Source: Glaciecola nitratireducens FR1064
GTDB lineage: Bacteria > Pseudomonadota > Gammaproteobacteria > Enterobacterales > Alteromonadaceae
Assembly (NCBI RefSeq): GCF_000226565.1
Contig: NC_016041.1
Location: 2,170,001 to 2,234,000 of the forward strand
Length of the DNA: 64,000 nucleotides
Direction: 5' to 3'
The notes under the pieces are model-generated. The model was not told where the DNA came from and searched no databases. It worked only from the letters and a program-made list of their open reading frames with translations. Shown here in pieces: positions 1 to 64,000 of the stretch (position 1 is the first letter of the stretch; every line of letters starts with the position of its first letter). The translations under genes and the position numbers were made by a program.

Positions 1-210
1 AAAGCAGATTAATGATATAGCAATACTGGAACAGAATGTGTCTATCAACAGCTATATCGTCTAGTTTAACTGTATAGAAAGCTCGTACTAATAGTAACAA
101 TTAGTGCTCGCTGCAGTTTGATTTGGCACATTCGCCTTTCTGGATCCAATAACAAACCTCACTCACGCCAACAATACGACAGAATTTAAATATTTTTTTG
201 AAAAAAATAA

Positions 211-236
211 AACTGCGCACAATTTTTTGCGCAGTT
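211..236 (-). terminator. Rho-independent terminator for the minus-strand unit ending at 338
   Basis: A 9-bp perfect stem, AACTGCGCA at 211-219 with TGCGCAGTT at 228-236, encloses an 8-nt loop. Read on the minus strand the stem is followed by TTATTTTTTTC, a good U-rich tail. It lies about 100 nt downstream of the stop of the 338-1123 gene, so it most likely ends that transcript. Confidence 0.7.
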
Positions 237-291
237 ATTTAAGAAAATTAGCATTAAAAACGAAACGTTACCGTTTTAAGAAGCATAGACT

Positions 292-319
292 GGACTAATA
301 GTAAGCTTACTATTAGTCC
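292..319. repeat. Perfect 28-bp palindrome, 14-bp arms, no spacer
   Basis: The arm GGACTAATAGTAAG (292-305) is followed immediately by its exact reverse complement (306-319), with a HindIII-like AAGCTT at the centre. It starts 18 bp past the stop of the minus-strand gene at 338. It could form a 3' RNA hairpin on either strand but has no adjacent U-tract. A dimeric protein-binding site is also possible. Confidence 0.7.
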
Positions 320-337
320 GAAACGAGGCGGCCGTCG

Positions 338-1123
338 CTAATAATAGTGCTTATAAGACAACCCTGCTCCAAGATCAGGACTACTATCACTGAACCCAAC
401 GAATGTATATGCAGATAGCCCCCACGATCCCTTTCCTCTGTGTGAAACAAAAAGACTAACTTCGCGAATATCTTCAGTGTCCTCAAACGAAGATTGTCTG
501 TAATCAAATGCGATACCCAGCTTGGTTTGGATAGAGTATCGAAACACAGCGCCAATTGACCCAAACCAGACGTTATCGACATTCAGTCCCTCGGGCTCCC
601 CTCTAATTTTATAACCCAGTGTTCCCGTCAAATAGTAGCTATCGTAATATTTATAAATATTGCTCTGCACTGAGTAGTCTGTTTTACCGGAACCAAGACC
701 TTTTTCTTCATCTGCGGTTCCTAGCTTTACTTTCGCCCCAAAATCAACCGCAATACCTAATCTATCATTCTGATATACATCAAAAAAAGTGATCCTGGCA
801 ATGATATCGCCAAGACCTTTTTCAGTGCGATACTCACCCTCACCAACAATAATTTCACCATCGTTACCTGTGAGAGTGGTGCCGCTTGGTGCCCGCACCG
901 AAAGGTAAGGAACAGTTAAACCAACGCCCAGCGATTCCCCTTGATAACCAAACGTAATCGGAACATAGAGGTCCTCAATAGTGCGATCGCCGCCATAATC
1001 ACCGCTAGAATGTTCAGCACCTATTGCTACGACAAAATCATTGGATTGAGCAACACATTCAGTTCCGGTAATGGTTAACAGCAGTGTCATTGCATAACGC
1101 AAGGTATCGTGTCTCGTTTTCAT
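338..1123 (-). CDS. Putative outer-membrane beta-barrel protein
   Basis: About 261 residues. A start at 1123 is preferred over the longer frame opening at 1153, because TAAGGGAG lies at proper spacing upstream of 1123. The N-terminus MKTRHDTLRYAMTLLL...CVAQ looks like a Sec signal peptide. The mature part alternates short polar and aromatic strands (for example VPITFGYQGESLGVGLTVPY) and ends in an aromatic residue (KHYY), as outer-membrane barrels do. The pattern resembles the Phenol_MetA_deg / transporter-like barrel family; that assignment is by eye. It follows the repeat protein (stop at 1153) by 29 nt and is probably co-transcribed with it from a promoter near the FNR-like box at 2015-2028. 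No specific substrate can be named. Confidence 0.6.
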   Translation of the reverse strand: MKTRHDTLRYAMTLLLTITGTECVAQSNDFVVAIGAEHSSGDYGGDRTIEDLYVPITFGYQGESLGVGLTVPYLSVRAPSGTTLTGNDGEIIVGEGEYRTEKGLGDIIARITFFDVYQNDRLGIAVDFGAKVKLGTADEEKGLGSGKTDYSVQSNIYKYYDSYYLTGTLGYKIRGEPEGLNVDNVWFGSIGAVFRYSIQTKLGIAFDYRQSSFEDTEDIREVSLFVSHRGKGSWGLSAYTFVGFSDSSPDLGAGLSYKHYY

Positions 1124-1152
1124 AAACTCAAACTCCCTTAATCTCTTTTTCA

Positions 1153-1917
1153 TTAAGAATCTTCAGATAGGTCTTGCTGCATTTTTTCAGAGAGTCTTTT
1201 TTGCATTTTTTCCTGGTGTTCCATCCGTATTTTATTTCGCTGTTGCTCTGATGTAGCAGACTTGATCATCTGACGATATGCCTGTCTTTCTTGCTCTGTG
1301 ATTTGATCTCCACCATAGATAAAACCACCCGCTTCATCATCAAATAGGGCCTTATTTTGAGCTTGCATATGTATCTGTTTTTGATGTTCCGCACGTATTT
1401 GCTTACGCTCTTGTTCTGACCCAGCCGATTTTAGCATTTGACGGTATCTTTGACGTTCTTGCTCTGTCATTTGATAACCACCATAGATAAAACCGCCAGC
1501 TTCATCACTAAGTAACGGGCTATTTAGCATTTGAGCCTCTATCTGTTTTTGATGCTCAGCACGTATTTGCATACGTTGCTGTTCGGATGCAGCTGTTTTG
1601 ATTCTTTGACGATAAGACGCTCTCTCTTGCTCAGTCATTTGTTGGGCGCCGAAAATGACCCCACCCATACCATCGTTGAAATGCTCTCTGTCTCTATCTC
1701 GATCTCTATCAGCATCTCGATCTTGTTCGCGATCCTTATCACGATCGCGATCCTGAGCTCTATCTAAATTACGGTCAGATTGATACTCTCTATCAACTCT
1801 TTTTTCCTTATCCTTATCGCGGTTTTGCTCTTGCTGAGCTTCAGACGTAAACGGTGTTAGGGATGCAATGCCCATCATCCCAACAATTGCAAAAACAGGT
1901 AACTTGATACGTGTCAT
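1153..1917 (-). CDS. Exported Asp/Arg-rich protein with three ~46-residue repeats
   Basis: About 254 residues from an ATG at 1917 preceded by GGAGA; a longer frame to 2028 lacks support. A signal peptide (MTRIKLPVFAIVGMMG...SEAQQ) leads into a highly charged stretch of alternating Asp/Arg/Lys (roughly residues 32-78). Three tandem copies of a unit follow, built on GG(V/F)I(F/Y)G-x-x-Q-(M/I)TEQER-x-x-YRQ-x-(I/L)K-(S/T)A-x-SEQ-x-R-x-(K/Q)IR-x-EHQ. The TEQER/YR/IRxEH pattern is one I associate with small secreted hypothetical proteins of proteobacteria, normally a single copy; three in one chain is unusual. It is likely periplasmic, helical and charged. A metal- or protein-binding role is only a guess. 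A TTGAC-N4-ATCAA box lies about 100 bp upstream. Confidence 0.75.
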   Translation of the reverse strand: MTRIKLPVFAIVGMMGIASLTPFTSEAQQEQNRDKDKEKRVDREYQSDRNLDRAQDRDRDKDREQDRDADRDRDRDREHFNDGMGGVIFGAQQMTEQERASYRQRIKTAASEQQRMQIRAEHQKQIEAQMLNSPLLSDEAGGFIYGGYQMTEQERQRYRQMLKSAGSEQERKQIRAEHQKQIHMQAQNKALFDDEAGGFIYGGDQITEQERQAYRQMIKSATSEQQRNKIRMEHQEKMQKRLSEKMQQDLSEDS

Positions 1918-2014
1918 AGATTTCTCCAAATTTAAATAAAAACATGTCGTACGAAAAAGAATAGGCGCTGACCTACTCCCTTTGCGTAGCTTCACACTTA
2001 GAAGAAATTTGAAT

Positions 2015-2028
2015 TTGACGTATATCAA
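2015..2028 (-). promoter_or_regulatory. FNR/DNR-like box upstream of the repeat-protein gene
   Basis: TTGACGTATATCAA matches the FNR/ANR/DNR half-site arrangement TTGA(T/C)-N4-(A/G)TCAA at all ten conserved positions. It is centred about 104 bp upstream of the ATG at 1917, which would allow a class II arrangement with a leader of about 60 nt. The -10 element is not obvious. Regulation is inferred from the motif and its recurrence at 7167, 7243 and 11733. Confidence 0.5.
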
Positions 2029-2110
2029 ATATGATTTCTTTATTTAAAATTTGGAGAACTCTGCAAACGCCAAAACTAAAGATGAATGAGACAATGAATG
2101 GTATACGTCT

Positions 2111-2911
2111 TTATTGTTTTTGTAGGAAATTGATAATCGAGCTGTGGTTGTTCTTTTCGGCTAAATTTAGCGCGGTCATTCCTTTTAAGTTTTGTATTTT
2201 CACATCCGCACCATAACGAATGAGGATTTTTAAAATTTCTAGATACCCTGCCTCAGCCGCAGCCATCAGGGGCGTATATCCATGATCGTTAGCACCATCA
2301 ACGTTAGCATTCAAATCAAGTAACTTTCGGGTCATTTCGGCATTATTATTCTCCACTGCAATTAACAACGGCGTCATCCTAGTATGCGATGACTTAGCGT
2401 TAAGCTGAGCCTTACTCTCTATCAGCATTTCTACCATCTTAATGTTTCCTGTTCCGACGGCGTACATAAGAGGCGTTATGCTTCTATTATCCAGCGTGTT
2501 GGTATTCGCGTGCTCAGACAAGAAATATTCAGTAAGTCTATTTCTTTTGCGCATGACGGACCAACTTAATGCCGTCAGTCCCGCACTATCTCGGTACTCA
2601 ATATCAGCACCACTATCTATAAGTGCCTTAACAATATCGATATTTCCAGCTGCCGTCGCTAAAATCAGTGCGCTTCTTCGGTTTTTATCCGGCGTTGCAG
2701 CATTAGCAGAGGCGCCTTGTTTGAGTAAATTTTGAACTTGAGTTACCTTATTTATTGTCACCAAACGCAGTAATGTGAGATCGCGAGTCCGCTCCTCTCT
2801 CGCTTCACTATGGTCGACTATTCTCTTTGCGGAATTTGCGGCTGCGTTCCATGTAGAAAGGTATATGACTGCAAACAGCAAAATCAGAATAAATTGTGTT
2901 TTGCTAATCAA
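2111..2911 (-). CDS. Exported ankyrin-repeat protein
   Basis: 266 residues with a TTG start at 2911; AGGAG lies 7 nt upstream, which decides the start. A signal peptide (MISKTQFILILLFAVIYLSTWNAAANS) is followed by about six or seven ankyrin repeats from near residue 45 to the C-terminus. Typical cores are seen: ALILATAAGNIDIVKALIDSGAD, TPLMYAVGTGNIKMVEMLI and TPLMAAAEAGYLEILKILIRYGAD. The protein is probably periplasmic and binds another protein. In other bacteria exported ankyrin proteins often accompany catalases or redox enzymes; no such partner is adjacent here. It appears to be transcribed alone, with 193 nt to the next downstream start. Confidence 0.85.
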   Translation of the reverse strand: MISKTQFILILLFAVIYLSTWNAAANSAKRIVDHSEAREERTRDLTLLRLVTINKVTQVQNLLKQGASANAATPDKNRRSALILATAAGNIDIVKALIDSGADIEYRDSAGLTALSWSVMRKRNRLTEYFLSEHANTNTLDNRSITPLMYAVGTGNIKMVEMLIESKAQLNAKSSHTRMTPLLIAVENNNAEMTRKLLDLNANVDGANDHGYTPLMAAAEAGYLEILKILIRYGADVKIQNLKGMTALNLAEKNNHSSIINFLQKQ

Positions 2912-3010
2912 TCTTACACTCCTGATATGATCAGACTAATATCACTAAAATACGGGCATCGATTGTGAACTTATATCACCTTCGAAGCCCGCGTCCTGAT
3001 GTTGTGACAA

Positions 3011-5122
3011 TTAACGGCGTACCCTCGTTATTGCCGTTGCAGTATCATTACTATTGTCGGTATCACCATCGCTAACCACTGTGGCCGTCCAAGTAAATGT
3101 TGCTGGTGCAGCAGGTGCAGTCCAATTGAATACGAAGTTCACACTGTCACCATTTGAGACATTATTGAATACATCGCTAAACTGCACTGTCTGACCTCTG
3201 GAGGATACTCCTTCAACTAAGACAGTACCTTCAGCACCATCAGCTGGCCCATTATTAACAATCTCAACTGCAACTATCTGCTCAGAATTAATAGTCGCTC
3301 TCGATGGAACCGCAAGACTAACTAATGCCATGTCAATATCGCTAGGTGGAGGCGTATCACCTTGACCTTCATATTCTAAAATCAACTTCGCGCTATAGAT
3401 TGCGGTCGATTTAGCATCACCTTTTATGTAGAAAGCTACATCAAAGTCACTGGTCATCGGTAACCCATTAGTTGTATATGGCACGCCGTTGATAGTTCCG
3501 GCAACTGTAACAAAATCATTTTGATATACATCAACCCAGCCAGCGCTAGTGGCTAGCGGAGAAGGACCTTTGCTATCATCCCAATCCAGCAGGTTAATAA
3601 CTGTAGTTACTCGTTCGCCCACTTCATACTTAATATTGTCACTCTTGAACGGTGGCGCACTACACTCGATTTTTGGTACCTCTAGCCCAGGCAAGTCTTG
3701 ACCAAATTTGTTTGGCTTTAACCGCCAACGAGGACCCGACACTAATTCTAGACCATCGGCAGTTAGCTCTTCTTCGCTTTTTGGAAAAGCACTCCCAATA
3801 AAGTCATATACACCATTAGCTTTCCCTTCTGTGCTAACATAGGACCACTCAAAAGGGTCTCGATTAATTGTGGTGTAATATGCGTTAGTGAAAGCATTGT
3901 AGAGATCTGCTGAAAATGCATATGGGTCATCTTCTGCCAAAGTACCCGGTGTTGCGTTTTTCTTTAGTGCGAAAGGCATATTACGCAGAACAGTGCCAGC
4001 GCCAATTGGAGTTGCTGGAGCCTCGCCTTCAATAAAGTCACCGTCGCCTTCATAACAAGATACCGTAGATTTCCACACTTCAGATTCAGGATCTAAGTTC
4101 TCAGGATCATAATTTTCTATAAAATAAGACGGCTTACGGCCTGTAGCAGCCTCATTTTCAAGATCTTCAGGGCGTATTTGATCATTAGGGTTGTTGGTGA
4201 TCAGATGATCTACTTCCAAATAGGCTTTGGTTACAACAAAAGGCTCTATATCTGGGTCTTTCCACTCATCCGGCAATGCCAAACGGGCATACATTCGCAC
4301 GTCGTTAGGCCGCTTATGTAATCCGCCCCAACCATATAGTGGTTTACCATCATCTTTCAGTTGAACCGAATAGTCGGTGCTCAATGCAATGTTATTTAAC
4401 ATGTCCGTTTTGTCATTGGGAAACATTTGGCATCCATCCGGAACGCCAACCTCATCGCAAGGAACTGAACTCTCTAAGCGCGGACCTAACTCACCATCCA
4501 CTAAAATTAATGCGTTATCATCTAGTGGAGCATCAGCACAATCGTAAACAAGATTGCCACTTTCGGTGCTTAATATTTTTTGTTCGCCAGTGACAGGATC
4601 TGCAAACTGATAGGGAATGGTTTCATGACAGCTCAATACATGTTCCATGGCAGTGTAGTGCTCGGTCTCGCACTTTACTGAGGTGCCGCCAAGTCCCTGA
4701 CACCACGTACCTAGAGGGGCTTTAACTTTATATTTAAGCGTTGGAGCATTTGATACTCTAATGCCGCCGCTAGGTTCGTTACCAACGAAACCTTCAGCAT
4801 AATCAAAATCTCTGATTTTTCCTTCAGCACCAAGAAAGTCAACGACGTAATAGCCAAATTCACTGTCTACTGGATAAAGTCTAACGCCAGACTTATCCAA
4901 AAAATCAGTAACGTCAGTACAGGGGACGTCCCCAATACCGCAAATAATGGAGGGGTCATTATCACTTCCAGAAGTACCATAAGTTGTTCCTGTGAATCCT
5001 CCCAAAACATCATTTACCGAAAATACGTGCACTGATTCATGCGCTGCAAATGCTGTCCCGCTTAATGCTGCGGCAATTATCGCTATGGCGATAGGCGATT
5101 TTTTCATATTTTTTGTTAACAT
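3011..5122 (-). CDS. Large secreted protein with a C-terminal CARDB-like domain
   Basis: 703 residues. The ATG at 5122 has AAGGTG at good spacing; a second Met five codons in has none. A signal peptide (MKKSPIAIAIIAAALSGTAFA) precedes a mature region that I do not recognise, roughly residues 30-590, rich in Asp, Pro and Gly and with many Cys (CGIGDVPC, CQGLGGTSVKC and others), so disulfides and export are likely. Residues ~595-703 look like a CARDB-type Ig-like domain (VEIVNNGPADGAEGTV ... NDTATAITRV), usual in cell-surface proteins. The gene ends 18 nt past nothing recognisable as a terminator and follows the PEP-CTERM gene by only 31 nt, so the two are probably one transcript. Function unknown. 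Confidence 0.8.
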   Translation of the reverse strand: MLTKNMKKSPIAIAIIAAALSGTAFAAHESVHVFSVNDVLGGFTGTTYGTSGSDNDPSIICGIGDVPCTDVTDFLDKSGVRLYPVDSEFGYYVVDFLGAEGKIRDFDYAEGFVGNEPSGGIRVSNAPTLKYKVKAPLGTWCQGLGGTSVKCETEHYTAMEHVLSCHETIPYQFADPVTGEQKILSTESGNLVYDCADAPLDDNALILVDGELGPRLESSVPCDEVGVPDGCQMFPNDKTDMLNNIALSTDYSVQLKDDGKPLYGWGGLHKRPNDVRMYARLALPDEWKDPDIEPFVVTKAYLEVDHLITNNPNDQIRPEDLENEAATGRKPSYFIENYDPENLDPESEVWKSTVSCYEGDGDFIEGEAPATPIGAGTVLRNMPFALKKNATPGTLAEDDPYAFSADLYNAFTNAYYTTINRDPFEWSYVSTEGKANGVYDFIGSAFPKSEEELTADGLELVSGPRWRLKPNKFGQDLPGLEVPKIECSAPPFKSDNIKYEVGERVTTVINLLDWDDSKGPSPLATSAGWVDVYQNDFVTVAGTINGVPYTTNGLPMTSDFDVAFYIKGDAKSTAIYSAKLILEYEGQGDTPPPSDIDMALVSLAVPSRATINSEQIVAVEIVNNGPADGAEGTVLVEGVSSRGQTVQFSDVFNNVSNGDSVNFVFNWTAPAAPATFTWTATVVSDGDTDNSNDTATAITRVRR

Positions 5123-5153
5123 AGTGTTTCACCTTAAAAATTTTCATTTTATT

Positions 5154-5990
5154 TTAAATTAAGTTTGGCTGACCATTCTTTACATGTCGGGCAATACGCA
5201 AGCCGAATAATCCCAGCACACCTGCGCTCATTGTCCAAAGAACTGATGGTTCAGGCACCGCTGTTGCGTAACCCTCGGTGTAAGTAGAACCATAAATTGT
5301 CTTACTTTCCCCAGCCCCAAGCGTGAAGCTCAAGCTATCCTCAAGAAAAATATCATCAAACAACGCTCCCCCAGCAAACAACTCGACTGAAGAGAAAAAC
5401 AAAAAATCATTGGGAAATGCGGAGTCAACTAGATAAATTTCTGCATAACTTCCACCATCTTCTCTTGAGTCGAACAAGCCGGTAAATTCCAAATAAGTAC
5501 TGACAAAGGACGAAAATAAGAGCTCGAATGTCATTAAGCGGCTTCCATTGCTGGTATTTGCAAAAGACATGGAAAAATCGGTGGCTGCGCGAGAATCGGC
5601 TGTACCGTTAGCAGATACTGAAAATCCAGCCTCTCCTATGGATTCTGAATACTGATAAAATTCGTCACCGATAGCCCAATTGAGATTAAAAGGTTGAAGC
5701 TCCGTATAGAAACTTGCATCCCCATCACCGGTGCTTGCGATGAAAGTATCGAAAGTGCTGGTAGTTAACAGTGTAATTTCATAACTTGAAGCATTGCCAG
5801 GGCCCCCTCCACTGCCAGAACCGCCACCGGCACCGCCGCCAGCACTCGTCACATTAATCGAAGTGAGTTCAAACTCAGCGACACTTTCATAAATTATCCC
5901 AGCACTGGCCCCGAACGAGGTAATCAATGTGCAGCCTGCGATTATCAGTACCTTTAACGATAGGCATTTACTTGCTTGTATTACTTCCAT
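5154..5990 (-). CDS. PEP-CTERM sorting-signal protein
   Basis: About 278 residues. ATG at 5990 is preferred because AAGGAAG lies just upstream, whereas the GTG at 5996 would abut that site. An N-terminal signal peptide (LSLKVLIIAGCTLITSFGASAG) is followed by a Gly/Ser-rich linker near residues 50-70, then beta-rich sequence. The C-terminus carries the tripartite PEP-CTERM signal: VPEPSVLWT, a hydrophobic segment (MSAGVLGLFGL) and a basic tail (RIARHVKNGQ). Such proteins are processed by an exosortase and tied to exopolysaccharide production. No exosortase is in this window, so it must be encoded elsewhere if the signal is used. The CARDB-like gene follows 31 nt downstream. Confidence 0.85.
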   Translation of the reverse strand: MEVIQASKCLSLKVLIIAGCTLITSFGASAGIIYESVAEFELTSINVTSAGGGAGGGSGSGGGPGNASSYEITLLTTSTFDTFIASTGDGDASFYTELQPFNLNWAIGDEFYQYSESIGEAGFSVSANGTADSRAATDFSMSFANTSNGSRLMTFELLFSSFVSTYLEFTGLFDSREDGGSYAEIYLVDSAFPNDFLFFSSVELFAGGALFDDIFLEDSLSFTLGAGESKTIYGSTYTEGYATAVPEPSVLWTMSAGVLGLFGLRIARHVKNGQPNLI

Positions 5991-6081
5991 AATCACTTCC
6001 TTTTTAAGTTAATTGCGAAAAATATATTCGCATTCAGTTTTTCTTCTTTTTCTACAATTTTGAAAGGCATAAATTAACATC

Positions 6082-6999
6082 TCAAAAATTAATACTTTTT
6101 ATATCAAGCTCCCACTGACTCTCAGATAACAAAGCGCCAGAGGCCGATAAAACTCGACGTACTTCCACTTTTTTAAGGATGCCTTTGTCAGGAGAAACCC
6201 ATAGACTTCTATCAGTGGCGACAGTAGTTCCCCTTTTGTTATTCACATAAGTAAAAAGATATTTGTAGGATTCTTTGTGCGTAATTTTGTTTGCTTTGTA
6301 ATTACCTAATGCTGTGGGAATTGAATGTGCGACTTCGACACTGATTTCTCGATTCCCCTCAGTTATGGGGCCCGATGCCGCTCCACCGTATAAACTAAAA
6401 AAGTCGATGCTCTTTTTGTCTAAATTAATTAGGGGAATAGGGATCGCAAGTAAGCCCTTATCAAAAACAGTACCAACAACATATTCATTGCCGTATTTAT
6501 TAGAGAGTTCAAATAGTTGTCCACTTGGCTCTTGCCAAATGTCTTGTGTGTCTATTTGCTGTTCACCTGTTGCTAGGAATGTTGTTATTGTGCGTAAGGT
6601 AAATACTTTTTTGTCTTGATAACGTAATCTGCCCGGTTTAAATTCCGCTAGAACGGTTACATTAGAGATAAATATTGGCTCATCTCGTTTAGATATCCTT
6701 ACGTCACCCGAAAACTCCAACATGTCTCCAAGTTGGTATAGTCTAATTTGGCTTGACGGCATCTGCATCGGAGATAACATTGCAGCATCGCTCGTTCCGC
6801 TACCACAAGCATTTAGCATTAAAAGAGCAAAGCCAATCAGCATCGTTTTTAAAAACGCAGCATTGTTAATGATGCGTAATGCGCAAAGCCTTCTAGATAT
6901 AGCAATCAATGCTTTATTACTTAGTGCTTTATTCGTCGTGATGCACTTCCATGCTCTTTGAGGCATGCAATAGTCAAAATACTGTCCTACTTCGTACAT
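6082..6999 (-). CDS. Putative lipoprotein of unknown function
   Basis: Up to 305 residues. A lipobox-like sequence (MLIGFALLMLNAC-GSG) sits at residues 53-65 of the long frame. The only good ribosome site (AAAGGA, 7-8 nt spacing) precedes the ATG at 6999, whereas the ATG at 6843 that would give a normal lipoprotein signal has no visible site. Either the protein has a long n-region or initiation is internal. The mature part is beta-rich with no motif I recognise. It is separated from the PEP-CTERM gene by about 90 nt, with no clear terminator. A TTGAC-N4-GTCAA palindrome lies at 7167-7180 upstream and could serve this gene or the divergent CBS gene. Confidence 0.6.
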   Translation of the reverse strand: MYEVGQYFDYCMPQRAWKCITTNKALSNKALIAISRRLCALRIINNAAFLKTMLIGFALLMLNACGSGTSDAAMLSPMQMPSSQIRLYQLGDMLEFSGDVRISKRDEPIFISNVTVLAEFKPGRLRYQDKKVFTLRTITTFLATGEQQIDTQDIWQEPSGQLFELSNKYGNEYVVGTVFDKGLLAIPIPLINLDKKSIDFFSLYGGAASGPITEGNREISVEVAHSIPTALGNYKANKITHKESYKYLFTYVNNKRGTTVATDRSLWVSPDKGILKKVEVRRVLSASGALLSESQWELDIKSINF

Positions 7000-7166
7000 A
7001 ATTTTTCCTTTATCACTTCACGATCCAACATTCAGCTACATCAAATTAGATTACTTTCCTGAGCAAAACCCTTAGCTCAGCATGCATTTTCGAAGCATCA
7101 AAAATGAATGAATATCTATTTCGTTTACCACTAAAACTAAAGATAGATTGAAAGAAAAATTGATGT

Positions 7167-7180
7167 TTGACGTACGTCAA
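7167..7180. promoter_or_regulatory. Perfect palindromic FNR/DNR-like box
   Basis: TTGACGTACGTCAA is a perfect 14-bp palindrome of the CRP/FNR-superfamily type. It lies between divergent genes, 168 bp from the lipoprotein start and 136 bp from the CBS start. Confidence 0.5.
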
Positions 7181-7242
7181 GTTTTGACTTTTTAGCAGTT
7201 AAGTTAATAAAAATATGAAGTTAGAGACTAGTCTTGGAATTG

Positions 7243-7256
7243 TTGACGTGGGTCAG
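7243..7256 (+). promoter_or_regulatory. FNR/DNR-like box at class II position for the CBS gene
   Basis: TTGACGTGGGTCAG differs from the palindrome at 7167 by one conserved base. Its centre (about 7249.5) is 41.5 bp from a start site predicted near 7291, and TATTAA at 7278-7283 falls where the -10 element would be expected. That spacing is the classical class II activator geometry. Confidence 0.5.
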
Positions 7257-7315
7257 TTTATTAAGAGGTGTAGCTGATATTAAAGAACATAGAAACTTAA
7301 ATTGGAGAGTATGTT

Positions 7316-7765
7316 ATGTCGGTAAGCCAATATTGTGATAAAAAAACAAGTACGTTAACGCAAGATTCATCCATTCTGGAAGCGGCTCAATTGATGCGTA
7401 CAAATCATGTGGGTGAAGTCATTATAGTTCAGCGTAAACAGGGTAAACTTATTCCTGTTGGACTTATCACTGATCGTGATTTAGTTATCGAGATTATCGC
7501 GATGGAAATAGACATCGATAAGATAACCTTGGGAAGTATTATGTGTTTAGATTTAATAACGGTAAATCATGATAGCAGTCTAAAGAAAGCACTTGAGCTT
7601 ATGCAAACTAATGGAATACGAAGAGCGCCAGTAGTAGATAGCAAGGGAGTATTATTTGGCATTATTAACATCGAAGGCATATTAAAAGTGTTAAGCCAAG
7701 ATATGACAAAGGTGCTCAAGCTGTTTAACAACGAACGTCGTATTGAAAAACAGTTCCGATCGTAG
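7316..7765 (+). CDS. CBS-domain pair protein
   Basis: 149 residues, ATG with GGAGAG upstream. The chain is essentially two CBS motifs: residues ~10-60 (STLTQDSSILEAAQLMRTNHVGEVIIV...VGLITDRDLV) and ~75-130 (DLITVNHDSSLKKALELMQTNGIRRAPVVD...GIINIEGIL). Stand-alone CBS pairs bind adenine nucleotides and act as energy or stress sensors in the cytoplasm. The stop lies 10 nt before the preferred PolX start, so the two are likely co-transcribed. Upstream FNR-like boxes suggest induction under low oxygen or NO. A second CBS protein lies at 11116-11619. Confidence 0.9.
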   Translation: MSVSQYCDKKTSTLTQDSSILEAAQLMRTNHVGEVIIVQRKQGKLIPVGLITDRDLVIEIIAMEIDIDKITLGSIMCLDLITVNHDSSLKKALELMQTNGIRRAPVVDSKGVLFGIINIEGILKVLSQDMTKVLKLFNNERRIEKQFRS

Positions 7766-7775
7766 ACTTGTCAAT

Positions 7776-9497
7776 ATGACAGCAAATAATAATGATATCG
7801 CCAACATATTTGAAGAGATAGCCGATATTCTCACTTTGCAGGGAGCGAACTTTTATCGTATTCGGGCTTATCGAAAAGCGGCGGCGCAACTTCGTGATAT
7901 GAGCGTTGATGTTGCCGAATATGTTGAAAAAGGTCAGGATCTGAGTCAATTACCCGCTATAGGGACTAAATTAGCCCAAAAAATAGTCGAAATCATTCAA
8001 CAAGGTCGGTGCTCTGCATTGGAAACTTTGCGCGAGCAAAGTCCATTTGGTCTGACTGAATTGTTGCACATTCCCGGCCTTGGCCCCAAACGAGTAAATG
8101 CGTTAGTACACGTGTTGGGTGTACATACCCAAGAACAGCTTTTGCAGGCAGCAAAAGACGGTAGAGTTAGTTCTGTTGCTGGACTGGGTCAGAAAATTCA
8201 AGCCAACATCATCCATACCATAGAATCAAACCTGAAGCGAAAAACGAGACTTAGTCGCGCCATTGCAAAACAATATGCCGAGCCAATCTTAGCCTATTTA
8301 AAGCAAATACAAGGAGTCGAACACGCAGTGATTGCCGGCAGTTATCGTCGCTGCAAAGAGACTGTTGGAGATATCGATATATTGGTAACGACAGGAAATG
8401 AAGATAGCGTAACTCACGCTTTTATTAACTACGACCAAGTCCGCGATGTGTTGTCCACCGGACCAACCCGTAGCTCCGTTATCTTATATTCTGGCCTACA
8501 GGTTGACTTACGCGTTGTGCCCAACGATTGTTATGGTGCAGCTTTGTATTATTTTACAGGCTCACGATCACATAATATTGCACTGCGTTTACGCGCCAAA
8601 GCACGCGGGCTTAAAATTAATGAATATGGTGTTTACAAAGATAAAAGACATATAGCGGGAGAAACTGAAGAATCAGTATTAGCTGCGATAGACTTACCCT
8701 GGATCCCACCTGAATTACGCGAAAATAGCGGAGAAATTGATGCGGCGCAACAGCGTCAATTGCCTACATTGGTAATACGTGACGATATTAAGGGAGACTT
8801 ACATTCTCACACTACTGCAAGCGACGGACATCACAGCCTTGAACAAATGGCTGAAGCCGCTAAAAAAGCGGGTCTTGAGTATCTGGCAATTACAGAACAT
8901 TCCAAACGTTTGAGCCTAGTACACGGTTTGGATGAAAGGCGACTCATAGAGCAAATAGATGAAATCAATCAACTTAACAGTCGATTCAAAGGATTTACAT
9001 TGTTGAAAGGTATTGAAGTCGACATTCTCGAGAATGGTGAACTAGATTTATCCGATACAGTCCTCTCTAAACTCGATTTAGTGATTGGTGCAGTGCATAG
9101 CAACTTCCATTTATCGCGAAATAAACAAACAGAGAGAATTATGCGAGCTATGGACCGACCTCACTTTACGATGCTAGCGCACCCTTCTGGTCGTCTATTA
9201 GGAAGCCGCGAAGCTTACGATTTAGATATGAAACGTATTATACAGCATGCTAAACAGCGGGGATGCTTTTTGGAGTTAAACGCACAACCATTGCGCCTCG
9301 ATTTGAACGCGCTACATTGCAGAATGGCTAAATCTGCTGGCGTATTAGTGAGTATTAATTCCGACGCCCATCAACTCACTGATTTTAATAATCTACAATA
9401 TGGGGTGGACCAAGCGCGGAGAGGTTGGTTGGAAAAAGCCGATATATTGAATACTCGTTCATTGTCCGACCTGCTTAAGTTGTTAGGGCATACATGA
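7776..9497 (+). CDS. polX: Bacterial-type DNA polymerase X with PHP domain
   Basis: 573 residues from the ATG at 7776; an in-frame TTG at 7743 would overlap the CBS gene and has no ribosome site. Domain order: helix-hairpin-helix/8-kDa-like region (residues ~1-145, with LPAIGTKLAQKI and IPGLGPKRV), nucleotidyltransferase palm (GSYRR 188-192, GDIDIL 198-203 giving D199 and D201, and D244 in QVDLRV), then a PHP phosphoesterase domain (GDLHSHTTASDG at 340-351, GIEVDIL, LAHPSG, SINSDAH). All metal ligands of both active sites appear intact. Bacterial PolX enzymes fill short gaps in base-excision repair, and the PHP domain gives Mn-dependent 3'-5' exonuclease and AP-site activity. Acts on DNA in the cytoplasm. 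Probably co-transcribed with the CBS gene. Confidence 0.93.
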   Translation: MTANNNDIANIFEEIADILTLQGANFYRIRAYRKAAAQLRDMSVDVAEYVEKGQDLSQLPAIGTKLAQKIVEIIQQGRCSALETLREQSPFGLTELLHIPGLGPKRVNALVHVLGVHTQEQLLQAAKDGRVSSVAGLGQKIQANIIHTIESNLKRKTRLSRAIAKQYAEPILAYLKQIQGVEHAVIAGSYRRCKETVGDIDILVTTGNEDSVTHAFINYDQVRDVLSTGPTRSSVILYSGLQVDLRVVPNDCYGAALYYFTGSRSHNIALRLRAKARGLKINEYGVYKDKRHIAGETEESVLAAIDLPWIPPELRENSGEIDAAQQRQLPTLVIRDDIKGDLHSHTTASDGHHSLEQMAEAAKKAGLEYLAITEHSKRLSLVHGLDERRLIEQIDEINQLNSRFKGFTLLKGIEVDILENGELDLSDTVLSKLDLVIGAVHSNFHLSRNKQTERIMRAMDRPHFTMLAHPSGRLLGSREAYDLDMKRIIQHAKQRGCFLELNAQPLRLDLNALHCRMAKSAGVLVSINSDAHQLTDFNNLQYGVDQARRGWLEKADILNTRSLSDLLKLLGHT

Positions 9498-9535
9498 GGC
9501 CTGTTTTGTTGCACCTAAAGTTAGTTTTGGGCATC

Positions 9536-11023
9536 CTAGCCTTTCCAATTTAACGCTAAAAACTGCTGTATGTTTCCTCTAAGTAACAAAAGAAGAACCG
9601 ATTGCTCCACAGCATTTTTGTTAAGCGCTTCATTGAGCATTCCGCTGAACTCCTGAACATTACTTATTGGTTTACGATTAACCTGTAAAATAATAGTGCC
9701 GGGCTCAATACCAGCCAAGGCCGCCACTGAACCTGGTTCAACAGCGGTAACAATAACCCCTTTTTCCTGAACAACATCATATTGCTCCGCTAAACTTGAA
9801 GTAATATTTTCTACAACCAGCCCAAGCTCTTCTCTGGAAACGGCATTTCCAGAAAGCGTAGCTTTATCATTCTGCATAGAGCCCACTACTACGACCAAGG
9901 TAATATCCTTCCCTTTACGTACAACTGAGATATTTTTTTTACTATTAGGCTTGCTTAGCGCAACTAAATTTCGAAACTTACCAACCGTAGTTACTGCTGT
10001 TCCACCAAACTGGGTAATCACGTCGCCTTGTTCTAAACCGGCTTTAGCCGCCGGCGAATCTGGCATAACCTGTGAAACTAATATACCGTCGTTATCTGTT
10101 ATTCCAAATGATTTAGCAAGCGAGTCGGATAATTCCTGTACCACAATCCCTAAATGACCGCGAATGACCTCTCCTTTACTCATTAACTGCTCACCAATAC
10201 TCTTCACTAAATTAATTGGGATCGCAAAACCAATACCCATGTAGCCACCATTACGGGAAAAGATTGCGGTATTCATACCAATAACTTCACCATCAATATT
10301 GACTAAAGGACCACCAGAATTACCAGGGTTGATTGCTGCATCGGTTTGAATAAAGTCTTCATAGTCGTTTATACCCAAGCTAGTTCGTCCCGTAGCACTA
10401 ACGACTCCTACGGTAAGGCTGTGACTTAAACCAAAAGGGCTACCAATTGCAATTACCCATTCACCAACCTCTAATGCTGAAGAGTCACCTAACAGAGCCG
10501 CTGGAATATTGCTCGTATTAATTTCAATCAAAGCAACATCTGACTGCGGATCGACACCAACGACTTGTGCATAAAATTTACGATCGTTTTGCAGTACTAC
10601 CGTGATCTTTTCAGCATTTTCAACAACGTGGTTGTTGGTCAAGATATATGTTTTGTCTTTAAGTAAACCTTCTTTTACTTTAAATACAAACCCTGAGCCT
10701 TGACCTATCATTTCACGCTGGTTTTGTGGCGAGCGAGGCGATTTATATTCGTCAAAGCGGTCACCAAAAAACCGCTCAAACAAATCGTTACCAAACCAGT
10801 TTTCATCATTAAATGGAAATCGAAACGTCGGGGCTACTGCTTTTCTTCCCTCTACTTGAATAAACACCACTGATGGCGATACAGATCTTGATACGTCAGC
10901 AAATGCCTTGCTAGTTTGTCGTAAGTTTTCAATTCCATTTTCTTGTATGGATGCTGTTGCCAAACTAAAAGGCATTAGCACTATTAACAACATTCTAATC
11001 GGTATAGTTACATATCTGTTCAT
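9536..11023 (-). CDS. Do-type (DegP/DegQ/MucD family) periplasmic serine protease
   Basis: 495 residues. ATG at 11023 with AGGAG about 10 nt upstream. The signal peptide (MNRYVTIPIRMLLIVLMPFSLATAS) is followed by a trypsin-like domain with the full triad: H132 (NNHVV), D162 (QSDVAL), S236 (GNSGGP). Two PDZ domains follow (about residues 285-375 and 400-485). A basic/aromatic insertion (residues ~65-100, FPFNDENWFGNDLFERFFGDRF) matches the LA-loop region. It degrades or refolds misfolded periplasmic proteins. It lies 92 nt downstream of the CBS gene at 11116-11619 on the same strand, and I see no terminator between them, so it may share the FNR-box promoter. Whether it is DegQ- or MucD-like cannot be settled by eye. 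Confidence 0.93.
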   Translation of the reverse strand: MNRYVTIPIRMLLIVLMPFSLATASIQENGIENLRQTSKAFADVSRSVSPSVVFIQVEGRKAVAPTFRFPFNDENWFGNDLFERFFGDRFDEYKSPRSPQNQREMIGQGSGFVFKVKEGLLKDKTYILTNNHVVENAEKITVVLQNDRKFYAQVVGVDPQSDVALIEINTSNIPAALLGDSSALEVGEWVIAIGSPFGLSHSLTVGVVSATGRTSLGINDYEDFIQTDAAINPGNSGGPLVNIDGEVIGMNTAIFSRNGGYMGIGFAIPINLVKSIGEQLMSKGEVIRGHLGIVVQELSDSLAKSFGITDNDGILVSQVMPDSPAAKAGLEQGDVITQFGGTAVTTVGKFRNLVALSKPNSKKNISVVRKGKDITLVVVVGSMQNDKATLSGNAVSREELGLVVENITSSLAEQYDVVQEKGVIVTAVEPGSVAALAGIEPGTIILQVNRKPISNVQEFSGMLNEALNKNAVEQSVLLLLLRGNIQQFLALNWKG

Positions 11024-11115
11024 GCGGATATTACTCCTGATACTAATTCCTTTGTATCGCAGGAATTAATTAGTGTTCAATCATTCGATTCTGCCTAATA
11101 CATCTATTAGTTTTA

Positions 11116-11619
11116 TTAATTTGGCTTTACTGCAGTCATCGGTTTCTCTAATTGGCTGTGATGAGCACTCACCTCTTTGAGCATTTCAACAACTGGCCCC
11201 ATATTTACGGAGTGTGAAGGGCTGGTGCTGTTCATATTTGAATTACCAGTAAAAGCGACTATATCCCCAATTGATACAATTCCAGCCAGTGTTCCATCGG
11301 CATTCGTCACCATGATCCTGCGCACACCATCACTTCGCATTTTATCTAAGCAGTTCTGAAGCGAATCATTTTGTTCACAACAACTTAATTTTTGACTGTA
11401 GATAAATTCCTCTGGTGTGAGTGACCACAGCGGTTTATGCTTTAACATGGCGGCCATTGCTATATCTCGATCAGTTACGATACCAATCGGCTTGTTATCA
11501 TCATCTACGACTGGAATGGCGCCACAGTCATGCTCCCACATCAATCGCGCAACATCATCAAGACTAGACTGCGCTTCACACGTTTTTACATTCAGACTCA
11601 TTATTTCGTTAATATTCAT
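11116..11619 (-). CDS. CBS-domain pair protein
   Basis: 167 residues; AGGA lies 10 nt before the ATG. Two CBS motifs: residues ~8-58 (IMSLNVKTCEAQSSLDDVARLM...PIGIVTDRDIAMAA) and ~75-125 (EQNDSLQNCLDKMRSDGVRRIMVTN...GIVSIGDIVAF), then a short polar tail. The TDRD motif is typical of nucleotide-binding stress-type CBS proteins. It is a distant relative of the 7316-7765 protein and likewise has a TTGAC-N4-GTCAA box upstream (11733-11746). Probably the first gene of a transcript that includes the Do-type protease. Confidence 0.88.
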   Translation of the reverse strand: MNINEIMSLNVKTCEAQSSLDDVARLMWEHDCGAIPVVDDDNKPIGIVTDRDIAMAAMLKHKPLWSLTPEEFIYSQKLSCCEQNDSLQNCLDKMRSDGVRRIMVTNADGTLAGIVSIGDIVAFTGNSNMNSTSPSHSVNMGPVVEMLKEVSAHHSQLEKPMTAVKPN

Positions 11620-11732
11620 CAGCTAATGTTCCTACTTTAAGGTTAATTTTTCTTAAACCAGCATAAAATCGCTAGGATTAAGCTATGTAAATTGAACATT
11701 GATGAAGTTTAGGTTTATTGACGCAGTAACAA

Positions 11733-11746
11733 TTGACCTAAGTCAA
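11733..11746 (-). promoter_or_regulatory. FNR/DNR-like box upstream of the second CBS gene
   Basis: TTGACCTAAGTCAA has both TTGAC/GTCAA half-sites intact with the 4-bp spacer. It is 114 bp upstream of the ATG at 11619, so a class II promoter would leave a leader near 80 nt. The -10 element is not evident by eye. Confidence 0.5.
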
Positions 11747-11860
11747 ATTTAGGTTTTTGTTAGTCAAAAAGGGATGATTTAAATTGCTAGGTTTATGTAA
11801 AGTCAGAATGAGGCTATGAAGCTTTTTAAACTACTGTACAAAAAAAGCAGTGACTCCAGC

Positions 11861-12703
11861 CTATTTGGCCAAGTCACTAAAGTCCTCAACAAAGTCAGCA
11901 ATTTCACTAAGCAAATGCGTTCTTTGCTCATCAGTTGCAAGGGCATCAACTGCAAGTAAAAATGTCTTATAAGAATTACGATTTTCATCGTTACGCTGAT
12001 TGAGCAGTTCACTACGATATTCTTCCGGTTGCATAAGCAAGCGGTTCAACTTCGCTTTGAATTCATCACCTCTATCAGACTTATTAAATAATGAGCGGAG
12101 TTCTGCTTGATATCGAACACGATACTCTAGCCATAATTCTCCATTTGAATGATATTGACCATACATATTTTCAACCAAACTTTCCTGTTCACTAGTGATG
12201 TCGCCTAACCAACGTTCAAGATTTTTAATGTTGCGTTTGATTGACCTTTTCTGACGTTGTTCAGGAGATTTTGCTAACAACTCTTGTCGTTCTTTTTCCT
12301 CATCTTTGTTCATTTCATCAATTTCTTTGAACATAGAGTCGACTTGCTCTTGCGTTAGCATCTGTGCCATTTCTACTAAATCGGGAATTATCTTGGCTTT
12401 GAGTCGAGTCCAATGTTCTGCCGCTTTTTGCTGATGATAGTCCATTTTATCAAGGCTTATTTGCTGCAGCCGAATATCATCTGACAATTCGTTCAAATGG
12501 GCGACGTATTTAGGTATTTCTGTGTTTTTATGCCACTCAAGCCAAGTAGCCAATTTTACATCGACCATTCTCTCCTGCTCGTCGCTTAGTTCTACGAAAT
12601 CATCAACGTACCAATAGACTAACCAATCCAAATTTTTGTAAACGAATTTTGTGGAACAGCCTGACAGCAGCAGTACCAAACCAATAACAATAATTTTTTT
12701 CAC
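11861..12703 (-). CDS. DUF6279-family lipoprotein
   Basis: 280 residues from a GTG start at 12703 (GGGGTAAG about 8 nt upstream). The lipoprotein signal MKKIIVIGLVLLLSGC gives a lipidated Cys16. The motif YKNLDWLVYWYVDDFVELSDEQ just after is diagnostic of DUF6279 as I know it; the rest is helical and highly charged (many Glu/Lys/Arg, coiled-coil-like). Family function is unknown; members are periplasmic-facing lipoproteins of gammaproteobacteria. It stands alone on the minus strand, with 242 bp of intergenic DNA downstream and 335 bp upstream. Confidence 0.85.
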   Translation of the reverse strand: MKKIIVIGLVLLLSGCSTKFVYKNLDWLVYWYVDDFVELSDEQERMVDVKLATWLEWHKNTEIPKYVAHLNELSDDIRLQQISLDKMDYHQQKAAEHWTRLKAKIIPDLVEMAQMLTQEQVDSMFKEIDEMNKDEEKERQELLAKSPEQRQKRSIKRNIKNLERWLGDITSEQESLVENMYGQYHSNGELWLEYRVRYQAELRSLFNKSDRGDEFKAKLNRLLMQPEEYRSELLNQRNDENRNSYKTFLLAVDALATDEQRTHLLSEIADFVEDFSDLAK

Positions 12704-13038
12704 TTTAACTTACCCCAATCTGGACTTTTGTTGCTTGCCTGTTCTTACGACAACTCTGATAGTAAAGGTTTAAAATTGGTGATTAAAAAACATTCTAAAC
12801 GTAAATCAGCTCAATATTTTGCAAAAATTTGAACGAAAATCACCTCAACTCACTCTGCACTGCCCATGATGAAAAGACTAAAACTCCATGAGCATGACCA
12901 TTAAACAGACTCACCCGGCAGCAAAGATAGAATTCTCGCCTTCGAATAAAAACCTTAAGCAAAATGCCTTTGAGTGGTGCATAAAAAAACGCTTTTAATA
13001 AAAGCGTTTTTTTCAAAGTGATGTTTAACTACCAATAT
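12704..13038. other. Intergenic region with terminator
   Basis: About 335 bp without a supported gene. The only clear structure is the terminator hairpin at 12983-13013. The part next to 12703 should contain the promoter of the DUF6279 lipoprotein gene, but no convincing -35/-10 pair stands out. Confidence 0.5.
12983..13013. terminator. Bidirectional Rho-independent terminator
   Basis: CGCTTTT (12990-12996) pairs with AAAAGCG (13000-13006) around an AAT loop and is flanked by A7 and T7, so a U-tract follows the stem on both strands. It lies 25 nt past the stop of the Mpo1-like gene and most likely terminates it. Confidence 0.85.
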
Positions 13039-13500
13039 TTAATAACTGATATTCACTCTTTTAAGCCAATGTACCCACCACCAAGCAGGACCAATTAACA
13101 AATAGCGTAAATCTTCAAAAAATGAAGGCTTTTTACCTTCTACGTGATGACCTATAAACTGCAAAATCCACATTATAACGAACAAGCCTAAGCTGAACAT
13201 CCAAACTGAAATATTGAACATCACAAGCAACTTAATGACACCAAAAGCACCTAAGGTGAGCAGCGTCATCGCTGCACCAATTGGCCCAGAAAGTTTAAAA
13301 TAATAATACAATGTAGGAATAACCAGTACGTGTGCAAATGTAATTTTCATAGCTTGCATAAACTCAGGCACAGGGATTGACCATAACAAACCGATCGTGA
13401 CAAAGTAAATAGCAGGAACAGCGACGGCGTGGATCATGATATTGGTTCTATTGGTGTGGCTTTCACCATACTTAGTAATTAACCGCTCGACTTCGCGCAT
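13039..13500 (-). CDS. Mpo1-like (DUF962) membrane protein
   Basis: 153 residues, ATG with GAGAGAT upstream. Four hydrophobic segments lie between residues ~22 and ~115. The family signature is visible: an N-terminal YGESHTNRTNIMIHAVAVP with conserved His, and C-terminal FIGHHVEGKKPSFFEDLRYLLIGPAWW. This is the DUF962/YGL010w/Mpo1 family; the yeast member is an Fe(II)-dependent dioxygenase that shortens 2-hydroxy fatty acids by alpha-oxidation. The His residues proposed as iron ligands are present here (SHT, MIHA, GHHVEG). The bacterial role is not established. It follows the PilZ gene by 63 nt and is ended by the hairpin at 12983-13013. Confidence 0.88.
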   Translation of the reverse strand: MREVERLITKYGESHTNRTNIMIHAVAVPAIYFVTIGLLWSIPVPEFMQAMKITFAHVLVIPTLYYYFKLSGPIGAAMTLLTLGAFGVIKLLVMFNISVWMFSLGLFVIMWILQFIGHHVEGKKPSFFEDLRYLLIGPAWWWVHWLKRVNISY

Positions 13501-13563
13501 TTGATCTCTCTCTATTATTGTTATTTTGGATTGTTAACTTTGGTTTTTATTTTAACAAACAGT

Positions 13564-14229
13564 TTACAACGTGATCATGTATCGCTCAAGTAATCGTTCA
13601 AGTTGATTATCATGGTCTGCAAACCGTATGCCATAAGCATGATAGTCTTTTTCAATTCGTGCATTTTTAACTCGTGCCGCCAACAGCATTGTCCTGTCTG
13701 CTAATTCAACACAAAGTGTGATTTTCTCGTCACCCTGAATAACCTGAAGTACAGTTTTGAAAGGAATGAGCAACTTACAGCCATTTTGTGAAATATCAAC
13801 GATCAGGCCTTCTACTTGTTTATTTTCCTGTTCGTCCAGAACCACTTCCACAGGCACACCTGAAATAGCGCGTTTTTCAGATCGTAATCCCAATTTTTGT
13901 AAGACTGATGGAAAACTTGTGATCACCATCGGCACAGGAGAATGAATCACTTTCAAAATACGCACTTTAAAGGCAACGACCTCCCCATAAGGTTCATCAA
14001 GAACATAACGTATGACAATGTGCATATCAGGTTCTATCAGGAGTGTCGTATTGACTACTTCTGTTGATGCTGGGTATCGGAAAAATAAGCAGTGCTGACC
14101 ATCGGTACCAAAGTAAGTTGTTTTGAGGCGCACAGGCTGCGCTTGCGCAATTAACTGCATATCAGCGTCGGTGTTCGGCAACAGGCACAATAACGCATTT
14201 ATGTCGGCTGATGATATGGTAGGTTTCAC
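13564..14229 (-). CDS. PilZ-domain c-di-GMP-binding protein (YcgR-like)
   Basis: 221 residues. The N-terminal half (~1-105) has the beta-rich layout of a YcgR/PilZN domain. The C-terminal half is a PilZ domain with both ligand motifs: RSEKR at residues 116-120 (RxxxR) and DISQNG at 145-150 (DxSxxG). Both Arg and the Asp-Ser-Gly residues that contact cyclic di-GMP are present, so binding is likely. YcgR proteins slow flagellar rotation when c-di-GMP is high; other PilZ proteins regulate exopolysaccharide synthesis. No flagellar gene is nearby, so the target cannot be read from context. Confidence 0.87.
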   Translation of the reverse strand: MKPTISSADINALLCLLPNTDADMQLIAQAQPVRLKTTYFGTDGQHCLFFRYPASTEVVNTTLLIEPDMHIVIRYVLDEPYGEVVAFKVRILKVIHSPVPMVITSFPSVLQKLGLRSEKRAISGVPVEVVLDEQENKQVEGLIVDISQNGCKLLIPFKTVLQVIQGDEKITLCVELADRTMLLAARVKNARIEKDYHAYGIRFADHDNQLERLLERYMITL

Positions 14230-14339
14230 TAAAATTCCTTTTCCAAGTTACAAGTGGTCGGTCACAAGTAACTGATAACGTGGTAATATGGCTGCTTTAT
14301 AAAACTTATCTATCACGCAACTAATATAGGTGTCCATCC

Positions 14340-16148
14340 ATGGCAGACATGCTCACATACCACATCGTACCTGAAAATCTAGCTGAGCACGTTTTTAATG
14401 TCAAACTTTCTGTTCCGGCATCAAAACATAACGTAATTCATCTCACGCTCCCTGCATGGATACCGGGTAGCTATATGATCCGGGACTTCAGTAAAAATAT
14501 TCACAGCATAGCAGCTGCATCACCAAACAAAGAAATAACACCCATCCGTCAAGTGGATAAGCAAACTTGGCGAGTCGAAAACGCGGCGCCCGGGCTAGAA
14601 GTAACATATCAAGTTTACGCCTTTGATTTATCGGTGCGCGGTGCCTATCTATTCGACGAATATGCATTTTTTAATGGAACTAGTACCTTTTTAGAGGTCA
14701 AGGAATTTACAGAAAGCGCTACCACACCGATAGTAGTCAACATTATTAACAACCAACTCGATAAAGATTGGCAGTTGTGCACGTCGCTAACACAGCAAGC
14801 TGTTGTGGAGTTTGAAGGCAATGCAACACATTCTTTCATTTGTGAGGACTATCAAGAACTGATTGACCACCCTGTTCTTATGGGGATAGTTGACAAACAC
14901 ACATTTGAGATTTGCGGTGTGCGTTTTCATTTCGTGTTGACTGGCAATAATGAAACTGACGTTGAGCGAATTTGCAACGATTTAAAACCAATTTGCAAAC
15001 ACCACATAGACTTGTTTGACGGCCTGCCAGAAAAAGACTATTGGTTCATCACCCTATTATGTGAAGATGGATTTGGCGGTTTAGAGCATCGCGCTTCAAC
15101 CGCTTTGATGTTTCCGAGATTCCATTTACCTATGCGCAGTGAAACAGATGTCATCCCGGAGCAATATCAGCAATTCTTAAGCTTGTGCAGTCACGAACTT
15201 TTTCATGCATGGAATGTGAAGCGAATCAAACCTGAATTGATGATTTCACCTGACTTGCAATCCGAACAATATATGGAGCAGCTCTGGATATATGAAGGGT
15301 TTACGAGCCTTTATGACGACCTGACTTTGGCAAGAACGAAGATTATTAACCCACAGCGGTACGCTGAAATATTAGGCGAGAATGTCACTCGATTAAATCG
15401 AACTCAAGGGCGACACAAGCAAACAATTACCCAATCAAGCTTTGATGCTTGGACCAAGTTTTATAAGCAAGATGCAGGTTCACATAACCACATTGTTAGT
15501 TATTACAATAAAGGGGCTATTATCGCTTTAGCGCTTGATATCACCTTGCGCCAAATGAGTAATAACCGTTACTCTATCGACCAGTTAATGCAGCTGCTTT
15601 GGTCACATTACGGCATCAAGAATATCGGTACGCCGAATGACGTTATACATACTCTGTGTAAAGCACACTTCAATATTGATATTTCTTCATTTCTTGATAT
15701 TGCGATATACACGACAATGGATTTACCATTGGACACAATGGTTCAGTCGATTGGACTAAAGCTTAATTTACGCAGTCGAGCTAGCGCGGATGATAAGGGC
15801 GGCAAGGCTAATAAAGAGACGACGAAGCATGCTTTTGGCGCTACTTTTAAAGACCAAGGCAGTGGCGTTGTATTGCAGACAATGCATGACGGCTCGCCTA
15901 TTGTTCAAGCGGGAGCTCAACTAGGCGATGTATTGATTGCCTTAGGTCAGTGGCAAGTAAACGCGGGCAACTTACAGAGATTGTTGGATAATCAACAGAG
16001 CTCAAAGGTAGACATTACGCTGCTGCGACAAGGCCGAATTATTCGCAGTAGTTTACCGATTAAGCCTGCGATTAACGATACGGTCTACTTTACTATTGAG
16101 AATGCTGAAATCTTTGACGCTTGGATTTCTGGAGCTGTTTCCCAGTAG
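14340..16148 (+). CDS. M61-family glycyl-type aminopeptidase with PDZ domain
   Basis: 602 residues; ATG at 14340 with AGGTG 8-9 nt upstream. No signal peptide is evident. An N-terminal beta-domain (~1-170) is followed by the thermolysin-like catalytic region with the zinc motif HELFH at 285-289 in the family context SHELFHAWNVKRIKP, and the downstream third ligand Glu in WIYEGFTSLYDDL. A PDZ domain occupies ~505-590 (DGSPIVQAGAQLGDVLIALG). M61 enzymes remove N-terminal Gly or Ala from peptides. The length is normal for the family. It converges on the M23 gene with only 13 nt between stops. Confidence 0.93.
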   Translation: MADMLTYHIVPENLAEHVFNVKLSVPASKHNVIHLTLPAWIPGSYMIRDFSKNIHSIAAASPNKEITPIRQVDKQTWRVENAAPGLEVTYQVYAFDLSVRGAYLFDEYAFFNGTSTFLEVKEFTESATTPIVVNIINNQLDKDWQLCTSLTQQAVVEFEGNATHSFICEDYQELIDHPVLMGIVDKHTFEICGVRFHFVLTGNNETDVERICNDLKPICKHHIDLFDGLPEKDYWFITLLCEDGFGGLEHRASTALMFPRFHLPMRSETDVIPEQYQQFLSLCSHELFHAWNVKRIKPELMISPDLQSEQYMEQLWIYEGFTSLYDDLTLARTKIINPQRYAEILGENVTRLNRTQGRHKQTITQSSFDAWTKFYKQDAGSHNHIVSYYNKGAIIALALDITLRQMSNNRYSIDQLMQLLWSHYGIKNIGTPNDVIHTLCKAHFNIDISSFLDIAIYTTMDLPLDTMVQSIGLKLNLRSRASADDKGGKANKETTKHAFGATFKDQGSGVVLQTMHDGSPIVQAGAQLGDVLIALGQWQVNAGNLQRLLDNQQSSKVDITLLRQGRIIRSSLPIKPAINDTVYFTIENAEIFDAWISGAVSQ

Positions 16149-16161
16149 GTATTTTTTGCTA

Positions 16162-17073
16162 TTACTCAGCAGAGAGAGCATCAACAACGAGGGCTGGATC
16201 TAAGCGTTCTTTAAACCAATTGATGCGCCAGTCAAGGTGTGGGCCGGTTACGCGGCCCGTTGCACCCATCTCAGCAATCTTCTGGCCTTGTTTCACCATA
16301 TCTCCCCGTTTAACATCAATAGAGGATAGATGAATAAAGGTTGATGATACGCCGAGTCCGTGGTCAATAATGAGTGTGCCGCCAGAGTAATACATATCCT
16401 TATGCGCTAAGGTCACAACGCCATCAATTGGTGCAACGATATCAGTGCCCACAGGACCAGCAATGTCCAAACCGAAGTGTGGGCGCTTGGGTTCGCCATT
16501 AAACACTCTTTGGCTGCCGTAAACTCCCGAGATAGGTCCTTTTGCTGGCAATATGAAATCGCTCAAAAATGCGGTTTGCTCTGAGCTTGTCGCGCGCGCT
16601 GCGGCTATTTGCATATTATCTTCCCGAATACGCGCTAGTACCTCTTTTGGAGGAGAAACATATTTAGCAGCTACACCTTCAATGCGCTGCACATTGTATT
16701 CACGTTTAAGCAACTGAAGTGATTCTTGATTGCGGGTCAATTCACCGGGCAGTTGCCATTCTAAATTTTGCGTTAATGTCGCGTCTCGCCCAAAACCCAG
16801 AACAAAATCACCGGATGCTAAAATATTAAGTGCTTTGCCGTTCAACCAAACAGCACTGCCTGCGGGCAGCTTTCCCCTCAGCAGCGCGCCTTGCATCAAC
16901 TTTCCATTTAATTCAGGCTGCTTTGTGACTTCTGCAGCGGATAACTCAAGTACACTCTTGGTGCTAGTATCATTTGCCAATACACTGATATTAAAAAACA
17001 TGGCGCTACAAATAACTGACAAAACGCCACTTTTAATAAAACGATAACCGTGCTTTCTTGTGGATTTATTCAT
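16162..17073 (-). CDS. M23-family metallopeptidase (murein endopeptidase-like)
   Basis: About 303 residues from the ATG at 17073; an in-frame TTG at 17079 with AGGGTG is an alternative. The start overlaps the stop of the QueD-like gene (ATGAATAA), which suggests translational coupling. An N-terminal hydrophobic segment (VLSVICSAMFFNISVLAND) is a signal peptide. The last ~130 residues form a LytM/M23 domain with HFGLD (HxxxD zinc motif) and GPHLDW (HxH-like motif), plus FIHLSS. M23 enzymes of this type cut peptidoglycan cross-bridges or act as LytM regulators in the periplasm. The middle region (~60-165) carries a short beta domain, as in other single-domain periplasmic M23 proteins. Confidence 0.9.
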   Translation of the reverse strand: MNKSTRKHGYRFIKSGVLSVICSAMFFNISVLANDTSTKSVLELSAAEVTKQPELNGKLMQGALLRGKLPAGSAVWLNGKALNILASGDFVLGFGRDATLTQNLEWQLPGELTRNQESLQLLKREYNVQRIEGVAAKYVSPPKEVLARIREDNMQIAAARATSSEQTAFLSDFILPAKGPISGVYGSQRVFNGEPKRPHFGLDIAGPVGTDIVAPIDGVVTLAHKDMYYSGGTLIIDHGLGVSSTFIHLSSIDVKRGDMVKQGQKIAEMGATGRVTGPHLDWRINWFKERLDPALVVDALSAE

Positions 17074-17956
17074 CAGCAACTATAGCACCCTTGCCTACAC
17101 CTTCGAACGCTCTCACTTCTAACTTAACATCGGTCATCGTTTTCAGTTCATCAAACATAAATTGCGCTAAACATTCAACAGTTGAATCGGTCTCAATGAT
17201 TTCACAGGCCTGTTTCTCAATGGCCATTTCAAACTCACCCTGGGATGCTTCGTATTTGAAACAATAGTATTTTTCGTCATTGATATTATCGTGCTGAAAA
17301 CTCAACTCACTTGATGTTACTAAATCCTCATGAGTACCGATGTAAATATCGGCCCATCTTTTTGCCCAATAATTTTGCCACGTTTCACTTTCTTTTCCAT
17401 CTTCAAAAACCAACACTTTTGAACGATGCCCATGCGCAATACGCTGACAGTTACCATCATGTTTTTTAAGTCCGTGAGTGTAGTGATAAAAATCGGTCGG
17501 AATGACTTCTTCACGCAAAAAAAGCTCTACAGAGTGCACATTTTCTGGCAAGTGAATTTTTATGACCTCTTTCAAATACTCTGTTACTGAGCTCATATTG
17601 ACCTCATCAGAGTACACAAATGCATACGCTTCAGGCGGGCAATATAGATGCATACTTTGCGCATTTTCAGCACCGTCATGTTGGTAAGAAAAGTCAACTT
17701 GAACACGTTCATTACTGTCATCGTGGGTGATGGTCGTGCACTGATTTTCAGCCGGTACGACAAGTTTATGATCAACGTATTCATCAATCACGTGCTTGAG
17801 TTCTTTTTTTACTTTACCGAAATCTTGCACCATGCTTTCTTCATTTAATCCGCCATTCAGCAAAATATCGACAATCCAGCTCTCACCGACCATTCCACGT
17901 GTTGGACACAGATAAGAAAAATCCATGACGGTTAAATCGTTTACGAATAATTTCAT
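17066..17956 (-). CDS. Tandem 6-pyruvoyl-tetrahydropterin synthase / QueD-like protein
   Basis: 296 residues, about twice a normal QueD. The N-terminal copy (~1-125) is degenerate (VNDLTVMDFSYLCPTRGMVGESW ... MVQDFGKVK), and the C-terminal copy (~135-296) keeps a His cluster (YTHGLKKHDGNCQRIAHGHRSKV) and the strand STVECLAQFMFDEL with the usual ExxA-like pattern. The MVQDFGKVKK and AHGH elements are family marks of the PTPS/QueD fold (substrate-binding loop and zinc site). Known members make 6-carboxytetrahydropterin for queuosine or act in pterin synthesis, but the catalytic Cys is not placed normally, so activity is uncertain. It lies between yejK (8-nt gap) and the M23 gene (overlap), so it is part of a three-gene operon. 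Confidence 0.8.
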   Translation of the reverse strand: MKLFVNDLTVMDFSYLCPTRGMVGESWIVDILLNGGLNEESMVQDFGKVKKELKHVIDEYVDHKLVVPAENQCTTITHDDSNERVQVDFSYQHDGAENAQSMHLYCPPEAYAFVYSDEVNMSSVTEYLKEVIKIHLPENVHSVELFLREEVIPTDFYHYTHGLKKHDGNCQRIAHGHRSKVLVFEDGKESETWQNYWAKRWADIYIGTHEDLVTSSELSFQHDNINDEKYYCFKYEASQGEFEMAIEKQACEIIETDSTVECLAQFMFDELKTMTDVKLEVRAFEGVGKGAIVADE

Positions 17957-17964
17957 ATCAGCAA

Positions 17965-18984
17965 TTAGCTTCCTTTTGTTGCGCGCAGCAACTGGTCTTT
18001 TAAGTTGGGTGGAATACCGCGGATGGTCAGTGTATCTGTATGCGGATCATACAAAATACGTTCACCTAACAGTGGCCTGTCAAAATTAATCGTTACACCT
18101 CCGCCGGCTCCGCTAAATTTTGCTAATGATTTAATAACAGCGCGATCTGGTTGGAAACTTTGTTCTAGTGGCACTTCTTGCTGGTCGTTAAATGCAGAAA
18201 AAGATTGGCCTGAATCTTCATCTTTCGGTAAAAACTGCGCTATCTCTTCAACGGTAACATCCTCGCCTTCATCTACTTTTTCTTTAAAATAGCTTGCGAC
18301 GGATCCACGATGTTGGTTTTTTTCATACGCATCGCACTGTTCTTGAGACAAGTAATCGTCGACATTTTGCATCAACTGTTTATTTTGCTGCTTAACGTCA
18401 ACCTTTTCCTCGCAGCCGATATACTGCAGGAAGAAATCAGACACTTTTCGGCCCATGCGCCCTTTCAAGAAACTAATATATCTAAATTGTTCAGGCGATA
18501 CCTGCCATTGCGTAATATCAACGCGCACAGCTAACTGCATTTTGCTGAGGTCAAGGTGGTCACTGTAGTCCAAATCCATCTGCTGATTGACAGCCACATG
18601 CTGTTTTGTGTCAATGAGCGCAATGAGTAGATACTGTGTTGCGAGATATTCATATTGACTGAATATTAGAAACCCTGTCTCTATCATTTCTTCCTTTGCT
18701 AAGGTTTGTAGTAGAAATTCGCCACTTTTGACACTAAAAGCATGAAAATCCATTTCGCTTTGTAATACCTGCGACAAGTCATCAGAAAAAGCATTCTCAG
18801 CTTCTTCCGAAAACCCGCCCACGCCCTTTCCTGGCTTGCTATTAAAAGTTGCATGCAGCTGCTGAGCTAAGGTTTCAATATCTTTACTCGCCTCAAAACA
18901 GCTCGAGCGTGGAATAAAATGAAGCTTGCCATCGTCTGACAAATTTAAACGATGAACAACAAATTGGTGAATGAGTGCACTCAT
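17965..18984 (-). CDS. yejK: Nucleoid-associated protein YejK (NdpA)
   Basis: 339 residues, close to the E. coli length of 335. Family features: N-terminal (I)HQFVVHRLNLSDDGKLHFIPRSS, the central GKGVGGF, and C-terminal ITINFDRPLLGERILYD-like region (VTINFDRPLLGERI) and GIPPNLKDQLLR. It is a cytoplasmic protein found in the E. coli nucleoid fraction; its molecular role is poorly defined. It is divergent from yejL-yejM, an arrangement conserved in enterobacteria and relatives, and leads an operon with the QueD-like and M23 genes. Confidence 0.95.
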   Translation of the reverse strand: MSALIHQFVVHRLNLSDDGKLHFIPRSSCFEASKDIETLAQQLHATFNSKPGKGVGGFSEEAENAFSDDLSQVLQSEMDFHAFSVKSGEFLLQTLAKEEMIETGFLIFSQYEYLATQYLLIALIDTKQHVAVNQQMDLDYSDHLDLSKMQLAVRVDITQWQVSPEQFRYISFLKGRMGRKVSDFFLQYIGCEEKVDVKQQNKQLMQNVDDYLSQEQCDAYEKNQHRGSVASYFKEKVDEGEDVTVEEIAQFLPKDEDSGQSFSAFNDQQEVPLEQSFQPDRAVIKSLAKFSGAGGGVTINFDRPLLGERILYDPHTDTLTIRGIPPNLKDQLLRATKGS

Positions 18985-19184
18985 ATACTTAAAAGACTAC
19001 CTTATAAAATGTGCTAAACTTTTGGTTTAGTATCGTATTTACTGTAGTTTACCGATAAGTACCTCGACAATAAACTTAGATTTTCTAAACAATTGTTTGT
19101 GAATGAATAGAGTACCATTATAATCAGCGCTCTGAATCTGGTTAATTGTAACTAGTTTTTCATCAAAAATCACAGGACAGATTA

Positions 19185-19403
19185 ATGCCACAACAATCCC
19201 GATACTCTAATAAAGAGTTTGAAGCGGCCATGCAAGACGTTTTTGACGCCTTAGAAAAAAATAATGCAAACCGAGATTTATCATTAATGGTGTTGGGCAA
19301 TGTGTTATCAAACATATTCACGCAGCATGTCGCGCTTGAAAAAAGAGAAGCAATGGTAGAGCAATTTTGTAATGTATTAAAAAGAGCAGTCAAAGGGAAT
19401 TAA
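19185..19403 (+). CDS. yejL: DUF1414 family protein YejL
   Basis: 72 residues, a normal length. ATG with AGGA about 8 nt upstream. The sequence (MPQQSRYSNKEFEAAMQDVF ... LSLMVLGNVLSNIF) is typical of YejL, a small helical cytoplasmic protein of unknown function. It lies 8 nt before yejM and divergent from yejK, matching the conserved yejKLM order. I see no membrane segment. Confidence 0.93.
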   Translation: MPQQSRYSNKEFEAAMQDVFDALEKNNANRDLSLMVLGNVLSNIFTQHVALEKREAMVEQFCNVLKRAVKGN

Positions 19404-19411
19404 CAACCAAA

Positions 19412-20947
19412 ATGATGTTTAATGAATCGCCAAGACGTAAACAAATAAACGAGCTCGTTGCATGGGGACATTGGTTTGCTCTCGCGAATATTTTGATGGC
19501 ATTGATCATATCATCGGGGTATTTGTTGTCGTCGCCCATTGCAAGCACGCCCGTGAGCATCACTTATACGCTGATAACGTGGGTTGGTCACATTAGTTTT
19601 ATTACGTTCTTCGGCTTCGTGCTCTTGCTATTGCCACTTTGCTACAAAGTGAAGCAGCCTCGCATACTGAAAACCATTGGTTCTGTTATAGCGGCTATTG
19701 GGTTAGCACTCCTTGCGTTTGACGTATTGCTTTACAGTAAGACAGGATTTCACATTACTTTTAGTTCTGCTGCATTACTGCGAAGTGAAACCGAAGGACA
19801 GATGGGCGCATTCAATTGGTTGCAGTGGTTTTATCTTCTATTGCTGATAGTCGTATGGCTGATGTTTCAACTTGTGCTTGCTAATGCTATTCATAAGCGA
19901 ATAAAACGATTTATGAAGGTACATATTGGCGTCTATGTCACAAGTGCGTTCGTAACTTGCTTTATTGGTAGTCATGCAATACACGTATGGGCCGATGCAA
20001 ATTTGTATGCTCCGGTATTGCAACAAGACAATATGCTTCCACTTTCTTATCCAGCAACGGCTAAGACATTGATGTCGCGCATCGGTGTATTCGATCTTCA
20101 GGACTACAAACAACGCCAAAATTTACAATTCAACGATAGTGACATAACGTTCAACTATCCCCCAAAGCCCATTTATTGTTCAGTCGACGCAACGCAGAAA
20201 GTCCTCTTTGTTAGTTTACGCAATGCTTCTCTTTCAACAGAACCTGAAGGCTTGATAGATAATGGTTTCCACTTTGTTAGCGACACATTGAAAAATGATT
20301 ATTTAATGTCGGTCGTGTACGGTTTGCCGCAAGGCTTATTGCCAAGCGTAGCTGGCTCACAGCCGGTTACACTCGCGTTGTCAAAAGCGTTTAATCTTGA
20401 CGTTAGCATGTACAACCATGAAACCAGCAACCAAGACAATGCTGAGCAAAAGCCCTTCTATTCTAGCAATTGGGACGAGTTCACGAAAAAATTAAATGAA
20501 CAACAAAGCGGTTTGTTTATGGCAACGGTCACGAATGAAGAGTTAGCTTCAATCGATTTGCAGGACCTTTCAGCGACTACAAAAATTCTTTTTGTCGCAC
20601 AGCCAGAAAACAGTCCCTATCATAGACTGTATAGCAATTTGCCAATCAAAACGACGATGTCGACTACGGAAGACATTGCGCCCACTATTTTAACGCAACT
20701 CGGCTGTAACGCGGCGCCAAATAACTATACGATTGGCCAAGCATTGCAGTCACCAACCCGAGCTTGGGCAGTCAGCTCGCAGGGTAGACATTTAATTGTT
20801 GTACACAAAGGCTTAATTACGGAAGTGAGTAAGGATGGTAGTTTTGAAATTCGAGATTATATGACGAACGAAAAAGTCCTGACTGAAATCGACACTAACC
20901 TGTTAAGTCGTTCAATTAAGCACATTACTGCTTTTTCAAAACAGTAA
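19412..20947 (+). CDS. yejM: YejM/PbgA/LapC-like inner-membrane protein with degenerate sulfatase domain
   Basis: 511 residues, about 75 shorter than E. coli YejM (586). Residues ~15-185 hold five hydrophobic segments of the DUF3413 type (NELVAWGHWFALANILMALIISSGYL ... ), then a linker and a periplasmic alkaline-phosphatase/sulfatase-like domain (~235-500). The metal-binding and nucleophile motifs of true sulfatases are not visible, in line with YejM being a pseudo-enzyme. In E. coli the protein controls LPS synthesis by signalling through LapB to FtsH and LpxC. Here the periplasmic domain is strongly divergent and shortened. Assignment rests on the N-terminal domain and on synteny with yejL and yejK. 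Confidence 0.9.
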   Translation: MMFNESPRRKQINELVAWGHWFALANILMALIISSGYLLSSPIASTPVSITYTLITWVGHISFITFFGFVLLLLPLCYKVKQPRILKTIGSVIAAIGLALLAFDVLLYSKTGFHITFSSAALLRSETEGQMGAFNWLQWFYLLLLIVVWLMFQLVLANAIHKRIKRFMKVHIGVYVTSAFVTCFIGSHAIHVWADANLYAPVLQQDNMLPLSYPATAKTLMSRIGVFDLQDYKQRQNLQFNDSDITFNYPPKPIYCSVDATQKVLFVSLRNASLSTEPEGLIDNGFHFVSDTLKNDYLMSVVYGLPQGLLPSVAGSQPVTLALSKAFNLDVSMYNHETSNQDNAEQKPFYSSNWDEFTKKLNEQQSGLFMATVTNEELASIDLQDLSATTKILFVAQPENSPYHRLYSNLPIKTTMSTTEDIAPTILTQLGCNAAPNNYTIGQALQSPTRAWAVSSQGRHLIVVHKGLITEVSKDGSFEIRDYMTNEKVLTEIDTNLLSRSIKHITAFSKQ

Positions 20948-20976
20948 GCAACACATTCAAAGCATTGTAGAAGGTC

Positions 20977-21009
20977 ACGCCTTAATGGAAAAGGAGTTAC
21001 TTAAGGCGT
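20977..21009. terminator. Hairpin between convergent yejM and SBP genes
   Basis: ACGCCTTAA (20977-20985) and TTAAGGCGT (21001-21009) form a perfect 9-bp stem with a 15-nt loop. There is no strong U-tract on either side (ACTTTCG), so it is a weak or Rho-assisted terminator at best. Confidence 0.4.
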
Positions 21010-21023
21010 ACTTTCGATAGTTC

Positions 21024-22076
21024 CTACATGAGTTCAATATGCATATTGCGCACAAAAAGCTCTTTTCCAACATGCGGTCCATTTAGCAACACCACCTTGC
21101 TTAAATCCATCATGTTTTTGTATATTCGGTCAGTGTTTGAGGGATGCACTATTTTGCTACTCCACTCTATTACTAGTGCCTGAGTACCCTGCGGTAGCGT
21201 ATAGTAAGCAATGTCATTACCAGACTCTGCCGTTTGACCAATAATCAGCGGATAACCTTCGGTGGTAATCAATTTAGCAACATCAACAGGAGCAGCTTCA
21301 ACTACAGAAGCAGTAGGTAAACTAGATACTCCTTCCTTAGTTAAATAGGCCAACACCCTGTCCAACTTTTCTATCACTCTCTTCCCTACTGGATTTTTAG
21401 CTGCTATCACGTGCAAACTAGAGGTTTCCATTATGCCGTCAAGTGCAATAATCAGCTGTTTACGGTGTGAAAAATAGTCGTTTAATTGTTGAACCATCAC
21501 ACCCTCAGTCATGGGTAAAACATCGATCACGTTGTTAAACAATGCGGTTAAAGCCTGCTTCTCACTAGCGAAAACAGTCGCCTCAGTTAACTCTTTGTCA
21601 ATCGACTCACCATAGCTATACCCAGACACGCGCCCTATCCGTTTTTTGTCTGCATAAGCTTGTTGCGCTGCGTCTGATGTAAGATATTGACGGTTAAAAT
21701 ACACCTTGCTGGTCACTGAAAAAATAGGTTGTGAAAACAGTACCTCTTGACTTCTTTGAGGTGTTTTAAAATAAGGAAACGATAAAACCGCTTTTTGATT
21801 TTTTACTTTCAAATAGGATAATTCATAGGGCATATATTGCCAGCTTGTTTTGGTGCCTTCAAAGTCATACAAGATCTCAATCAGTCGCGCGGCAGAGCCG
21901 CTCTTTTCACCCTCAGCATTAATATAAGGGGGCCAGCTATCTGTTAATATAATGAGTTTTTCATTTCCATGCGCAGGCACAAAAAAGCAAGATAATGACA
22001 ATAGTAATAATGAACACCGAGTAAATCTTTTTGCAAGCCCTGTAGATATCGTATTTGTTAACGCTAATCTCATCAT
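21024..22076 (-). CDS. Periplasmic SBP_bac_3-type solute-binding protein
   Basis: 350 residues; ATGATG at 22076 with GAGG 8 nt upstream. A signal peptide (CSLLLLSLSCFFVPAHG) precedes a family-3 extracellular solute-binding domain (~38-265: LIILTDSWPPYINAEGEKSGSAARLIEIL ... ). The last ~80 residues (from about 268) fall outside the SBP fold and I do not recognise them. No ABC permease or ATPase is adjacent, so transport is unlikely; orphan SBPs in Alteromonadales often feed signalling proteins. It follows the 406-residue membrane protein gene by 5 nt, so the two are co-transcribed and perhaps act together. Confidence 0.8.
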   Translation of the reverse strand: MMRLALTNTISTGLAKRFTRCSLLLLSLSCFFVPAHGNEKLIILTDSWPPYINAEGEKSGSAARLIEILYDFEGTKTSWQYMPYELSYLKVKNQKAVLSFPYFKTPQRSQEVLFSQPIFSVTSKVYFNRQYLTSDAAQQAYADKKRIGRVSGYSYGESIDKELTEATVFASEKQALTALFNNVIDVLPMTEGVMVQQLNDYFSHRKQLIIALDGIMETSSLHVIAAKNPVGKRVIEKLDRVLAYLTKEGVSSLPTASVVEAAPVDVAKLITTEGYPLIIGQTAESGNDIAYYTLPQGTQALVIEWSSKIVHPSNTDRIYKNMMDLSKVVLLNGPHVGKELFVRNMHIELM

Positions 22077-22081
22077 TCTTG

Positions 22082-23302
22082 CTACCTCGACTTAATGATT
22101 TTATAAACAAATACCAGTAATAGCGTCAGAAAAAAACCTGAGCCAAACATTACGTCGGTATCAATTTCAGCAATGAATTGCAGCATAAATGAACGACTGT
22201 CGTCATTATAATCAAGCGTAGGACGCGACATCATTTCTCGGCTTAGCTCAGTAAGATAAAGTGACAGCTCAAACACAGTGAAGAAGCTTAATGCAACCAG
22301 CAGTAAGTCGGTCAGCAACGAGCTTCGCTCCCGTTTTTTATTTTCTGTTTCATCAATTTTACTAGTGCAAATTTCAATCATACGCTGGCCGTTTGCGCTT
22401 AACGCTTCATAATTCCAGCATTCCAGTATATTCACTAAAATAAGCCTTTTAGACTGTGTCAAATAATTCAAGTGATCGTGAAAGGCAACCTGATGCAGAC
22501 GCGACGTTACCCGACTACGACTAAGTATGGTCTGCGCGTCGTTCTTTTTATTTCCGTTGTAAGCAGAATCAATAGCCTGTTTGAGATGCTTATTGCAGTT
22601 TTCCTGAGCTGCATAATAATATTGCGCTAAAATCATCGCATCGATACGCTCATCATTTACCTCAGTATTGATAATGACGTAGTTTAGCCAGGTTAAAGAA
22701 AATGATTTGTGACCTGAAATAATATCAGCAGCGTCCTTAGGACGATGCGTGTGTTTGAGCCACTCCGTAATAAGTGTTTTGATGCGTTGGCTTTCTATTT
22801 CTGGTTTTTTTAATAAAATTGCGCGTGACACCCATAAAATTTGAGCTTCTTTATTAGCGCTATGATCCATATGCAGAAAGTCGCCTAAATGCTTGCTGCT
22901 GATATGTGTAATGGATTCGATGAATGCAGAATATATATCTTTAATAGCCGCTATCGTTGCATCCTGACCCGCTTGTTCAAGTGCCTTTACATTGTCAGAA
23001 TAATCAACTGTTATATCAAGTACGGCGATACCAATATTGTTGGGAAAAACATGTATCTGCAAATTAGGGTTAAGTTGCTTATTGCTCCAAGTGAACAGCC
23101 TGTTGTCCCAGCTATCACTATCAATAGATTCATATTCCGTTCTTTTCGCCGACGCCATGGGTGACAGATCGTCTTCAAACTGATCATGAATAAGACTTGT
23201 AAAAGCGGAGAATTCAGCGGATGAACGGTCAACGCCAGTTTTTAGTTCGATTGGGATGTAAACAGGTGCGATTGTTCGGATGCTGATTGGCAATGGTTCC
23301 AT
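22082..23302 (-). CDS. Unrecognised protein with two C-terminal membrane segments
   Basis: 406 residues. No family recognised. Residues 1-320 are soluble-looking, mixed alpha/beta then strongly helical (~120-320). Two hydrophobic segments follow: ~325-350 (SLLTDLLLVALSFFTVFELSLYL) and ~382-403 (FGSGFFLTLLLVFVYKII), with a short basic tail, so the bulk of the protein is probably cytoplasmic and C-anchored. No signal peptide. It precedes the SBP gene by 5 nt. The pairing of a cytoplasmic-plus-TM protein with a periplasmic SBP would fit a sensor system, but nothing in the sequence proves this. Confidence 0.7.
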   Translation of the reverse strand: MEPLPISIRTIAPVYIPIELKTGVDRSSAEFSAFTSLIHDQFEDDLSPMASAKRTEYESIDSDSWDNRLFTWSNKQLNPNLQIHVFPNNIGIAVLDITVDYSDNVKALEQAGQDATIAAIKDIYSAFIESITHISSKHLGDFLHMDHSANKEAQILWVSRAILLKKPEIESQRIKTLITEWLKHTHRPKDAADIISGHKSFSLTWLNYVIINTEVNDERIDAMILAQYYYAAQENCNKHLKQAIDSAYNGNKKNDAQTILSRSRVTSRLHQVAFHDHLNYLTQSKRLILVNILECWNYEALSANGQRMIEICTSKIDETENKKRERSSLLTDLLLVALSFFTVFELSLYLTELSREMMSRPTLDYNDDSRSFMLQFIAEIDTDVMFGSGFFLTLLLVFVYKIIKSR

Positions 23303-23445
23303 CGTGCAGAGTCCTTTTGCGTTTTGAGCCCCTTACAATATTTTTACTATAGCGGCGTTTTTAAGTAGCCAGAAGGATAAAAGCTAATCCGAGACAATGC
23401 AAGGGCTATTGATTTTATTGGTTTTGTTTAAAATATCGCTGTGGA

Positions 23446-24021
23446 TTATCGTGCTAATATTGTCGACAGGCTATGCGTTACAGCAATCGATGTTTTCCCT
23501 GATAAACGTGATGTAGCAGTTAGTGCTAGGGCGCTTTTCTTATTGGCATCCTCACATTCAATGTTAAACCAAACAGCGTGGCCAAGACCTGCCGTCATCG
23601 CAGCCTCCATGTCTGAAAGTTTATCTCCAACCATGATGCTGTTTGCTAAGCTTATATCGTGTTTTACAGCCGCAGTGATTAGCATCCCAGCTTTGGGCTT
23701 CCGGCATTCACACACCTGTCGATATTGCTCTAGTTTTGCCTCTGGGTGGTGCGGGCAAAAAAGCACATCATCGATAACAGCACTCTTTTCGGCAAATTGT
23801 GACACCATCCATGCACTTAGGCGTTCAAAGTCAGCCTCGGTGTACATACCGCGACCTATTCCAGACTGATTAGTAACAACAATTACTTTATAGCCTTGCT
23901 CATTGGCGCGTTGAACTAAATCGAAAATGCCATCAATAAATTCAAAATCTGTTGTGAGGTGGACATAGCCATGATTAACGTTGATAACACCATCCCGATC
24001 TAAAAATAACGCCTTGTTCAT
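23446..24021 (-). CDS. gmhB: D-glycero-beta-D-manno-heptose 1,7-bisphosphate 7-phosphatase
   Basis: 191 residues, normal for GmhB. HAD motif I is at the N-terminus (LFLDRDGVIN, nucleophile D8 and acid/base D10), motif II is VVTNQSG, and motif IV is VGDKLSDMEAA. The zinc-binding insertion of the histidinol-phosphatase/GmhB group is present (CPHHPE ... CECRKP). The enzyme removes the C7 phosphate in ADP-L-glycero-D-manno-heptose synthesis for LPS inner core. It overlaps the rlmA stop by 4 nt (ATGA) and so is translationally coupled to it. Confidence 0.93.
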   Translation of the reverse strand: MNKALFLDRDGVINVNHGYVHLTTDFEFIDGIFDLVQRANEQGYKVIVVTNQSGIGRGMYTEADFERLSAWMVSQFAEKSAVIDDVLFCPHHPEAKLEQYRQVCECRKPKAGMLITAAVKHDISLANSIMVGDKLSDMEAAMTAGLGHAVWFNIECEDANKKSALALTATSRLSGKTSIAVTHSLSTILAR

Positions 24022-25028
24022 AAGCCTCCTTCTGTCTCAGCACAGCTATCTTGTGAAACCTTTGTCTTGTTTGCATCACTCGTTAAAAGGTCAGCTTCAG
24101 AAGCGTTTTGTAGTGCTGCCGATGATTTGTTTAGTTGCCATACCGTAATAGTGAAATCGGCTGTAACCTGAAGTAACTCTTGCTGGATCAGTGCGCGTTG
24201 TTGAGCATTAGTTTTCCAATAAAAGGGGGTCATTTGTAACAGTGCTGAGCGTACTTCAGGACTGCTTAATGCCACACAAAAATTAAGTTGGTGCCGTTCA
24301 GCAATCTCAAAACTCGACAAGTTAGCGGCGTTTTCTTCATGTAATTGAGGGTTCTCATAAACCAGCTCTTTCAATTCAAATAAATGTTTTGCTCCTGGGT
24401 CAACCGTAATAACGATTCCATTTGAACGTAAAACCCGAGCATATTCGCTAGCACATGCCGGCGCAAAAACTTGTAAAATAACGTCTTGAGAATGGTGCAA
24501 AACTGGGATGTTTATGGTGGATGCAACAACCAATTGTTTATCTTTATTTCTCTTTGCGGCGGCAATCACTGCAGCCTTCGATATATCGTGTCCAGCAAAG
24601 GAATAATTAGTCGAATTATGGTTTACATCTGGGTCTAAAAGCAATTTAGAAAGCTCGTCAATGTAGTAACCTTCACCGCACCCGGAATCGTATACCATCA
24701 CTGGGCTGCCGGGAGGATTATCGGGGTTACGCAGCACCTCAAAATCATTACTATTAGCAAGCATTATATCGCTAATAACATTTGACAGCTTTACAACCAA
24801 CGCTTGGTACGGTTTTTCAGCAAAAAAGGTAGTTCTGGCAGCCACCATTTCGGCATCGTCACCTGGCATTTTCGAGCGCTTATTTTGCACAGGAAGCAAA
24901 TTAACGTAACCCTGTTTGGCCTTATCAAAAGTGTGATTATTGTCACATGACCAGGTTTTCAAGGGGCTGTTAAGCGCATCATCTTGATGTGTTTTTAGAG
25001 GTAATTTACAAAGTGGGCATTGCCACAT
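24018..25028 (-). CDS. rlmA: 23S rRNA (guanine745-N1)-methyltransferase RlmA
   Basis: 336 residues, longer than the E. coli enzyme (about 269). The N-terminal zinc finger (CPLCKLPL ... WSCDNNHTF) and the family segment AKQGYVNLLPVQ are followed by a SAM-binding domain (VYDSGCGEGYYIDEL) and the C-terminal FYWKT region. The extra length comes mainly from a loop near residues 95-145 and a tail after ~305. The enzyme methylates G745 of 23S rRNA. It is the first gene of a two-gene unit with gmhB, with a 4-nt overlap. Confidence 0.92.
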   Translation of the reverse strand: MWQCPLCKLPLKTHQDDALNSPLKTWSCDNNHTFDKAKQGYVNLLPVQNKRSKMPGDDAEMVAARTTFFAEKPYQALVVKLSNVISDIMLANSNDFEVLRNPDNPPGSPVMVYDSGCGEGYYIDELSKLLLDPDVNHNSTNYSFAGHDISKAAVIAAAKRNKDKQLVVASTINIPVLHHSQDVILQVFAPACASEYARVLRSNGIVITVDPGAKHLFELKELVYENPQLHEENAANLSSFEIAERHQLNFCVALSSPEVRSALLQMTPFYWKTNAQQRALIQQELLQVTADFTITVWQLNKSSAALQNASEADLLTSDANKTKVSQDSCAETEGGL

Positions 25029-25097
25029 AATTATAAAAACTTAGTTCATTAATTTGAGGGCATGATACCACACCCTCATAAAAACTCAGCAGACCTG

Positions 25098-25985
25098 TTA
25101 GCCGTGTTTATAAGCGTTAAATACGCTAGAAAAATCTAATCTGCCATTACCTGCATTACCATGCATTTGAAATATTGATTTAGCTAATTGACCTAAGGGA
25201 ACGACAGATTCGTTATTTGCTGCTGTGCTCATGGCCAGTCCAAGATCTTTGTTCATCAAGTCGACCAAAAAACCGCCTTGATAGTCGTTTGAAGATGGCA
25301 CATTTGGCATGACGCCTGGACACGGATTGTACAATTCCAATGTCCAGTTTCGACCTGAGCTTTGTAGCATGATATCTGACATAACTTTCGGATCTAAACC
25401 GTTATCAATACCCATTTGCAGTGCTTCTGACGTGCCGGCCATTAAAATGGCAAGCAGCATATTATTGCAAATTTTCGCAACTTGTCCGGCTCCAACATCG
25501 CCCGCGTGAAATATGTTTTTTCCCATCGCCTGCAGACAAGTATGGGCTTCGTCGAAGTCTGCTTTGTCGCCGCCGACGATAAACGTCAGGGTGCCCGCTG
25601 CAGCCCCTGCTACGCCGCCAGATACAGGTGCATCAATAAAACGATGACCATGTGACTTTAGCTGCTTGCCAATGCTTATCGCAGAGCTTGACTCAATTGT
25701 ACTGCAGTCAATAAATAGAGCCTTACCTGTAAGATGATTAACAATACCATCGTCATCAAAATACAGTGATTCAACATGTTTACCTGCTGGCAGCATCGAT
25801 ATAACGATATCTGCGTTTTCAACAGCTTCAGCCACACTTTTACTTGGCTTTGCGCCAGCATCCGCTAGCAGCTGAACCTGCGATTCAACAAGGTCAAAAA
25901 CAGTAACATTCAGCTGCGCTTTGACCAAGTTTTTAGCCATTGACGCTCCCATATTGCCCAATCCAAAAAATGCAATATTAGTCAT
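25098..25985 (-). CDS. mmsB: 3-hydroxyisobutyrate dehydrogenase
   Basis: 295 residues from the ATG at 25985, which has GGAG at 6 nt; the longer frame from 26123 lies inside the upstream gene. Rossmann motif GLGNMG at 8-13, the substrate motif DAPVSGGVAGA (~118-128) and catalytic K171 (GQVAKICNN) are all present. It oxidises 3-hydroxyisobutyrate to methylmalonate semialdehyde with NAD+ in valine degradation. Its start overlaps the stop of the hydrolase gene by 8 nt. Last gene of the valine operon. Confidence 0.96.
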   Translation of the reverse strand: MTNIAFFGLGNMGASMAKNLVKAQLNVTVFDLVESQVQLLADAGAKPSKSVAEAVENADIVISMLPAGKHVESLYFDDDGIVNHLTGKALFIDCSTIESSSAISIGKQLKSHGHRFIDAPVSGGVAGAAAGTLTFIVGGDKADFDEAHTCLQAMGKNIFHAGDVGAGQVAKICNNMLLAILMAGTSEALQMGIDNGLDPKVMSDIMLQSSGRNWTLELYNPCPGVMPNVPSSNDYQGGFLVDLMNKDLGLAMSTAANNESVVPLGQLAKSIFQMHGNAGNGRLDFSSVFNAYKHG

Positions 25986-27153
25986 GTAAAACTCCATAAG
26001 TTTGTTCAAGTTGATGCAAAGGATGCGTCGCCTCAGCAAAATAAGAAAAATGTGCATCAATAAGGTCTTGAGGTACATCATCGCTGGTCTGATATAACCA
26101 TTGAGGAGCAAAGTCTTTATCAATTAGCAGTGCTCTCACTCCCTCCTCAAATTCACCGTACATACTGCAGTTTACTGCCATATTCAGTTCTTGGCTAAAA
26201 CACTGAGCTAGCGTTAAGCCCTTGCTTCGCTTTAACTGTTCAAACACTAAATTAGCGGTGATAGGACTGCCATTTTTCAGTGTTTTCAACGCTTTTCCCC
26301 ACCACCTATCGTCACCCTTCTGCTCCACGATATTGGTCAATGATGAGATGGCCTCAGATAAAGTCTGTGCTTTAGCCAGCTGACTTAAGATCGCAAAATT
26401 CGAGTGAAGTCTTGTGTCAATAGAGGCAAATGAGAGTTCGTCCGTTTGTTGTAACGCTGACAGCACTTGTTCAATACTTTGTTCAGAGACGCCGTCAATT
26501 TCAACTAACTGAGTTAACAGTGTTTGCTTACTAGAATTAGCCAATTTATGGCTGGCTAATTTGACATCAACAGCGTCTGCACCATTAAAACTGGCGCCCG
26601 TTATTCCCAAAAATAGCCCTACGCCGGCCGGCATTTTATTTAGGAAATAACTTCCTCCTACATCAGGAAACAAGCCAATACTGATTTCAGGCATTGCGAA
26701 CCTTGATGTTTCTGTAGCGACTGCAAATTTCGAGGCAGCGAACAAACCTAAGCCGCCGCCCATTACAATGCCACTTCCCCACATAATTATCGGCTTCGGA
26801 TAAGCATGAATGCAGTAGTCGAGGCTGTACTCTTGAGTAAAAAAATCGATTAAAAACTGAGGCGGATGGTCAAGTTTCGATTTATTTTTGTTCGATTCTT
26901 CATTGCGTACTTGCTTCATCGCTTGATGCATCGAAACAACGTCACCTCCGGCGCAAAAAGCTTTGTCACCGGCGCCTTCAACAAATACGGCGACCACAGA
27001 GTCGTCATTACGCCATTCGTCTAAACAAGCGCTCATCAATTGCACCATTTCAAGATTAAGTGCATTTAACGACTTTTCTTTATTAAGTGTAATAAGCCCT
27101 ATGAATTCACCCGATCTTTGACGCGCGAGTAACTTAGTTTCAATGACTGCCAT
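25978..27153 (-). CDS. 3-hydroxyisobutyryl-CoA hydrolase (enoyl-CoA hydratase/isomerase family)
   Basis: 391 residues; AGGAG 5 nt before the ATG. A crotonase fold with oxyanion-hole strands (GDKAFCAGGDVVSM and GGGLGLFAASKFAVATE) and the hydrolase-type active-site segment MPEISIGLFPDVGGS, carrying the Glu and Asp that separate 3-hydroxyisobutyryl-CoA hydrolases from hydratases. The length (~390 instead of ~260) also fits the hydrolase. It hydrolyses 3-hydroxyisobutyryl-CoA, giving the substrate of MmsB, whose gene overlaps the 3' end. An insertion rich in Lys/Asn lies near residue 90. Confidence 0.94.
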   Translation of the reverse strand: MAVIETKLLARQRSGEFIGLITLNKEKSLNALNLEMVQLMSACLDEWRNDDSVVAVFVEGAGDKAFCAGGDVVSMHQAMKQVRNEESNKNKSKLDHPPQFLIDFFTQEYSLDYCIHAYPKPIIMWGSGIVMGGGLGLFAASKFAVATETSRFAMPEISIGLFPDVGGSYFLNKMPAGVGLFLGITGASFNGADAVDVKLASHKLANSSKQTLLTQLVEIDGVSEQSIEQVLSALQQTDELSFASIDTRLHSNFAILSQLAKAQTLSEAISSLTNIVEQKGDDRWWGKALKTLKNGSPITANLVFEQLKRSKGLTLAQCFSQELNMAVNCSMYGEFEEGVRALLIDKDFAPQWLYQTSDDVPQDLIDAHFSYFAEATHPLHQLEQTYGVLHD

Positions 27154-27161
27154 GCTTACTC

Positions 27162-28316
27162 CTACAGTATTTCTATATCAGAGGAGATCAAACGACGACC
27201 AATAATAACGCGCATAATCTCATTTGTGCCTTCGAGTATCTGGTGCACTCTTACATCACGTACATGACGCTCCAGCGGATATTCTTTGATGTAGCCGTAA
27301 CCGCCGTGTATTTGCAATGCCTGATTACAAACCTCGAAGCCAACATCGGTAGCAAAGCGTTTCGCCATTGCACAGTAAGTGCTCTTATCGGGGTGATTGT
27401 TATCTAATTTACTTGCCGCTAGCCTAACCATTTGTCGTGCAGCAACAAGTTCTGTCGCCATGTCGGCAAGTTTGAATTGTAAAGCCTGAAAGCTGGCTAA
27501 TGGCTTACCAAACTGCGTTCTCTCTTGCATGTAAGCTTGTGCTGTATTTAATGCCTGCTGCGCAGTACCGATAGAACAAGTAGCAATGTTCACGCGCCCG
27601 CCATCGAGGCCTTGCATAGCAAACTTAAATCCCTCGCCTTCATTACCCAGCAGTGCATCGGCACTCACTTCCACGTCGACAAACGTGATCATCCTTGTCG
27701 GCTGCGCGTTCCAACCCATTTTTTCTTCTGCTTTACCATACTCAACGCCTTTCGCATCAGCAGGTACAACAAATGCAGAAACTCCGGCCGCGCCAGCTTC
27801 TCCTGTGCGGGCCATAACCACTAATACTTGTGTGGCTCCTGCGCCCGAAATAAATACTTTAGCGCCATTTAACACATAGCCTGAATCTGTTTTTCTCGCG
27901 GTCGTGCGCATCGAGGCAGCATCCGAACCTGAACCAGGTTCAGTTAAACAATAACTCGCAATGTTTTCGCCTGTCACCAAGGTCGACATCCAAGTTTCTT
28001 TAACTGCTGTCGTGCCCCAAGTTGCGATCATCCACGTTGCCATGTTGTGAATGGTTAACATAGCCGTGGTTGTTGTGCAGCCCATAGAGAGTTGTTCAAA
28101 AATAATGGAAGAATCTAGTCGAGAAAGGCCCAGACCGCCATCTTCTTCAGGCGTATACAAACCACAAAAGCCAAGCTCACCGGCTTTTCTGATTGTTTCA
28201 ATAGGAAAATGGTGTTCTTGATCCCATTTAGCTGCAAATGGCGCTAGCTCTTGATCAGAGAATTGTTTCGCGGTTTCAGCAAAAGCAGTTTGATCTTCAT
28301 TTAATTCAAAATTCAT
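27162..28316 (-). CDS. Acyl-CoA dehydrogenase, probably isobutyryl-CoA dehydrogenase
   Basis: 384 residues, normal length. Acyl-CoA dehydrogenase signatures: AYCLTEPGSGSDAASM-like segment (SYCLTEPGSGSDA), FAD-contact FGKPLASFQ, QIHGGYGYIKEYPLERHVRDVRV, and the catalytic Glu in EGTNEIMR near the C-terminus. Position in an operon with MmsA, the hydrolase and MmsB argues for isobutyryl-CoA as substrate (valine pathway). The next gene begins 8 nt downstream. No enoyl-CoA hydratase for methacrylyl-CoA lies in this cluster, so that step must use an enzyme encoded elsewhere. Confidence 0.92.
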   Translation of the reverse strand: MNFELNEDQTAFAETAKQFSDQELAPFAAKWDQEHHFPIETIRKAGELGFCGLYTPEEDGGLGLSRLDSSIIFEQLSMGCTTTTAMLTIHNMATWMIATWGTTAVKETWMSTLVTGENIASYCLTEPGSGSDAASMRTTARKTDSGYVLNGAKVFISGAGATQVLVVMARTGEAGAAGVSAFVVPADAKGVEYGKAEEKMGWNAQPTRMITFVDVEVSADALLGNEGEGFKFAMQGLDGGRVNIATCSIGTAQQALNTAQAYMQERTQFGKPLASFQALQFKLADMATELVAARQMVRLAASKLDNNHPDKSTYCAMAKRFATDVGFEVCNQALQIHGGYGYIKEYPLERHVRDVRVHQILEGTNEIMRVIIGRRLISSDIEIL

Positions 28317-28421
28317 AGTTGAGTCTCTCTGTATTCAATTTTTCGTCGGCAAAAGAATAGCGTAGCAAACTCTAGGAGTAAGCTACGTTAGTTCAATGTG
28401 GCCGAATCAAACGGTAATAGA

Positions 28422-29912
28422 TTACTTTAGTTCAATCGTCATGTTGGGACCTGAAGGAATATCGTCATCTAACCAACGAGAAGTAATCGTTTTTGTCTCG
28501 GTGTAGAAGCGGACGCCTTGCTTTCCGTATGCATGAAGATCGCCGTAAAATGAATTTTTCCAACCGGTAAAAGAGAAAAATGGAAGCGGCACTGGGATCG
28601 GAACATTAATACCGACTTGACCAACCTCTATATCGCTCTGATATTTACGAGCAGCTGCACCACTAGCAGTAAAGATTGACGTACCGTTACCAAATGGGTT
28701 CGAATTAACTAGCTCAATTGCTTCCTCAAGCGTATTGACGACCATACAGCATAAGACCGGACCAAATATTTCTTGTTGATAAATACTCATTTCAGTCGTG
28801 ACATCAGTGAAAACAGTTGGGCCAACCCAGTTACCGCTTTCATATCCTTCCAAAGTAAAGTCAGAGCCATCAACAAGACAGGTAGCGCCTTGCTTCTTGC
28901 CTTCTTCGATAAGTGACAATACTTTTGCTTTTGCCTGAGGACTGATCAATGGACCAAATCCAGCGTCTTTGTCATCCCAAAGTCCAGGTTTGACTTCACC
29001 AATTCTTTTCGCTAACTCTGGTATCCATTCTGCGCTTTCACCCACGAAAACAGCGACTGAAATTGCCATGCAGCGCTGTCCCGCTGCACCAACGCTTGCG
29101 CCAACTAAATTGTTTAACACAAATTCTTTATTGGCGTCAGGCATAATCACAGAGTGATTTTTGGCGCCTGCAAAGCATTGCGCACGCTTCAAGTTGTCAG
29201 TTGCTGTTTTATAGATATGCTGCCCAACCGGCACGCTACCGACAAATGAGACAGCCTTTATCGCATCGTGGTTAAGCAAATAATTGACTTGATCTTTGCC
29301 ACCATGTATCACGTTCAACACACCTTTAGGTGCGCCGGCTTCAAGAAAGAGTTCAGCTAATTTCATTGGTGTTTTTGGGTCTTGCTCAGACGGCTTCAAT
29401 ATGAATGTATTACCACTGGCAATTGCCAATGGAAACATCCATAGCGGGATCATCGCTGGGAAATTAAATGGCGTAATGCCTAAACAAACACCGAGGGGTT
29501 GAATCATACTGTAGGTATCAATGTTAGTTGCTACGTTCTCAACAGTTTCGCCCATCATCATCGAACTAATATTGGCAGCCTGCTCAACAACTTCAATTCC
29601 ACGCCAGACGTCCCCTTTTGCATCAGCAAATGTTTTACCCGTCTCTTCGCTCAGAATTGTGGCAATTTCATCATGGTGTTCTTTAAGCAGATGCTGATAA
29701 CGCATCATTAAACGCGCTCTTTCTGGCACAGAAACCTTTTTCCAAGTTTTAAATGCACTAGTTGCAGCACTAATAGCCTGCTCAATTTCAGCGTCCGTGG
29801 CACAGGGCGCATGGGCGATAACTTGGTTGTTAGCAGGATTTGTCACTTCAATAAAATCAGTGCTTGTAGATTGGACAAACTGTCCATCAATCAATTGAGC
29901 TATTTTGTTCAT
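28422..29912 (-). CDS. mmsA: CoA-acylating methylmalonate-semialdehyde dehydrogenase
   Basis: 496 residues from the ATG at 29912, which has AAGG at 7 nt; the upstream extension to 29966 is unsupported. Aldehyde-dehydrogenase fold with NAD motif GSVPVGQ and catalytic C281 in GAAGQRCMA. The Glu general base of ordinary aldehyde dehydrogenases is replaced ([14 protein letters not shown]), as in the MmsA/IolA group that transfers the acyl group to CoA. It converts methylmalonate semialdehyde to propionyl-CoA in valine degradation. First gene of the operon; 105 nt separate it from the dehydrogenase. A LiuR-like palindrome is centred about 66 nt upstream of the start. Confidence 0.96.
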
Positions 29913-29969
29913 AGTAAACCTTAAGATGATTCGATAAGTGAATATGCCGCTACAGTAAACCGGCATTAC

Positions 29970-29987
29970 CTTTACGTAAACGTAAAG
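29970..29987 (-). promoter_or_regulatory. LiuR-like palindrome upstream of the valine operon
   Basis: CTTTACGTAAACGTAAAG has 7-bp inverted arms around TAAA. It closely resembles the MerR-family LiuR operator known from comparative genomics of branched-chain amino-acid catabolism in proteobacteria (core close to TTTACGTNAACGTAAA). No liuR gene is in the window. The distance to the mmsA start (about 58 nt) suits a promoter-overlapping site. Confidence 0.55.
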
Positions 29988-30161
29988 TATAGTCGAGCCA
30001 GTTCTGTATTGTAAAGTTATTGTTACGTGCCTGTTATGTAATACCGATTTTACTCAAACCTACAGACCTATGTATTTCACTACATACCCAAAAACAGGCC
30101 AAATTTCGCTCAACTTGAATGCAACTTAGACTGTCAATTGATAAGCTCAAGACAGAATAAA

Positions 30162-31835
30162 ATGGATGAAATTATTATGATCAAGTACAAAGTCAAAATC
30201 GCAATTGTTGAGGACAATGCAACTGCGCGACTCAATTTACGTAGCCATTTAATGTCGTTGGGCGAATTTGATATTGCCAGCTACAGCAACGGCAAGGAAC
30301 TTAGGAACGGTTTACGTACAATCGATTTTGATCTCGTTGTTATTGATTTTCACCTAGGTCAAAGTAAAAACGGTGTTGAATGGGTTCAGTACTTGACGGA
30401 AGCAAAACTAATAAAACCTTCAACGGGCATTGTATTTTTAACCTCTGACAGGGTACCTCAGACAATTAGCCAGATACTTGACGTCCACCCTGACATTCTT
30501 ATCATAAAACCTTACACCATAAAAACCTTACATACGTCTATTGCTCACTACTTAACTGTTCGTGAAAAAATGAAGCCAGCACTCGAATACTTAGATAATG
30601 ACCAGTCAACAATGGCCCTCAAGTACATCGACAATGCTCTAAAAGGAAGCATAGGCAAACGCATCAGAGCCGAGTTTACAAAACTCAAGGGACGCTTATT
30701 AATCAACGAACAACGCTATTCTGAGGCCGTTGAACTATATCGAGGCATACTCGATCGTTCATCTAACGTGCTCTGGGCGCATTGGGGCCTTATCAAGAGC
30801 GAATTTCTGTCTGGGCAATGGCGCCACTGTCAAAATATGCTAGATGGACTATTAGGCGAGCAGCTAACCAAAGACAAGGCGTATGAATGGATGGCATGCG
30901 TTGAAATCGGCAAAGGAAATTATAGTTTGGCTGAAAAGATTCTCGACAATATCAAAGAGAATGATCTGACAATTCCTGCAACGAAGCTAAAAGTACTGGC
31001 TTACAAGATGCAGGGAAGAAGTGATGATGCAATAAGACTGTTAGAAAAAAAACGCCAGAGTAATTTTACGGTGAAAGAAAGGTTTGATGAATACACCATA
31101 GAGCTAGCCAGATATCACTTGCAGCTAGCTGAAAATTCTGCAGTAAATGACCGAGCTCCGAAGCTACATGCAGCAAAATGTCTTATTGGCAACGCCAATA
31201 GAAGTATCCTTGACAATCAGACCCAACATCAGCGTGACTTCATGCTTGCTCTTGCCAGCATACTAGAGGGTGACCAGCAAAAAGCAGAACGTATTATCCT
31301 AGATAAGACTGTCGGAGATGCAAAGAACGCAAAATTGGCGACTATGGTCGACGCAATTAAAGTCTGGTTTGGCTTGGGCAAAGAAGATAAAGCGCGTGAA
31401 ATCTGGAACGAAGTAGATAAAAAGTTATCCGCTAAAGATAACCAGATAGATTTTATATTGGCCGGTAGCTTAATACTAGAAACGGAAAAGTCACTTGGGC
31501 TATCAGAAGAAAAAGCCAAACGAGTAAACGACGAAGGCATGGCTTTCTATCTTGGTAATCGACTGAACGACGCCATCGAGCTTTTTTATAAAGCGCGTCA
31601 GTTGAATCCCGGCGTACCTGCCTTCACACTCAACTTATTACAATGTTTAAGCGACATAAAGAAAGCCGAATACAAAGACCAAAAAACTATCGAGTTAGTA
31701 GAGGAATTGAAAGACAAAAGCTTATCCGAATCAAATAAGAAAAGATTTACCTTGATTCAAAAGAAGATAAATGACTTTCCTGAAGCATATCGCATGCCCG
31801 AATATGACGAACAACTGTCGGAAGATGTTGCCTAA
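30162..31835 (+). CDS. Response-regulator receiver protein with long TPR-like helical region
   Basis: About 557 residues if started at the ATG at 30162; the ATG at 30177 is an alternative, and an upstream TTG at 30138 is less likely. A receiver domain occupies the first ~125 residues (KVKIAIVEDNATARL, phospho-acceptor Asp in VVIDFHLG near residue 62, and the conserved Lys in IIKPYT). The remaining ~430 residues are helical with TPR-like units (YSEAVELYRGILDRSSNVLWAHWGL and AFYLGNRLNDAIELFYKARQLNPGVPAF). Such CheY-TPR proteins act as phosphorylation-gated scaffolds; no output DNA-binding domain is seen. It stands alone with no histidine kinase next to it. Partner unknown. Confidence 0.85.
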   Translation: MDEIIMIKYKVKIAIVEDNATARLNLRSHLMSLGEFDIASYSNGKELRNGLRTIDFDLVVIDFHLGQSKNGVEWVQYLTEAKLIKPSTGIVFLTSDRVPQTISQILDVHPDILIIKPYTIKTLHTSIAHYLTVREKMKPALEYLDNDQSTMALKYIDNALKGSIGKRIRAEFTKLKGRLLINEQRYSEAVELYRGILDRSSNVLWAHWGLIKSEFLSGQWRHCQNMLDGLLGEQLTKDKAYEWMACVEIGKGNYSLAEKILDNIKENDLTIPATKLKVLAYKMQGRSDDAIRLLEKKRQSNFTVKERFDEYTIELARYHLQLAENSAVNDRAPKLHAAKCLIGNANRSILDNQTQHQRDFMLALASILEGDQQKAERIILDKTVGDAKNAKLATMVDAIKVWFGLGKEDKAREIWNEVDKKLSAKDNQIDFILAGSLILETEKSLGLSEEKAKRVNDEGMAFYLGNRLNDAIELFYKARQLNPGVPAFTLNLLQCLSDIKKAEYKDQKTIELVEELKDKSLSESNKKRFTLIQKKINDFPEAYRMPEYDEQLSEDVA

Positions 31836-31918
31836 AACTCATACAATATCCGCTTTTAATTACTGACTATTACGCACTCGCTGTTACACTACAAAAAACA
31901 CGTTAACACGAGAATAAT

Positions 31919-32407
31919 ATGACAAGTACATTCTATGATTTAGATTATGTTGCTAACAATGGCGAGACCGTTCCATTTGAGCAATACAAAGGCAAAGTCG
32001 TCCTTATTGTTAATACCGCAAGCAAATGTGGATTCACGCCTCAGTATGATGGATTAGAAGCTTTATACAAAACACATAAAGAACATGGCTTTGAGCTAAT
32101 TGGTTTTCCATGCGATCAATTTGGTCATCAGGAGCCCGGCACGGATAGCGATATTGCCGAATTTTGCGAAATGCGTTTCAATCTATCATTTCCACTTTCG
32201 AAAAAAGTAGAGGTTAATGGAAACAACGCCGCACCAATCTATAAGTTATTGAAAGATGAAGCTCCGGGTATATTGGGAAGCAAACGCATAAAATGGAATT
32301 TCACTAAATTCTTGATTGGCAAAAATGGTGAAGTGTTAAAACGCTACAGCCCAACCACCAAGCCAAAGCAAATTGAAGCTGACATTACGAAAGCCTTAAA
32401 CGCTTAG
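31919..32407 (+). CDS. Glutathione peroxidase family protein
   Basis: 162 residues, typical. Peroxidatic C37 in NTASKCGFTPQY, the catalytic Gln in FGHQEPG (about Q71) and the Trp-Asn in KWNFTKFLI form the standard active site. It is a Cys enzyme, not a selenoprotein; these bacterial forms (BtuE-like) often use thioredoxin rather than glutathione. It reduces peroxides in the cytoplasm; no signal peptide. A clear ribosome site is not visible apart from GAG at suitable distance. It converges with cmoM after a 29-nt gap. Confidence 0.95.
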   Translation: MTSTFYDLDYVANNGETVPFEQYKGKVVLIVNTASKCGFTPQYDGLEALYKTHKEHGFELIGFPCDQFGHQEPGTDSDIAEFCEMRFNLSFPLSKKVEVNGNNAAPIYKLLKDEAPGILGSKRIKWNFTKFLIGKNGEVLKRYSPTTKPKQIEADITKALNA

Positions 32408-32436
32408 ATTAATTTGGCGGGTGACATGATTTGTGG

Positions 32437-33216
32437 TTATTCGCTTTTCTTTATGATCAAATGAAAATATTTGCCGAGCCACATATAGGGCTCGGTTGCT
32501 CCGTACTTCATTTCTAACTGCAGTATCTTGTCATACTCATCAACTTGCTTAGTGCGGTCTTGTAAGTAATCATGAAAACATCTTATTCCCGCTTTGTGTT
32601 CAATTGTAAACTGTGGGTATTTATCCTTTATATATTGAATCATCTCACTTGGTCGTTGCGCGTTATGCGGGTTTAACCTTACCTGATTGCGAGCTTTGAG
32701 ACCGGCATCAATATAATCAAAGTTTCCCCAAATCGCATTATTAAACAGAGCTGCATCACGATTAAAAAAAGTTAATGACAATCGGCCGCCCTTGCGTAAC
32801 TGAGTAAATAACTTGTCGACAATCATCATCGGCTGCTGCACCCACTCAAGTACAGCGTGGCACAGTATGACGTCAAAATGCTCTGAGTAATCAAGTGATA
32901 GTATATCTGTTTGTTCAATACTCGCATTTGCTGTCACGGCTAAACGCTGCTTCGCAATATTTAGCACTTCGTCTGAGCCATCGCACAATGTGACATCATG
33001 GCCAGCTTGCGCAAATTCTAATGACATCATTCCTGTGCCACCACCCGCGTCTAAAACTCTATAGGACTCCGGTGAATGAATTATTGCCGATAAATAATGC
33101 AACAGCATTTGATGACGCAAACGCCCTTTACTGGTGCCATAAATGTTGTTATCAAATTTATTAGCAATGCCGTTAAAAAAAGTATCCGTTGGCGTAACTA
33201 GTTTTTTATCTTTCAT
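32437..33216 (-). CDS. cmoM: tRNA 5-carboxymethoxyuridine methyltransferase CmoM-like
   Basis: 259 residues, near the E. coli length of 261. SAM-binding motif VLDAGGGTGMMSLEFAQAGHDV, motif IV ILCHAVLEWV, and the family C-terminal parts SLTFFNRDAALFNNAIWGNFDYI and PYMWLGKYFHLIIKK. CmoM (formerly SmtA/YcbJ context) methylates the carboxyl group of cmo5U34 in tRNA to mcmo5U. The N-terminal FFNGIANKFDNNIYGTSKGRLR is also typical. Monocistronic by appearance, with 74 nt to the start of the gene from the upstream Nif3-like stop. Confidence 0.9.
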   Translation of the reverse strand: MKDKKLVTPTDTFFNGIANKFDNNIYGTSKGRLRHQMLLHYLSAIIHSPESYRVLDAGGGTGMMSLEFAQAGHDVTLCDGSDEVLNIAKQRLAVTANASIEQTDILSLDYSEHFDVILCHAVLEWVQQPMMIVDKLFTQLRKGGRLSLTFFNRDAALFNNAIWGNFDYIDAGLKARNQVRLNPHNAQRPSEMIQYIKDKYPQFTIEHKAGIRCFHDYLQDRTKQVDEYDKILQLEMKYGATEPYMWLGKYFHLIIKKSE

Positions 33217-33290
33217 GTTTATTCGTTCTTATCCAGTTACGTTGCCCGGCTTTAAATCAGCGTATTTATATCAGCAACTTTCAATCAGGC

Positions 33291-34049
33291 CTATGCCGGA
33301 TTAGGGATGTCCACAAACTCAACTTCGACGTTCGACACGCGGCTTAGATACTCTCCTAATGCCTTTACGCCATAGCGTTCAGTAGCGTGGTGACCAGCAG
33401 CAAAGTAGTGAATATCAAGTTCGCGCGCACTGTGTGTTGTTTGCTCTGATATCTCTCCAGAAATAAAGGCATCAACGCCTAGTTCCGCACAAGCATCAAT
33501 ATAGCCTTGTCCCCCACCTGTGCACCACGCGATCTTTTTAATCGTTTTATCCGAGTTTGCGCTCACATGCACGGGTTCTCGCTGTAAAATACTTGCCAAT
33601 TGCTGTTTAAAGTTGATTGCCTCAACCTCTCCCCCTAGTTCTCCCCACATTACTATGCCACTTGGCTTCAAGTTGGGGTGACACTGAATATTATTTACCT
33701 GCAATAAATTCCCTAGTTGTGCGTTATTTCCCAGCTCTGGATGAATATCAATGGGTAAATGATACGCTAGTAAATTAATATCGTGCATTAGGAGCGATTT
33801 AATACGGCGCATTTTAAGACCTGTAATCGTCTGAGACTCCCCTTTCCAGAAATAGCCATGATGAACCAAAATACAGTTTGCCTTGCGCTTGATTGCCTCA
33901 TCAATTAGAGCCTGAGATGCTGTTACGCCGGTAATGACTTTATTAATTTCATCAGAACCTTCCACTTGCAGTCCATTTGGGCAATAATCGTTAACCGTAT
34001 TTGGCAGTAGTAAATCGTCAATTAAGGTAATAAATTCATGTCTCTTCAC
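33291..34049 (-). CDS. Nif3-like dinuclear metal-centre protein (YbgI family)
   Basis: 252 residues, normal for the YbgI/Nif3 family. Conserved metal-ligand motifs: NGLQVEG near residue 25, ILVHHGYFWKG near 60-70, LLAYHLPIDIHPELGNNAQL near 95-110, GGGQGYIDACAELGVDAFISGE near 175-195 and AAGHHATERYG near 215-225. The family has a two-metal site, and the true substrate is debated (GTP cyclohydrolase I type 2 was proposed). Cytoplasmic. It is divergent from the basic-tail protein at 34154. Confidence 0.93.
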   Translation of the reverse strand: MKRHEFITLIDDLLLPNTVNDYCPNGLQVEGSDEINKVITGVTASQALIDEAIKRKANCILVHHGYFWKGESQTITGLKMRRIKSLLMHDINLLAYHLPIDIHPELGNNAQLGNLLQVNNIQCHPNLKPSGIVMWGELGGEVEAINFKQQLASILQREPVHVSANSDKTIKKIAWCTGGGQGYIDACAELGVDAFISGEISEQTTHSARELDIHYFAAGHHATERYGVKALGEYLSRVSNVEVEFVDIPNPA

Positions 34050-34153
34050 AAAAATATAGCTCCATAGCCACTCAAATTAGACATTTGAAATAAAAAAGGT
34101 TTACACTGTTACTATCTTAACATTAGTACAACAAAAAGGGTTCATAAGAACAG

Positions 34154-34525
34154 ATGAGCAAATTAGACAAAGACGGCGTCTTAGCAAAATTCACGGCTGC
34201 ATATGAAGCAGCAAATGGTAAAGCTCCAACTATCGAGGCTAAAGGTGGTTGGTACAGTGTAGACGGTGGTAAAAATATCCGTTTAGCACAGCTGGAAGAA
34301 ATGGCTGATAGTATGGAAACGCCTGCTCCTAAAAAAGCAAAAGCGGAAAAACCTGCGAAAGAAGCTAAAGCGGAGAAGCCAAAAGCTGCTGCAAAAGCAG
34401 ACAAGCCCAAAGCACCTGCTAAAGCGAAAGCAAAAGCTAAGAAATCGGCTTCGAGCTTTTCAGTGAAGGATTTTTATACTAAGCAAATTCAAGACACTAA
34501 TCCTGGTGCTAAAGCTCCAAGGTAG
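34154..34525 (+). CDS. Small protein with Lys/Ala/Pro-rich basic tail
   Basis: 123 residues. Residues 1-50 form a compact domain (DKDGVLAKFTAAYEAANGKAPTIEAKGGWYSVDGGKNIRLAQLEEM). Residues ~56-102 are a low-complexity Lys/Ala/Pro stretch like histone-H1 or AlgP tails. A short acidic/aromatic end follows. The charge suggests DNA, RNA or anionic-polymer binding, but this is inferred from composition only. The gene is followed by a strong bidirectional terminator at 34574-34598 and is monocistronic. I have seen similar small proteins in Alteromonadales, without an assigned role. Confidence 0.85.
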   Translation: MSKLDKDGVLAKFTAAYEAANGKAPTIEAKGGWYSVDGGKNIRLAQLEEMADSMETPAPKKAKAEKPAKEAKAEKPKAAAKADKPKAPAKAKAKAKKSASSFSVKDFYTKQIQDTNPGAKAPR

Positions 34526-34573
34526 TTGCTCTGAGCCAAGCTTACGACAACCTAAAATAGTAGGTTAATAATT

Positions 34574-34598
34574 AAAAAAGCGGCTAAGCCGCTTTTTT
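34574..34598. terminator. Bidirectional Rho-independent terminator
   Basis: A6, GCGGC (34580-34584), loop TAA, GCCGC (34588-34592), T6: a strong GC stem with a U-tract on both strands. It lies between the convergent basic-tail gene and sohB. Confidence 0.92.
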
Positions 34599-34621
34599 AT
34601 TGCTCAAATTTTAGAAATCAG

Positions 34622-35644
34622 CTAGCGATATAGCTTGTTACCTGCATCGACTAATCTCATGAAAGTTTGCTCGACCGCTTGATATGCTGAAAACCCAAGC
34701 TTTTGTGCTAAAGTCTTCTTAACTGCATATTTGATGTTGAACAGTTTAAAACGACTATTTGCTTCCATTAGAAAGTCATCAGACGTTTTCAACTCATCAA
34801 CCAAGTTCAGTTCTTTAGCTCTTTGTCCATACCAATATTCGCCTGTCGCAACTTTATCGATATCTAGCTGTGGACGATGTTGCTGAACAAACTCTTTGAA
34901 CATAAGATGCACGTCTTCAATTTCTGCTTTGAATTTATTTCGCCCTTCCGCTGTGTTCTCACCGAACATCGTTAAAGTACGCTTAAAATCCCCTGCTGTA
35001 TGTTGTTCAAACTCAATATCGTTTTTCTTCAATACCTTATTAAAGTTCGGTAACTGCGCAATAACACCAATTGAACCAATAATAGCAAACGGAGCACTAA
35101 TTACGTGGTCTGCTACGCAGGCCATCATGTATCCGCCGCTCGCAGCCACTTTATCAACACTGACAGTCAGTTTGATTTCTTTATCTTTGATGCGCTGCAG
35201 TTGAGATGCCGCAAGTCCGTAGCCATGCACAACGCCACCACCACTTTCAACGTTAACTAACACTTCATCATCTTTGCTTGCGACACACAGTATCGCGGTA
35301 ATTTCTTCGCGCAGTTGCTCAACCTCTTGCGCGTTCATTGAGCCATTAAAGTGCAAAACGAACATGTTACTTTTTTTATCTTCGCCTTTCTTGGCTGATT
35401 TCTTTTTCTGCTTTTTCTTTTCTTCTTTTTCAGCTTTTTTCAGCTCGTCCTTATCTAAAAGAACATGCTGTGCTTGGCTTTTGATATCGTCGAAATGTTC
35501 AGATAAAGACTCGAACTCTAGGTTACCGCTGGTTTGCTTCTGCTTTGCAGCCATACCAACAATAAAGCCAACAACGACAACTATCGCAACAACGATGGTA
35601 ATTGCTTTGGCCAAAAACAAACCATATACAAATAAAAATTCCAA
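34622..35644 (-). CDS. sohB: Inner-membrane peptidase SohB (SppA/S49 family)
   Basis: 340 residues, near the E. coli SohB length. One N-terminal membrane segment (~10-32), then a Lys/Glu-rich linker (~64-91), then an S49 domain. Catalytic Ser169 is in KVAASGGYMMA and Lys221 in GDFKRTLTMFGE, the Ser/Lys dyad of signal-peptide peptidases. The active site faces the periplasm; the enzyme degrades released signal peptides and other membrane fragments. The highly basic linker is longer than I expect for the family. The convergent terminator at 34574-34598 ends it. Confidence 0.95.
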   Translation of the reverse strand: MEFLFVYGLFLAKAITIVVAIVVVVGFIVGMAAKQKQTSGNLEFESLSEHFDDIKSQAQHVLLDKDELKKAEKEEKKKQKKKSAKKGEDKKSNMFVLHFNGSMNAQEVEQLREEITAILCVASKDDEVLVNVESGGGVVHGYGLAASQLQRIKDKEIKLTVSVDKVAASGGYMMACVADHVISAPFAIIGSIGVIAQLPNFNKVLKKNDIEFEQHTAGDFKRTLTMFGENTAEGRNKFKAEIEDVHLMFKEFVQQHRPQLDIDKVATGEYWYGQRAKELNLVDELKTSDDFLMEANSRFKLFNIKYAVKKTLAQKLGFSAYQAVEQTFMRLVDAGNKLYR

Positions 35645-35713
35645 ACTACGCTCCTATTGACTTCAATTATGCGCTACATTGCTTTGGGAGATATTGGGCT
35701 GAAACGAAAAAAC

Positions 35714-35735
35714 AAAAGGGCCAAAAGGCCCTTTT
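35714..35735 (-). terminator. Rho-independent terminator of the acylase gene
   Basis: AAAAGGGCC (35714-35722), loop AAAA, GGCCCTTTT (35727-35735). On the minus strand the stem is followed by TTTTGTTTTTT. It lies about 96 nt past the acylase stop at 35831 and ahead of sohB. Confidence 0.85.
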
Positions 35736-35830
35736 AATTTTGATGTACACGCTACTCAACATCATCTACTGCGCGAATTTATATCACATAAATTAGACAC
35801 GCACTTCAAATAATAGCGAATTTCGCCTAA

Positions 35831-38380
35831 TTACTCTTGAGGTGCATTACTAACATTCATCTCTTTAACCAAATTCGCTGCGATATCTGCCTCAGTAAAG
35901 CGCAATGGACGCAATTGCGGTTGAGAAGAATAAAGTTTGGTTTGATCATCAGATTGCTCCGACTCAGGATTATGCGATTGTGAGTAACTTAAAAGACCAC
36001 GAGCAACAGGACCATCTTCCGTAAAGTTAGCTATAAACATCCAGCTACTCCCGTAAGTTATATGGTAACCCTTAGCATCAGCACTCAATATCGATGTATT
36101 GTCCATCATAGGATAGGTATGACTAGGCAGTTCAGTACCATTGTTAGAGGTTCTTGCATCAAATACATTAAAACCACCCTCTACGTTGTGCGCTCCGCCC
36201 CATGGGAAGCGTTCGCCACTCGGTAGACCTTCTGCAGTGCCTTTCTCAACAAACTGAACTTCGCCCAATGTCGCATCTAATGCGATGCCGGCACGTTCAA
36301 TTTTGTCGATTGCAGTCGCTAATTGCATCAGTGTAGTGGAGTTATACTTTAAGCCTCTTGGCGTATTGAGAACGTCGTCTGCATCATAAGCAACGGCCCA
36401 CTGAGGATTGCGTCTAAATTGAAATGCAAACTCTCTAAAGACGTGAGCGCCGACACTATCAACATTCATTGTCGCGTCCCAAGCACTCATTGCGTCACAA
36501 CCTTCACCTAAAGTAACCGTACGCCCATTAACATCGAAATCAACCTCTCTGTTTGATTGGCATATAGATAAAATCTCAGTAAAAATATCCTCACTGAGAT
36601 AAGAACGATTACTAAACAACGCCTCTTCAACTTCCATCATGTTGAATTTGCCGTCAGAGCCCGACGCTTGATTAAGAAGCTTATGCGCCATTCTTGAACG
36701 CAAAGACTGTTGGTTGCCCACCTTACCGTATAATGGCGAAACGCCAGTAATTGGATTCTCAAAGTTAGTTAACCAAAAGCTATCATTTGAATTTTGCACA
36801 TAATCTGTGCCTTCATACTTAGGTGCATTTTCATAGGAGACCGGTGCATTGAAATCAAACGCGCTTGCAAAACCCGGCAGTACCGTAAAACCAGCTACTT
36901 CTTTGGTTTGGATTAACAGAGGATTAGTTGTCAGTTCATTCACGGCTGTTGCCGTTAAACCTGGCACTGTTGAATCGTCAATATAGAAAACTTCACCCTC
37001 TTTAGACGCGGCCATAGTGTTATTGAAAATAACGCCATCGTAGTCCTTGAATGCTTGTTTAAACTCATTCATATCGCCAGCTAAATTCATTGCTAACCAA
37101 TGATCCAGAACATCATAATTAGGTAAATTAGCATCTTTTATAGCAAATGCTGAACCGCCTGCTCCCCATCCAAAACTCCCTGGAACTACAATCATTGGGC
37201 CATAGTTAGTTGAGTAAGAATTCTTCTTAAGTTTAATTGTTTGTCCTGGTGCAACAGCAACATCAATAACCAGTTCTTTCTTGAAGATAGTTCGTCTATT
37301 ACCATCAACAGAATGCGTTAGACCACTAGCGTCATCGGAATCTAGTTGAAGTTGATAAACCACAAAGTGCTCTGCTGTAGAGAAAGTGTGGGTCCACGCA
37401 ACGTTTTCATTGAAACCAATATTGACCGCGCCGGGCAAGCCCATCAATGAGCCACCCATCACATTTAAATGACCAGGAATAGTAGTATGAAATTGCCAAA
37501 AGCGTAAATTACCGGTATGTGGGAAATGAGGATTACCCAGCACCATGCCCATACCATTTTCAGTCTTATCCGATCCTAAGCCCCAACCGTTCGATCCCAT
37601 TTCTTGTGGATTACGTTCTGGTAAGCTGATTGTAGGCTGAATCTTAAATGGAAGTGTTTGCTTTGAATCTACATTAAGGGCTGCTGTTGCAGGCGTTGGT
37701 AATGGATTCTCTCCTGGAGGAGCGGCTAGAAACATTGGACCGAGGAAATTTGCTGCTCCAGGTAGAAGTGAAACGCCCATCGAGTAAGTTAGTAAATCGA
37801 TACTGTCAATTTCCTGCACCCACGGTTGACCAGCGCAGCTAGGATCAATATTCGCAACACCTGTTTCGTTTAGGTATTGGTTGTACCCTTTTGTGTAGCC
37901 ACTCAGCATTGCGCGACTATTAGCGCTGAGAGTTGCTAAATTTTGCTCTGCGAGTTCACGAATGCCAACGGTCAAGAATCCGAAGTCATTAATAAGGTGT
38001 TCTGAATCGCCGCTGCCAGGATTTCTGTCTGGACCTAGGTATTTGGAACGTTCAGAATTATATTTGACGATTTGGTCGGCTAAGATACACAAGTTATCCT
38101 GTGCAAACGCATAACCCACACCAAATGACATGCCTTCAAGATTGTCAGCAGTAACATGAGGAACACCATAGTCTGTCCAACGAATATTTGCTTCTAAAAC
38201 GCCGTCAGTGTCAAATGCAGGTAAAACAGGTGCAGCGGCTGGAGGTGCTGATGGAGCAGCCGGTAACGGCGGCTGAGTCAATGTATATTGCTTTTCATCG
38301 CTCCCGCAGCCAGATAGCGCTATTGCAACAGCAACAACCGTAAGTGTTTGTTTGAATAACCCAAAGTGTAAGTTCATCAA
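35831..38380 (-). CDS. Penicillin-acylase-family Ntn hydrolase lipoprotein
   Basis: 849 residues. Signal and lipobox ALSGCGS give a lipidated Cys near residue 25, followed by a Pro/Ala-rich linker. The S45 fold is recognised from IRWTDYGVPHVTADNLEGMSFGVGYAFAQDNL (chain alpha) and the autoprocessing site EMGSNGWGLG, where S263 should become the N-terminal nucleophile of chain beta. Downstream motifs NPHFPHTG and TFSTAEHF fit. Members hydrolyse N-acyl amides, such as penicillin G, acyl-homoserine lactones (PvdQ/QuiP type) or aculeacin; the substrate cannot be read here. A surface or periplasmic lipoprotein acylase is less common than soluble forms. It lies 3' of, and in the same direction as, the VolA-type lipase but is separated from it by a terminator. 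Confidence 0.92.
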   Translation of the reverse strand: MMNLHFGLFKQTLTVVAVAIALSGCGSDEKQYTLTQPPLPAAPSAPPAAAPVLPAFDTDGVLEANIRWTDYGVPHVTADNLEGMSFGVGYAFAQDNLCILADQIVKYNSERSKYLGPDRNPGSGDSEHLINDFGFLTVGIRELAEQNLATLSANSRAMLSGYTKGYNQYLNETGVANIDPSCAGQPWVQEIDSIDLLTYSMGVSLLPGAANFLGPMFLAAPPGENPLPTPATAALNVDSKQTLPFKIQPTISLPERNPQEMGSNGWGLGSDKTENGMGMVLGNPHFPHTGNLRFWQFHTTIPGHLNVMGGSLMGLPGAVNIGFNENVAWTHTFSTAEHFVVYQLQLDSDDASGLTHSVDGNRRTIFKKELVIDVAVAPGQTIKLKKNSYSTNYGPMIVVPGSFGWGAGGSAFAIKDANLPNYDVLDHWLAMNLAGDMNEFKQAFKDYDGVIFNNTMAASKEGEVFYIDDSTVPGLTATAVNELTTNPLLIQTKEVAGFTVLPGFASAFDFNAPVSYENAPKYEGTDYVQNSNDSFWLTNFENPITGVSPLYGKVGNQQSLRSRMAHKLLNQASGSDGKFNMMEVEEALFSNRSYLSEDIFTEILSICQSNREVDFDVNGRTVTLGEGCDAMSAWDATMNVDSVGAHVFREFAFQFRRNPQWAVAYDADDVLNTPRGLKYNSTTLMQLATAIDKIERAGIALDATLGEVQFVEKGTAEGLPSGERFPWGGAHNVEGGFNVFDARTSNNGTELPSHTYPMMDNTSILSADAKGYHITYGSSWMFIANFTEDGPVARGLLSYSQSHNPESEQSDDQTKLYSSQPQLRPLRFTEADIAANLVKEMNVSNAPQE

Positions 38381-38611
38381 GAATATATCCCTTTTTTATA
38401 TTTTAGATCCAAAACGATACGCCAGTTTAGTCAAAAAACCAGATGCTTTACAATTAATTAATGATTTTTTTACAATTAACATGCACACCTTTGTTAACAG
38501 TAAGCAACATTGAGTATTTAAGCCATTTATAAGTGTTTGTTCCCTTACGATTATTGAAACTTTTCCTTACTGCGTGAAACCTTGAAAGATTATAACAATG
38601 TTATAGTTAAA

Positions 38612-38637
38612 AAAAGCCAGCTGTAAAGCTGGCTTTT
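38612..38637 (-). terminator. Rho-independent terminator of the VolA-type lipase gene
   Basis: AAAAGCCAGCT (38612-38622), loop GTAA, AGCTGGCTTTT (38627-38637): an 11-bp stem followed on the minus strand by a T-run and AACTATAAC. About 30 nt past the stop at 38668. Confidence 0.92.
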
Positions 38638-38667
38638 AGCGTTTATTTATCGATGCTTCAATAATGC

Positions 38668-41262
38668 TTAATTGGCAACTACGTCTTCATTGGTAATAAC
38701 AATCACAGTCGCACCCGAACCAACATAATTTGCTAGCTCTCGCTGCATTTCTGCTGTTACAGCTGGGCTTCTAGCAGGGTTTAAGCTGCTCGCATGAGCG
38801 CCTTCAACAAATTTTACAATACCGCTAATTGGGCTTGTGCCACCACTAGCCGTGACTGATATTTGTTGTAATCCCATGATATTCGCTAAGGCCTGCTGAC
38901 CCGCCAAAGGCAATGCTGTCGTTACAGGAATAACTTGGTCAGGCAGATTCTCACCACCATCACCAATCACAGTTTGCATCAGCACTGGGGTGTTGCTTGC
39001 TAAATTAGTAAAGTAATTAATAGGATCTGCTGAATCAATCATCGTTTGAGCTGCAAAAGAGAATTGAGCAAACAATGCATTGGCACCAGCAAGCTGCTCT
39101 GGCGTTAATGCTGCTAAAAACCCGTTCACCGCACCTACTAATTCAGCCTCTGACACATTAACGGAGCCAAATGTGCTGATTAAGAATGCTTGAAAATCTG
39201 GCGAGCCTTGTGACAATAGCAATCCTTTGATTAACGGACCAAACGCCGCTGATTCTAGCAGGAAGTTTGCTGTACCACCGCCTGGAGACTCTAAGGTTGC
39301 AGATTGTATTGCAAACATGCTGTCAAAGGCAGCTAGCGGACCTGCAAAACCAGTGTTTGCGATAGACGCAAAGTTACCGCCAGTGATTGCACCAAGAGAA
39401 ACACCAAAGATTGAAACATTAGATGTATCAATATCAACTGATTGTGATGCTGTTGTATCAACAACCGCATTTAAGCCCAATCTGAGACCTAATAAATCAG
39501 ATACACTTTGACGCAAGTTGTCTCTTCCTGTCGGTAATACACCTAGGTTAAGGTAGTGCGTTGCACTGACAGTTGTTGCATTTAAATCATCGTTACCATC
39601 ACCGTCTAAGTCAAAGCCACGTGAGCCGTGTATTGGTTGGTCGATTGCAAAAGTAGCAAAACCTGCCAAAGATAAGGCACCTGTGACGGCAAGCATATCT
39701 TCTTTTTGTGATGTAATGCCGTGAGCTAACATAACCACAGGCCAACCAGCGTCTGGCTTTGCAATATCAAAACCAAGAGCAGCAGCCACCTGAGGATTAG
39801 GTACAGTTACCTGCACATCTAAGGTTTCAAAACCTTGATTTCCGCCCTTCAACTGTGGAACAGGGTTGAACTTAGTTAAGTTACGGTCGCGATCGAGTAA
39901 CTCACCATTAATTCTTACATCAGCCAAACCGACTTGAGTACACAATGCTGCATTTGGACCCGGCTGAGCCGTTGCCAATGCAGAACCGGCGTTAGCTAAA
40001 ACGATGCCACTGTCACATGCGGCAGTCCAGAATCTGTTGACTGGCGCTAATGGATTTTCGGCACTGGGGATTGCTGAGTAGTAAGGCAATGAAATGTTAC
40101 CTTCATATCTACTCGCAGCACAAAATTGCCCTACTTGACCTAAAATCCCTGTCGCAACACCCGCGGCAAATTCATTTACTTGAGGAATATCGTTACCAAA
40201 ACCACCTCCAGCACTAACCAACAAACCAGAGCATGTAGTGAACGTTGAAAAATCAGCTGCATTAATCGCGGGGATGAGCGCTGCGGCTTCTGCCGGTAAG
40301 CCATCAATACCTTGTTGTACTGCACCAGCTACAAGCTGATTGGAAACCAAACCCAAGGCTTCCATTGTGTTTGTGCCTGATTCAACATCTCTTGTTACTA
40401 TCGCTGGGAGTGCTTCTCCTGCTGTAGGGTCGCCTGCGGCAGCTCTACCTGCAAATTCAGCAATCATCAGTTGCTTGACGGTGTCGAGTACCGTAGAAAT
40501 TGACTGAGTTGTGAATGCTGAAACATAAGTAACGTTGTCAGTCTGAACGCCAGCGTTTGACAGTGAATCAAGATGCAGATTGATCAAGTTTTGTAGGCTC
40601 AACTGAGATTCGGTCGCAAGAGGATTAGTATCGATGTCTTGAGATACTAAATCCCAAGTAGTAGAACCTTTTACCGGCTTACCCGATGAATCTTTAAGGT
40701 CCTCAGTCATCACTAACAAATAGCCTTGCGCCGCTTTCAGTGGCTTTAAAGGTACAAAAGCAATTGTGTTGTTATCAGCTAGGCTCAGAACGTAGTCAAC
40801 ACCAAACGCTAGTTTGTCGCCTACTTTACAGCCCGCGCTAGGAATTGGAATAGCAGCGCAATCAGCGTCTTGTTGATTTAAGCCAAGTGTCGCTTCGTAT
40901 AAATGTACGCCTGCACTCAACGTTGATGCATCTAGTGAAGCATTAGGTGGTGTTTCAACATCAATAACGAAAGGCTGGTTAGTTGACCAACCGTCGAGAA
41001 TATTCAATGCATTTTGAGGATCGCCAAAATTAGTAGGATCAGCGACTGGGATATTCAGTGTGTAATCGAAAAAGCCATCATCCCCTGGCAGCATTAATAA
41101 GTCATTTGGAATGTTTAAGTTACCGTTCGCCGGATCAAAGACGATACGCGAAAAAGGAGTTTGTGGCGTTGCTTCGGTATTAATTTCTTCCAAAGTGTCG
41201 CTGCCGCAGCCAGCTAGGCCTAAGGCGGCCAAAACACTGGTGCTGATTAACAATTTATTCAT
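38668..41262 (-). CDS. VolA / Pla-1/cef-family extracellular lipase (lipoprotein)
   Basis: 864 residues. Lipoprotein signal MNKLLISTSVLAALGLAGC gives lipidated Cys19. The N-terminal half matches the bacterial virulence-factor lipase N-terminal domain (FDPANGNLNIPNDLLMLPGDDGFFDYTLN). The C-terminal alpha/beta-hydrolase part has VVMLAHGITSQK (oxyanion region), DQPIHGSRG and the nucleophile elbow GVSLG at 620-624 (S622); EGAHASSLN near residue 833 supplies the His. The Vibrio cholerae homologue VolA is a surface-exposed lysophospholipase that frees fatty acids from host or environmental lipids. The length is usual for the family. Terminated by the hairpin at 38612-38637. Confidence 0.93.
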   Translation of the reverse strand: MNKLLISTSVLAALGLAGCGSDTLEEINTEATPQTPFSRIVFDPANGNLNIPNDLLMLPGDDGFFDYTLNIPVADPTNFGDPQNALNILDGWSTNQPFVIDVETPPNASLDASTLSAGVHLYEATLGLNQQDADCAAIPIPSAGCKVGDKLAFGVDYVLSLADNNTIAFVPLKPLKAAQGYLLVMTEDLKDSSGKPVKGSTTWDLVSQDIDTNPLATESQLSLQNLINLHLDSLSNAGVQTDNVTYVSAFTTQSISTVLDTVKQLMIAEFAGRAAAGDPTAGEALPAIVTRDVESGTNTMEALGLVSNQLVAGAVQQGIDGLPAEAAALIPAINAADFSTFTTCSGLLVSAGGGFGNDIPQVNEFAAGVATGILGQVGQFCAASRYEGNISLPYYSAIPSAENPLAPVNRFWTAACDSGIVLANAGSALATAQPGPNAALCTQVGLADVRINGELLDRDRNLTKFNPVPQLKGGNQGFETLDVQVTVPNPQVAAALGFDIAKPDAGWPVVMLAHGITSQKEDMLAVTGALSLAGFATFAIDQPIHGSRGFDLDGDGNDDLNATTVSATHYLNLGVLPTGRDNLRQSVSDLLGLRLGLNAVVDTTASQSVDIDTSNVSIFGVSLGAITGGNFASIANTGFAGPLAAFDSMFAIQSATLESPGGGTANFLLESAAFGPLIKGLLLSQGSPDFQAFLISTFGSVNVSEAELVGAVNGFLAALTPEQLAGANALFAQFSFAAQTMIDSADPINYFTNLASNTPVLMQTVIGDGGENLPDQVIPVTTALPLAGQQALANIMGLQQISVTASGGTSPISGIVKFVEGAHASSLNPARSPAVTAEMQRELANYVGSGATVIVITNEDVVAN

Positions 41263-41529
41263 TCATTTTCCCCACTTGCTTGCAGATAATATTAAGCCAT
41301 CACATTTTTACTTTTTATTAACGTGATGGTATTGCGGATACTCTAACAAGTATGACCAGTTATAATTAGCGTAATAGTATTGACTTTGAGTTCAATTTGC
41401 AAAGGTTTGTTAACACTTTGTAATTAAAATTACTAAATATTAATAAATAAGCACGAAGCGCTTTAGCCTCATAATATTGTAAGTTACCATAGCTACTTTC
41501 GATTCTAAGCAAATAAAAATCATTCAAAT

Positions 41530-42297
41530 ATGCAATCAATTACAGAAAACGCTGCGCTTCAATATAAACCTGCAAACAATGCATTGGAAAATAAGGTAGT
41601 TATCGTGACAGGTGCTGGTGACGGTATTGGCAAACAAGCCGCTATTACTTTCGCAAAACACGGTGCTGAACTAATTTTACTGGGCAAAACCGTGTCAAAG
41701 TTAGAAAGCACCTACGATGAGATAATCAATAATGGCGGCGTAACACCAGCCATCGTGCCAATCGATTTTAAAGGTGCCACTCCTAAGCACTATCAGGAAA
41801 TGGTCGCCAGTATTGAAGGGCAGTATAAAAAAATTGATGTCGTGTTATTTAATGCCAGTGTTCTTGGCAATTTATGCCCGTTTGAAGAAATTAAAGAGTC
41901 AGAATTTTTAGAGGTTAATCAGGTTAACCTGAACAGTCAGTTTTTTATGACTCAAGCCCTACTGCCGCTGCTAAAATTGAATAAGTCAGCCTCCGTTATC
42001 TACACAACATCGTCAGTTGGTCGAAATGGACGCGCTTACTGGGGAACTTACAGTATTTCCAAATTTGCAACAGAGGGCATGATGCAGGTGCTTGCAGACG
42101 AATATAAAAACACAGGTGTTCGATTTAATTGCATCAACCCTGGAGCGACGAGAACGACAATGCGAGCAAAAGCGTTTCCTGGTGAAAAGCCCGATTCATT
42201 GAAAACCCCAAGTGATATCATGCCTAGCTATTTATACTTAGCCTCTGATGACAGTAAAGGCGTGAATGGTCAATCGTTAGACTGCCAGCCTAAGTAG
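41530..42297 (+). CDS. yciK: YciK-type short-chain dehydrogenase
   Basis: 255 residues, normal for an SDR. Cofactor motif TGAGDGIGK (~residues 27-35), the NAS motif in LFNASVLG, catalytic Ser in TTSSVGRNGRAYWGTYSISK and Tyr-x3-Lys (YSISK). NPGATRTTMRAKAFPGE is typical of YciK. E. coli YciK is an uncharacterised oxidoreductase. It is divergent from the lipase gene (267 nt apart) and convergent with glnS, sharing the terminator at 42347-42380. Confidence 0.9.
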   Translation: MQSITENAALQYKPANNALENKVVIVTGAGDGIGKQAAITFAKHGAELILLGKTVSKLESTYDEIINNGGVTPAIVPIDFKGATPKHYQEMVASIEGQYKKIDVVLFNASVLGNLCPFEEIKESEFLEVNQVNLNSQFFMTQALLPLLKLNKSASVIYTTSSVGRNGRAYWGTYSISKFATEGMMQVLADEYKNTGVRFNCINPGATRTTMRAKAFPGEKPDSLKTPSDIMPSYLYLASDDSKGVNGQSLDCQPK

Positions 42298-42346
42298 GTT
42301 TTTTCTCATCAAAGAAGCCATCCAAAAACTAAACATGTAGATTGTA

Positions 42347-42380
42347 AAAAGGGTTGCCCAATTACTCAGGCGACCCTTTT
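42347..42380. terminator. Bidirectional terminator between yciK and glnS
   Basis: AAAAGGGT (42347-42354) and ACCCTTTT (42373-42380) form the base, with an inner TGCC/GGCG pairing and an open loop. U-rich on both strands, between convergent genes. Confidence 0.8.
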
Positions 42381-42419
42381 ATATCTATCTTTCAAGTGAC
42401 CCACTTGCCACAAACAAAT

Positions 42420-44084
42420 TTACTGATTCATTTTTGCCCATGTATCACGGAGCTCAACCGTTCTGTTAATAACTAAAGCGTCTGGCTTGCTGTCTTTATC
42501 AATACAGAAATAACCTGTTCTCTCGAACTGAAACGCTTGTGCAATTTCGGCCGTTGCGAGAGACGGTTCAACAAAACCTTTCTTAACAATCAAGGATTCA
42601 GGGTTAATCGTTGCAGTAAACTCTTCTTCCGCCGCTGGGTTGGGCACAGTAAACAAACGATCATACAATCGAATGTCGGCTTGCTTACCTTTAGCAGCAC
42701 TAACCCAGTGAATTACGCCCTTAGCTTTGCGGCCATCCTCTGGGTCTGTACCTAGCGTTGTCGGGTCATATGTACAATATACTGTCGTCACTTCACCGTT
42801 TTCGTCAACATCACAACGATCGGCTCTCAAGAAATATGCATTGCGTAATCGCACTTCTTTATCAAGGACCAAACGTTTGAATTTCTTATTTGCTGATTCT
42901 TTGAAGTCTTCTTTTTCTATCCACAGTACTTTGCTGAATGGCACTTTGCGCGTTCCCATCGACTCATCAGAAGGATGGTTAGGTGCATCAAGCCATTCAA
43001 CTTGTTCCTCTGGATAGTTTTCAATAATCACTTTCAACGGTTCTATTACTGCCATTCTGCGAGGTGCGTTTGCGTTGAGTTCGTCACGAATACATGCTTC
43101 GAGCATACTCATCTCAACCATGTTATCCATTTTAGTGACACCAATGCGCAGGCAAAACTCTCGCACGGAAGATGGCGTGTAGCCGCGTCTGCGAATACCA
43201 GCTATTGTCGGCATCCGAGGATCGTCCCAACCACTAACGTGATGCTCTTCAACCAATTGGATCAGTTTACGTTTGCTCAACACCGTGTATTCTAAATTAA
43301 GGCGAGAAAACTCATACTGTCTTGGCGTGCAGTCAATTGAAATATTTTCTATGACCCAATCGTAAAGACGTCGATTGTCTTGAAATTCAAGCGTACACAA
43401 CGAATGGCTAATTCCCTCTATCGCATCAGAAATACAGTGAGTAAAGTCATACATCGGGTAAATGCACCACTTGTCTCCTGTTTGATGATGATGAGCAAAT
43501 TTCACACGGTAGATTACCGGGTCACGCATACACATAAAGGATGACGTCATATCAATTTTAGCGCGCAGGCTACACTCGCCTTCTTTAAATTCACCCGCTC
43601 GCATTTTTGCAAAAAGCGTCAAATTTTCTTCAGGGCTAGTATCCCTGTAGGGGCTGTTGATGCCTGGCTGAGTTAATGTTCCACGCATCTCACGCATCTT
43701 TTCTTGCGGACTAAAGTCAACGTAAGCTAAGCCTTTTTGAATGAGCTCAACTGCAAAGCCGTGTAATTGATCGAAATAATTGGATGAATAACGCTCTTTA
43801 CCATTCCACTCGAAACCAAGCCAGCTAACATCGTGTTTGATAGAGTTAACGAAATCAATGTCTTCTTTTTCTGGGTTAGTATCATCAAATCGTAAATTAC
43901 ACGTTCCTTGATAATCCTGAGCAATTCCAAAATTTAGGCAAATAGACTTAGCATGGCCAATGTGTAAATAACCATTTGGCTCAGGTGGAAAGCGAGTAGC
44001 TACGCTAGAATGCAAGCCACTTTGCAAATCTTTATCGATAATTTGTCTGATAAAATTGGACGGTCGATGCTCAATCTCGGCCAT
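42420..44084 (-). CDS. glnS: Glutaminyl-tRNA synthetase
   Basis: 554 residues, the same length as the E. coli enzyme. Class I signatures: [17 protein letters not shown] (HIGH box near residue 40) and VLSKRKL (KMSKS-equivalent, near residue 270), with DDTNPEKE and [18 protein letters not shown]. The C-terminal anticodon-binding beta-barrels are intact. It charges tRNA-Gln in the cytoplasm. Monocistronic, divergent from the LacI-type regulator (172 nt between starts). Confidence 0.98.
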
Positions 44085-44256
44085 GTGAATATGTTCCTTA
44101 AGTCTATAGGGCTATTTTTTTCAGGAGTATATCACTTTGAAGCTAATACAATAGCCAGAATTTTGCATTTTCGCTGGGCTATCATGCAAAGAATTTGAAC
44201 TTGCGGGCTTGAGTAGTGTATAAACGGTGTAATGAAAAATAAGAATTCCTGCATAA

Positions 44257-45300
44257 ATGAAGAGTAAAGCAACCTCATTTGATATCGCGCACATGGCTGG
44301 TGTATCTCAATCTACTGTCTCACGAGCGCTGAGTGACAGTCCATTGGTGAATAAAGAGACACGAGAACGCATCAAAAAGATTGCACAGGATCTTAACTAC
44401 AAGGTTGATAAAAACGCGAGTAATTTGCGAAAGCAACATAGCCAAACCCTTGCATTGCTGCTATTTGAAGATCCTACTTCGGATGATTCACTCATTAATC
44501 CTTTTTTCATATCAATGCTTGGAAGTATCACAAAAGCAACCGCTGCTGCCGGATATGACCTACTCGTCTCCTTTCAAAATATGAAGGATGACTGGCACGC
44601 TGTTTATGAAGACTCCAATAAAGCTGACGGACTTATTTTGTTAGGTTATGGCAGTTACACCGACTACGAATACAAGCTATCTCAATTGGAAGAACAAGGA
44701 ACCCGTTTCTTGCGTTGGGGAGCTCCTGACAAGAAGCATCCCGGCATTTCGATCGGTTGTGATAATTTTTTAGGTGGCGTGGAAATAACCAAACATCTAG
44801 TAAGTTTAGGACATAGAAGCTTTGCGTTTATTGGCCAAGCCGATGAGAGTGCGCCAGAGTTTAAAGGCCGCTTTGATGGATTCATGACGGTTATTGCACA
44901 AGCTGGATTTGATACTTCAAAAGTCGTGCAAAAAAACGCTATTTCAACGGAGCTGTCTGGTTACAAAGCAGCCATGGAAATACTGGAGGGTGAGCATCCA
45001 AATGCGATTGTTTGCGCTTCAGATCTTATTGCAATGGGAGCGATTAGAGCCATTAGAAGCAAAGGCTTAAAAGTTCCTAGAGACATTGCAGTTGTAGGGT
45101 ATGACAATATCCAAATAAGTCAATTTGCCTCTACCCCACTGACAACGGTTCATCAAAACACCCAAGTTGCCGGTGAATTGCTGGTCTCAAATCTGCTAAA
45201 GTTGATACACAATGAGCCAGTAACAGATTATTTGATGCCACCTGAATTGATCGTGCGTGAATCTTGCGGGTGTGGTTTTATTTCATACAAAAATAACTAG
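44257..45300 (+). CDS. LacI-family transcriptional regulator of the alpha-glucan locus
   Basis: 347 residues. N-terminal LacI helix-turn-helix (FDIAHMAGVSQSTVSRALS at ~8-26) and hinge (LNYKVDKNASNLRKQ), then a periplasmic-binding-protein-like effector domain (~60-340). The C-terminal RESCGC is common in Alteromonadales sugar regulators. It sits 5' of the TonB receptor, MFS symporter, halogenase and glucosidase genes, so I infer it controls them in response to maltose, maltodextrin or a breakdown product. The shared palindrome at 45640-45652 and 50880-50890 is a candidate operator. No strong ribosome site is visible upstream. Confidence 0.9.
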   Translation: MKSKATSFDIAHMAGVSQSTVSRALSDSPLVNKETRERIKKIAQDLNYKVDKNASNLRKQHSQTLALLLFEDPTSDDSLINPFFISMLGSITKATAAAGYDLLVSFQNMKDDWHAVYEDSNKADGLILLGYGSYTDYEYKLSQLEEQGTRFLRWGAPDKKHPGISIGCDNFLGGVEITKHLVSLGHRSFAFIGQADESAPEFKGRFDGFMTVIAQAGFDTSKVVQKNAISTELSGYKAAMEILEGEHPNAIVCASDLIAMGAIRAIRSKGLKVPRDIAVVGYDNIQISQFASTPLTTVHQNTQVAGELLVSNLLKLIHNEPVTDYLMPPELIVRESCGCGFISYKNN

Positions 45301-45749
45301 TTATGGTTTGTCAATTTGCTCGATCAGAACTAACGCTTAAGTCAGTATGATAATTTTAGATTTTTAATCTTCTTGAGGCTATAAGCTCAAACTGCGTGTA
45401 GTCCCCAGCCCCAAAACCTTAAAACTAATAATTTAAAAATTAACTTACTATTAAAAGTTTGTTTACAGTTTAATTTATTTTTTTTGATTATTATTTGAAT
45501 ACTGTTGCAATCGGTATTAAATTCAGGCAGCGTTTTGGGATGCATCGCGCAACGTATAATGAGGCAGTTCCGCTTGTCTCTTTACAGCCGTTAACAAAAC
45601 GCGCGAAGTTGTTTTAGCAATGAAGAGAGTTGACCGACCAGTAAATTTTACTGTAAACTTTTTGCGTGCACTCTAATCGCATAGAAAACTAAATAATAAA
45701 AATTACGGCTTTTAAATAAGCCGATAAAATTTGTAAATAGGGAACAATA
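45301..45749. other. 449-bp regulatory region upstream of the TonB receptor
   Basis: No gene. AT-rich with a run of T near 45478-45485. A plausible sigma-70 promoter is TTGACC (45630-45635), an 18-bp spacer and TAAACT (45654-45659). A near-palindrome AGTAAATTTTACT lies inside that spacer. GTTTACAG at 45461-45468 and its complement CTGTAAAC at 45651-45658 may be further half-sites. Confidence 0.45.
45640..45652. promoter_or_regulatory. Candidate operator AGTAAATTTTACT
   Basis: Two 6-bp inverted arms around one base, within the spacer of a possible sigma-70 promoter 98 bp upstream of the TonB receptor ATG. The 11-bp core GTAAATTTTAC recurs at 50880-50890 ahead of the halogenase gene. Binding by the LacI-family protein at 44257 is an inference. 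Confidence 0.4.
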
Positions 45750-48665
45750 ATGTCAACGACGAACACAAGAAAACTACATAAGCTATCTGCTGGTGTGTTG
45801 CTAGCGTTAGGTTTATCATCTGTTAACACGGTTTACGCGCAAGAAACTGACGCAACCGCTAGTGAAGAACAGGTAATCGAAAAAATTTCAGTAACTGGCT
45901 CGCGCATCAAGCGTATAGAGTTAGCGACTCCCGCACCGGTATTGAGCATAGGTTCAGAGGAAATCACCCGTTTGGGCGTTCCTGACTTAGGCCAAATATT
46001 ATCAGAAATTCCAGCAATCGGTGCTGGCTCGACTCTGATCGGCAATAACAACAGCAACGCTAACGCAGGATTGAGTGCTGTCAACTTGCGTAATCTAGGA
46101 GCAGGAAGAACCTTGACCTTGGTTAATGGTATTCGCCACGTAGCAGGCTCTCCTGGCTCTGCAACAGTTGATACTGGTGCCGTTCCAATCGGTCTTATTG
46201 ATCGTGTAGATATCGTAACCGGTGGTCGTTCTGCGGTTTACGGTTCAGACGCGGTATCTGGCGTTGTAAACATTATCATGAAAGATGATTTCGAAGGCTT
46301 CCAGTTCAGAGCAGATACAACTCAAGATACTGAGGATGTTGACTACAGCACGCATGGTTTCAGCGTACTTGCAGGCGCAAACTCGGCAGACGGCCGTGCT
46401 AACGTAACTTTTTTTGCGGCTCAAGATAATATCAAAGAAGTATTATTACCACAGCTTCAGCAAACTAATAACTTTTCAACTTATGCCAACCCTGAAAATA
46501 CGGGAGAAGAAGACGGCATTCCAGATAGATTAACGGCCCCATTTGGTGGTTCTGAACTTATCAACGACAACACCGTTATCAATCCTTTCGGTGGCGGTCC
46601 GCTAATTACGTTCACTGATGACGGCACTCCAATTGACCAGGTTAGTCGTACATTTACGAACAGTTTTGCGTTCGGTATTTTCGACCAAGAGTATGATTCA
46701 GTATATTATTCAGAAAACAATGAAAACTATATCCCAGACCAACAAACTATTACGTTAGCTACGACATTTAGATATGATCTTACAGAAAACGTTCGCTTTT
46801 ATGGCGAAGCGAAATATGTAGACAAAGAAATTGCGCAACAGTTTCAATCATCATTTAGATTTGGCACTGACGCGATAAGCGTTACCGATAATGCGTTCAT
46901 TGACGCTGGATTACAGCAAAGACTGCTTGATGGTGGTCAGACGACTGCTACGATTGCTAGATTTTTCGGCGATGTTGGATTCAGAACGGCAAGCAACGAC
47001 AGAGAACTATTCAGAGTTGTCAGTGGATTCAAAGGCGACTTCGAACTTTCGAATACCGTTGTTGATTACGACGTTTTTTATACGTACGGCGAGACATCAA
47101 ACACACGCAAAACTTTGAATGACTTGATCCCTGGAAACTTCACCGCAGCATTAGACTCGGTAATCGATCCAGACACAGGACTTGCGGCCTGCCGAAGCTC
47201 AGTGCCTAGTGCTCAGCCAAGCGGTTACGTTAGCCCAGCTGATGTAAACCCTGGTTCATGTGTCCCATTTAACCCGTTTGGCTTTGGGAATTCTTCTGCT
47301 GCGGCGCAAGACTACATCACAGGTGACGTAACGCGTACTGACGTAATCTCACAAGAGGTTGCAGGTGGGTACGTTAGCTTCGATTCTGAGGAATTGTTTA
47401 GCTTACCAGGCGGACCAGTCGCGATGGTTTTGGGCTTCGAAACACGAGAAGAGAAATCAAGCACAATTACTGATGAGTTTACTAAAGCAGGTTTTTTTAC
47501 GAATGCCGCAACACCTGACGCCGACGGCGGATATGACGTTGACGAATATTATGTTGAATTACTGTTTCCAATCCTAAAAGAGACGTTCTTAGCTGAACAA
47601 CTCGACCTTGAACTGGCATACAGAACAGCTGATTATAGCCACGCTGGTTCTGCTGATGCTTGGGGTGTTGGTCTAATGTGGTCTCCTATGCAAGACCTCA
47701 CCATCAGGGGTTCAATCGGTGAGTCTGTAAGAGCGCCAAACATTACAGAAGCATTTGATCCACAGTCACCTGGTTTTGCTAACATCAGTGACCCTTGTGA
47801 CAACGACAACATCGGCAACGACCCTGACAGAGCTGCTAACTGTGCTGCACTTGGCATTCCTGCTGGTTTTGAAGCGAACGATAACGTTAGTATTGACGTG
47901 TTCAGTGGCGGTAACCCAGACTTGCTGTCAGAAGAATCTACTTCTAAAACGGTTGGTCTTATTTATGAGCCATCGTATGTTGAAAACCTAAGCTTTGTTG
48001 TTGATTGGTATAGCATTGAAATAACTGATGCGATTACCTTCCTAGGCGCACAAACTATTATAGATAATTGTGTAGATTCTGCGGCTGGCCTTGACCCTAT
48101 ATTCTGTCAACAAGTTGATAGAAACGGTACCTCTTTGGATATTGATTTAGTTCGTTCAGGGTACATCAATGCCTCTAAACTTGAGACACAAGGCGTTGAG
48201 GCTCAAGTAAGATATAGAACAGACTTAGCAATGTTTGATTTGCCGGGTGAAGTAAGCTTTAACTTCTCTGCTACGCATTTAAAACAGCTTGATATATTTG
48301 AGTTCCAAAACCGTCCAGACGAAATTAATGCGGAGCGCGGTGAGCTTGGCGATCCAATGAATCAATTCCGCAACAGCATTAGCTACAGACTCGACGACCT
48401 GAACGTGAATCTTACGACAAGATACATTGATCGTTCTGCGCGTATTGCTGTTGGTACCGATATTGCTGAAGATTTATCTCCAGCTTTTATTGGATCTATT
48501 GTGACTCACGATGTGCAAGCTAGCTATACGCTAACTGACAACGTTACCCTAGGGTTTGGTGTTCGTAATATCGGTAATAAGCTACCTTCAGGCGTAACTT
48601 TAAATCCATTGTACGATTTGCTAGGTCGCCGTATTGTCGCAAATGTGGTCGTCAACTTCGATTAA
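45750..48665 (+). CDS. TonB-dependent receptor for an alpha-glucan-type substrate
   Basis: 971 residues. Signal peptide (residues 1-30, ending VYAQ), then EKISVTGSRI as the TonB-box/plug junction. Plug domain about 40-180 (LSEIPAIGAGS, LNGIRHVAGS-like, VDIVTGGRSAVYGSDAVSGVVNII), followed by a long 22-strand beta barrel with the usual DLTIRGSIGESVRAPNI and SEESTSKTVGLIYEPS motifs, ending VVANVVVNFD. It moves large substrates across the outer membrane using TonB energy. Neighbours (MFS sugar symporter, GH13 and GH31) point to maltodextrin or a related glucan. The ribosome site is weak (AGGGAAC at 6-7 nt). Followed by a strong terminator. Confidence 0.95.
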   Translation: MSTTNTRKLHKLSAGVLLALGLSSVNTVYAQETDATASEEQVIEKISVTGSRIKRIELATPAPVLSIGSEEITRLGVPDLGQILSEIPAIGAGSTLIGNNNSNANAGLSAVNLRNLGAGRTLTLVNGIRHVAGSPGSATVDTGAVPIGLIDRVDIVTGGRSAVYGSDAVSGVVNIIMKDDFEGFQFRADTTQDTEDVDYSTHGFSVLAGANSADGRANVTFFAAQDNIKEVLLPQLQQTNNFSTYANPENTGEEDGIPDRLTAPFGGSELINDNTVINPFGGGPLITFTDDGTPIDQVSRTFTNSFAFGIFDQEYDSVYYSENNENYIPDQQTITLATTFRYDLTENVRFYGEAKYVDKEIAQQFQSSFRFGTDAISVTDNAFIDAGLQQRLLDGGQTTATIARFFGDVGFRTASNDRELFRVVSGFKGDFELSNTVVDYDVFYTYGETSNTRKTLNDLIPGNFTAALDSVIDPDTGLAACRSSVPSAQPSGYVSPADVNPGSCVPFNPFGFGNSSAAAQDYITGDVTRTDVISQEVAGGYVSFDSEELFSLPGGPVAMVLGFETREEKSSTITDEFTKAGFFTNAATPDADGGYDVDEYYVELLFPILKETFLAEQLDLELAYRTADYSHAGSADAWGVGLMWSPMQDLTIRGSIGESVRAPNITEAFDPQSPGFANISDPCDNDNIGNDPDRAANCAALGIPAGFEANDNVSIDVFSGGNPDLLSEESTSKTVGLIYEPSYVENLSFVVDWYSIEITDAITFLGAQTIIDNCVDSAAGLDPIFCQQVDRNGTSLDIDLVRSGYINASKLETQGVEAQVRYRTDLAMFDLPGEVSFNFSATHLKQLDIFEFQNRPDEINAERGELGDPMNQFRNSISYRLDDLNVNLTTRYIDRSARIAVGTDIAEDLSPAFIGSIVTHDVQASYTLTDNVTLGFGVRNIGNKLPSGVTLNPLYDLLGRRIVANVVVNFD

Positions 48666-49167
48666 TCAGCTTTGTTTAATACTCTGATGTAAAAACGATA
48701 GAGTAAAAGCTAAATAACGATAATGACAAGTAGTTATTTGCAAATGAACTACAATAAACCCCTAAAAGTTAAGTGAGACTTTTGGGGGTTTTTATTTAGT
48801 TTACAAACTAAGCGCTCAATCTACTGTAAAAATAAATACAATTAAATTTGATAGAGAAGCATTAGAATTTAATTTCAAAATTGACTGTCTGCCGCACACA
48901 AAAGGTATGTAGACACAATTAGATTATGTAACTAGGCCAGTGCTTTCCTCAATGCGTTAAAAACCCTCAAAATTAAGTGAGTTAAATATCTTTTCTACTT
49001 AATGAGGTCTTCTATTGTTGTATTAAGAATCATCAAACTGCTTGTTGAGTAGGTTGATAGAAAAGAGATTTATGTTCTTTGAGCTGCAGGAATGGTTATC
49101 TTGCAAACACAGGCGGAATGGGGTTTTCCACCTATGTTGATTTCTACTTTTGTTGAATGAGGTTTTC
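48666..49167. other. Intergenic region between convergent TonB receptor and MFS genes
   Basis: About 500 bp. The strong terminator at 48756-48791 lies near the left end. The remainder shows no gene. CCTCAAAATTAAGTGAG near 48965 resembles the left arm and loop of that terminator but lacks a partner arm; it may be an eroded copy. Confidence 0.5.
48756..48791 (+). terminator. Rho-independent terminator after the TonB receptor
   Basis: AAACCCCTAAAAGT (48756-48769) pairs with ACTTTTGGGGGTTT (48778-48791) with one G-U pair and an 8-nt loop, followed by TTTATTT. A strong stem with a U-tail on the plus strand. Confidence 0.92.
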
Positions 49168-50631
49168 CTAAAGCCTGGTAACTTGAACATGCTCCTTCAC
49201 TCTAAATACGGCAAATCCTGCAATTATCATAGCAACGCCAGACACAACAATAATGTTTACGGCCTCATTGTCGAATGCATATTTAAGAATAAATCCAGCC
49301 GTTAAACCGCAAACAATTTGCGGCATAGCGATAGTAAAATTAAAAATCCCCATGTAAACGCCGGTTTTATCGGCAGGCAAAGCACCTGCTAGCATTGCAT
49401 ATGGCATAGCTAAAATAGCAGCCCAAGCGATGCCGATACCGACCATTGGTAATACCAAATTGACAGCCCCGGCAGGTACCGTAACCTGTGTAATAAGCAA
49501 ATTAACGGTAGTGGGCGTCAGGTCTTGGAAAAATAGAAAACTGATGTAACTGATACCGCCAATGAATAACGAGCCGGCGTAAACGACTTTACGCCCAATT
49601 TTGTCAGCTAACTTTGCCAAAACGACTGAAAATATGGCGGCAAACAGGGAATAGGCTGCGAACAAGATCCCGACCCAATCACCCGCTGCACCTTTGGCTG
49701 CAATTATCGATGCAGGCACGTCAACAGAATTTAGATAAACGGGATCGAACCATTTCACTTCTACCCCCCAAATGTGCTGGGTAATTGCGGGCGTTGTATA
49801 TACCCACATAATAAACAGCGCAAACCACGAAAAAAATTGCACGACGGCGAGCTGTCTCATTGTATCTGGCATTGATTTCATGAGCCTAAAAAACTCGGAT
49901 AGCTTTTGGCCTAAGGTTTTTTGGACTGCTAGCTCCTTTTCGACCAGCTCTGCGTCCAATCCTTTATAAGCATAGTAGTCTTTAGGTTTATATTCTTTGG
50001 TTCTAAAAACGGTCCATAGCACGCTACCCAATAAGACTGTAGCGCCTATGTAGAAAGCCCAAACAACAGATGGCGCCACGGCACCGGCTTTTGCCGTGTT
50101 CTCTAAACCAACAACATTGGTCAACACAAAAGGCAGAATTGAACCGATTACGGCCCCCACATTAATGAGAAGTGACTGAATTGAGTAGCCTGAATTGCGT
50201 TGCTCAGCAGGCACCATGTCAGAAACTAAGGATCTAAATGGCTGAAAGCAAACGTTAAAAGAAGCATCCATCAATGCCAGCATCAATACGCCAAAAATCA
50301 TAGGAGCAATCAGCGCCACAAACAATGACGCGTTTGGCATCAAAAACATACCCACGGCTGCGGCAATCGCACCCGCTAAAATAAACGGTCTGCGGCGACC
50401 TAGTTTGTTCCATGTTCTATCTGAAGCTGCGCCAACGATAGGTTGAACAAGTAGGCCCATAATCGGTGCAACTAACCAAAAGAAAGAAAGCGAATGAAGA
50501 TCGGCGCCTAAGTCAGAAAGGATTCGACTGGCATTGGCATTTTGCAAAGCGAAGCCAAACTGTACTCCCAAAAAACCGAAGCTAACAGTCCAAAGCTGCC
50601 AAAAGCTCAACCGGGGTTGCTGTTTCTGCAT
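49168..50631 (-). CDS. MFS sugar/H+ symporter (SLC45/MalT-like)
   Basis: 487 residues with 12 predicted membrane segments. The loop between TM2 and TM3 has the motif DRTWNKLGRRRPFILAG, and TM1-4 show FGWALQNANASRILSDLGA-like sequence; both are typical of the sucrose/maltose symporter group (GPH/SUT type). In Alteromonadales such proteins, next to a LacI regulator and TonB receptor, serve as inner-membrane maltose or maltodextrin permeases. A second signature DKIGRKVVYAG lies at the TM8-9 loop. It is divergent from the halogenase gene, which starts at 50913. Confidence 0.93.
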   Translation of the reverse strand: MQKQQPRLSFWQLWTVSFGFLGVQFGFALQNANASRILSDLGADLHSLSFFWLVAPIMGLLVQPIVGAASDRTWNKLGRRRPFILAGAIAAAVGMFLMPNASLFVALIAPMIFGVLMLALMDASFNVCFQPFRSLVSDMVPAEQRNSGYSIQSLLINVGAVIGSILPFVLTNVVGLENTAKAGAVAPSVVWAFYIGATVLLGSVLWTVFRTKEYKPKDYYAYKGLDAELVEKELAVQKTLGQKLSEFFRLMKSMPDTMRQLAVVQFFSWFALFIMWVYTTPAITQHIWGVEVKWFDPVYLNSVDVPASIIAAKGAAGDWVGILFAAYSLFAAIFSVVLAKLADKIGRKVVYAGSLFIGGISYISFLFFQDLTPTTVNLLITQVTVPAGAVNLVLPMVGIGIAWAAILAMPYAMLAGALPADKTGVYMGIFNFTIAMPQIVCGLTAGFILKYAFDNEAVNIIVVSGVAMIIAGFAVFRVKEHVQVTRL

Positions 50632-50879
50632 AAATTACTCTTATTGTTGTTATTGTTATTGTCGTGTTTATCGTTTTAAGCAGTATCGCGAAGACCAAAG
50701 ACAACAGAAGTGTTATCTGACCGACAAGCTAAACCCATGTAAACTGTATGTTAATTAATATAGCTAGTGTAACGTCATCATATATAAATGACTATCCAAG
50801 TGCATACGTATTCAGGCCGTATTGCTAAGTGTTTTCACCTCAAAACCAAACGAAGTCATGTATTCCTTGTTAATATTTG

Positions 50880-50890
50880 GTAAATTTTAC
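50880..50890. promoter_or_regulatory. Candidate operator GTAAATTTTAC ahead of the halogenase gene
   Basis: A palindrome of two 5-bp arms around one T, identical to the core at 45641-45651. It ends 22 bp before the ATG at 50913, between the divergent MFS and halogenase genes, so a bound repressor could block the halogenase promoter or transcript. Confidence 0.4.
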
Positions 50891-50912
50891 ACATAATAAA
50901 TTGATTACAAAG

Positions 50913-52451
50913 ATGACAATGAAAAAACTGCTAATTTTGGGAGGTGGCACTGCCGGTTGGATGGCAGCAAATATGCTGAATCACTATTTCACAGAAAGCA
51001 AAGTCATCAATCCAAACCAAAAGAGTTGGCAGATTACACTAGTAGAGTCACCACAAATCGGAATTATTGGCGTAGGTGAAGGCTCAACACCTCAATTAAA
51101 GAAATTTTTTGACCTGCTTGGGATCCAAGAGTCCGAATGGATGCCCGCTTGCCACGCTACTTACAAAAATGGCATAAGTTTTCTGCAATGGAGTGAACAC
51201 CAAGCAACTAATCGCTACTTTCATCCTTTCCCCTCTCCTTTTGACCGACAGACAGCCTCGGCTTTTTTATATCACTGTCAAATGCGCTCAAGAGGAATGG
51301 ACGTTCCGGTTAATCCTGATGACTTCTTCCTGTCAGCTAAATTAGCTCAGCTGAATCGAAGCCCAAAACCCTTGTTAGGAAAACCACAAATACCGCTAAA
51401 TTACGCTTATCACTTCGATTCAGCAAAGTTAGGCGCTTTTTTATGTCAGCGCGCTGTTAATAGAGGCGTAGTGCATATTAACGGCAAAATGGAACGTGCA
51501 ATACAGGATAAAGATAAAAGCATGCGAGCAATTAAACTAGCAACAGGTGAAACACTGGATGCCGACTTATTTATCGATGCAACAGGTTTTAACTCATTGT
51601 TGTTACAGGGAGTGTTAGAAGAACCATTCGACTCATTTGACAGCAACTTATTTAACAACAAAGCCGTAGCGATACCTTCTACAAGTCAAAAAATCATTCC
51701 TTCTGAAACCAAAGCAACTGCGCTTTCTGCTGGTTGGGCTTGGCAGATACCATTAACTAATAGGACAGGAAATGGTTATGTATATAGCGATCAGTATTTA
51801 TCACCAGAGCAGGCCGAAGAAGAGCTTCGACGCCACATCAATTCAAATATAGCTGACGAGAGCGAAACCCGAAGCGAAGCAAAACACCTTAATATGAAAG
51901 TAGGTCAAGTGCAGCGCCACTGGCATAAAAACGTCGTTGCCGTTGGGCTATCGCAAGGCTTTATAGAGCCATTGGAGGCTACCGCACTGCATCTCGTGCA
52001 GGAAACGATTCAAAAGTTAGCGGCTAGTTTGACAGATCCCTCTTTTGATTCTGAGCAAGAACGCATTAAGCTCAGGTTCAATGAAGCAATAAAAAGGCGC
52101 TTCAATGGCATAAGAGATTACATTGTGTGTCATTACAAAATGAACACTAGAACGGACTCGCAATACTGGGTCGATAATAGAGAAAATAACAACATTTCGA
52201 CACAATTAGCCGATGTTATCGACACTTGGCGCTCAAAGAAAGATATTGCTGCAGTGTTGGAACAGCATCAAATGACCCACTATTATCCAGTTATTTCATG
52301 GTATTGCCTGCTAGCAGGGTACGGTTCCTTCGCACCAGCAACTTCTCCAAACAAACTGCCAAGCAGCAACATGAAGCAATTAGCGCACTACATTATGCAA
52401 AACGCATCTCACTTTGCCCCGCACAATGAAAGTTTAGGAATAAGCACGTAA
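50913..52451 (+). CDS. Flavin-dependent 'tryptophan halogenase' family protein
   Basis: 512 residues from the ATG at 50913; an in-frame TTG at 50877 is not supported, and a Met two codons on is an alternative. FAD motif GGGTAGW at 10-16, the catalytic Lys of the family at K85 (ATYKNGISF), the halogenase mark WAWQIP at 275-280 (WxWxIP) and the Glu of FIEPLEAT (E352/E355). All key residues of the flavin-dependent halogenases are present. Members found beside TonB receptors in Alteromonadales, Xanthomonadales and Caulobacterales are a distinct branch; a few have been shown to brominate indole in vitro, and the native role is not known. Here it lies in an alpha-glucan locus and carries a candidate operator in common with the TonB receptor. 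No flavin reductase is adjacent. Confidence 0.93.
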   Translation: MTMKKLLILGGGTAGWMAANMLNHYFTESKVINPNQKSWQITLVESPQIGIIGVGEGSTPQLKKFFDLLGIQESEWMPACHATYKNGISFLQWSEHQATNRYFHPFPSPFDRQTASAFLYHCQMRSRGMDVPVNPDDFFLSAKLAQLNRSPKPLLGKPQIPLNYAYHFDSAKLGAFLCQRAVNRGVVHINGKMERAIQDKDKSMRAIKLATGETLDADLFIDATGFNSLLLQGVLEEPFDSFDSNLFNNKAVAIPSTSQKIIPSETKATALSAGWAWQIPLTNRTGNGYVYSDQYLSPEQAEEELRRHINSNIADESETRSEAKHLNMKVGQVQRHWHKNVVAVGLSQGFIEPLEATALHLVQETIQKLAASLTDPSFDSEQERIKLRFNEAIKRRFNGIRDYIVCHYKMNTRTDSQYWVDNRENNNISTQLADVIDTWRSKKDIAAVLEQHQMTHYYPVISWYCLLAGYGSFAPATSPNKLPSSNMKQLAHYIMQNASHFAPHNESLGIST

Positions 52452-52481
52452 ATCATGGATTTTGTGTTACCAACTTACAAT

Positions 52482-52537
52482 ACAAACAACAGTCCTTGTT
52501 GTTTGTAAAGTCTCTGCGCTCAGATGACAGCGCAGAG
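52482..52537. terminator. Two tandem hairpins between halogenase and GH31 genes
   Basis: First hairpin: ACAAACAACA (52482-52491), GTCCT loop, TGTTGTTTGT (52497-52506). Second: CTCTGCGCT (52512-52520), 8-nt loop, AGCGCAGAG (52529-52537). Both stems are perfect (10 and 9 bp) and lie between convergent genes. Neither has a strong U-tract, so termination is likely but not certain. Confidence 0.55.
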
Positions 52538-52635
52538 CTTAGACAACAGCGATGAGTTAGGACATCAGTCTTAGCATCAACAAATGGATACTTCAGCTTA
52601 ATAAGCAAAGTAAAGCACTCTCAGCAACAATGCTC

Positions 52636-55194
52636 TTAGAGTAAAATTTTCAATTGTAGCTCTGTCTCAAGAATTCCCTTCACTCGAATAAGCTGCGTTT
52701 TTTGGTCCCAGTATGCCCCGCTTGAAATATGTTCAAAATCATCAGCTTCTTGCAATTTTATAGATCTACCATTTACCATTAAATCTCGGGGCTGTTTTTC
52801 AACGCCATGCACAACAAAGGTCATTTTTCTATGCTTCGGTGACCCTTTGTAGGCCCCTTTAACCGACACTAACAAATCAAGCTCTTCAGCATTTGAGGTT
52901 AATGCTAAAGCTGACGCGAAGTTGAGCGTTTGATAATTCTGTGATGCTATGGAATCTGCGCTTTTTCCATCATCATCGAACATCACATATTGAGACAGGG
53001 TCACAGAGCTATCATGATAGTAATGAACGTTTAATTCCGCACTATCATATTCGGTGGTGTTTCGCATATTCTGCGCCATCGGCACAAATGCACCGGCTTT
53101 CACTAAAACAGGGATCTGCTCGAGCGTTGACTCGATAGTAAGGGCCTTGCTGGTGTCACTGAGGTTGGTGTATTTAACATCATTCCAGTAGTTAAACCAA
53201 ACCCCTTTTGGCAAAGCAATTGTAGCCTCACTAAGGCCTGGCTCTGTGATAGGCTTTACCAAAAACGCATCTCCCCAAAAGTAACTGAGTGCGTTATCAA
53301 TATCAGCGCTAGCGGTATTAAAGAATGTCGGCCTCATCATAGGGGTGCCAAAGAGCGAATTTTCGAAAGATAGAGAATAGTTGTACGGCAGCATGCGATA
53401 ACGCAACTTTACAAATTCACGCGTAATGTCTTTCGTTTTTTGGTCGTGAAATATAGGCTCTGGGGCAATGTTGTCTTGCGCATGCGGTCGGTATACAGGT
53501 TGAAAAACGCCGTATTGCAGCCAGCGAATATAGAGCTCAGGGTCGAATGTTTCACCGCCAGCAAAACCACCAAGATCGGAGTGTGTGTAAGCTAAACCAA
53601 ACAGACTCATTTGCAGGGCTAGCTCCACTTGTGGTTTCAAACCGCCCCACTCTCGCGATACATCGCCCGTCCACGGGATCATGCCATAACGTTGACTGCC
53701 CAGAAAACCAGAACGCATCATGATGAAGGGACGCTCATTAGGATGCAGTTCAGTTTGACGTTCATATACCATTTGCGCCCATTGATGACCGTAAACATTA
53801 TGAATTTCATCGCCCGTTACAAACTTACCGTCCAATAAATGCAAGCTATCTTTTGGGTGCACCTCAGGCTCCCCTAAATCACCCCACCACCCCGCAACAC
53901 CTTGCTCGTCCAGAGCAGCATAAAAACGCCAAAACCAATCTTGCGAGGCTTCATTGAAAACATCCACTAAACCTGTGTTTCCAAAATAGAAGTCAAAGCG
54001 CCTTGGACCGCCGCCAATACTGCGCGCCAAAGCGTCGCTTTCAACGGCTGAATCCCACTGAGATGATGTTGATAAAATGAAGGGCTCGGTGATTAAGATG
54101 GTCTTTACCCCCTTATCATTGAGTGTTTTGATCATTTTTTCTGGCTCTGGAAAGGCAGCTTTATCCCATTGTAAATTGCCCATATGGCCCTTAATATCAG
54201 GTCCAAACCAATATAAATCTAACACTATTGCATCAACTGGAAAATCTTCAGCTAAAAAAGTATCGATGGTATCGAGGGTTTGCTTTTGTGTCTTGTAACC
54301 AAATCTCGACGCGTAATTACCCAACGCCCAACGTGGAGGTAGAGGTTGTTTTCCTGTCACATCAACGAAATTAGCTACTAAGTCGGCGTAAGTTGAGCCA
54401 GAACTAATGATGTATGACGTTCTTCCTGCCTCTGCTTCAAATTGTAAAACATCGCTTTGAGTGTGGCCGATATCGAGGAAACCAGAGGCGCTATTGTCAA
54501 ATCCGATGGCATACATATTGGTAGACATCACGGCAGGCAAACCGTAATACATCTGCGACGACTCAGTGGTATAACCATAGTGCGCTTTATTATACAAAGG
54601 CAGGCGATGACCACGCCTATCCATTCCTAAAACACGTTGCCCTGCGCCCATAATTTTTTCATCGTCTTGCAGGATAAATCGAAAACCACGCAGAGTATCA
54701 AAATGAAATAGACCGGCTTCCTCCGCAATAAGTAATTTACCGCCGCGGTAGTAGCTGATAGAAAAAGGAGAGATTTGCAGACGGGCAGTCAAATTCGCAA
54801 CCGAAAACTCAAGATAATCGTCAAATGAGCTCAACTTAGCATCTAAATACTGGCGTTCAGTAACCCCTTCTGCCAATGCAAACGAAGGTAATTGCTTCAC
54901 GTTTTCTGGCTGATAAAAAATTTCAAACGACGCATCATTGATTGCCGTTATTGTTAAATTACCGGTCGATAGCGTGACATGCAAAACTTGTTTTTGTTTT
55001 TTGGCATCTTTAAGTTCAACAAGTTGAAGATGTTCCTGTCTGCTTTCTTCAACGCTCTGACCCGTTCCCTGACTTGCATATGGAATACTATTTTTTGCCT
55101 CTACGCTGCCAGTGTAGAGGGCACTAACATTTAGAACAAAGCCAAATAGCAGCCCAAGCATCAGTTGACTTGATAAGCTGTGTAGGCGTTTCAT
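52636..55194 (-). CDS. GH31 alpha-glucosidase-type glycoside hydrolase, exported
   Basis: 852 residues with an N-terminal signal peptide (LMLGLLFGFVLNVSALYTGSVEA). An N-terminal beta-sandwich (~60-280) precedes a (beta/alpha)8 barrel (~285-620). The catalytic nucleophile is D439 in WWGDLGEPE and the acid/base is D511 in PWTGDVSREW, both in standard GH31 contexts. C-terminal beta domains follow (~640-852). It should hydrolyse or transfer alpha-glucosyl residues in the periplasm or at the cell surface, acting on products of the upstream GH13. It overlaps the GH13 stop by 4 nt (ATGA). Last gene of the carbamoyltransferase operon. The exact linkage preference is not readable. Confidence 0.94.
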   Translation of the reverse strand: MKRLHSLSSQLMLGLLFGFVLNVSALYTGSVEAKNSIPYASQGTGQSVEESRQEHLQLVELKDAKKQKQVLHVTLSTGNLTITAINDASFEIFYQPENVKQLPSFALAEGVTERQYLDAKLSSFDDYLEFSVANLTARLQISPFSISYYRGGKLLIAEEAGLFHFDTLRGFRFILQDDEKIMGAGQRVLGMDRRGHRLPLYNKAHYGYTTESSQMYYGLPAVMSTNMYAIGFDNSASGFLDIGHTQSDVLQFEAEAGRTSYIISSGSTYADLVANFVDVTGKQPLPPRWALGNYASRFGYKTQKQTLDTIDTFLAEDFPVDAIVLDLYWFGPDIKGHMGNLQWDKAAFPEPEKMIKTLNDKGVKTILITEPFILSTSSQWDSAVESDALARSIGGGPRRFDFYFGNTGLVDVFNEASQDWFWRFYAALDEQGVAGWWGDLGEPEVHPKDSLHLLDGKFVTGDEIHNVYGHQWAQMVYERQTELHPNERPFIMMRSGFLGSQRYGMIPWTGDVSREWGGLKPQVELALQMSLFGLAYTHSDLGGFAGGETFDPELYIRWLQYGVFQPVYRPHAQDNIAPEPIFHDQKTKDITREFVKLRYRMLPYNYSLSFENSLFGTPMMRPTFFNTASADIDNALSYFWGDAFLVKPITEPGLSEATIALPKGVWFNYWNDVKYTNLSDTSKALTIESTLEQIPVLVKAGAFVPMAQNMRNTTEYDSAELNVHYYHDSSVTLSQYVMFDDDGKSADSIASQNYQTLNFASALALTSNAEELDLLVSVKGAYKGSPKHRKMTFVVHGVEKQPRDLMVNGRSIKLQEADDFEHISSGAYWDQKTQLIRVKGILETELQLKILL

Positions 55195-57194
55195 TTCAAT
55201 TGTTCCTTCAAGTTAACTTCAAGTACAACCGACTGTAGTCCATTTAATTGAACACTCACAAAAGCATCAGAACGTTTCCTGGCAACCTGCATTTCATATG
55301 CAATACCATTCAGTAAATCGTTTGCTGCGTAGGCTCCCTCGCTTACTTGCCACTCTGTTAACAGCGAAATTGGCAACTTAACTGTTACCGTCGATAAGTC
55401 GTCTTCACTAAAATTACTTACCACGATTAGCGCCTTATTCTCAGTCCACCTGACAAATGCAAATTGTGCATTTGAATATTCATTCGTGCTGTCAACTTGT
55501 GCACTTGTAACGTTAAATGAATGCAAGCTTTGATATTTTCCAAGCATAGTTGGATGATTTGCAGAAATGAGCATTACGCGTTCATAAAACGCACGTAGTT
55601 GTTTTTCAAACTCTGTCGATTGACCACCATCGAACTTACCGTTGTTCATGTACCGCTGATGAGCAGGTACCCCAGCATAATCAAATATCGTGGTTCGTGA
55701 TGGATCACCAAAACCCGTTTCCTCTGAACCATCCTCGCCCACATCTTGCGCAAAATAAAGCATCGTTGGTGACTTGCTGATTAAGGCAGAAACCACCATT
55801 GCCGGCTTGCCTTTCTCAGCACTGCCTGCAAATTCATCGCTGGCAATGCGCTGTTCATCGTGATTTTCAAGAAAGTGCAGCATGTGTAGCTCAATATCAG
55901 CAAGGGACAATTGAATATCTTCTAGAGCTTGAGCATCGCCCTTTCCTTGCATTAATAATTTGAGCGAGTCGTAAAACTCTACCTTGTCATACAGGTAATC
56001 CATTTTGCCAAGCTGCAAATACTCACGATATAAGCTCGGGTTATATACTTCGGCCAATAAGAATGCATCCGGATTCTTTGCTTTAATCGATGAGTTTAGA
56101 AAGGACCAAAACTCAACCGGCACCATTTCAGCCATATCATAGCGAAAACCATCCACGCCTTTATCAAGCCAGTAATGCACTATTTGCTCAAATTTAATCC
56201 ATGAATCGGGAACGGATTTATCTTGCCAAAAAGCAGCGTGCTGACTCAGTGATTTATCCGCATATTCCTTCGGTAACCTATCAAAATCGTAGCTACCGTC
56301 TGGTTTTACACCGTAGTTCACTTTAATCGTTTCATACCAATCGTTAGCACTAGGTTGCGATTCACGTGCACCATTTCCCGTCCATTTAGCAGGCATTTCA
56401 ACAAATTTACCATCCGATAAGGGGTGCGCTTCGCCGCCCAATGGTTTATAGCCATTTTCGCTTAACGGCACTTTGAATGCTTCGCCAACCACATAGTAAA
56501 AATTATTATCGCGTGCATATTCAAGATCTGTGTTGTCGTTTTCACCAAAATCACTGACGCCCTCAGGCTTACTTAAGGACTCATAAGCGCGTGCAACATG
56601 ATTTGGCACAATATCAATAATGACTTTTAACTGCTGTTCGTGAGTGCGTTCGATCAACGCTTCAAACTCGGCGAGTCTATTTGCGGGATCATCAGCTAAA
56701 TCGGGGTTAACGTTGTAGTAGTCTTTGACTGCATAGGGAGAACCCGCGCGTCCTTTCACCACATCAGGATCATCGAGCGTGATACCAAGCTCTTTATAAA
56801 CATTGTCTGTGTAATCATTAACAACGGCGTGATGAGGAACACCGGTATACCAAACATAGGATGCACCAAGTGCCTTGATGCTTTGCAATGCTGCTGCATC
56901 AAAGTCGCTAAACTTACCCACGCCATTTTCCTCTAGCGTTCCCCACGGCTTATTGGTCTCATTTGTGTTTCCAAATAAACGAGTGAACACTTGATAGACC
57001 ACTGGTTTACCCTCACCTTGCGCCGCGTGAGGATGAGTATCGATAATAGTTTGCTGTGTGTTTTTCATTTGCTTTGTTTCGCTTGTATTATTGGACGCCT
57101 GCTGCGGGTCTGATGGTGAACAAGCACCCATTACAATGACCGAACATGCGAGGGCTAACAAGGTGCAAAAGTGACGTTTGCGGATAGAAGACAT
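55191..57194 (-). CDS. GH13 alpha-amylase-type lipoprotein
   Basis: 667 residues. Lipobox VMGACSP gives Cys25, so it is a membrane-anchored enzyme. All conserved GH13 regions are present: region I DIVPNHVAR (~194-202), region II GFRYDMAEM with nucleophile D353, region III LLAEVYN with acid/base E382, region IV FLENHDEQ with D446. N-terminal insert is rich in Asn and Thr. It cleaves alpha-1,4-glucans near the envelope, giving maltodextrins. AGGGA precedes the ATG at 57194, 9 nt after the DUF5989 stop, so it is tightly coupled to the SxtJ/DUF5989 genes. The sequence differs from the common MalS type; the exact product is not clear. Confidence 0.93.
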   Translation of the reverse strand: MSSIRKRHFCTLLALACSVIVMGACSPSDPQQASNNTSETKQMKNTQQTIIDTHPHAAQGEGKPVVYQVFTRLFGNTNETNKPWGTLEENGVGKFSDFDAAALQSIKALGASYVWYTGVPHHAVVNDYTDNVYKELGITLDDPDVVKGRAGSPYAVKDYYNVNPDLADDPANRLAEFEALIERTHEQQLKVIIDIVPNHVARAYESLSKPEGVSDFGENDNTDLEYARDNNFYYVVGEAFKVPLSENGYKPLGGEAHPLSDGKFVEMPAKWTGNGARESQPSANDWYETIKVNYGVKPDGSYDFDRLPKEYADKSLSQHAAFWQDKSVPDSWIKFEQIVHYWLDKGVDGFRYDMAEMVPVEFWSFLNSSIKAKNPDAFLLAEVYNPSLYREYLQLGKMDYLYDKVEFYDSLKLLMQGKGDAQALEDIQLSLADIELHMLHFLENHDEQRIASDEFAGSAEKGKPAMVVSALISKSPTMLYFAQDVGEDGSEETGFGDPSRTTIFDYAGVPAHQRYMNNGKFDGGQSTEFEKQLRAFYERVMLISANHPTMLGKYQSLHSFNVTSAQVDSTNEYSNAQFAFVRWTENKALIVVSNFSEDDLSTVTVKLPISLLTEWQVSEGAYAANDLLNGIAYEMQVARKRSDAFVSVQLNGLQSVVLEVNLKEQLK

Positions 57195-57203
57195 GCGATA
57201 TCC

Positions 57204-57356
57204 CTAAAATAAGGTGTAAATAAAAGTAGCAAGTGATGACTGCTGTGTCGCCACAACAATACCGCCCAATAAAGCCAGAATAATAATAATTGGCAACAGC
57301 CAAAGCTTTTTACGTACTCTTAGAAAAGCCCATAAATCTTGTAAAAATTCAGTCAT
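57204..57356 (-). CDS. DUF5989-type small membrane protein
   Basis: A 50-residue frame I translated from the minus strand. It starts MTEFLQDLWAFLRVRKKLWL, has a hydrophobic core (LPIIIILALLGGIVVA) and ends SSLATFIYTLF. The pattern E-F-L-x-x-L-W-x-F-L-R-x-R-K-K-x-W-L-L-P-I and the FIYTLF end match DUF5989 as I know it, a family regularly encoded next to SxtJ and carbamoyltransferase genes. One membrane helix with a basic cytoplasmic collar is expected. The ATG begins one base after the SxtJ stop and the stop is 9 nt before the GH13 start. Its partner or function is not known. Confidence 0.9.
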   Translation of the reverse strand: MTEFLQDLWAFLRVRKKLWLLPIIIILALLGGIVVATQQSSLATFIYTLF

Positions 57357-57357
57357 A

Positions 57358-57795
57358 TTAAAAAGGTTCCTCTAAGCGTTTCTTATCTTTTCTAGCATCC
57401 GTGTGTGTTTGCTTAACCCAGTTGCTCTGATTGTTTACCTGCTTTTTATACTGTAATTTGCCTAATGCCTTCATGATCAGTCCGATAGGTGTTATTACAA
57501 TATAAAAAACCAGTCCTAAAATTAACCTTGTGTTAAACCATCCCAAAACAGAGGCAATGATCATCCAAACATAATAAGGGTAGTAAATGCCTTTTGGATA
57601 AACGGCATAAAGTGACATCAATACACTGCTGACTGCGAGAGGCCAGTATGCCACCGCATGATTGAATAGCCACGGTAACAGAAGCGTAAATACGAAGGGA
57701 AAGGCAATTGACATAGTTAATGCAAATGAGCGCATCGCTCTCGTGTCATTGCTATTAGCCAGCGGTAACATCACGTTTTTCAGCCTATTTTTCAT
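57358..57795 (-). CDS. SxtJ-family membrane protein
   Basis: 145 residues with about four hydrophobic stretches (~25-45, 50-68, 75-90, 92-112) and a basic, Lys/Arg-rich tail. It matches the SxtJ family, first named in saxitoxin clusters but widespread beside NodU/CmcH-type carbamoyltransferases. The segment PKGIYYPYYVWMIIASVLGWFNTRLILGLVFY is the family core. Its role is not known; a membrane partner or transporter-like part for the carbamoyltransferase has been assumed. It starts 5 nt after the carbamoyltransferase stop. Confidence 0.88.
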   Translation of the reverse strand: MKNRLKNVMLPLANSNDTRAMRSFALTMSIAFPFVFTLLLPWLFNHAVAYWPLAVSSVLMSLYAVYPKGIYYPYYVWMIIASVLGWFNTRLILGLVFYIVITPIGLIMKALGKLQYKKQVNNQSNWVKQTHTDARKDKKRLEEPF

Positions 57796-57800
57796 GTCTA

Positions 57801-59717
57801 TTAATCCTTATCGAAAGTGATGTTTTTTGCAGCCTGTATTTGTTCATTTGGCTGTTCTGCCTTTAAAAGCACCACGTTTTGCATCACCAATACATCCATA
57901 TCCGTGGCCAAAAAACAGCGTATAGCATCATCAGGACTGCAAACGGGTGGCTCACCTCTGACATTAAAAGAAGTATTAATGACCATTCCAACGCCCGTTA
58001 GACGCTTAAACTCGCTGATAAGGCGATGAAATTTAGGATTAGTTGTTTTGTGAACGGTTTGTACTCGCGCTGAATTATCAACGTGAGTTATAGCTGGAAC
58101 TGAACTTCGGATTTGGTGCAGTTTCTCTAGTCCTTCCAGCTGAGAATTTTCTAATTTCAAGCAATGCTCGTTTCTAAGGTCGGCAACCATCAACATATAC
58201 GGGCTAGCAGCTTCCATGTCGAACCAGTGACTCAAGTCTTCACACAAAACGGCTGGTGCAAAAGGTCTGAAAGACTCCCGCTGCTTGATTTTAATGTTCA
58301 TCTGAGACTGCATTTGCGTATTGCGGGCATCACCGATAATCGAACGATTACCTAGCGCGCGAGGTCCAAATTCCATTGCATCTTGAAACCAACCGACCAC
58401 TTTTCCACTATCAAGATAGGCTGCAATTTGGCTGAACAATGCCTCGTCCTCAACGACAGAGAAAGGCAGTGACTTATTTTTGCAGGCGAGCTGGGCCTGT
58501 TCAGAGCTGAACTGACAGCCCAAATAAGCACCTTTCATGTGATCACGTTCTGCAAACTCACCTGATGCTTTATTAATCTCTAACAACTTTTTAGGATTTT
58601 GATAATACTTATGCCAAACTTGTAATGCTGCACCAACGGCACTCCCCGCATCGCCAGCGGCAGGTTGGATCCATATATGTTTAAACGGTCCTTCTCGGCT
58701 CAAGCGACCGTTGGAAACGCAGTTAAGAGCAACGCCGCCAGCCAGACAGAGGTTTTCACAAGCGGTTTGCTGATGTAAATATCCTGCTATTTTCAACACA
58801 ATTTCTTCGGTAACAACTTGAATAGAGCGCGCTAGGTTCATTTGTTTTTGTGTTGTCTCACTGTCATAAGGGTGAGCTGGTCCATCAAACAAACGATGAA
58901 ACTTTGCATTTGTCATCGTTTGACCCGCAGCATAGTCAAAATAATCCATGTCCAGCGAAAAGCTGCCGTCATCTCTTATATTGACTAAGTTCTGCTTGAT
59001 AATATCAACGTACTTTGGCTCACCGTATGGCGCTAAGCCCATCAATTTATATTCGCCACTGTTTACTTTAAAGCCACAGTACTGGGTAAACGCCGAGTAG
59101 AGTAAACCAAGAGAATGTGGAAAATGGATCTCAAATAAAGGGCTTAATTCACCCGATATACCGCGCCAAGCTGAGGACGTAGCCCACTCGCCTACACCGT
59201 CCAAGCATAGCACTGCTGCGTCATCAAACGGACTTGGAAAATAGGCAGCCGCGGCATGTGACTCATGGTGTTCACAAAAAAGTAGCTGCGGCACTTTGGG
59301 TTTTTTCTCTTTGTTTACTTCATCGAAATAAGATGTGCCGTTCGCTTGAGCCCGCTGCTCATGAATTAACTTGCGCAGTTCGGTGCGCAGTACCGATTTC
59401 AAATACAGCTTCTCTTTTAACCAAATAGGCATAGCGCGCAAAAATGACAAAAAACCGCGTGGCGCTGTTGCTAAATAGGTTTCAAGCAGTCGCTCGAACT
59501 TTAGCAGAGGTTTATCGTAAAACACCACTGCATCGATATTCTGCAAGTCGGTATTGGTGCTCTGCAAACAATATTGAATAGCCTGCGCAGGGAAATCAGG
59601 GTCATGCTTTATGCGACTAAAACGCTCTTCTTGCACTGCGCATTGAATATCACCATCGACTATTAGCGCCGCAGCGCTGTCGTGATAGAAAGCTGATATC
59701 CCTAAAATTTTTATCAT
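57801..59717 (-). CDS. NodU/CmcH/TobZ-type carbamoyltransferase
   Basis: 638 residues. N-terminal Kae1-like domain: ILGISAFYHDSAAALI (~4-19), EERFSRIKHD, metal-binding FCEHHESHAAAAYFPSPF (His near 150-154), CLDGVGEW near 171-178 and GGVALN at 327-332. The YrdC-like C-terminal part includes EFGPRALGNRS at ~449-459. These are the family marks of O-carbamoyltransferases, which use carbamoyl phosphate and ATP to carbamoylate a hydroxyl (for example on sugars or antibiotics). The target here is unknown. First gene of a compact minus-strand operon: carbamoyltransferase, SxtJ, DUF5989, GH13, GH31. Divergent from the SGNH pair, with 199 nt between starts. No ribosome site is evident. Confidence 0.93.
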   Translation of the reverse strand: MIKILGISAFYHDSAAALIVDGDIQCAVQEERFSRIKHDPDFPAQAIQYCLQSTNTDLQNIDAVVFYDKPLLKFERLLETYLATAPRGFLSFLRAMPIWLKEKLYLKSVLRTELRKLIHEQRAQANGTSYFDEVNKEKKPKVPQLLFCEHHESHAAAAYFPSPFDDAAVLCLDGVGEWATSSAWRGISGELSPLFEIHFPHSLGLLYSAFTQYCGFKVNSGEYKLMGLAPYGEPKYVDIIKQNLVNIRDDGSFSLDMDYFDYAAGQTMTNAKFHRLFDGPAHPYDSETTQKQMNLARSIQVVTEEIVLKIAGYLHQQTACENLCLAGGVALNCVSNGRLSREGPFKHIWIQPAAGDAGSAVGAALQVWHKYYQNPKKLLEINKASGEFAERDHMKGAYLGCQFSSEQAQLACKNKSLPFSVVEDEALFSQIAAYLDSGKVVGWFQDAMEFGPRALGNRSIIGDARNTQMQSQMNIKIKQRESFRPFAPAVLCEDLSHWFDMEAASPYMLMVADLRNEHCLKLENSQLEGLEKLHQIRSSVPAITHVDNSARVQTVHKTTNPKFHRLISEFKRLTGVGMVINTSFNVRGEPPVCSPDDAIRCFLATDMDVLVMQNVVLLKAEQPNEQIQAAKNITFDKD

Positions 59718-59916
59718 TTGGCCGGTTCTGTTTACAAACGAATCGTTAGTTTACTGATATTTTTGGTGTGAACTAGTCTAAGCCCAGTATTTAGCCAGTT
59801 TTTCGCACCGAATACGTATGCAACAATCCATTTACATGATTTTTACGCTTATTTTAGGATAAACTGACAGCAACAAAGACTCACTAGATTAAAAATACGA
59901 AGGTGCTTTAGCAAAT
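59718..59916. promoter_or_regulatory. Divergent promoter region of the carbamoyltransferase and SGNH units
   Basis: 199 bp between divergent start codons at 59717 and 59917. AT-rich; no clear palindrome matching GTAAATTTTAC is found here. AAGGTG lies 14-16 nt before the SGNH start, a rather long spacing. Shared control of the two operons is likely from the layout only. Confidence 0.4.
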
Positions 59917-61803
59917 ATGTCGGAAAACACGAAACAAAGTCCAGGAACGAGTTCCAGTGTTGATCAAAAGCGCCCTGTTTTTTATGTGATTGCTATTTTG
60001 TTACCTTTCGTATTGCTGCTTATACTTGAAGGTCTATTGCGCATATCAGGCTTTGGTAAGGAGTATCCTTTATTTGTTCCATCGAACTACAGTCAAGACT
60101 ATTTGCAAGCAAACCCCGAGGTAGTAAAACGTTTCTTTCATCAAGCAAAATTTGCTCCGCCTGTCGGCCCTGACACCTTTTTGTTTCAAAAGAGTAAAGA
60201 TCCGGACAGCATTCGCATTGTTTTGATGGGTGGGTCAACCGCAGCCGGTTTTCCATACGGTCGTTTCGGCTCCCCTGCTGGTATGCTGAATCAACGGATA
60301 AAAGCACAATTTCCAGATAGTCATGTTGAAATTATCTCAGTGGCAATGGCCAGCATTAATAGTTACGCGTTGTTGGATTTCGTTGATGAAGTCATAGAGA
60401 TTGAACCCGATGCCGTGCTCATTTACGCAGGTCACAATGAATACTTAGGCGTGATGGGCGTAGGCTCAGTTTATGCTTCAAACGGCAGTCACGCAGCCAA
60501 CTTACTATTTTTAAAATTGAAAGACTGGCGAGTTTTTCAGTTAATACAGTCAATCTACTACGCGCTCTTTCAAACACCTGTTGATGCCGATCATAGCGAT
60601 GGTTCACGCACCGTTATGGCGTCTGTAGCCAAAGAGAAAGCTATTGCTTTTGACTCAGCCTTGTTTGCACAAGGTTCAGCGCAGTTTGAACAAAACTTGA
60701 TGGCCATTCAGTCTGCACTACGCAACGCTAAGGTCCCTTTATATTTATCCACCATTGCATCTAATGAAATGGACTTGCCGCCGTTTTCCTCAAGCAATAA
60801 TCCCGATGTAGAGCAACTTATTGACCGAGCAAAACCTCGTTCAAATAGACGAATCATTCAACAAGGAGTGACGCTTTTGGAGCGCGGCGATACATCGGCC
60901 GATCTGGCTTACGCAGTCGCGCAAGCAATGTTAGACGAAAGTGACGAACGCGCCGCGGATTTCTTTACACTGGCAAAAGATTACGATCTTCTTCGTTTTC
61001 GAGCGCCATCTTCGTTTAATCATATTATTGAAGAAATTGCAGAGAAAAGTAGTGTAGGTAGCTCACCTACATTTTTAGTTGATAGTGAAGCCGCCATCAG
61101 GAACGACTCTAGTGGCAATATTATTGGTGCTCAACATATGTTGGAACATTTGCATCCAACACCCCGCGGCTACTTTTTAATTGCAGATTCGTTTTACCGA
61201 GCCTTATTAGCTAATGGTTTCTTTAATAAGCTACCCGCGGCAAGGCGGACGATTTCAGACTCGCAATTAACCGAACAAGCTTGGCGGAATATGCCACTTT
61301 CTGTTGTAGATCAGTTGGTAGGTGAGTATAAAATTTCAACACTTACTTCTGATTATCCCTTCACGAATAGCAAAATTAATGTGGCTGCGCCTAAGAGCGA
61401 TACCCCAATGCAGAAAATAGCGAAAAGACGCGTTGAGGGTGAACCGTGGATCACAACACAGCAAGAGCTTTTAGTGGTCTTGCAGCAGCAAAATAATATA
61501 AGTGAAGCAGCAAAAGCTGCTGGTCTGCTATATGATGCGTTGCCAAATGAGACCGAGGCCGCTCGCGTCGCTAGTTTGTTATATCTAGAAATAAACGAGC
61601 TTGGCTTTGCAGAATTTTACGCTCGTCGTGCGCTTGCCGATAGCATAAAAAACAAGCGAACAAACGCTAATTACTACCTCACTCTTGCTGAGGTTATTTA
61701 TAAATCAGGTGATATTTCAGGTGCCGTTTCTATATTAAATGAACTGTTAGAAATTGAACCTGATAATACACGCGCCATTACTATCAAGAATCAATTGAAT
61801 TAA
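59917..61803 (+). CDS. Membrane-anchored SGNH-fold protein with C-terminal TPR-like region (copy 1)
   Basis: 628 residues. One N-terminal membrane anchor (~20-42, FYVIAILLPFVLLLILEGLLRI). An SGNH-type catalytic region follows: block I GGSTAAGFP at 105-113 with Ser107, block III GHNEYLG at 172-178 with Asn174, block V HLHPTPRGY at 411-419 with His413 and Glu410. These match the Ser-Gly-Asn-His layout of GDSL/SGNH esterases and acyltransferases, with a long insert (~190-370). The C-terminus (~510-628) is TPR-like (ISEAAKAAGLLYDALPNETEAARVASLLYLE and GDISGAVSILNELLEIEPDNTRAI). The catalytic part is probably periplasmic. It is followed 5 nt later by a paralogue. Likely an esterase or O-acetyltransferase/transferase; substrate unknown. 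Confidence 0.88.
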   Translation: MSENTKQSPGTSSSVDQKRPVFYVIAILLPFVLLLILEGLLRISGFGKEYPLFVPSNYSQDYLQANPEVVKRFFHQAKFAPPVGPDTFLFQKSKDPDSIRIVLMGGSTAAGFPYGRFGSPAGMLNQRIKAQFPDSHVEIISVAMASINSYALLDFVDEVIEIEPDAVLIYAGHNEYLGVMGVGSVYASNGSHAANLLFLKLKDWRVFQLIQSIYYALFQTPVDADHSDGSRTVMASVAKEKAIAFDSALFAQGSAQFEQNLMAIQSALRNAKVPLYLSTIASNEMDLPPFSSSNNPDVEQLIDRAKPRSNRRIIQQGVTLLERGDTSADLAYAVAQAMLDESDERAADFFTLAKDYDLLRFRAPSSFNHIIEEIAEKSSVGSSPTFLVDSEAAIRNDSSGNIIGAQHMLEHLHPTPRGYFLIADSFYRALLANGFFNKLPAARRTISDSQLTEQAWRNMPLSVVDQLVGEYKISTLTSDYPFTNSKINVAAPKSDTPMQKIAKRRVEGEPWITTQQELLVVLQQQNNISEAAKAAGLLYDALPNETEAARVASLLYLEINELGFAEFYARRALADSIKNKRTNANYYLTLAEVIYKSGDISGAVSILNELLEIEPDNTRAITIKNQLN

Positions 61804-61808
61804 GACGA

Positions 61809-63632
61809 ATGAAAAAAAATCTCACAAAAAATAAGCATAGCGAGAATGGAAAGAAACAACGAGTTATCTTCTATGTAATTACGGCACTTATTCCACTCTT
61901 GTTTTTTGTTTTTCTTGAAATGGGTTTACGACTTGTTGGCTTTGGCAACTCGGCACCATTGTTTATCGAAAATCCAGCACATCCAAGTTATCAACTACCC
62001 CGCCCAGATGTCATGTCGCGTTATTTCCCAGAAAATGCGCCTAAACCTTCGGTCACCATGGAAGCTAACTTTATTCTTAAAGAAAAACCCAAGAATGGCT
62101 ACAGAGTAGTTGTGCAAGGAGGAAGCACTGCGGCAGGGTTCCCTTATGGTTTAGGTGCGAGTATCGCAGGTACGCTTGATCAACGCCTCAAAGCGAGCAT
62201 GCCTGGACGATATGTAGAAGTACTCAATACCGCCATGTCTGCGGTAAATAGCTACACCTTACTCGATTTTGCAGATGAAATTATTGAGCAAAAGCCCGAT
62301 GCCGTATTGATTTATGCGGGTCACAATGAGTTTCTTGGGATTTTAGGTGTCGGTTCGAACTATACAGCGATGGGCTCAGGGGCAACCACTAGATGGTTTT
62401 TATCTCTAAAAGATTTCAGAATCTTTCAGTTAATCCAGCGCATTTATTTCGGACTTGCCACTCCAGAAGAATCTGGAAATACCGTAAAAAAAGGCAATCA
62501 GCTCGTTACTTTAGAAGAACAGAAAACTGGCCAACAGTCTCGCACGTTTATGGCAAAAGTAGCGAAAAATAAAGCGATTGCGAAAGGCTCCAGCGTTTAT
62601 AAAGCAGGTCTCGCCCAGTTTGAAAACAATATGTCCGAACTACTCGCTAAATACAGAAAGGCAAACATTCAAGTTTATATTTCAACGATTGCGAGTAACC
62701 AAGCGGATCAAGCGCCTTTTTCTAGCCTACCGATTGAGAGTAAATTTATAGACTCAACAAATGCTTTTTTCTCTGGTATCGGAAAGATAAGCCGGCAACA
62801 GCAGCTTCGAGACTTGGGATCAGCTTCAATAACATTTTTAGAGTCAACATCAGCAGATTTACACTTTAAAATCGCTAATCTTGCACTACAGCTGAAACAA
62901 GCAAGTATTGCGAAAACACATTTTGCATTGGCACTAGAACATGACCAATTGCGCTTTAGAGCGCCGTCGGCAATAAATGACATTATTCGCAAACTGGCAA
63001 CACAATATAACGCTGTGCTAGTTGACGCAGAGAGCGAGCTTGCCATTCGCAGCCCTGACGGAATCGTAGGTAGCGCGATGATGTTGGAGCATCTGCATCC
63101 AAACCTACAGGGTTATTTTGTCATTTCAAACGCATTTTATGAAGCCATTGCGGCGAACGCCAATATAAAACCGTTTACTAAGGTCAGCATAGATAGAGCG
63201 TGGAGAGAGCGCTTAGTGCTTACACAAGAGGAATACTATGGTTTTGCGACCATATTGAATTTGACTTCTGACTATCCCTTTAGCCAAAACCCAACAACAC
63301 CGTCTCTGCCCAAACCAGGCGACTGGCAGCAGCAGTTGGGCTTAGACTTTTTTGTTAAAAAAATATCTTGGCTACAAATGATGGAAACCAGTTTAGAACG
63401 ATACCGAAGTGACAATAATCCAACAATGATGGCTAAAGCGATACAAATTCTCGCCGATGCACTGCCGCACAACGGCTTATATAATCTACAAATTGCTGAG
63501 ATCAAGTTTACCCAGCAGCGCTTCAGTGAGTCTTTGTACTATTACCAGCGTGCAAAACGCGCTGGTGCCCTAGGAGAAGCAATAGATAACAACATTAAAC
63601 TAATTCAAGCTGCTTTGCCCGAGGTGAAGTAG
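61809..63632 (+). CDS. Membrane-anchored SGNH-fold protein with C-terminal TPR-like region (copy 2)
   Basis: 607 residues, a clear paralogue of the gene before it: same N-terminal anchor (VIFYVITALIPLLFFVFLEMGLRLVGFG), GGSTAAGFP with Ser106, GHNEFLG with Asn173, and HLHPNLQGY near residue 418 for the His block. All four SGNH residues are present in both copies, so both are probably active. The two proteins differ in the insert and in the TPR-like end (ALPHNGLYNLQIAEIKFTQQRFSESLYYYQRA). Tandem duplication with retained active sites suggests two related substrates or a heteromer. Stop at 63632; a Usp gene converges 16 nt later. Confidence 0.88.
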   Translation: MKKNLTKNKHSENGKKQRVIFYVITALIPLLFFVFLEMGLRLVGFGNSAPLFIENPAHPSYQLPRPDVMSRYFPENAPKPSVTMEANFILKEKPKNGYRVVVQGGSTAAGFPYGLGASIAGTLDQRLKASMPGRYVEVLNTAMSAVNSYTLLDFADEIIEQKPDAVLIYAGHNEFLGILGVGSNYTAMGSGATTRWFLSLKDFRIFQLIQRIYFGLATPEESGNTVKKGNQLVTLEEQKTGQQSRTFMAKVAKNKAIAKGSSVYKAGLAQFENNMSELLAKYRKANIQVYISTIASNQADQAPFSSLPIESKFIDSTNAFFSGIGKISRQQQLRDLGSASITFLESTSADLHFKIANLALQLKQASIAKTHFALALEHDQLRFRAPSAINDIIRKLATQYNAVLVDAESELAIRSPDGIVGSAMMLEHLHPNLQGYFVISNAFYEAIAANANIKPFTKVSIDRAWRERLVLTQEEYYGFATILNLTSDYPFSQNPTTPSLPKPGDWQQQLGLDFFVKKISWLQMMETSLERYRSDNNPTMMAKAIQILADALPHNGLYNLQIAEIKFTQQRFSESLYYYQRAKRAGALGEAIDNNIKLIQAALPEVK

Positions 63633-63648
63633 GAATATAGAAAAACAA

Positions 63649-64000
63649 CTATCTCAGCACAACCATAGGGACTTTACTGCGCTCGAGCATTTTCATCGTA
63701 TTACTGCCTAAAAAGAACTGACGAAGCTTTGAATGTCCGAACGCCCCCATGACAATAAGACCAATGTCATGCTTTTGTTTGTATTCCATTAATGCGTCGA
63801 AAATATTTCCTTCAACAAAGGATGAAGTGACAGTAAAGCCTTTTTCTTCCAACTTTTTCTGGGCGGCTAAGAACTTTTCTTTTAAGTCTGGCTCGTTATT
63901 TTTGACTGAAACAAGATGACAGTGAAGCCCGTGTAATAGTCCACCATCAATCACTCTCTGTAGCGCATTATCCGCAGTCTGCCTGCCATCATACGCAACC
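63649..64000 (-). CDS. UspA-family universal stress protein (partial, runs off right edge)
   Basis: At least 117 residues in frame; the frame stays open to the window edge, so the 101-residue GTG-started version is not the full gene. The visible part begins VAYDGRQTADNALQRVIDGG, the usual opening strand of a Usp domain, and includes the nucleotide-binding motif VMGAFGHSKLRQFFLGSNTMKML (GxxGx9GS). This is probably the second domain of a tandem Usp protein or the bulk of a single-domain one; the start lies beyond 64000. ATP-binding stress protein in the cytoplasm. Converges on the SGNH pair. Confidence 0.88.
   Translation of the reverse strand, partial: VAYDGRQTADNALQRVIDGGLLHGLHCHLVSVKNNEPDLKEKFLAAQKKLEEKGFTVTSSFVEGNIFDALMEYKQKHDIGLIVMGAFGHSKLRQFFLGSNTMKMLERSKVPMVVLR

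Follow-up and report, generated by a model that had tools for sequence, protein, structure and literature searches.

A 64,000-nt stretch of contig NC_016041.1 from Glaciecola nitratireducens FR1064 (positions 2,170,001 to 2,234,000; hereinafter the window) contains a conserved set of five genes that, by analogy with known acyl shuttles, we read as a candidate transmembrane O-carbamoylation relay, in which a carbamoyl group would pass from a carbamoyltransferase through SxtJ and DUF5989 to SGNH proteins and thence to an exported glycan; we give this reading about an even chance (probability roughly 0.5). The genes are:

57801..59717, minus strand: O-carbamoyltransferase (CTase), NodU/CmcH/TobZ family, 638 aa, predicted cytosolic carbamoyl donor (PF02543 and PF16861)
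57358..57795, minus strand: SxtJ-family membrane protein, 145 aa (PF19588)
57204..57356, minus strand: DUF5989 protein, 50 aa, one hydrophobic helix, predicted carbamoyl shuttle (PF19451)
59917..61803, plus strand: SGNH protein, 628 aa, membrane-anchored (by eye), TPR-like C-terminal part
61809..63632, plus strand: SGNH protein, 607 aa, membrane-anchored (by eye), helical C-terminal part

These genes and families had been named in an earlier note on this DNA, and Pfam searches confirm them: Carbam_trans_N (E 1.2e-106) and Carbam_trans_C (E 5.5e-71) together cover most of the CTase, SxtJ matches PF19588 (E 1.1e-18) and DUF5989 matches PF19451 (E 5.6e-24), while one SGNH protein falls under the PF13472 cut-off (E 6.1e-7; 30.5 bits, cut-off 32.9) and the other reaches 1e-7 (33.1 bits). 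The CTase has both Pfam domains of the NodU/CmcH/TobZ/GdmN O-carbamoyltransferases, which to our knowledge work without SxtJ or DUF5989; its PDB relatives in phmmer searches include decarbamoylnovobiocin carbamoyltransferase (9s2t), GdmN and TobZ, whose substrates are antibiotics. The gaps of 5 and 1 nt reported between the CTase, SxtJ and DUF5989 genes are correct, and the three do lie together as an operon, but its extent had been given incompletely: a GH13 gene starts 9 nt past DUF5989 and a GH31 gene overlaps GH13 by 4 nt, making an operon of five genes (CTase, SxtJ, DUF5989, GH13, GH31) probable. The partnership of CTase and SxtJ is further supported by two CTase-SxtJ fusions (L167 and L168, from two genomes of one genus), each with DUF5989 as the next gene, and L167 has an SGNH gene too. 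The structure model of SxtJ had a low pTM, and nothing in the PDB matched it at E ≤ 0.001.

The earlier note had staked its system on the co-occurrence of these families, and a survey of 398 phylum and 147 family genomes found them together. SxtJ is present in 46 of the 398 phylum genomes (43 exceeding the family cut-off), with a CTase in all 46 and DUF5989 in 45. At 39 of the 47 SxtJ places (none dropped) both partners are encoded on the same strand no more than 5 kb away, in the order SxtJ-DUF5989-CTase (J-D-C) in 33 and CTase-SxtJ-DUF5989 (C-J-D) in six; at six neither partner lies within 5 kb, four of these being at contig ends, and G034 having both partners about 12 kb off. Likewise, 47 of the 51 DUF5989 places in the 46 genomes, themselves chosen for SxtJ, have a CTase within 5 kb. 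Within the family, the SGNH protein occurs in 26 of 147 genomes, all 26 with DUF5989 and a strong CTase match; the Pfam SxtJ model overlooks two of the 26, and tblastn finds SxtJ in both. CTase, SxtJ, DUF5989 and SGNH form one cluster at 25/25 fetched family loci, our own locus not counted. The association of these genes is far above chance, and, as judged from these genomes, the five are a conserved unit travelling together. Co-occurrence supports the earlier proposals that the module is conserved and likely targets an exported glycan, and that SxtJ and DUF5989 partner the CTase at the membrane.

Across the phylum, 15 of 38 places of the set have a PF13472 match no more than 5 kb away (0.39 expected); this sample was drawn from 37 of the 46 SxtJ genomes and leaves out the six with neither partner near SxtJ, G069 (no CTase near) and G018 and G077 (full trio). 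An SGNH profile built for this analysis drifted onto CTases (13-35 bits); CTase hits were discarded and the remainder are treated as leads only. By eye, a single membrane segment is visible at the N-terminus of each SGNH protein of the window. The second (61809..63632) was modelled with a pLDDT of 87.1 and a pTM of 0.86, with the SGNH fold at about residues 95-454, and its best-scoring fold neighbours are mostly esterases. The catalytic blocks (G105, S106, N173, E427 and H430) are invariant in 34/34 aligned proteins.

The claim that no product is known for this gene group is not supported. The set matches saxitoxin sxtI-J-K-L, in which CTase and SxtJ genes are likewise grouped with a short gene, sxtK (165 nt), and with one for a GDSL protein. 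The arrangement here is similar: the SxtJ-family gene has the CTase gene and a short gene as its neighbours, and a GDSL gene completes the group. In the published clusters sxtJ and sxtK lie next to sxtI, and the suomilide cluster has sxtJ, K and L as well (PMC2679770, PMC2885083, PMC10157211). By place and length, as given in PMC2679770, SxtK is a candidate DUF5989 protein; the name DUF5989 was not found in the literature searched on SxtJ or DUF5989, and the passages on SxtJ and SxtK in the saxitoxin work give both as of unknown function (PMC2679770, PMC2885083). Unlike the sxt set, the locus studied here has two large SGNH-TPR proteins on the opposite strand and an alpha-glucan locus around it. 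Carbamoyl on a bacterial surface glycan has a precedent in the Pseudomonas LPS core (WapO, putative), where NMR places the carbamoyl carbon near 159 ppm, in an account that, in its passages on this modification, does not mention the SxtJ, DUF5989 and SGNH set (PMC8005017). An antibiotic or toxin cluster was considered and discarded: genes of that kind were absent from those scanned around the set.

Evidence for a shuttle comes from the tail of DUF5989:

57207..57224, minus strand: codons for the C-terminal hexapeptide FIYTLF, which fits the acyl-shuttle motif FXYXXF

In the relevant passages of PMC12148441, FXYXXF is the acyl-tyrosine shuttle of DltX and MBOATs (NgPatA ends in FIYANF), with acetyl and D-alanine as reported cargoes; in the DltX-DltB-DltD and PatA-PatB systems described there, it ends a microprotein (DltX) or the MBOAT, and a serine of the SGNH partner takes the group. 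The locus has the corresponding traits, an FXYXXF tail with an invariant tyrosine and an SGNH partner with conserved catalytic blocks. The tail tyrosine is kept in 55/55 distinct DUF5989 proteins (strict motif in 49/55) and in five of five further copies (strict in two). As a specificity control, 12,465 ORFs from all six frames, with overlapping loci counted, were screened, and 47 end exactly in FXYXXF: 44 match a DUF5989 profile built for this analysis (40 distinct), one is an MBOAT (in L038; PF03062, E 4.9e-26; ending FIYFDF) and two are short ORFs. The tail, which runs for 13 or 14 residues after the hydrophobic core, is conserved better than the rest of the protein, and the excess of K+R on the N side over the C side in 55/55 homologues predicts that it lies on the outer face. 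A search of the PDB sequences with DUF5989 gave no match up to E 10, and the DltX family was absent from its Pfam hits up to E 10 (HMMER filters on). Unlike the Dlt and Pat systems, the locus has a soluble CTase and SxtJ, with carbamoyl as predicted cargo, and no MBOAT was seen: none was among the genes scanned around the set, and phmmer found no match to the L038 MBOAT in the window, L035 or L036.

Gene neighborhoods point to the carbohydrate context of the module:

55191..57194, minus strand: GH13 alpha-amylase-type enzyme, export (lipoprotein-like) signal by eye (PF00128, E 1e-17)
52636..55194, minus strand: GH31 alpha-glucosidase-type enzyme, export signal by eye (PF01055, E 6.3e-86)
50877..52451, plus strand: tryptophan-halogenase-like flavoprotein (PF04820)
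49168..50631, minus strand: MFS sugar transporter (PF07690 and PF13347)
45750..48665, plus strand: TonB-dependent receptor (PF00593 and PF07715)
44257..45300, plus strand: LacI-family regulator, may read the palindrome below (PF00356 and PF13377)
L036:4892-12375, beyond the end of the window: genes for a pullulanase and a TonB receptor

The set lies inside a predicted alpha-glucan utilisation locus that extends beyond the window and includes a receptor, glucan hydrolases, a transporter and a regulator, together with a common palindrome; the TonB receptor, pullulanase, GH13, GH31, MFS and LacI genes are shared with such loci, and the carbamoylation module is extra here. A limited literature search found no such link between a carbamoylation module and an alpha-glucan locus. 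The LacI-family protein scored below every NCBIfam equivalog cut-off. Alpha-glucan genes adjoin the set in 24 of 25 fetched family relatives, which rules out chance adjacency of GH13. Dependence of GH13 on the set is also ruled out: among the best 80 of 302 GH13 relatives, seven loci (L090, L091, L093, L094, L100, L101, L120) have GH13 and GH31 without the set, which is present at three (L088, L089, L117). Outside the family, polysaccharide-synthesis genes accompany the C-J-D sets at L037-L039, and an ABC exporter occurs at L045.

A 14-bp palindrome recurs in this region:

59809..59822, unstranded: copy in the divergent promoter region of CTase and SGNH, a likely operator, one mismatch to the 50801 site
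50801..50814, unstranded: between the MFS and tryptophan-halogenase-like genes
L036:12501: third copy, with no mismatch, upstream of the TonB receptor and pullulanase genes

It lies in the CTase/SGNH intergenic region of 10 of 25 loci including our own (0.13 expected), or 9/24 without our own, which is not independent, the palindrome having been defined on the window; L077 was excluded (no SGNH start found), and the L079 site at 8504 was out of bounds and scored as a miss. At six palindrome-bearing loci (L058, L060, L064, L067, L069, L076) no GH13 was found directly after DUF5989. The palindrome is likely an operator common to the promoters of the set and of the alpha-glucan locus. This palindrome, the alpha-glucan locus and the acyl-shuttle tail of DUF5989 had been overlooked in the earlier note.

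The proposed relay would be analogous to the DltX/MBOAT-SGNH acyl shuttles, with the soluble CTase as the likely donor instead. Like other members of its family, the cytosolic CTase would use carbamoyl phosphate to make an activated carbamoyl group; SxtJ would anchor the CTase at the inner membrane and build a passage with DUF5989, whose tail tyrosine would be loaded at the outer face. An SGNH serine would then receive the carbamoyl from this tyrosine, a transfer made plausible by the fact that serine esterases are carbamoylated by aryl carbamates. In the last step the SGNH proteins would attach the carbamoyl to a hydroxyl group of an exported glycan; the likeliest acceptors are an alpha-glucan and a surface glycan encountered by the exported hydrolases of the locus.

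A rival account, which we consider doubtful, has the CTase work in the cytosol on a small molecule or a sugar, like NodU, TobZ and probably SxtI. SxtJ and DUF5989 would then do no more than keep the enzyme close to an exporter, and the SGNH proteins would later strip off carbamoyl or acyl groups. The CTase's PDB relatives, which act on antibiotics, the mostly esterase neighbours of the SGNH fold and the 23 of 38 places without PF13472 within 5 kb agree with it, as does the proposal of SxtL as a decarbamoylase in the saxitoxin papers' treatment of that protein (PMC2679770, PMC2885083); however, it accounts neither for a shuttle hexapeptide with an invariant tyrosine nor for the predicted outer-face tail being the best kept part of DUF5989. 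That DUF5989 instead shuttles acetyl or a different acyl group, supplied by an MBOAT encoded at another place in the genome, with the CTase as a separate step on the same glycan, would suit the cargoes reported for the motif in PMC12148441 and the L038 MBOAT adjoining a set, but that MBOAT has a tail of its own, an FXYXXF-tailed MBOAT occurs in only one of 18 other phylum pieces (L037-L054), and a CTase accompanies DUF5989 at 47 of 51 places in the SxtJ genomes; we regard this as improbable.

The module might also be a passenger in the alpha-glucan locus, acting on a surface polysaccharide and fixed there in the family ancestor, which would be compatible with the relay. The polysaccharide-synthesis setting of the C-J-D sets examined outside the family and the occurrence of the alpha-glucan core without the set speak for such a history; the alpha-glucan genes at 24/25 loci and the palindrome common to 10/25 intergenic regions, six of them without GH13 found directly after DUF5989, speak against it, and we think it unlikely.

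Extending the relay reading, we tentatively suggest, as something short of an even bet, that DUF5989/SxtK is the carbamoyl counterpart of DltX, a microprotein with its C-terminal tyrosine being loaded by a soluble CTase via SxtJ, with no MBOAT, for onward transfer to SGNH transferases. In Alteromonadaceae the relay would be integrated into loci for sugar harvesting, a second shuttle-SGNH pair being found in a 1,3-beta-glucan locus of the same genome, and it would tag or shield glycans during the time that the cell has its amylases and pullulanase outside. The relay reading would give a testable role to two protein families without known function, and the tail motif reduces the question to a one-residue experiment. 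If the reading is true, carbamoyl would join the cargoes of shuttle chemistry, an activated group would cross the membrane without an MBOAT, and a glycan-degrading locus would hold glycan-decorating machinery, probably under the same regulator.

Gene coordinates and family matches bear out the divergent arrangement described in the earlier note, in which a carbamoyltransferase with SxtJ and DUF5989 partners faces two SGNH genes, and confirm the place and family of each member:

57801-59717, minus strand, CTase (NodU/CmcH-type O-carbamoyltransferase)
57358-57795, minus strand, SxtJ (PF19588)
57204-57356, minus strand, DUF5989 (PF19451)
59917-61803, plus strand, first SGNH gene (PF13472)
61809-63632, plus strand, second SGNH gene (PF13472)

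The minus-strand run continues past DUF5989, with the start of a GH13 gene 9 nt on and the GH31 and GH13 genes overlapping by 4 nt. Beyond the SGNH pair lie genes for a universal stress protein, a sulfate permease, a pullulanase (1492 aa) and a TonB receptor, and on the upstream side those for an MFS transporter, a halogenase-like flavoprotein, a TonB receptor and a LacI regulator. Judged by these gene families, the surroundings are predicted to form an alpha-glucan utilisation locus. Within the Alteromonadaceae, GH13, GH31 or pullulanase matches were found on the same piece of DNA at 24 of 25 loci with the set, the exception being a contig of 6.7 kb (L073). Among the best 80 of 302 GH13 relatives from named genomes, the set occurred at only three loci, all from Glaciecola, and seven loci combined GH13 and GH31 without it; the set is therefore accessory to the locus, which is also found without it.

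Across the Pseudomonadota, the association of CTase, SxtJ and DUF5989 proposed in the earlier note proved strong: SxtJ was detected in 46 of 398 genomes (43 above the cut-off), all 46 with CTase and 45 with DUF5989 (missing from G102). Both partners lie within 5 kb on one strand at 39 of 47 SxtJ places, 33 in the order SxtJ-DUF5989-CTase and six in that of the window, CTase-SxtJ-DUF5989; in the same range the others have DUF5989 alone (1), CTase alone (1) or neither (6). Relatives of the window's second SGNH protein were recovered from one of the 46 genomes, its own, and at 15 of 38 places a member of the wider family PF13472 lies no more than 5 kb away (0.39 expected). These 38 come from 37 of the 46 genomes and leave out the six places lacking near partners, one genome without a CTase nearby (G069) and two with the full trio (G018 and G077). 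We give no p-value since the genomes are related.

The proposed link to SGNH proteins is likewise upheld within the family. Among its 147 genomes, 27 have DUF5989, 26 SGNH, 25 SxtJ and 27 a strong CTase match (340 bits or more); 56 have any CTase match; the 29 weaker ones are mostly short and partial, and six are other CTases. Each of the 26 genomes with SGNH belongs to both the DUF5989 and strong-CTase groups, and the four genes are clustered at 25 of 25 loci besides the window's own (SxtJ at two by tblastn only), with two SGNH genes at 23 and a single one at L067 and L079. In the 27th genome (G491), DUF5989 is on a different contig from CTase and SxtJ, which share one, and a search of it found no SGNH of this type. 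Two genomes of the same genus (G398 and G501) have no match for any of the four genes, and the set has thus been gained or lost as a block.

The set and the alpha-glucan genes are likely under shared control, as suggested by the positions of a 14-bp palindrome, TGCATACGTATTCA, at the family loci. Its copies here are:

50801, exact copy between the MFS and halogenase genes
59809, copy with one mismatch between CTase and SGNH
L036:12501 (DNA past the window end), exact copy upstream of a TonB-pullulanase pair

A looser pattern, searched first, gave three matches in the whole window versus 4.22 expected; the case rests on position because the window as a whole is not enriched. With up to two mismatches, the palindrome occurs in the CTase/SGNH intergenic region of 10 of 25 family loci, the window's included (0.13 expected from its rate in other loci), and the coding sequence of the same loci, 391 kb in all, has only two matches. 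Some other family loci have it directly after DUF5989, ahead of GH13. Its candidate reader, by inference, is the LacI regulator.

Searches of the genome turned up a single CTase of this family and a single SxtJ, both at this locus, together with two DUF5989 and three SGNH genes of this type. The remaining two genes are divergent at a second locus (L035), where a search did not find the palindrome:

L035:8002-8154, minus strand, second DUF5989
L035:8501-10621, plus strand, third SGNH gene (SGNH-TPR)

This pair adjoins GH149, GH3, GH16 and halogenase-like genes, a predicted 1,3-beta-glucan locus. The third SGNH type occurs in four other family genomes, without DUF5989 at that place, and all four carry the main set. 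The pair fits the picture of shuttle-transferase pairs drawing on one CTase, but the second DUF5989 was seen in this genome only. A tryptophan-halogenase-like flavoprotein (50877-52451 in the window) is of a type present at both glucan loci and on 15 of 32 clustered family pieces.

All 55 distinct DUF5989 proteins, matched by a profile built for this analysis in the loci collected for it, stop at one common position and close with [FL][IL]YT[LV][FY]; 47 end in FIYTLF and 49 fit FXYXXF strictly. Five further copies end in FIYTLF, LIYTLF, FLYAIF and YIYAMF (twice), making the tail tyrosine conserved in 60 of 60. Mean K+R is 4.1 on the N side and 0.07 on the C side of the predicted topology, and the tail runs 13 or 14 residues beyond the hydrophobic core. 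To our knowledge, DUF5989 or SxtK has not previously been described as an acyl shuttle, and the listings returned by a literature search showed no such proposal. One study states that the microprotein DltX and MBOATs share FXYXXF as their acyl-shuttle motif, its tyrosine accepting an acyl group that a serine of the SGNH partner then receives, and NgPatA ends in FIYANF (PMC12148441). An exact C-terminal FXYXXF occurs in 47 of 12,465 ORFs (six frames, at least 45 aa), comprising 44 DUF5989 profile matches (40 distinct), two short ORFs and one MBOAT (465 aa; PF03062, E 4.9e-26) beside a CTase in L038. This MBOAT (L038:10394-11791), ending in FIYFDF, directly adjoins a CTase-SxtJ-DUF5989 set, and three SGNH-like genes are close by, which places two shuttle types within one polysaccharide cluster. 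Elsewhere, a CTase (L086:8048-10315) among sugar-biosynthesis-like neighbours (by eye) has a long C-terminal extension ending in PAFTYTF, faintly resembling the motif; its genome gave no SxtJ or DUF5989 match.

Across 34 aligned SGNH proteins, including the three of this genome, G104-G105-S106, N147-S148, G171, N173-E174, E427, H428 and H430 are invariant, by eye fitting a putative Ser-His active site with Glu replacing the usual Asp. A structure model of the second window protein has an SGNH core (~95-454) plus helical additions. An SGNH gene directly follows DUF5989 in two CTase-SxtJ-DUF5989 loci within polysaccharide-synthesis clusters (L038, L039), and follows CTase in L045, with an ABC exporter on the opposite side. 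CTase and SxtJ are physically linked, as single proteins, in two genomes of one genus (L167, Pfam SxtJ 23.7 bits, just below the cut-off of 24.4, own profile E 1.3e-17; L168, E 1.8e-14 with that profile). A 1068-aa protein (L050:10099-13305), on the strand opposite to a CTase-SxtJ pair in the sole one of the 46 SxtJ genomes without a DUF5989 match, fuses an SGNH domain to a CTase-like part; it ties SGNH to carbamoyl chemistry, although by eye this protein has no membrane segment at its N-terminus.

One reading uses all of these facts, namely gene set, locus, palindrome, tail motif and catalytic blocks, each established at the sequence level: a relay, to which we give roughly even odds (about 0.5), in which the carbamoyl group from CTase would be carried on the DUF5989 tail tyrosine, with a role for SxtJ, and pass via SGNH to an exported glycan acceptor. 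The modified sugar is predicted to be an alpha-glucan. As a guess, the modification might shield the own glycans of a starch-using cell against its exported hydrolases, or it might tag captured glucan.
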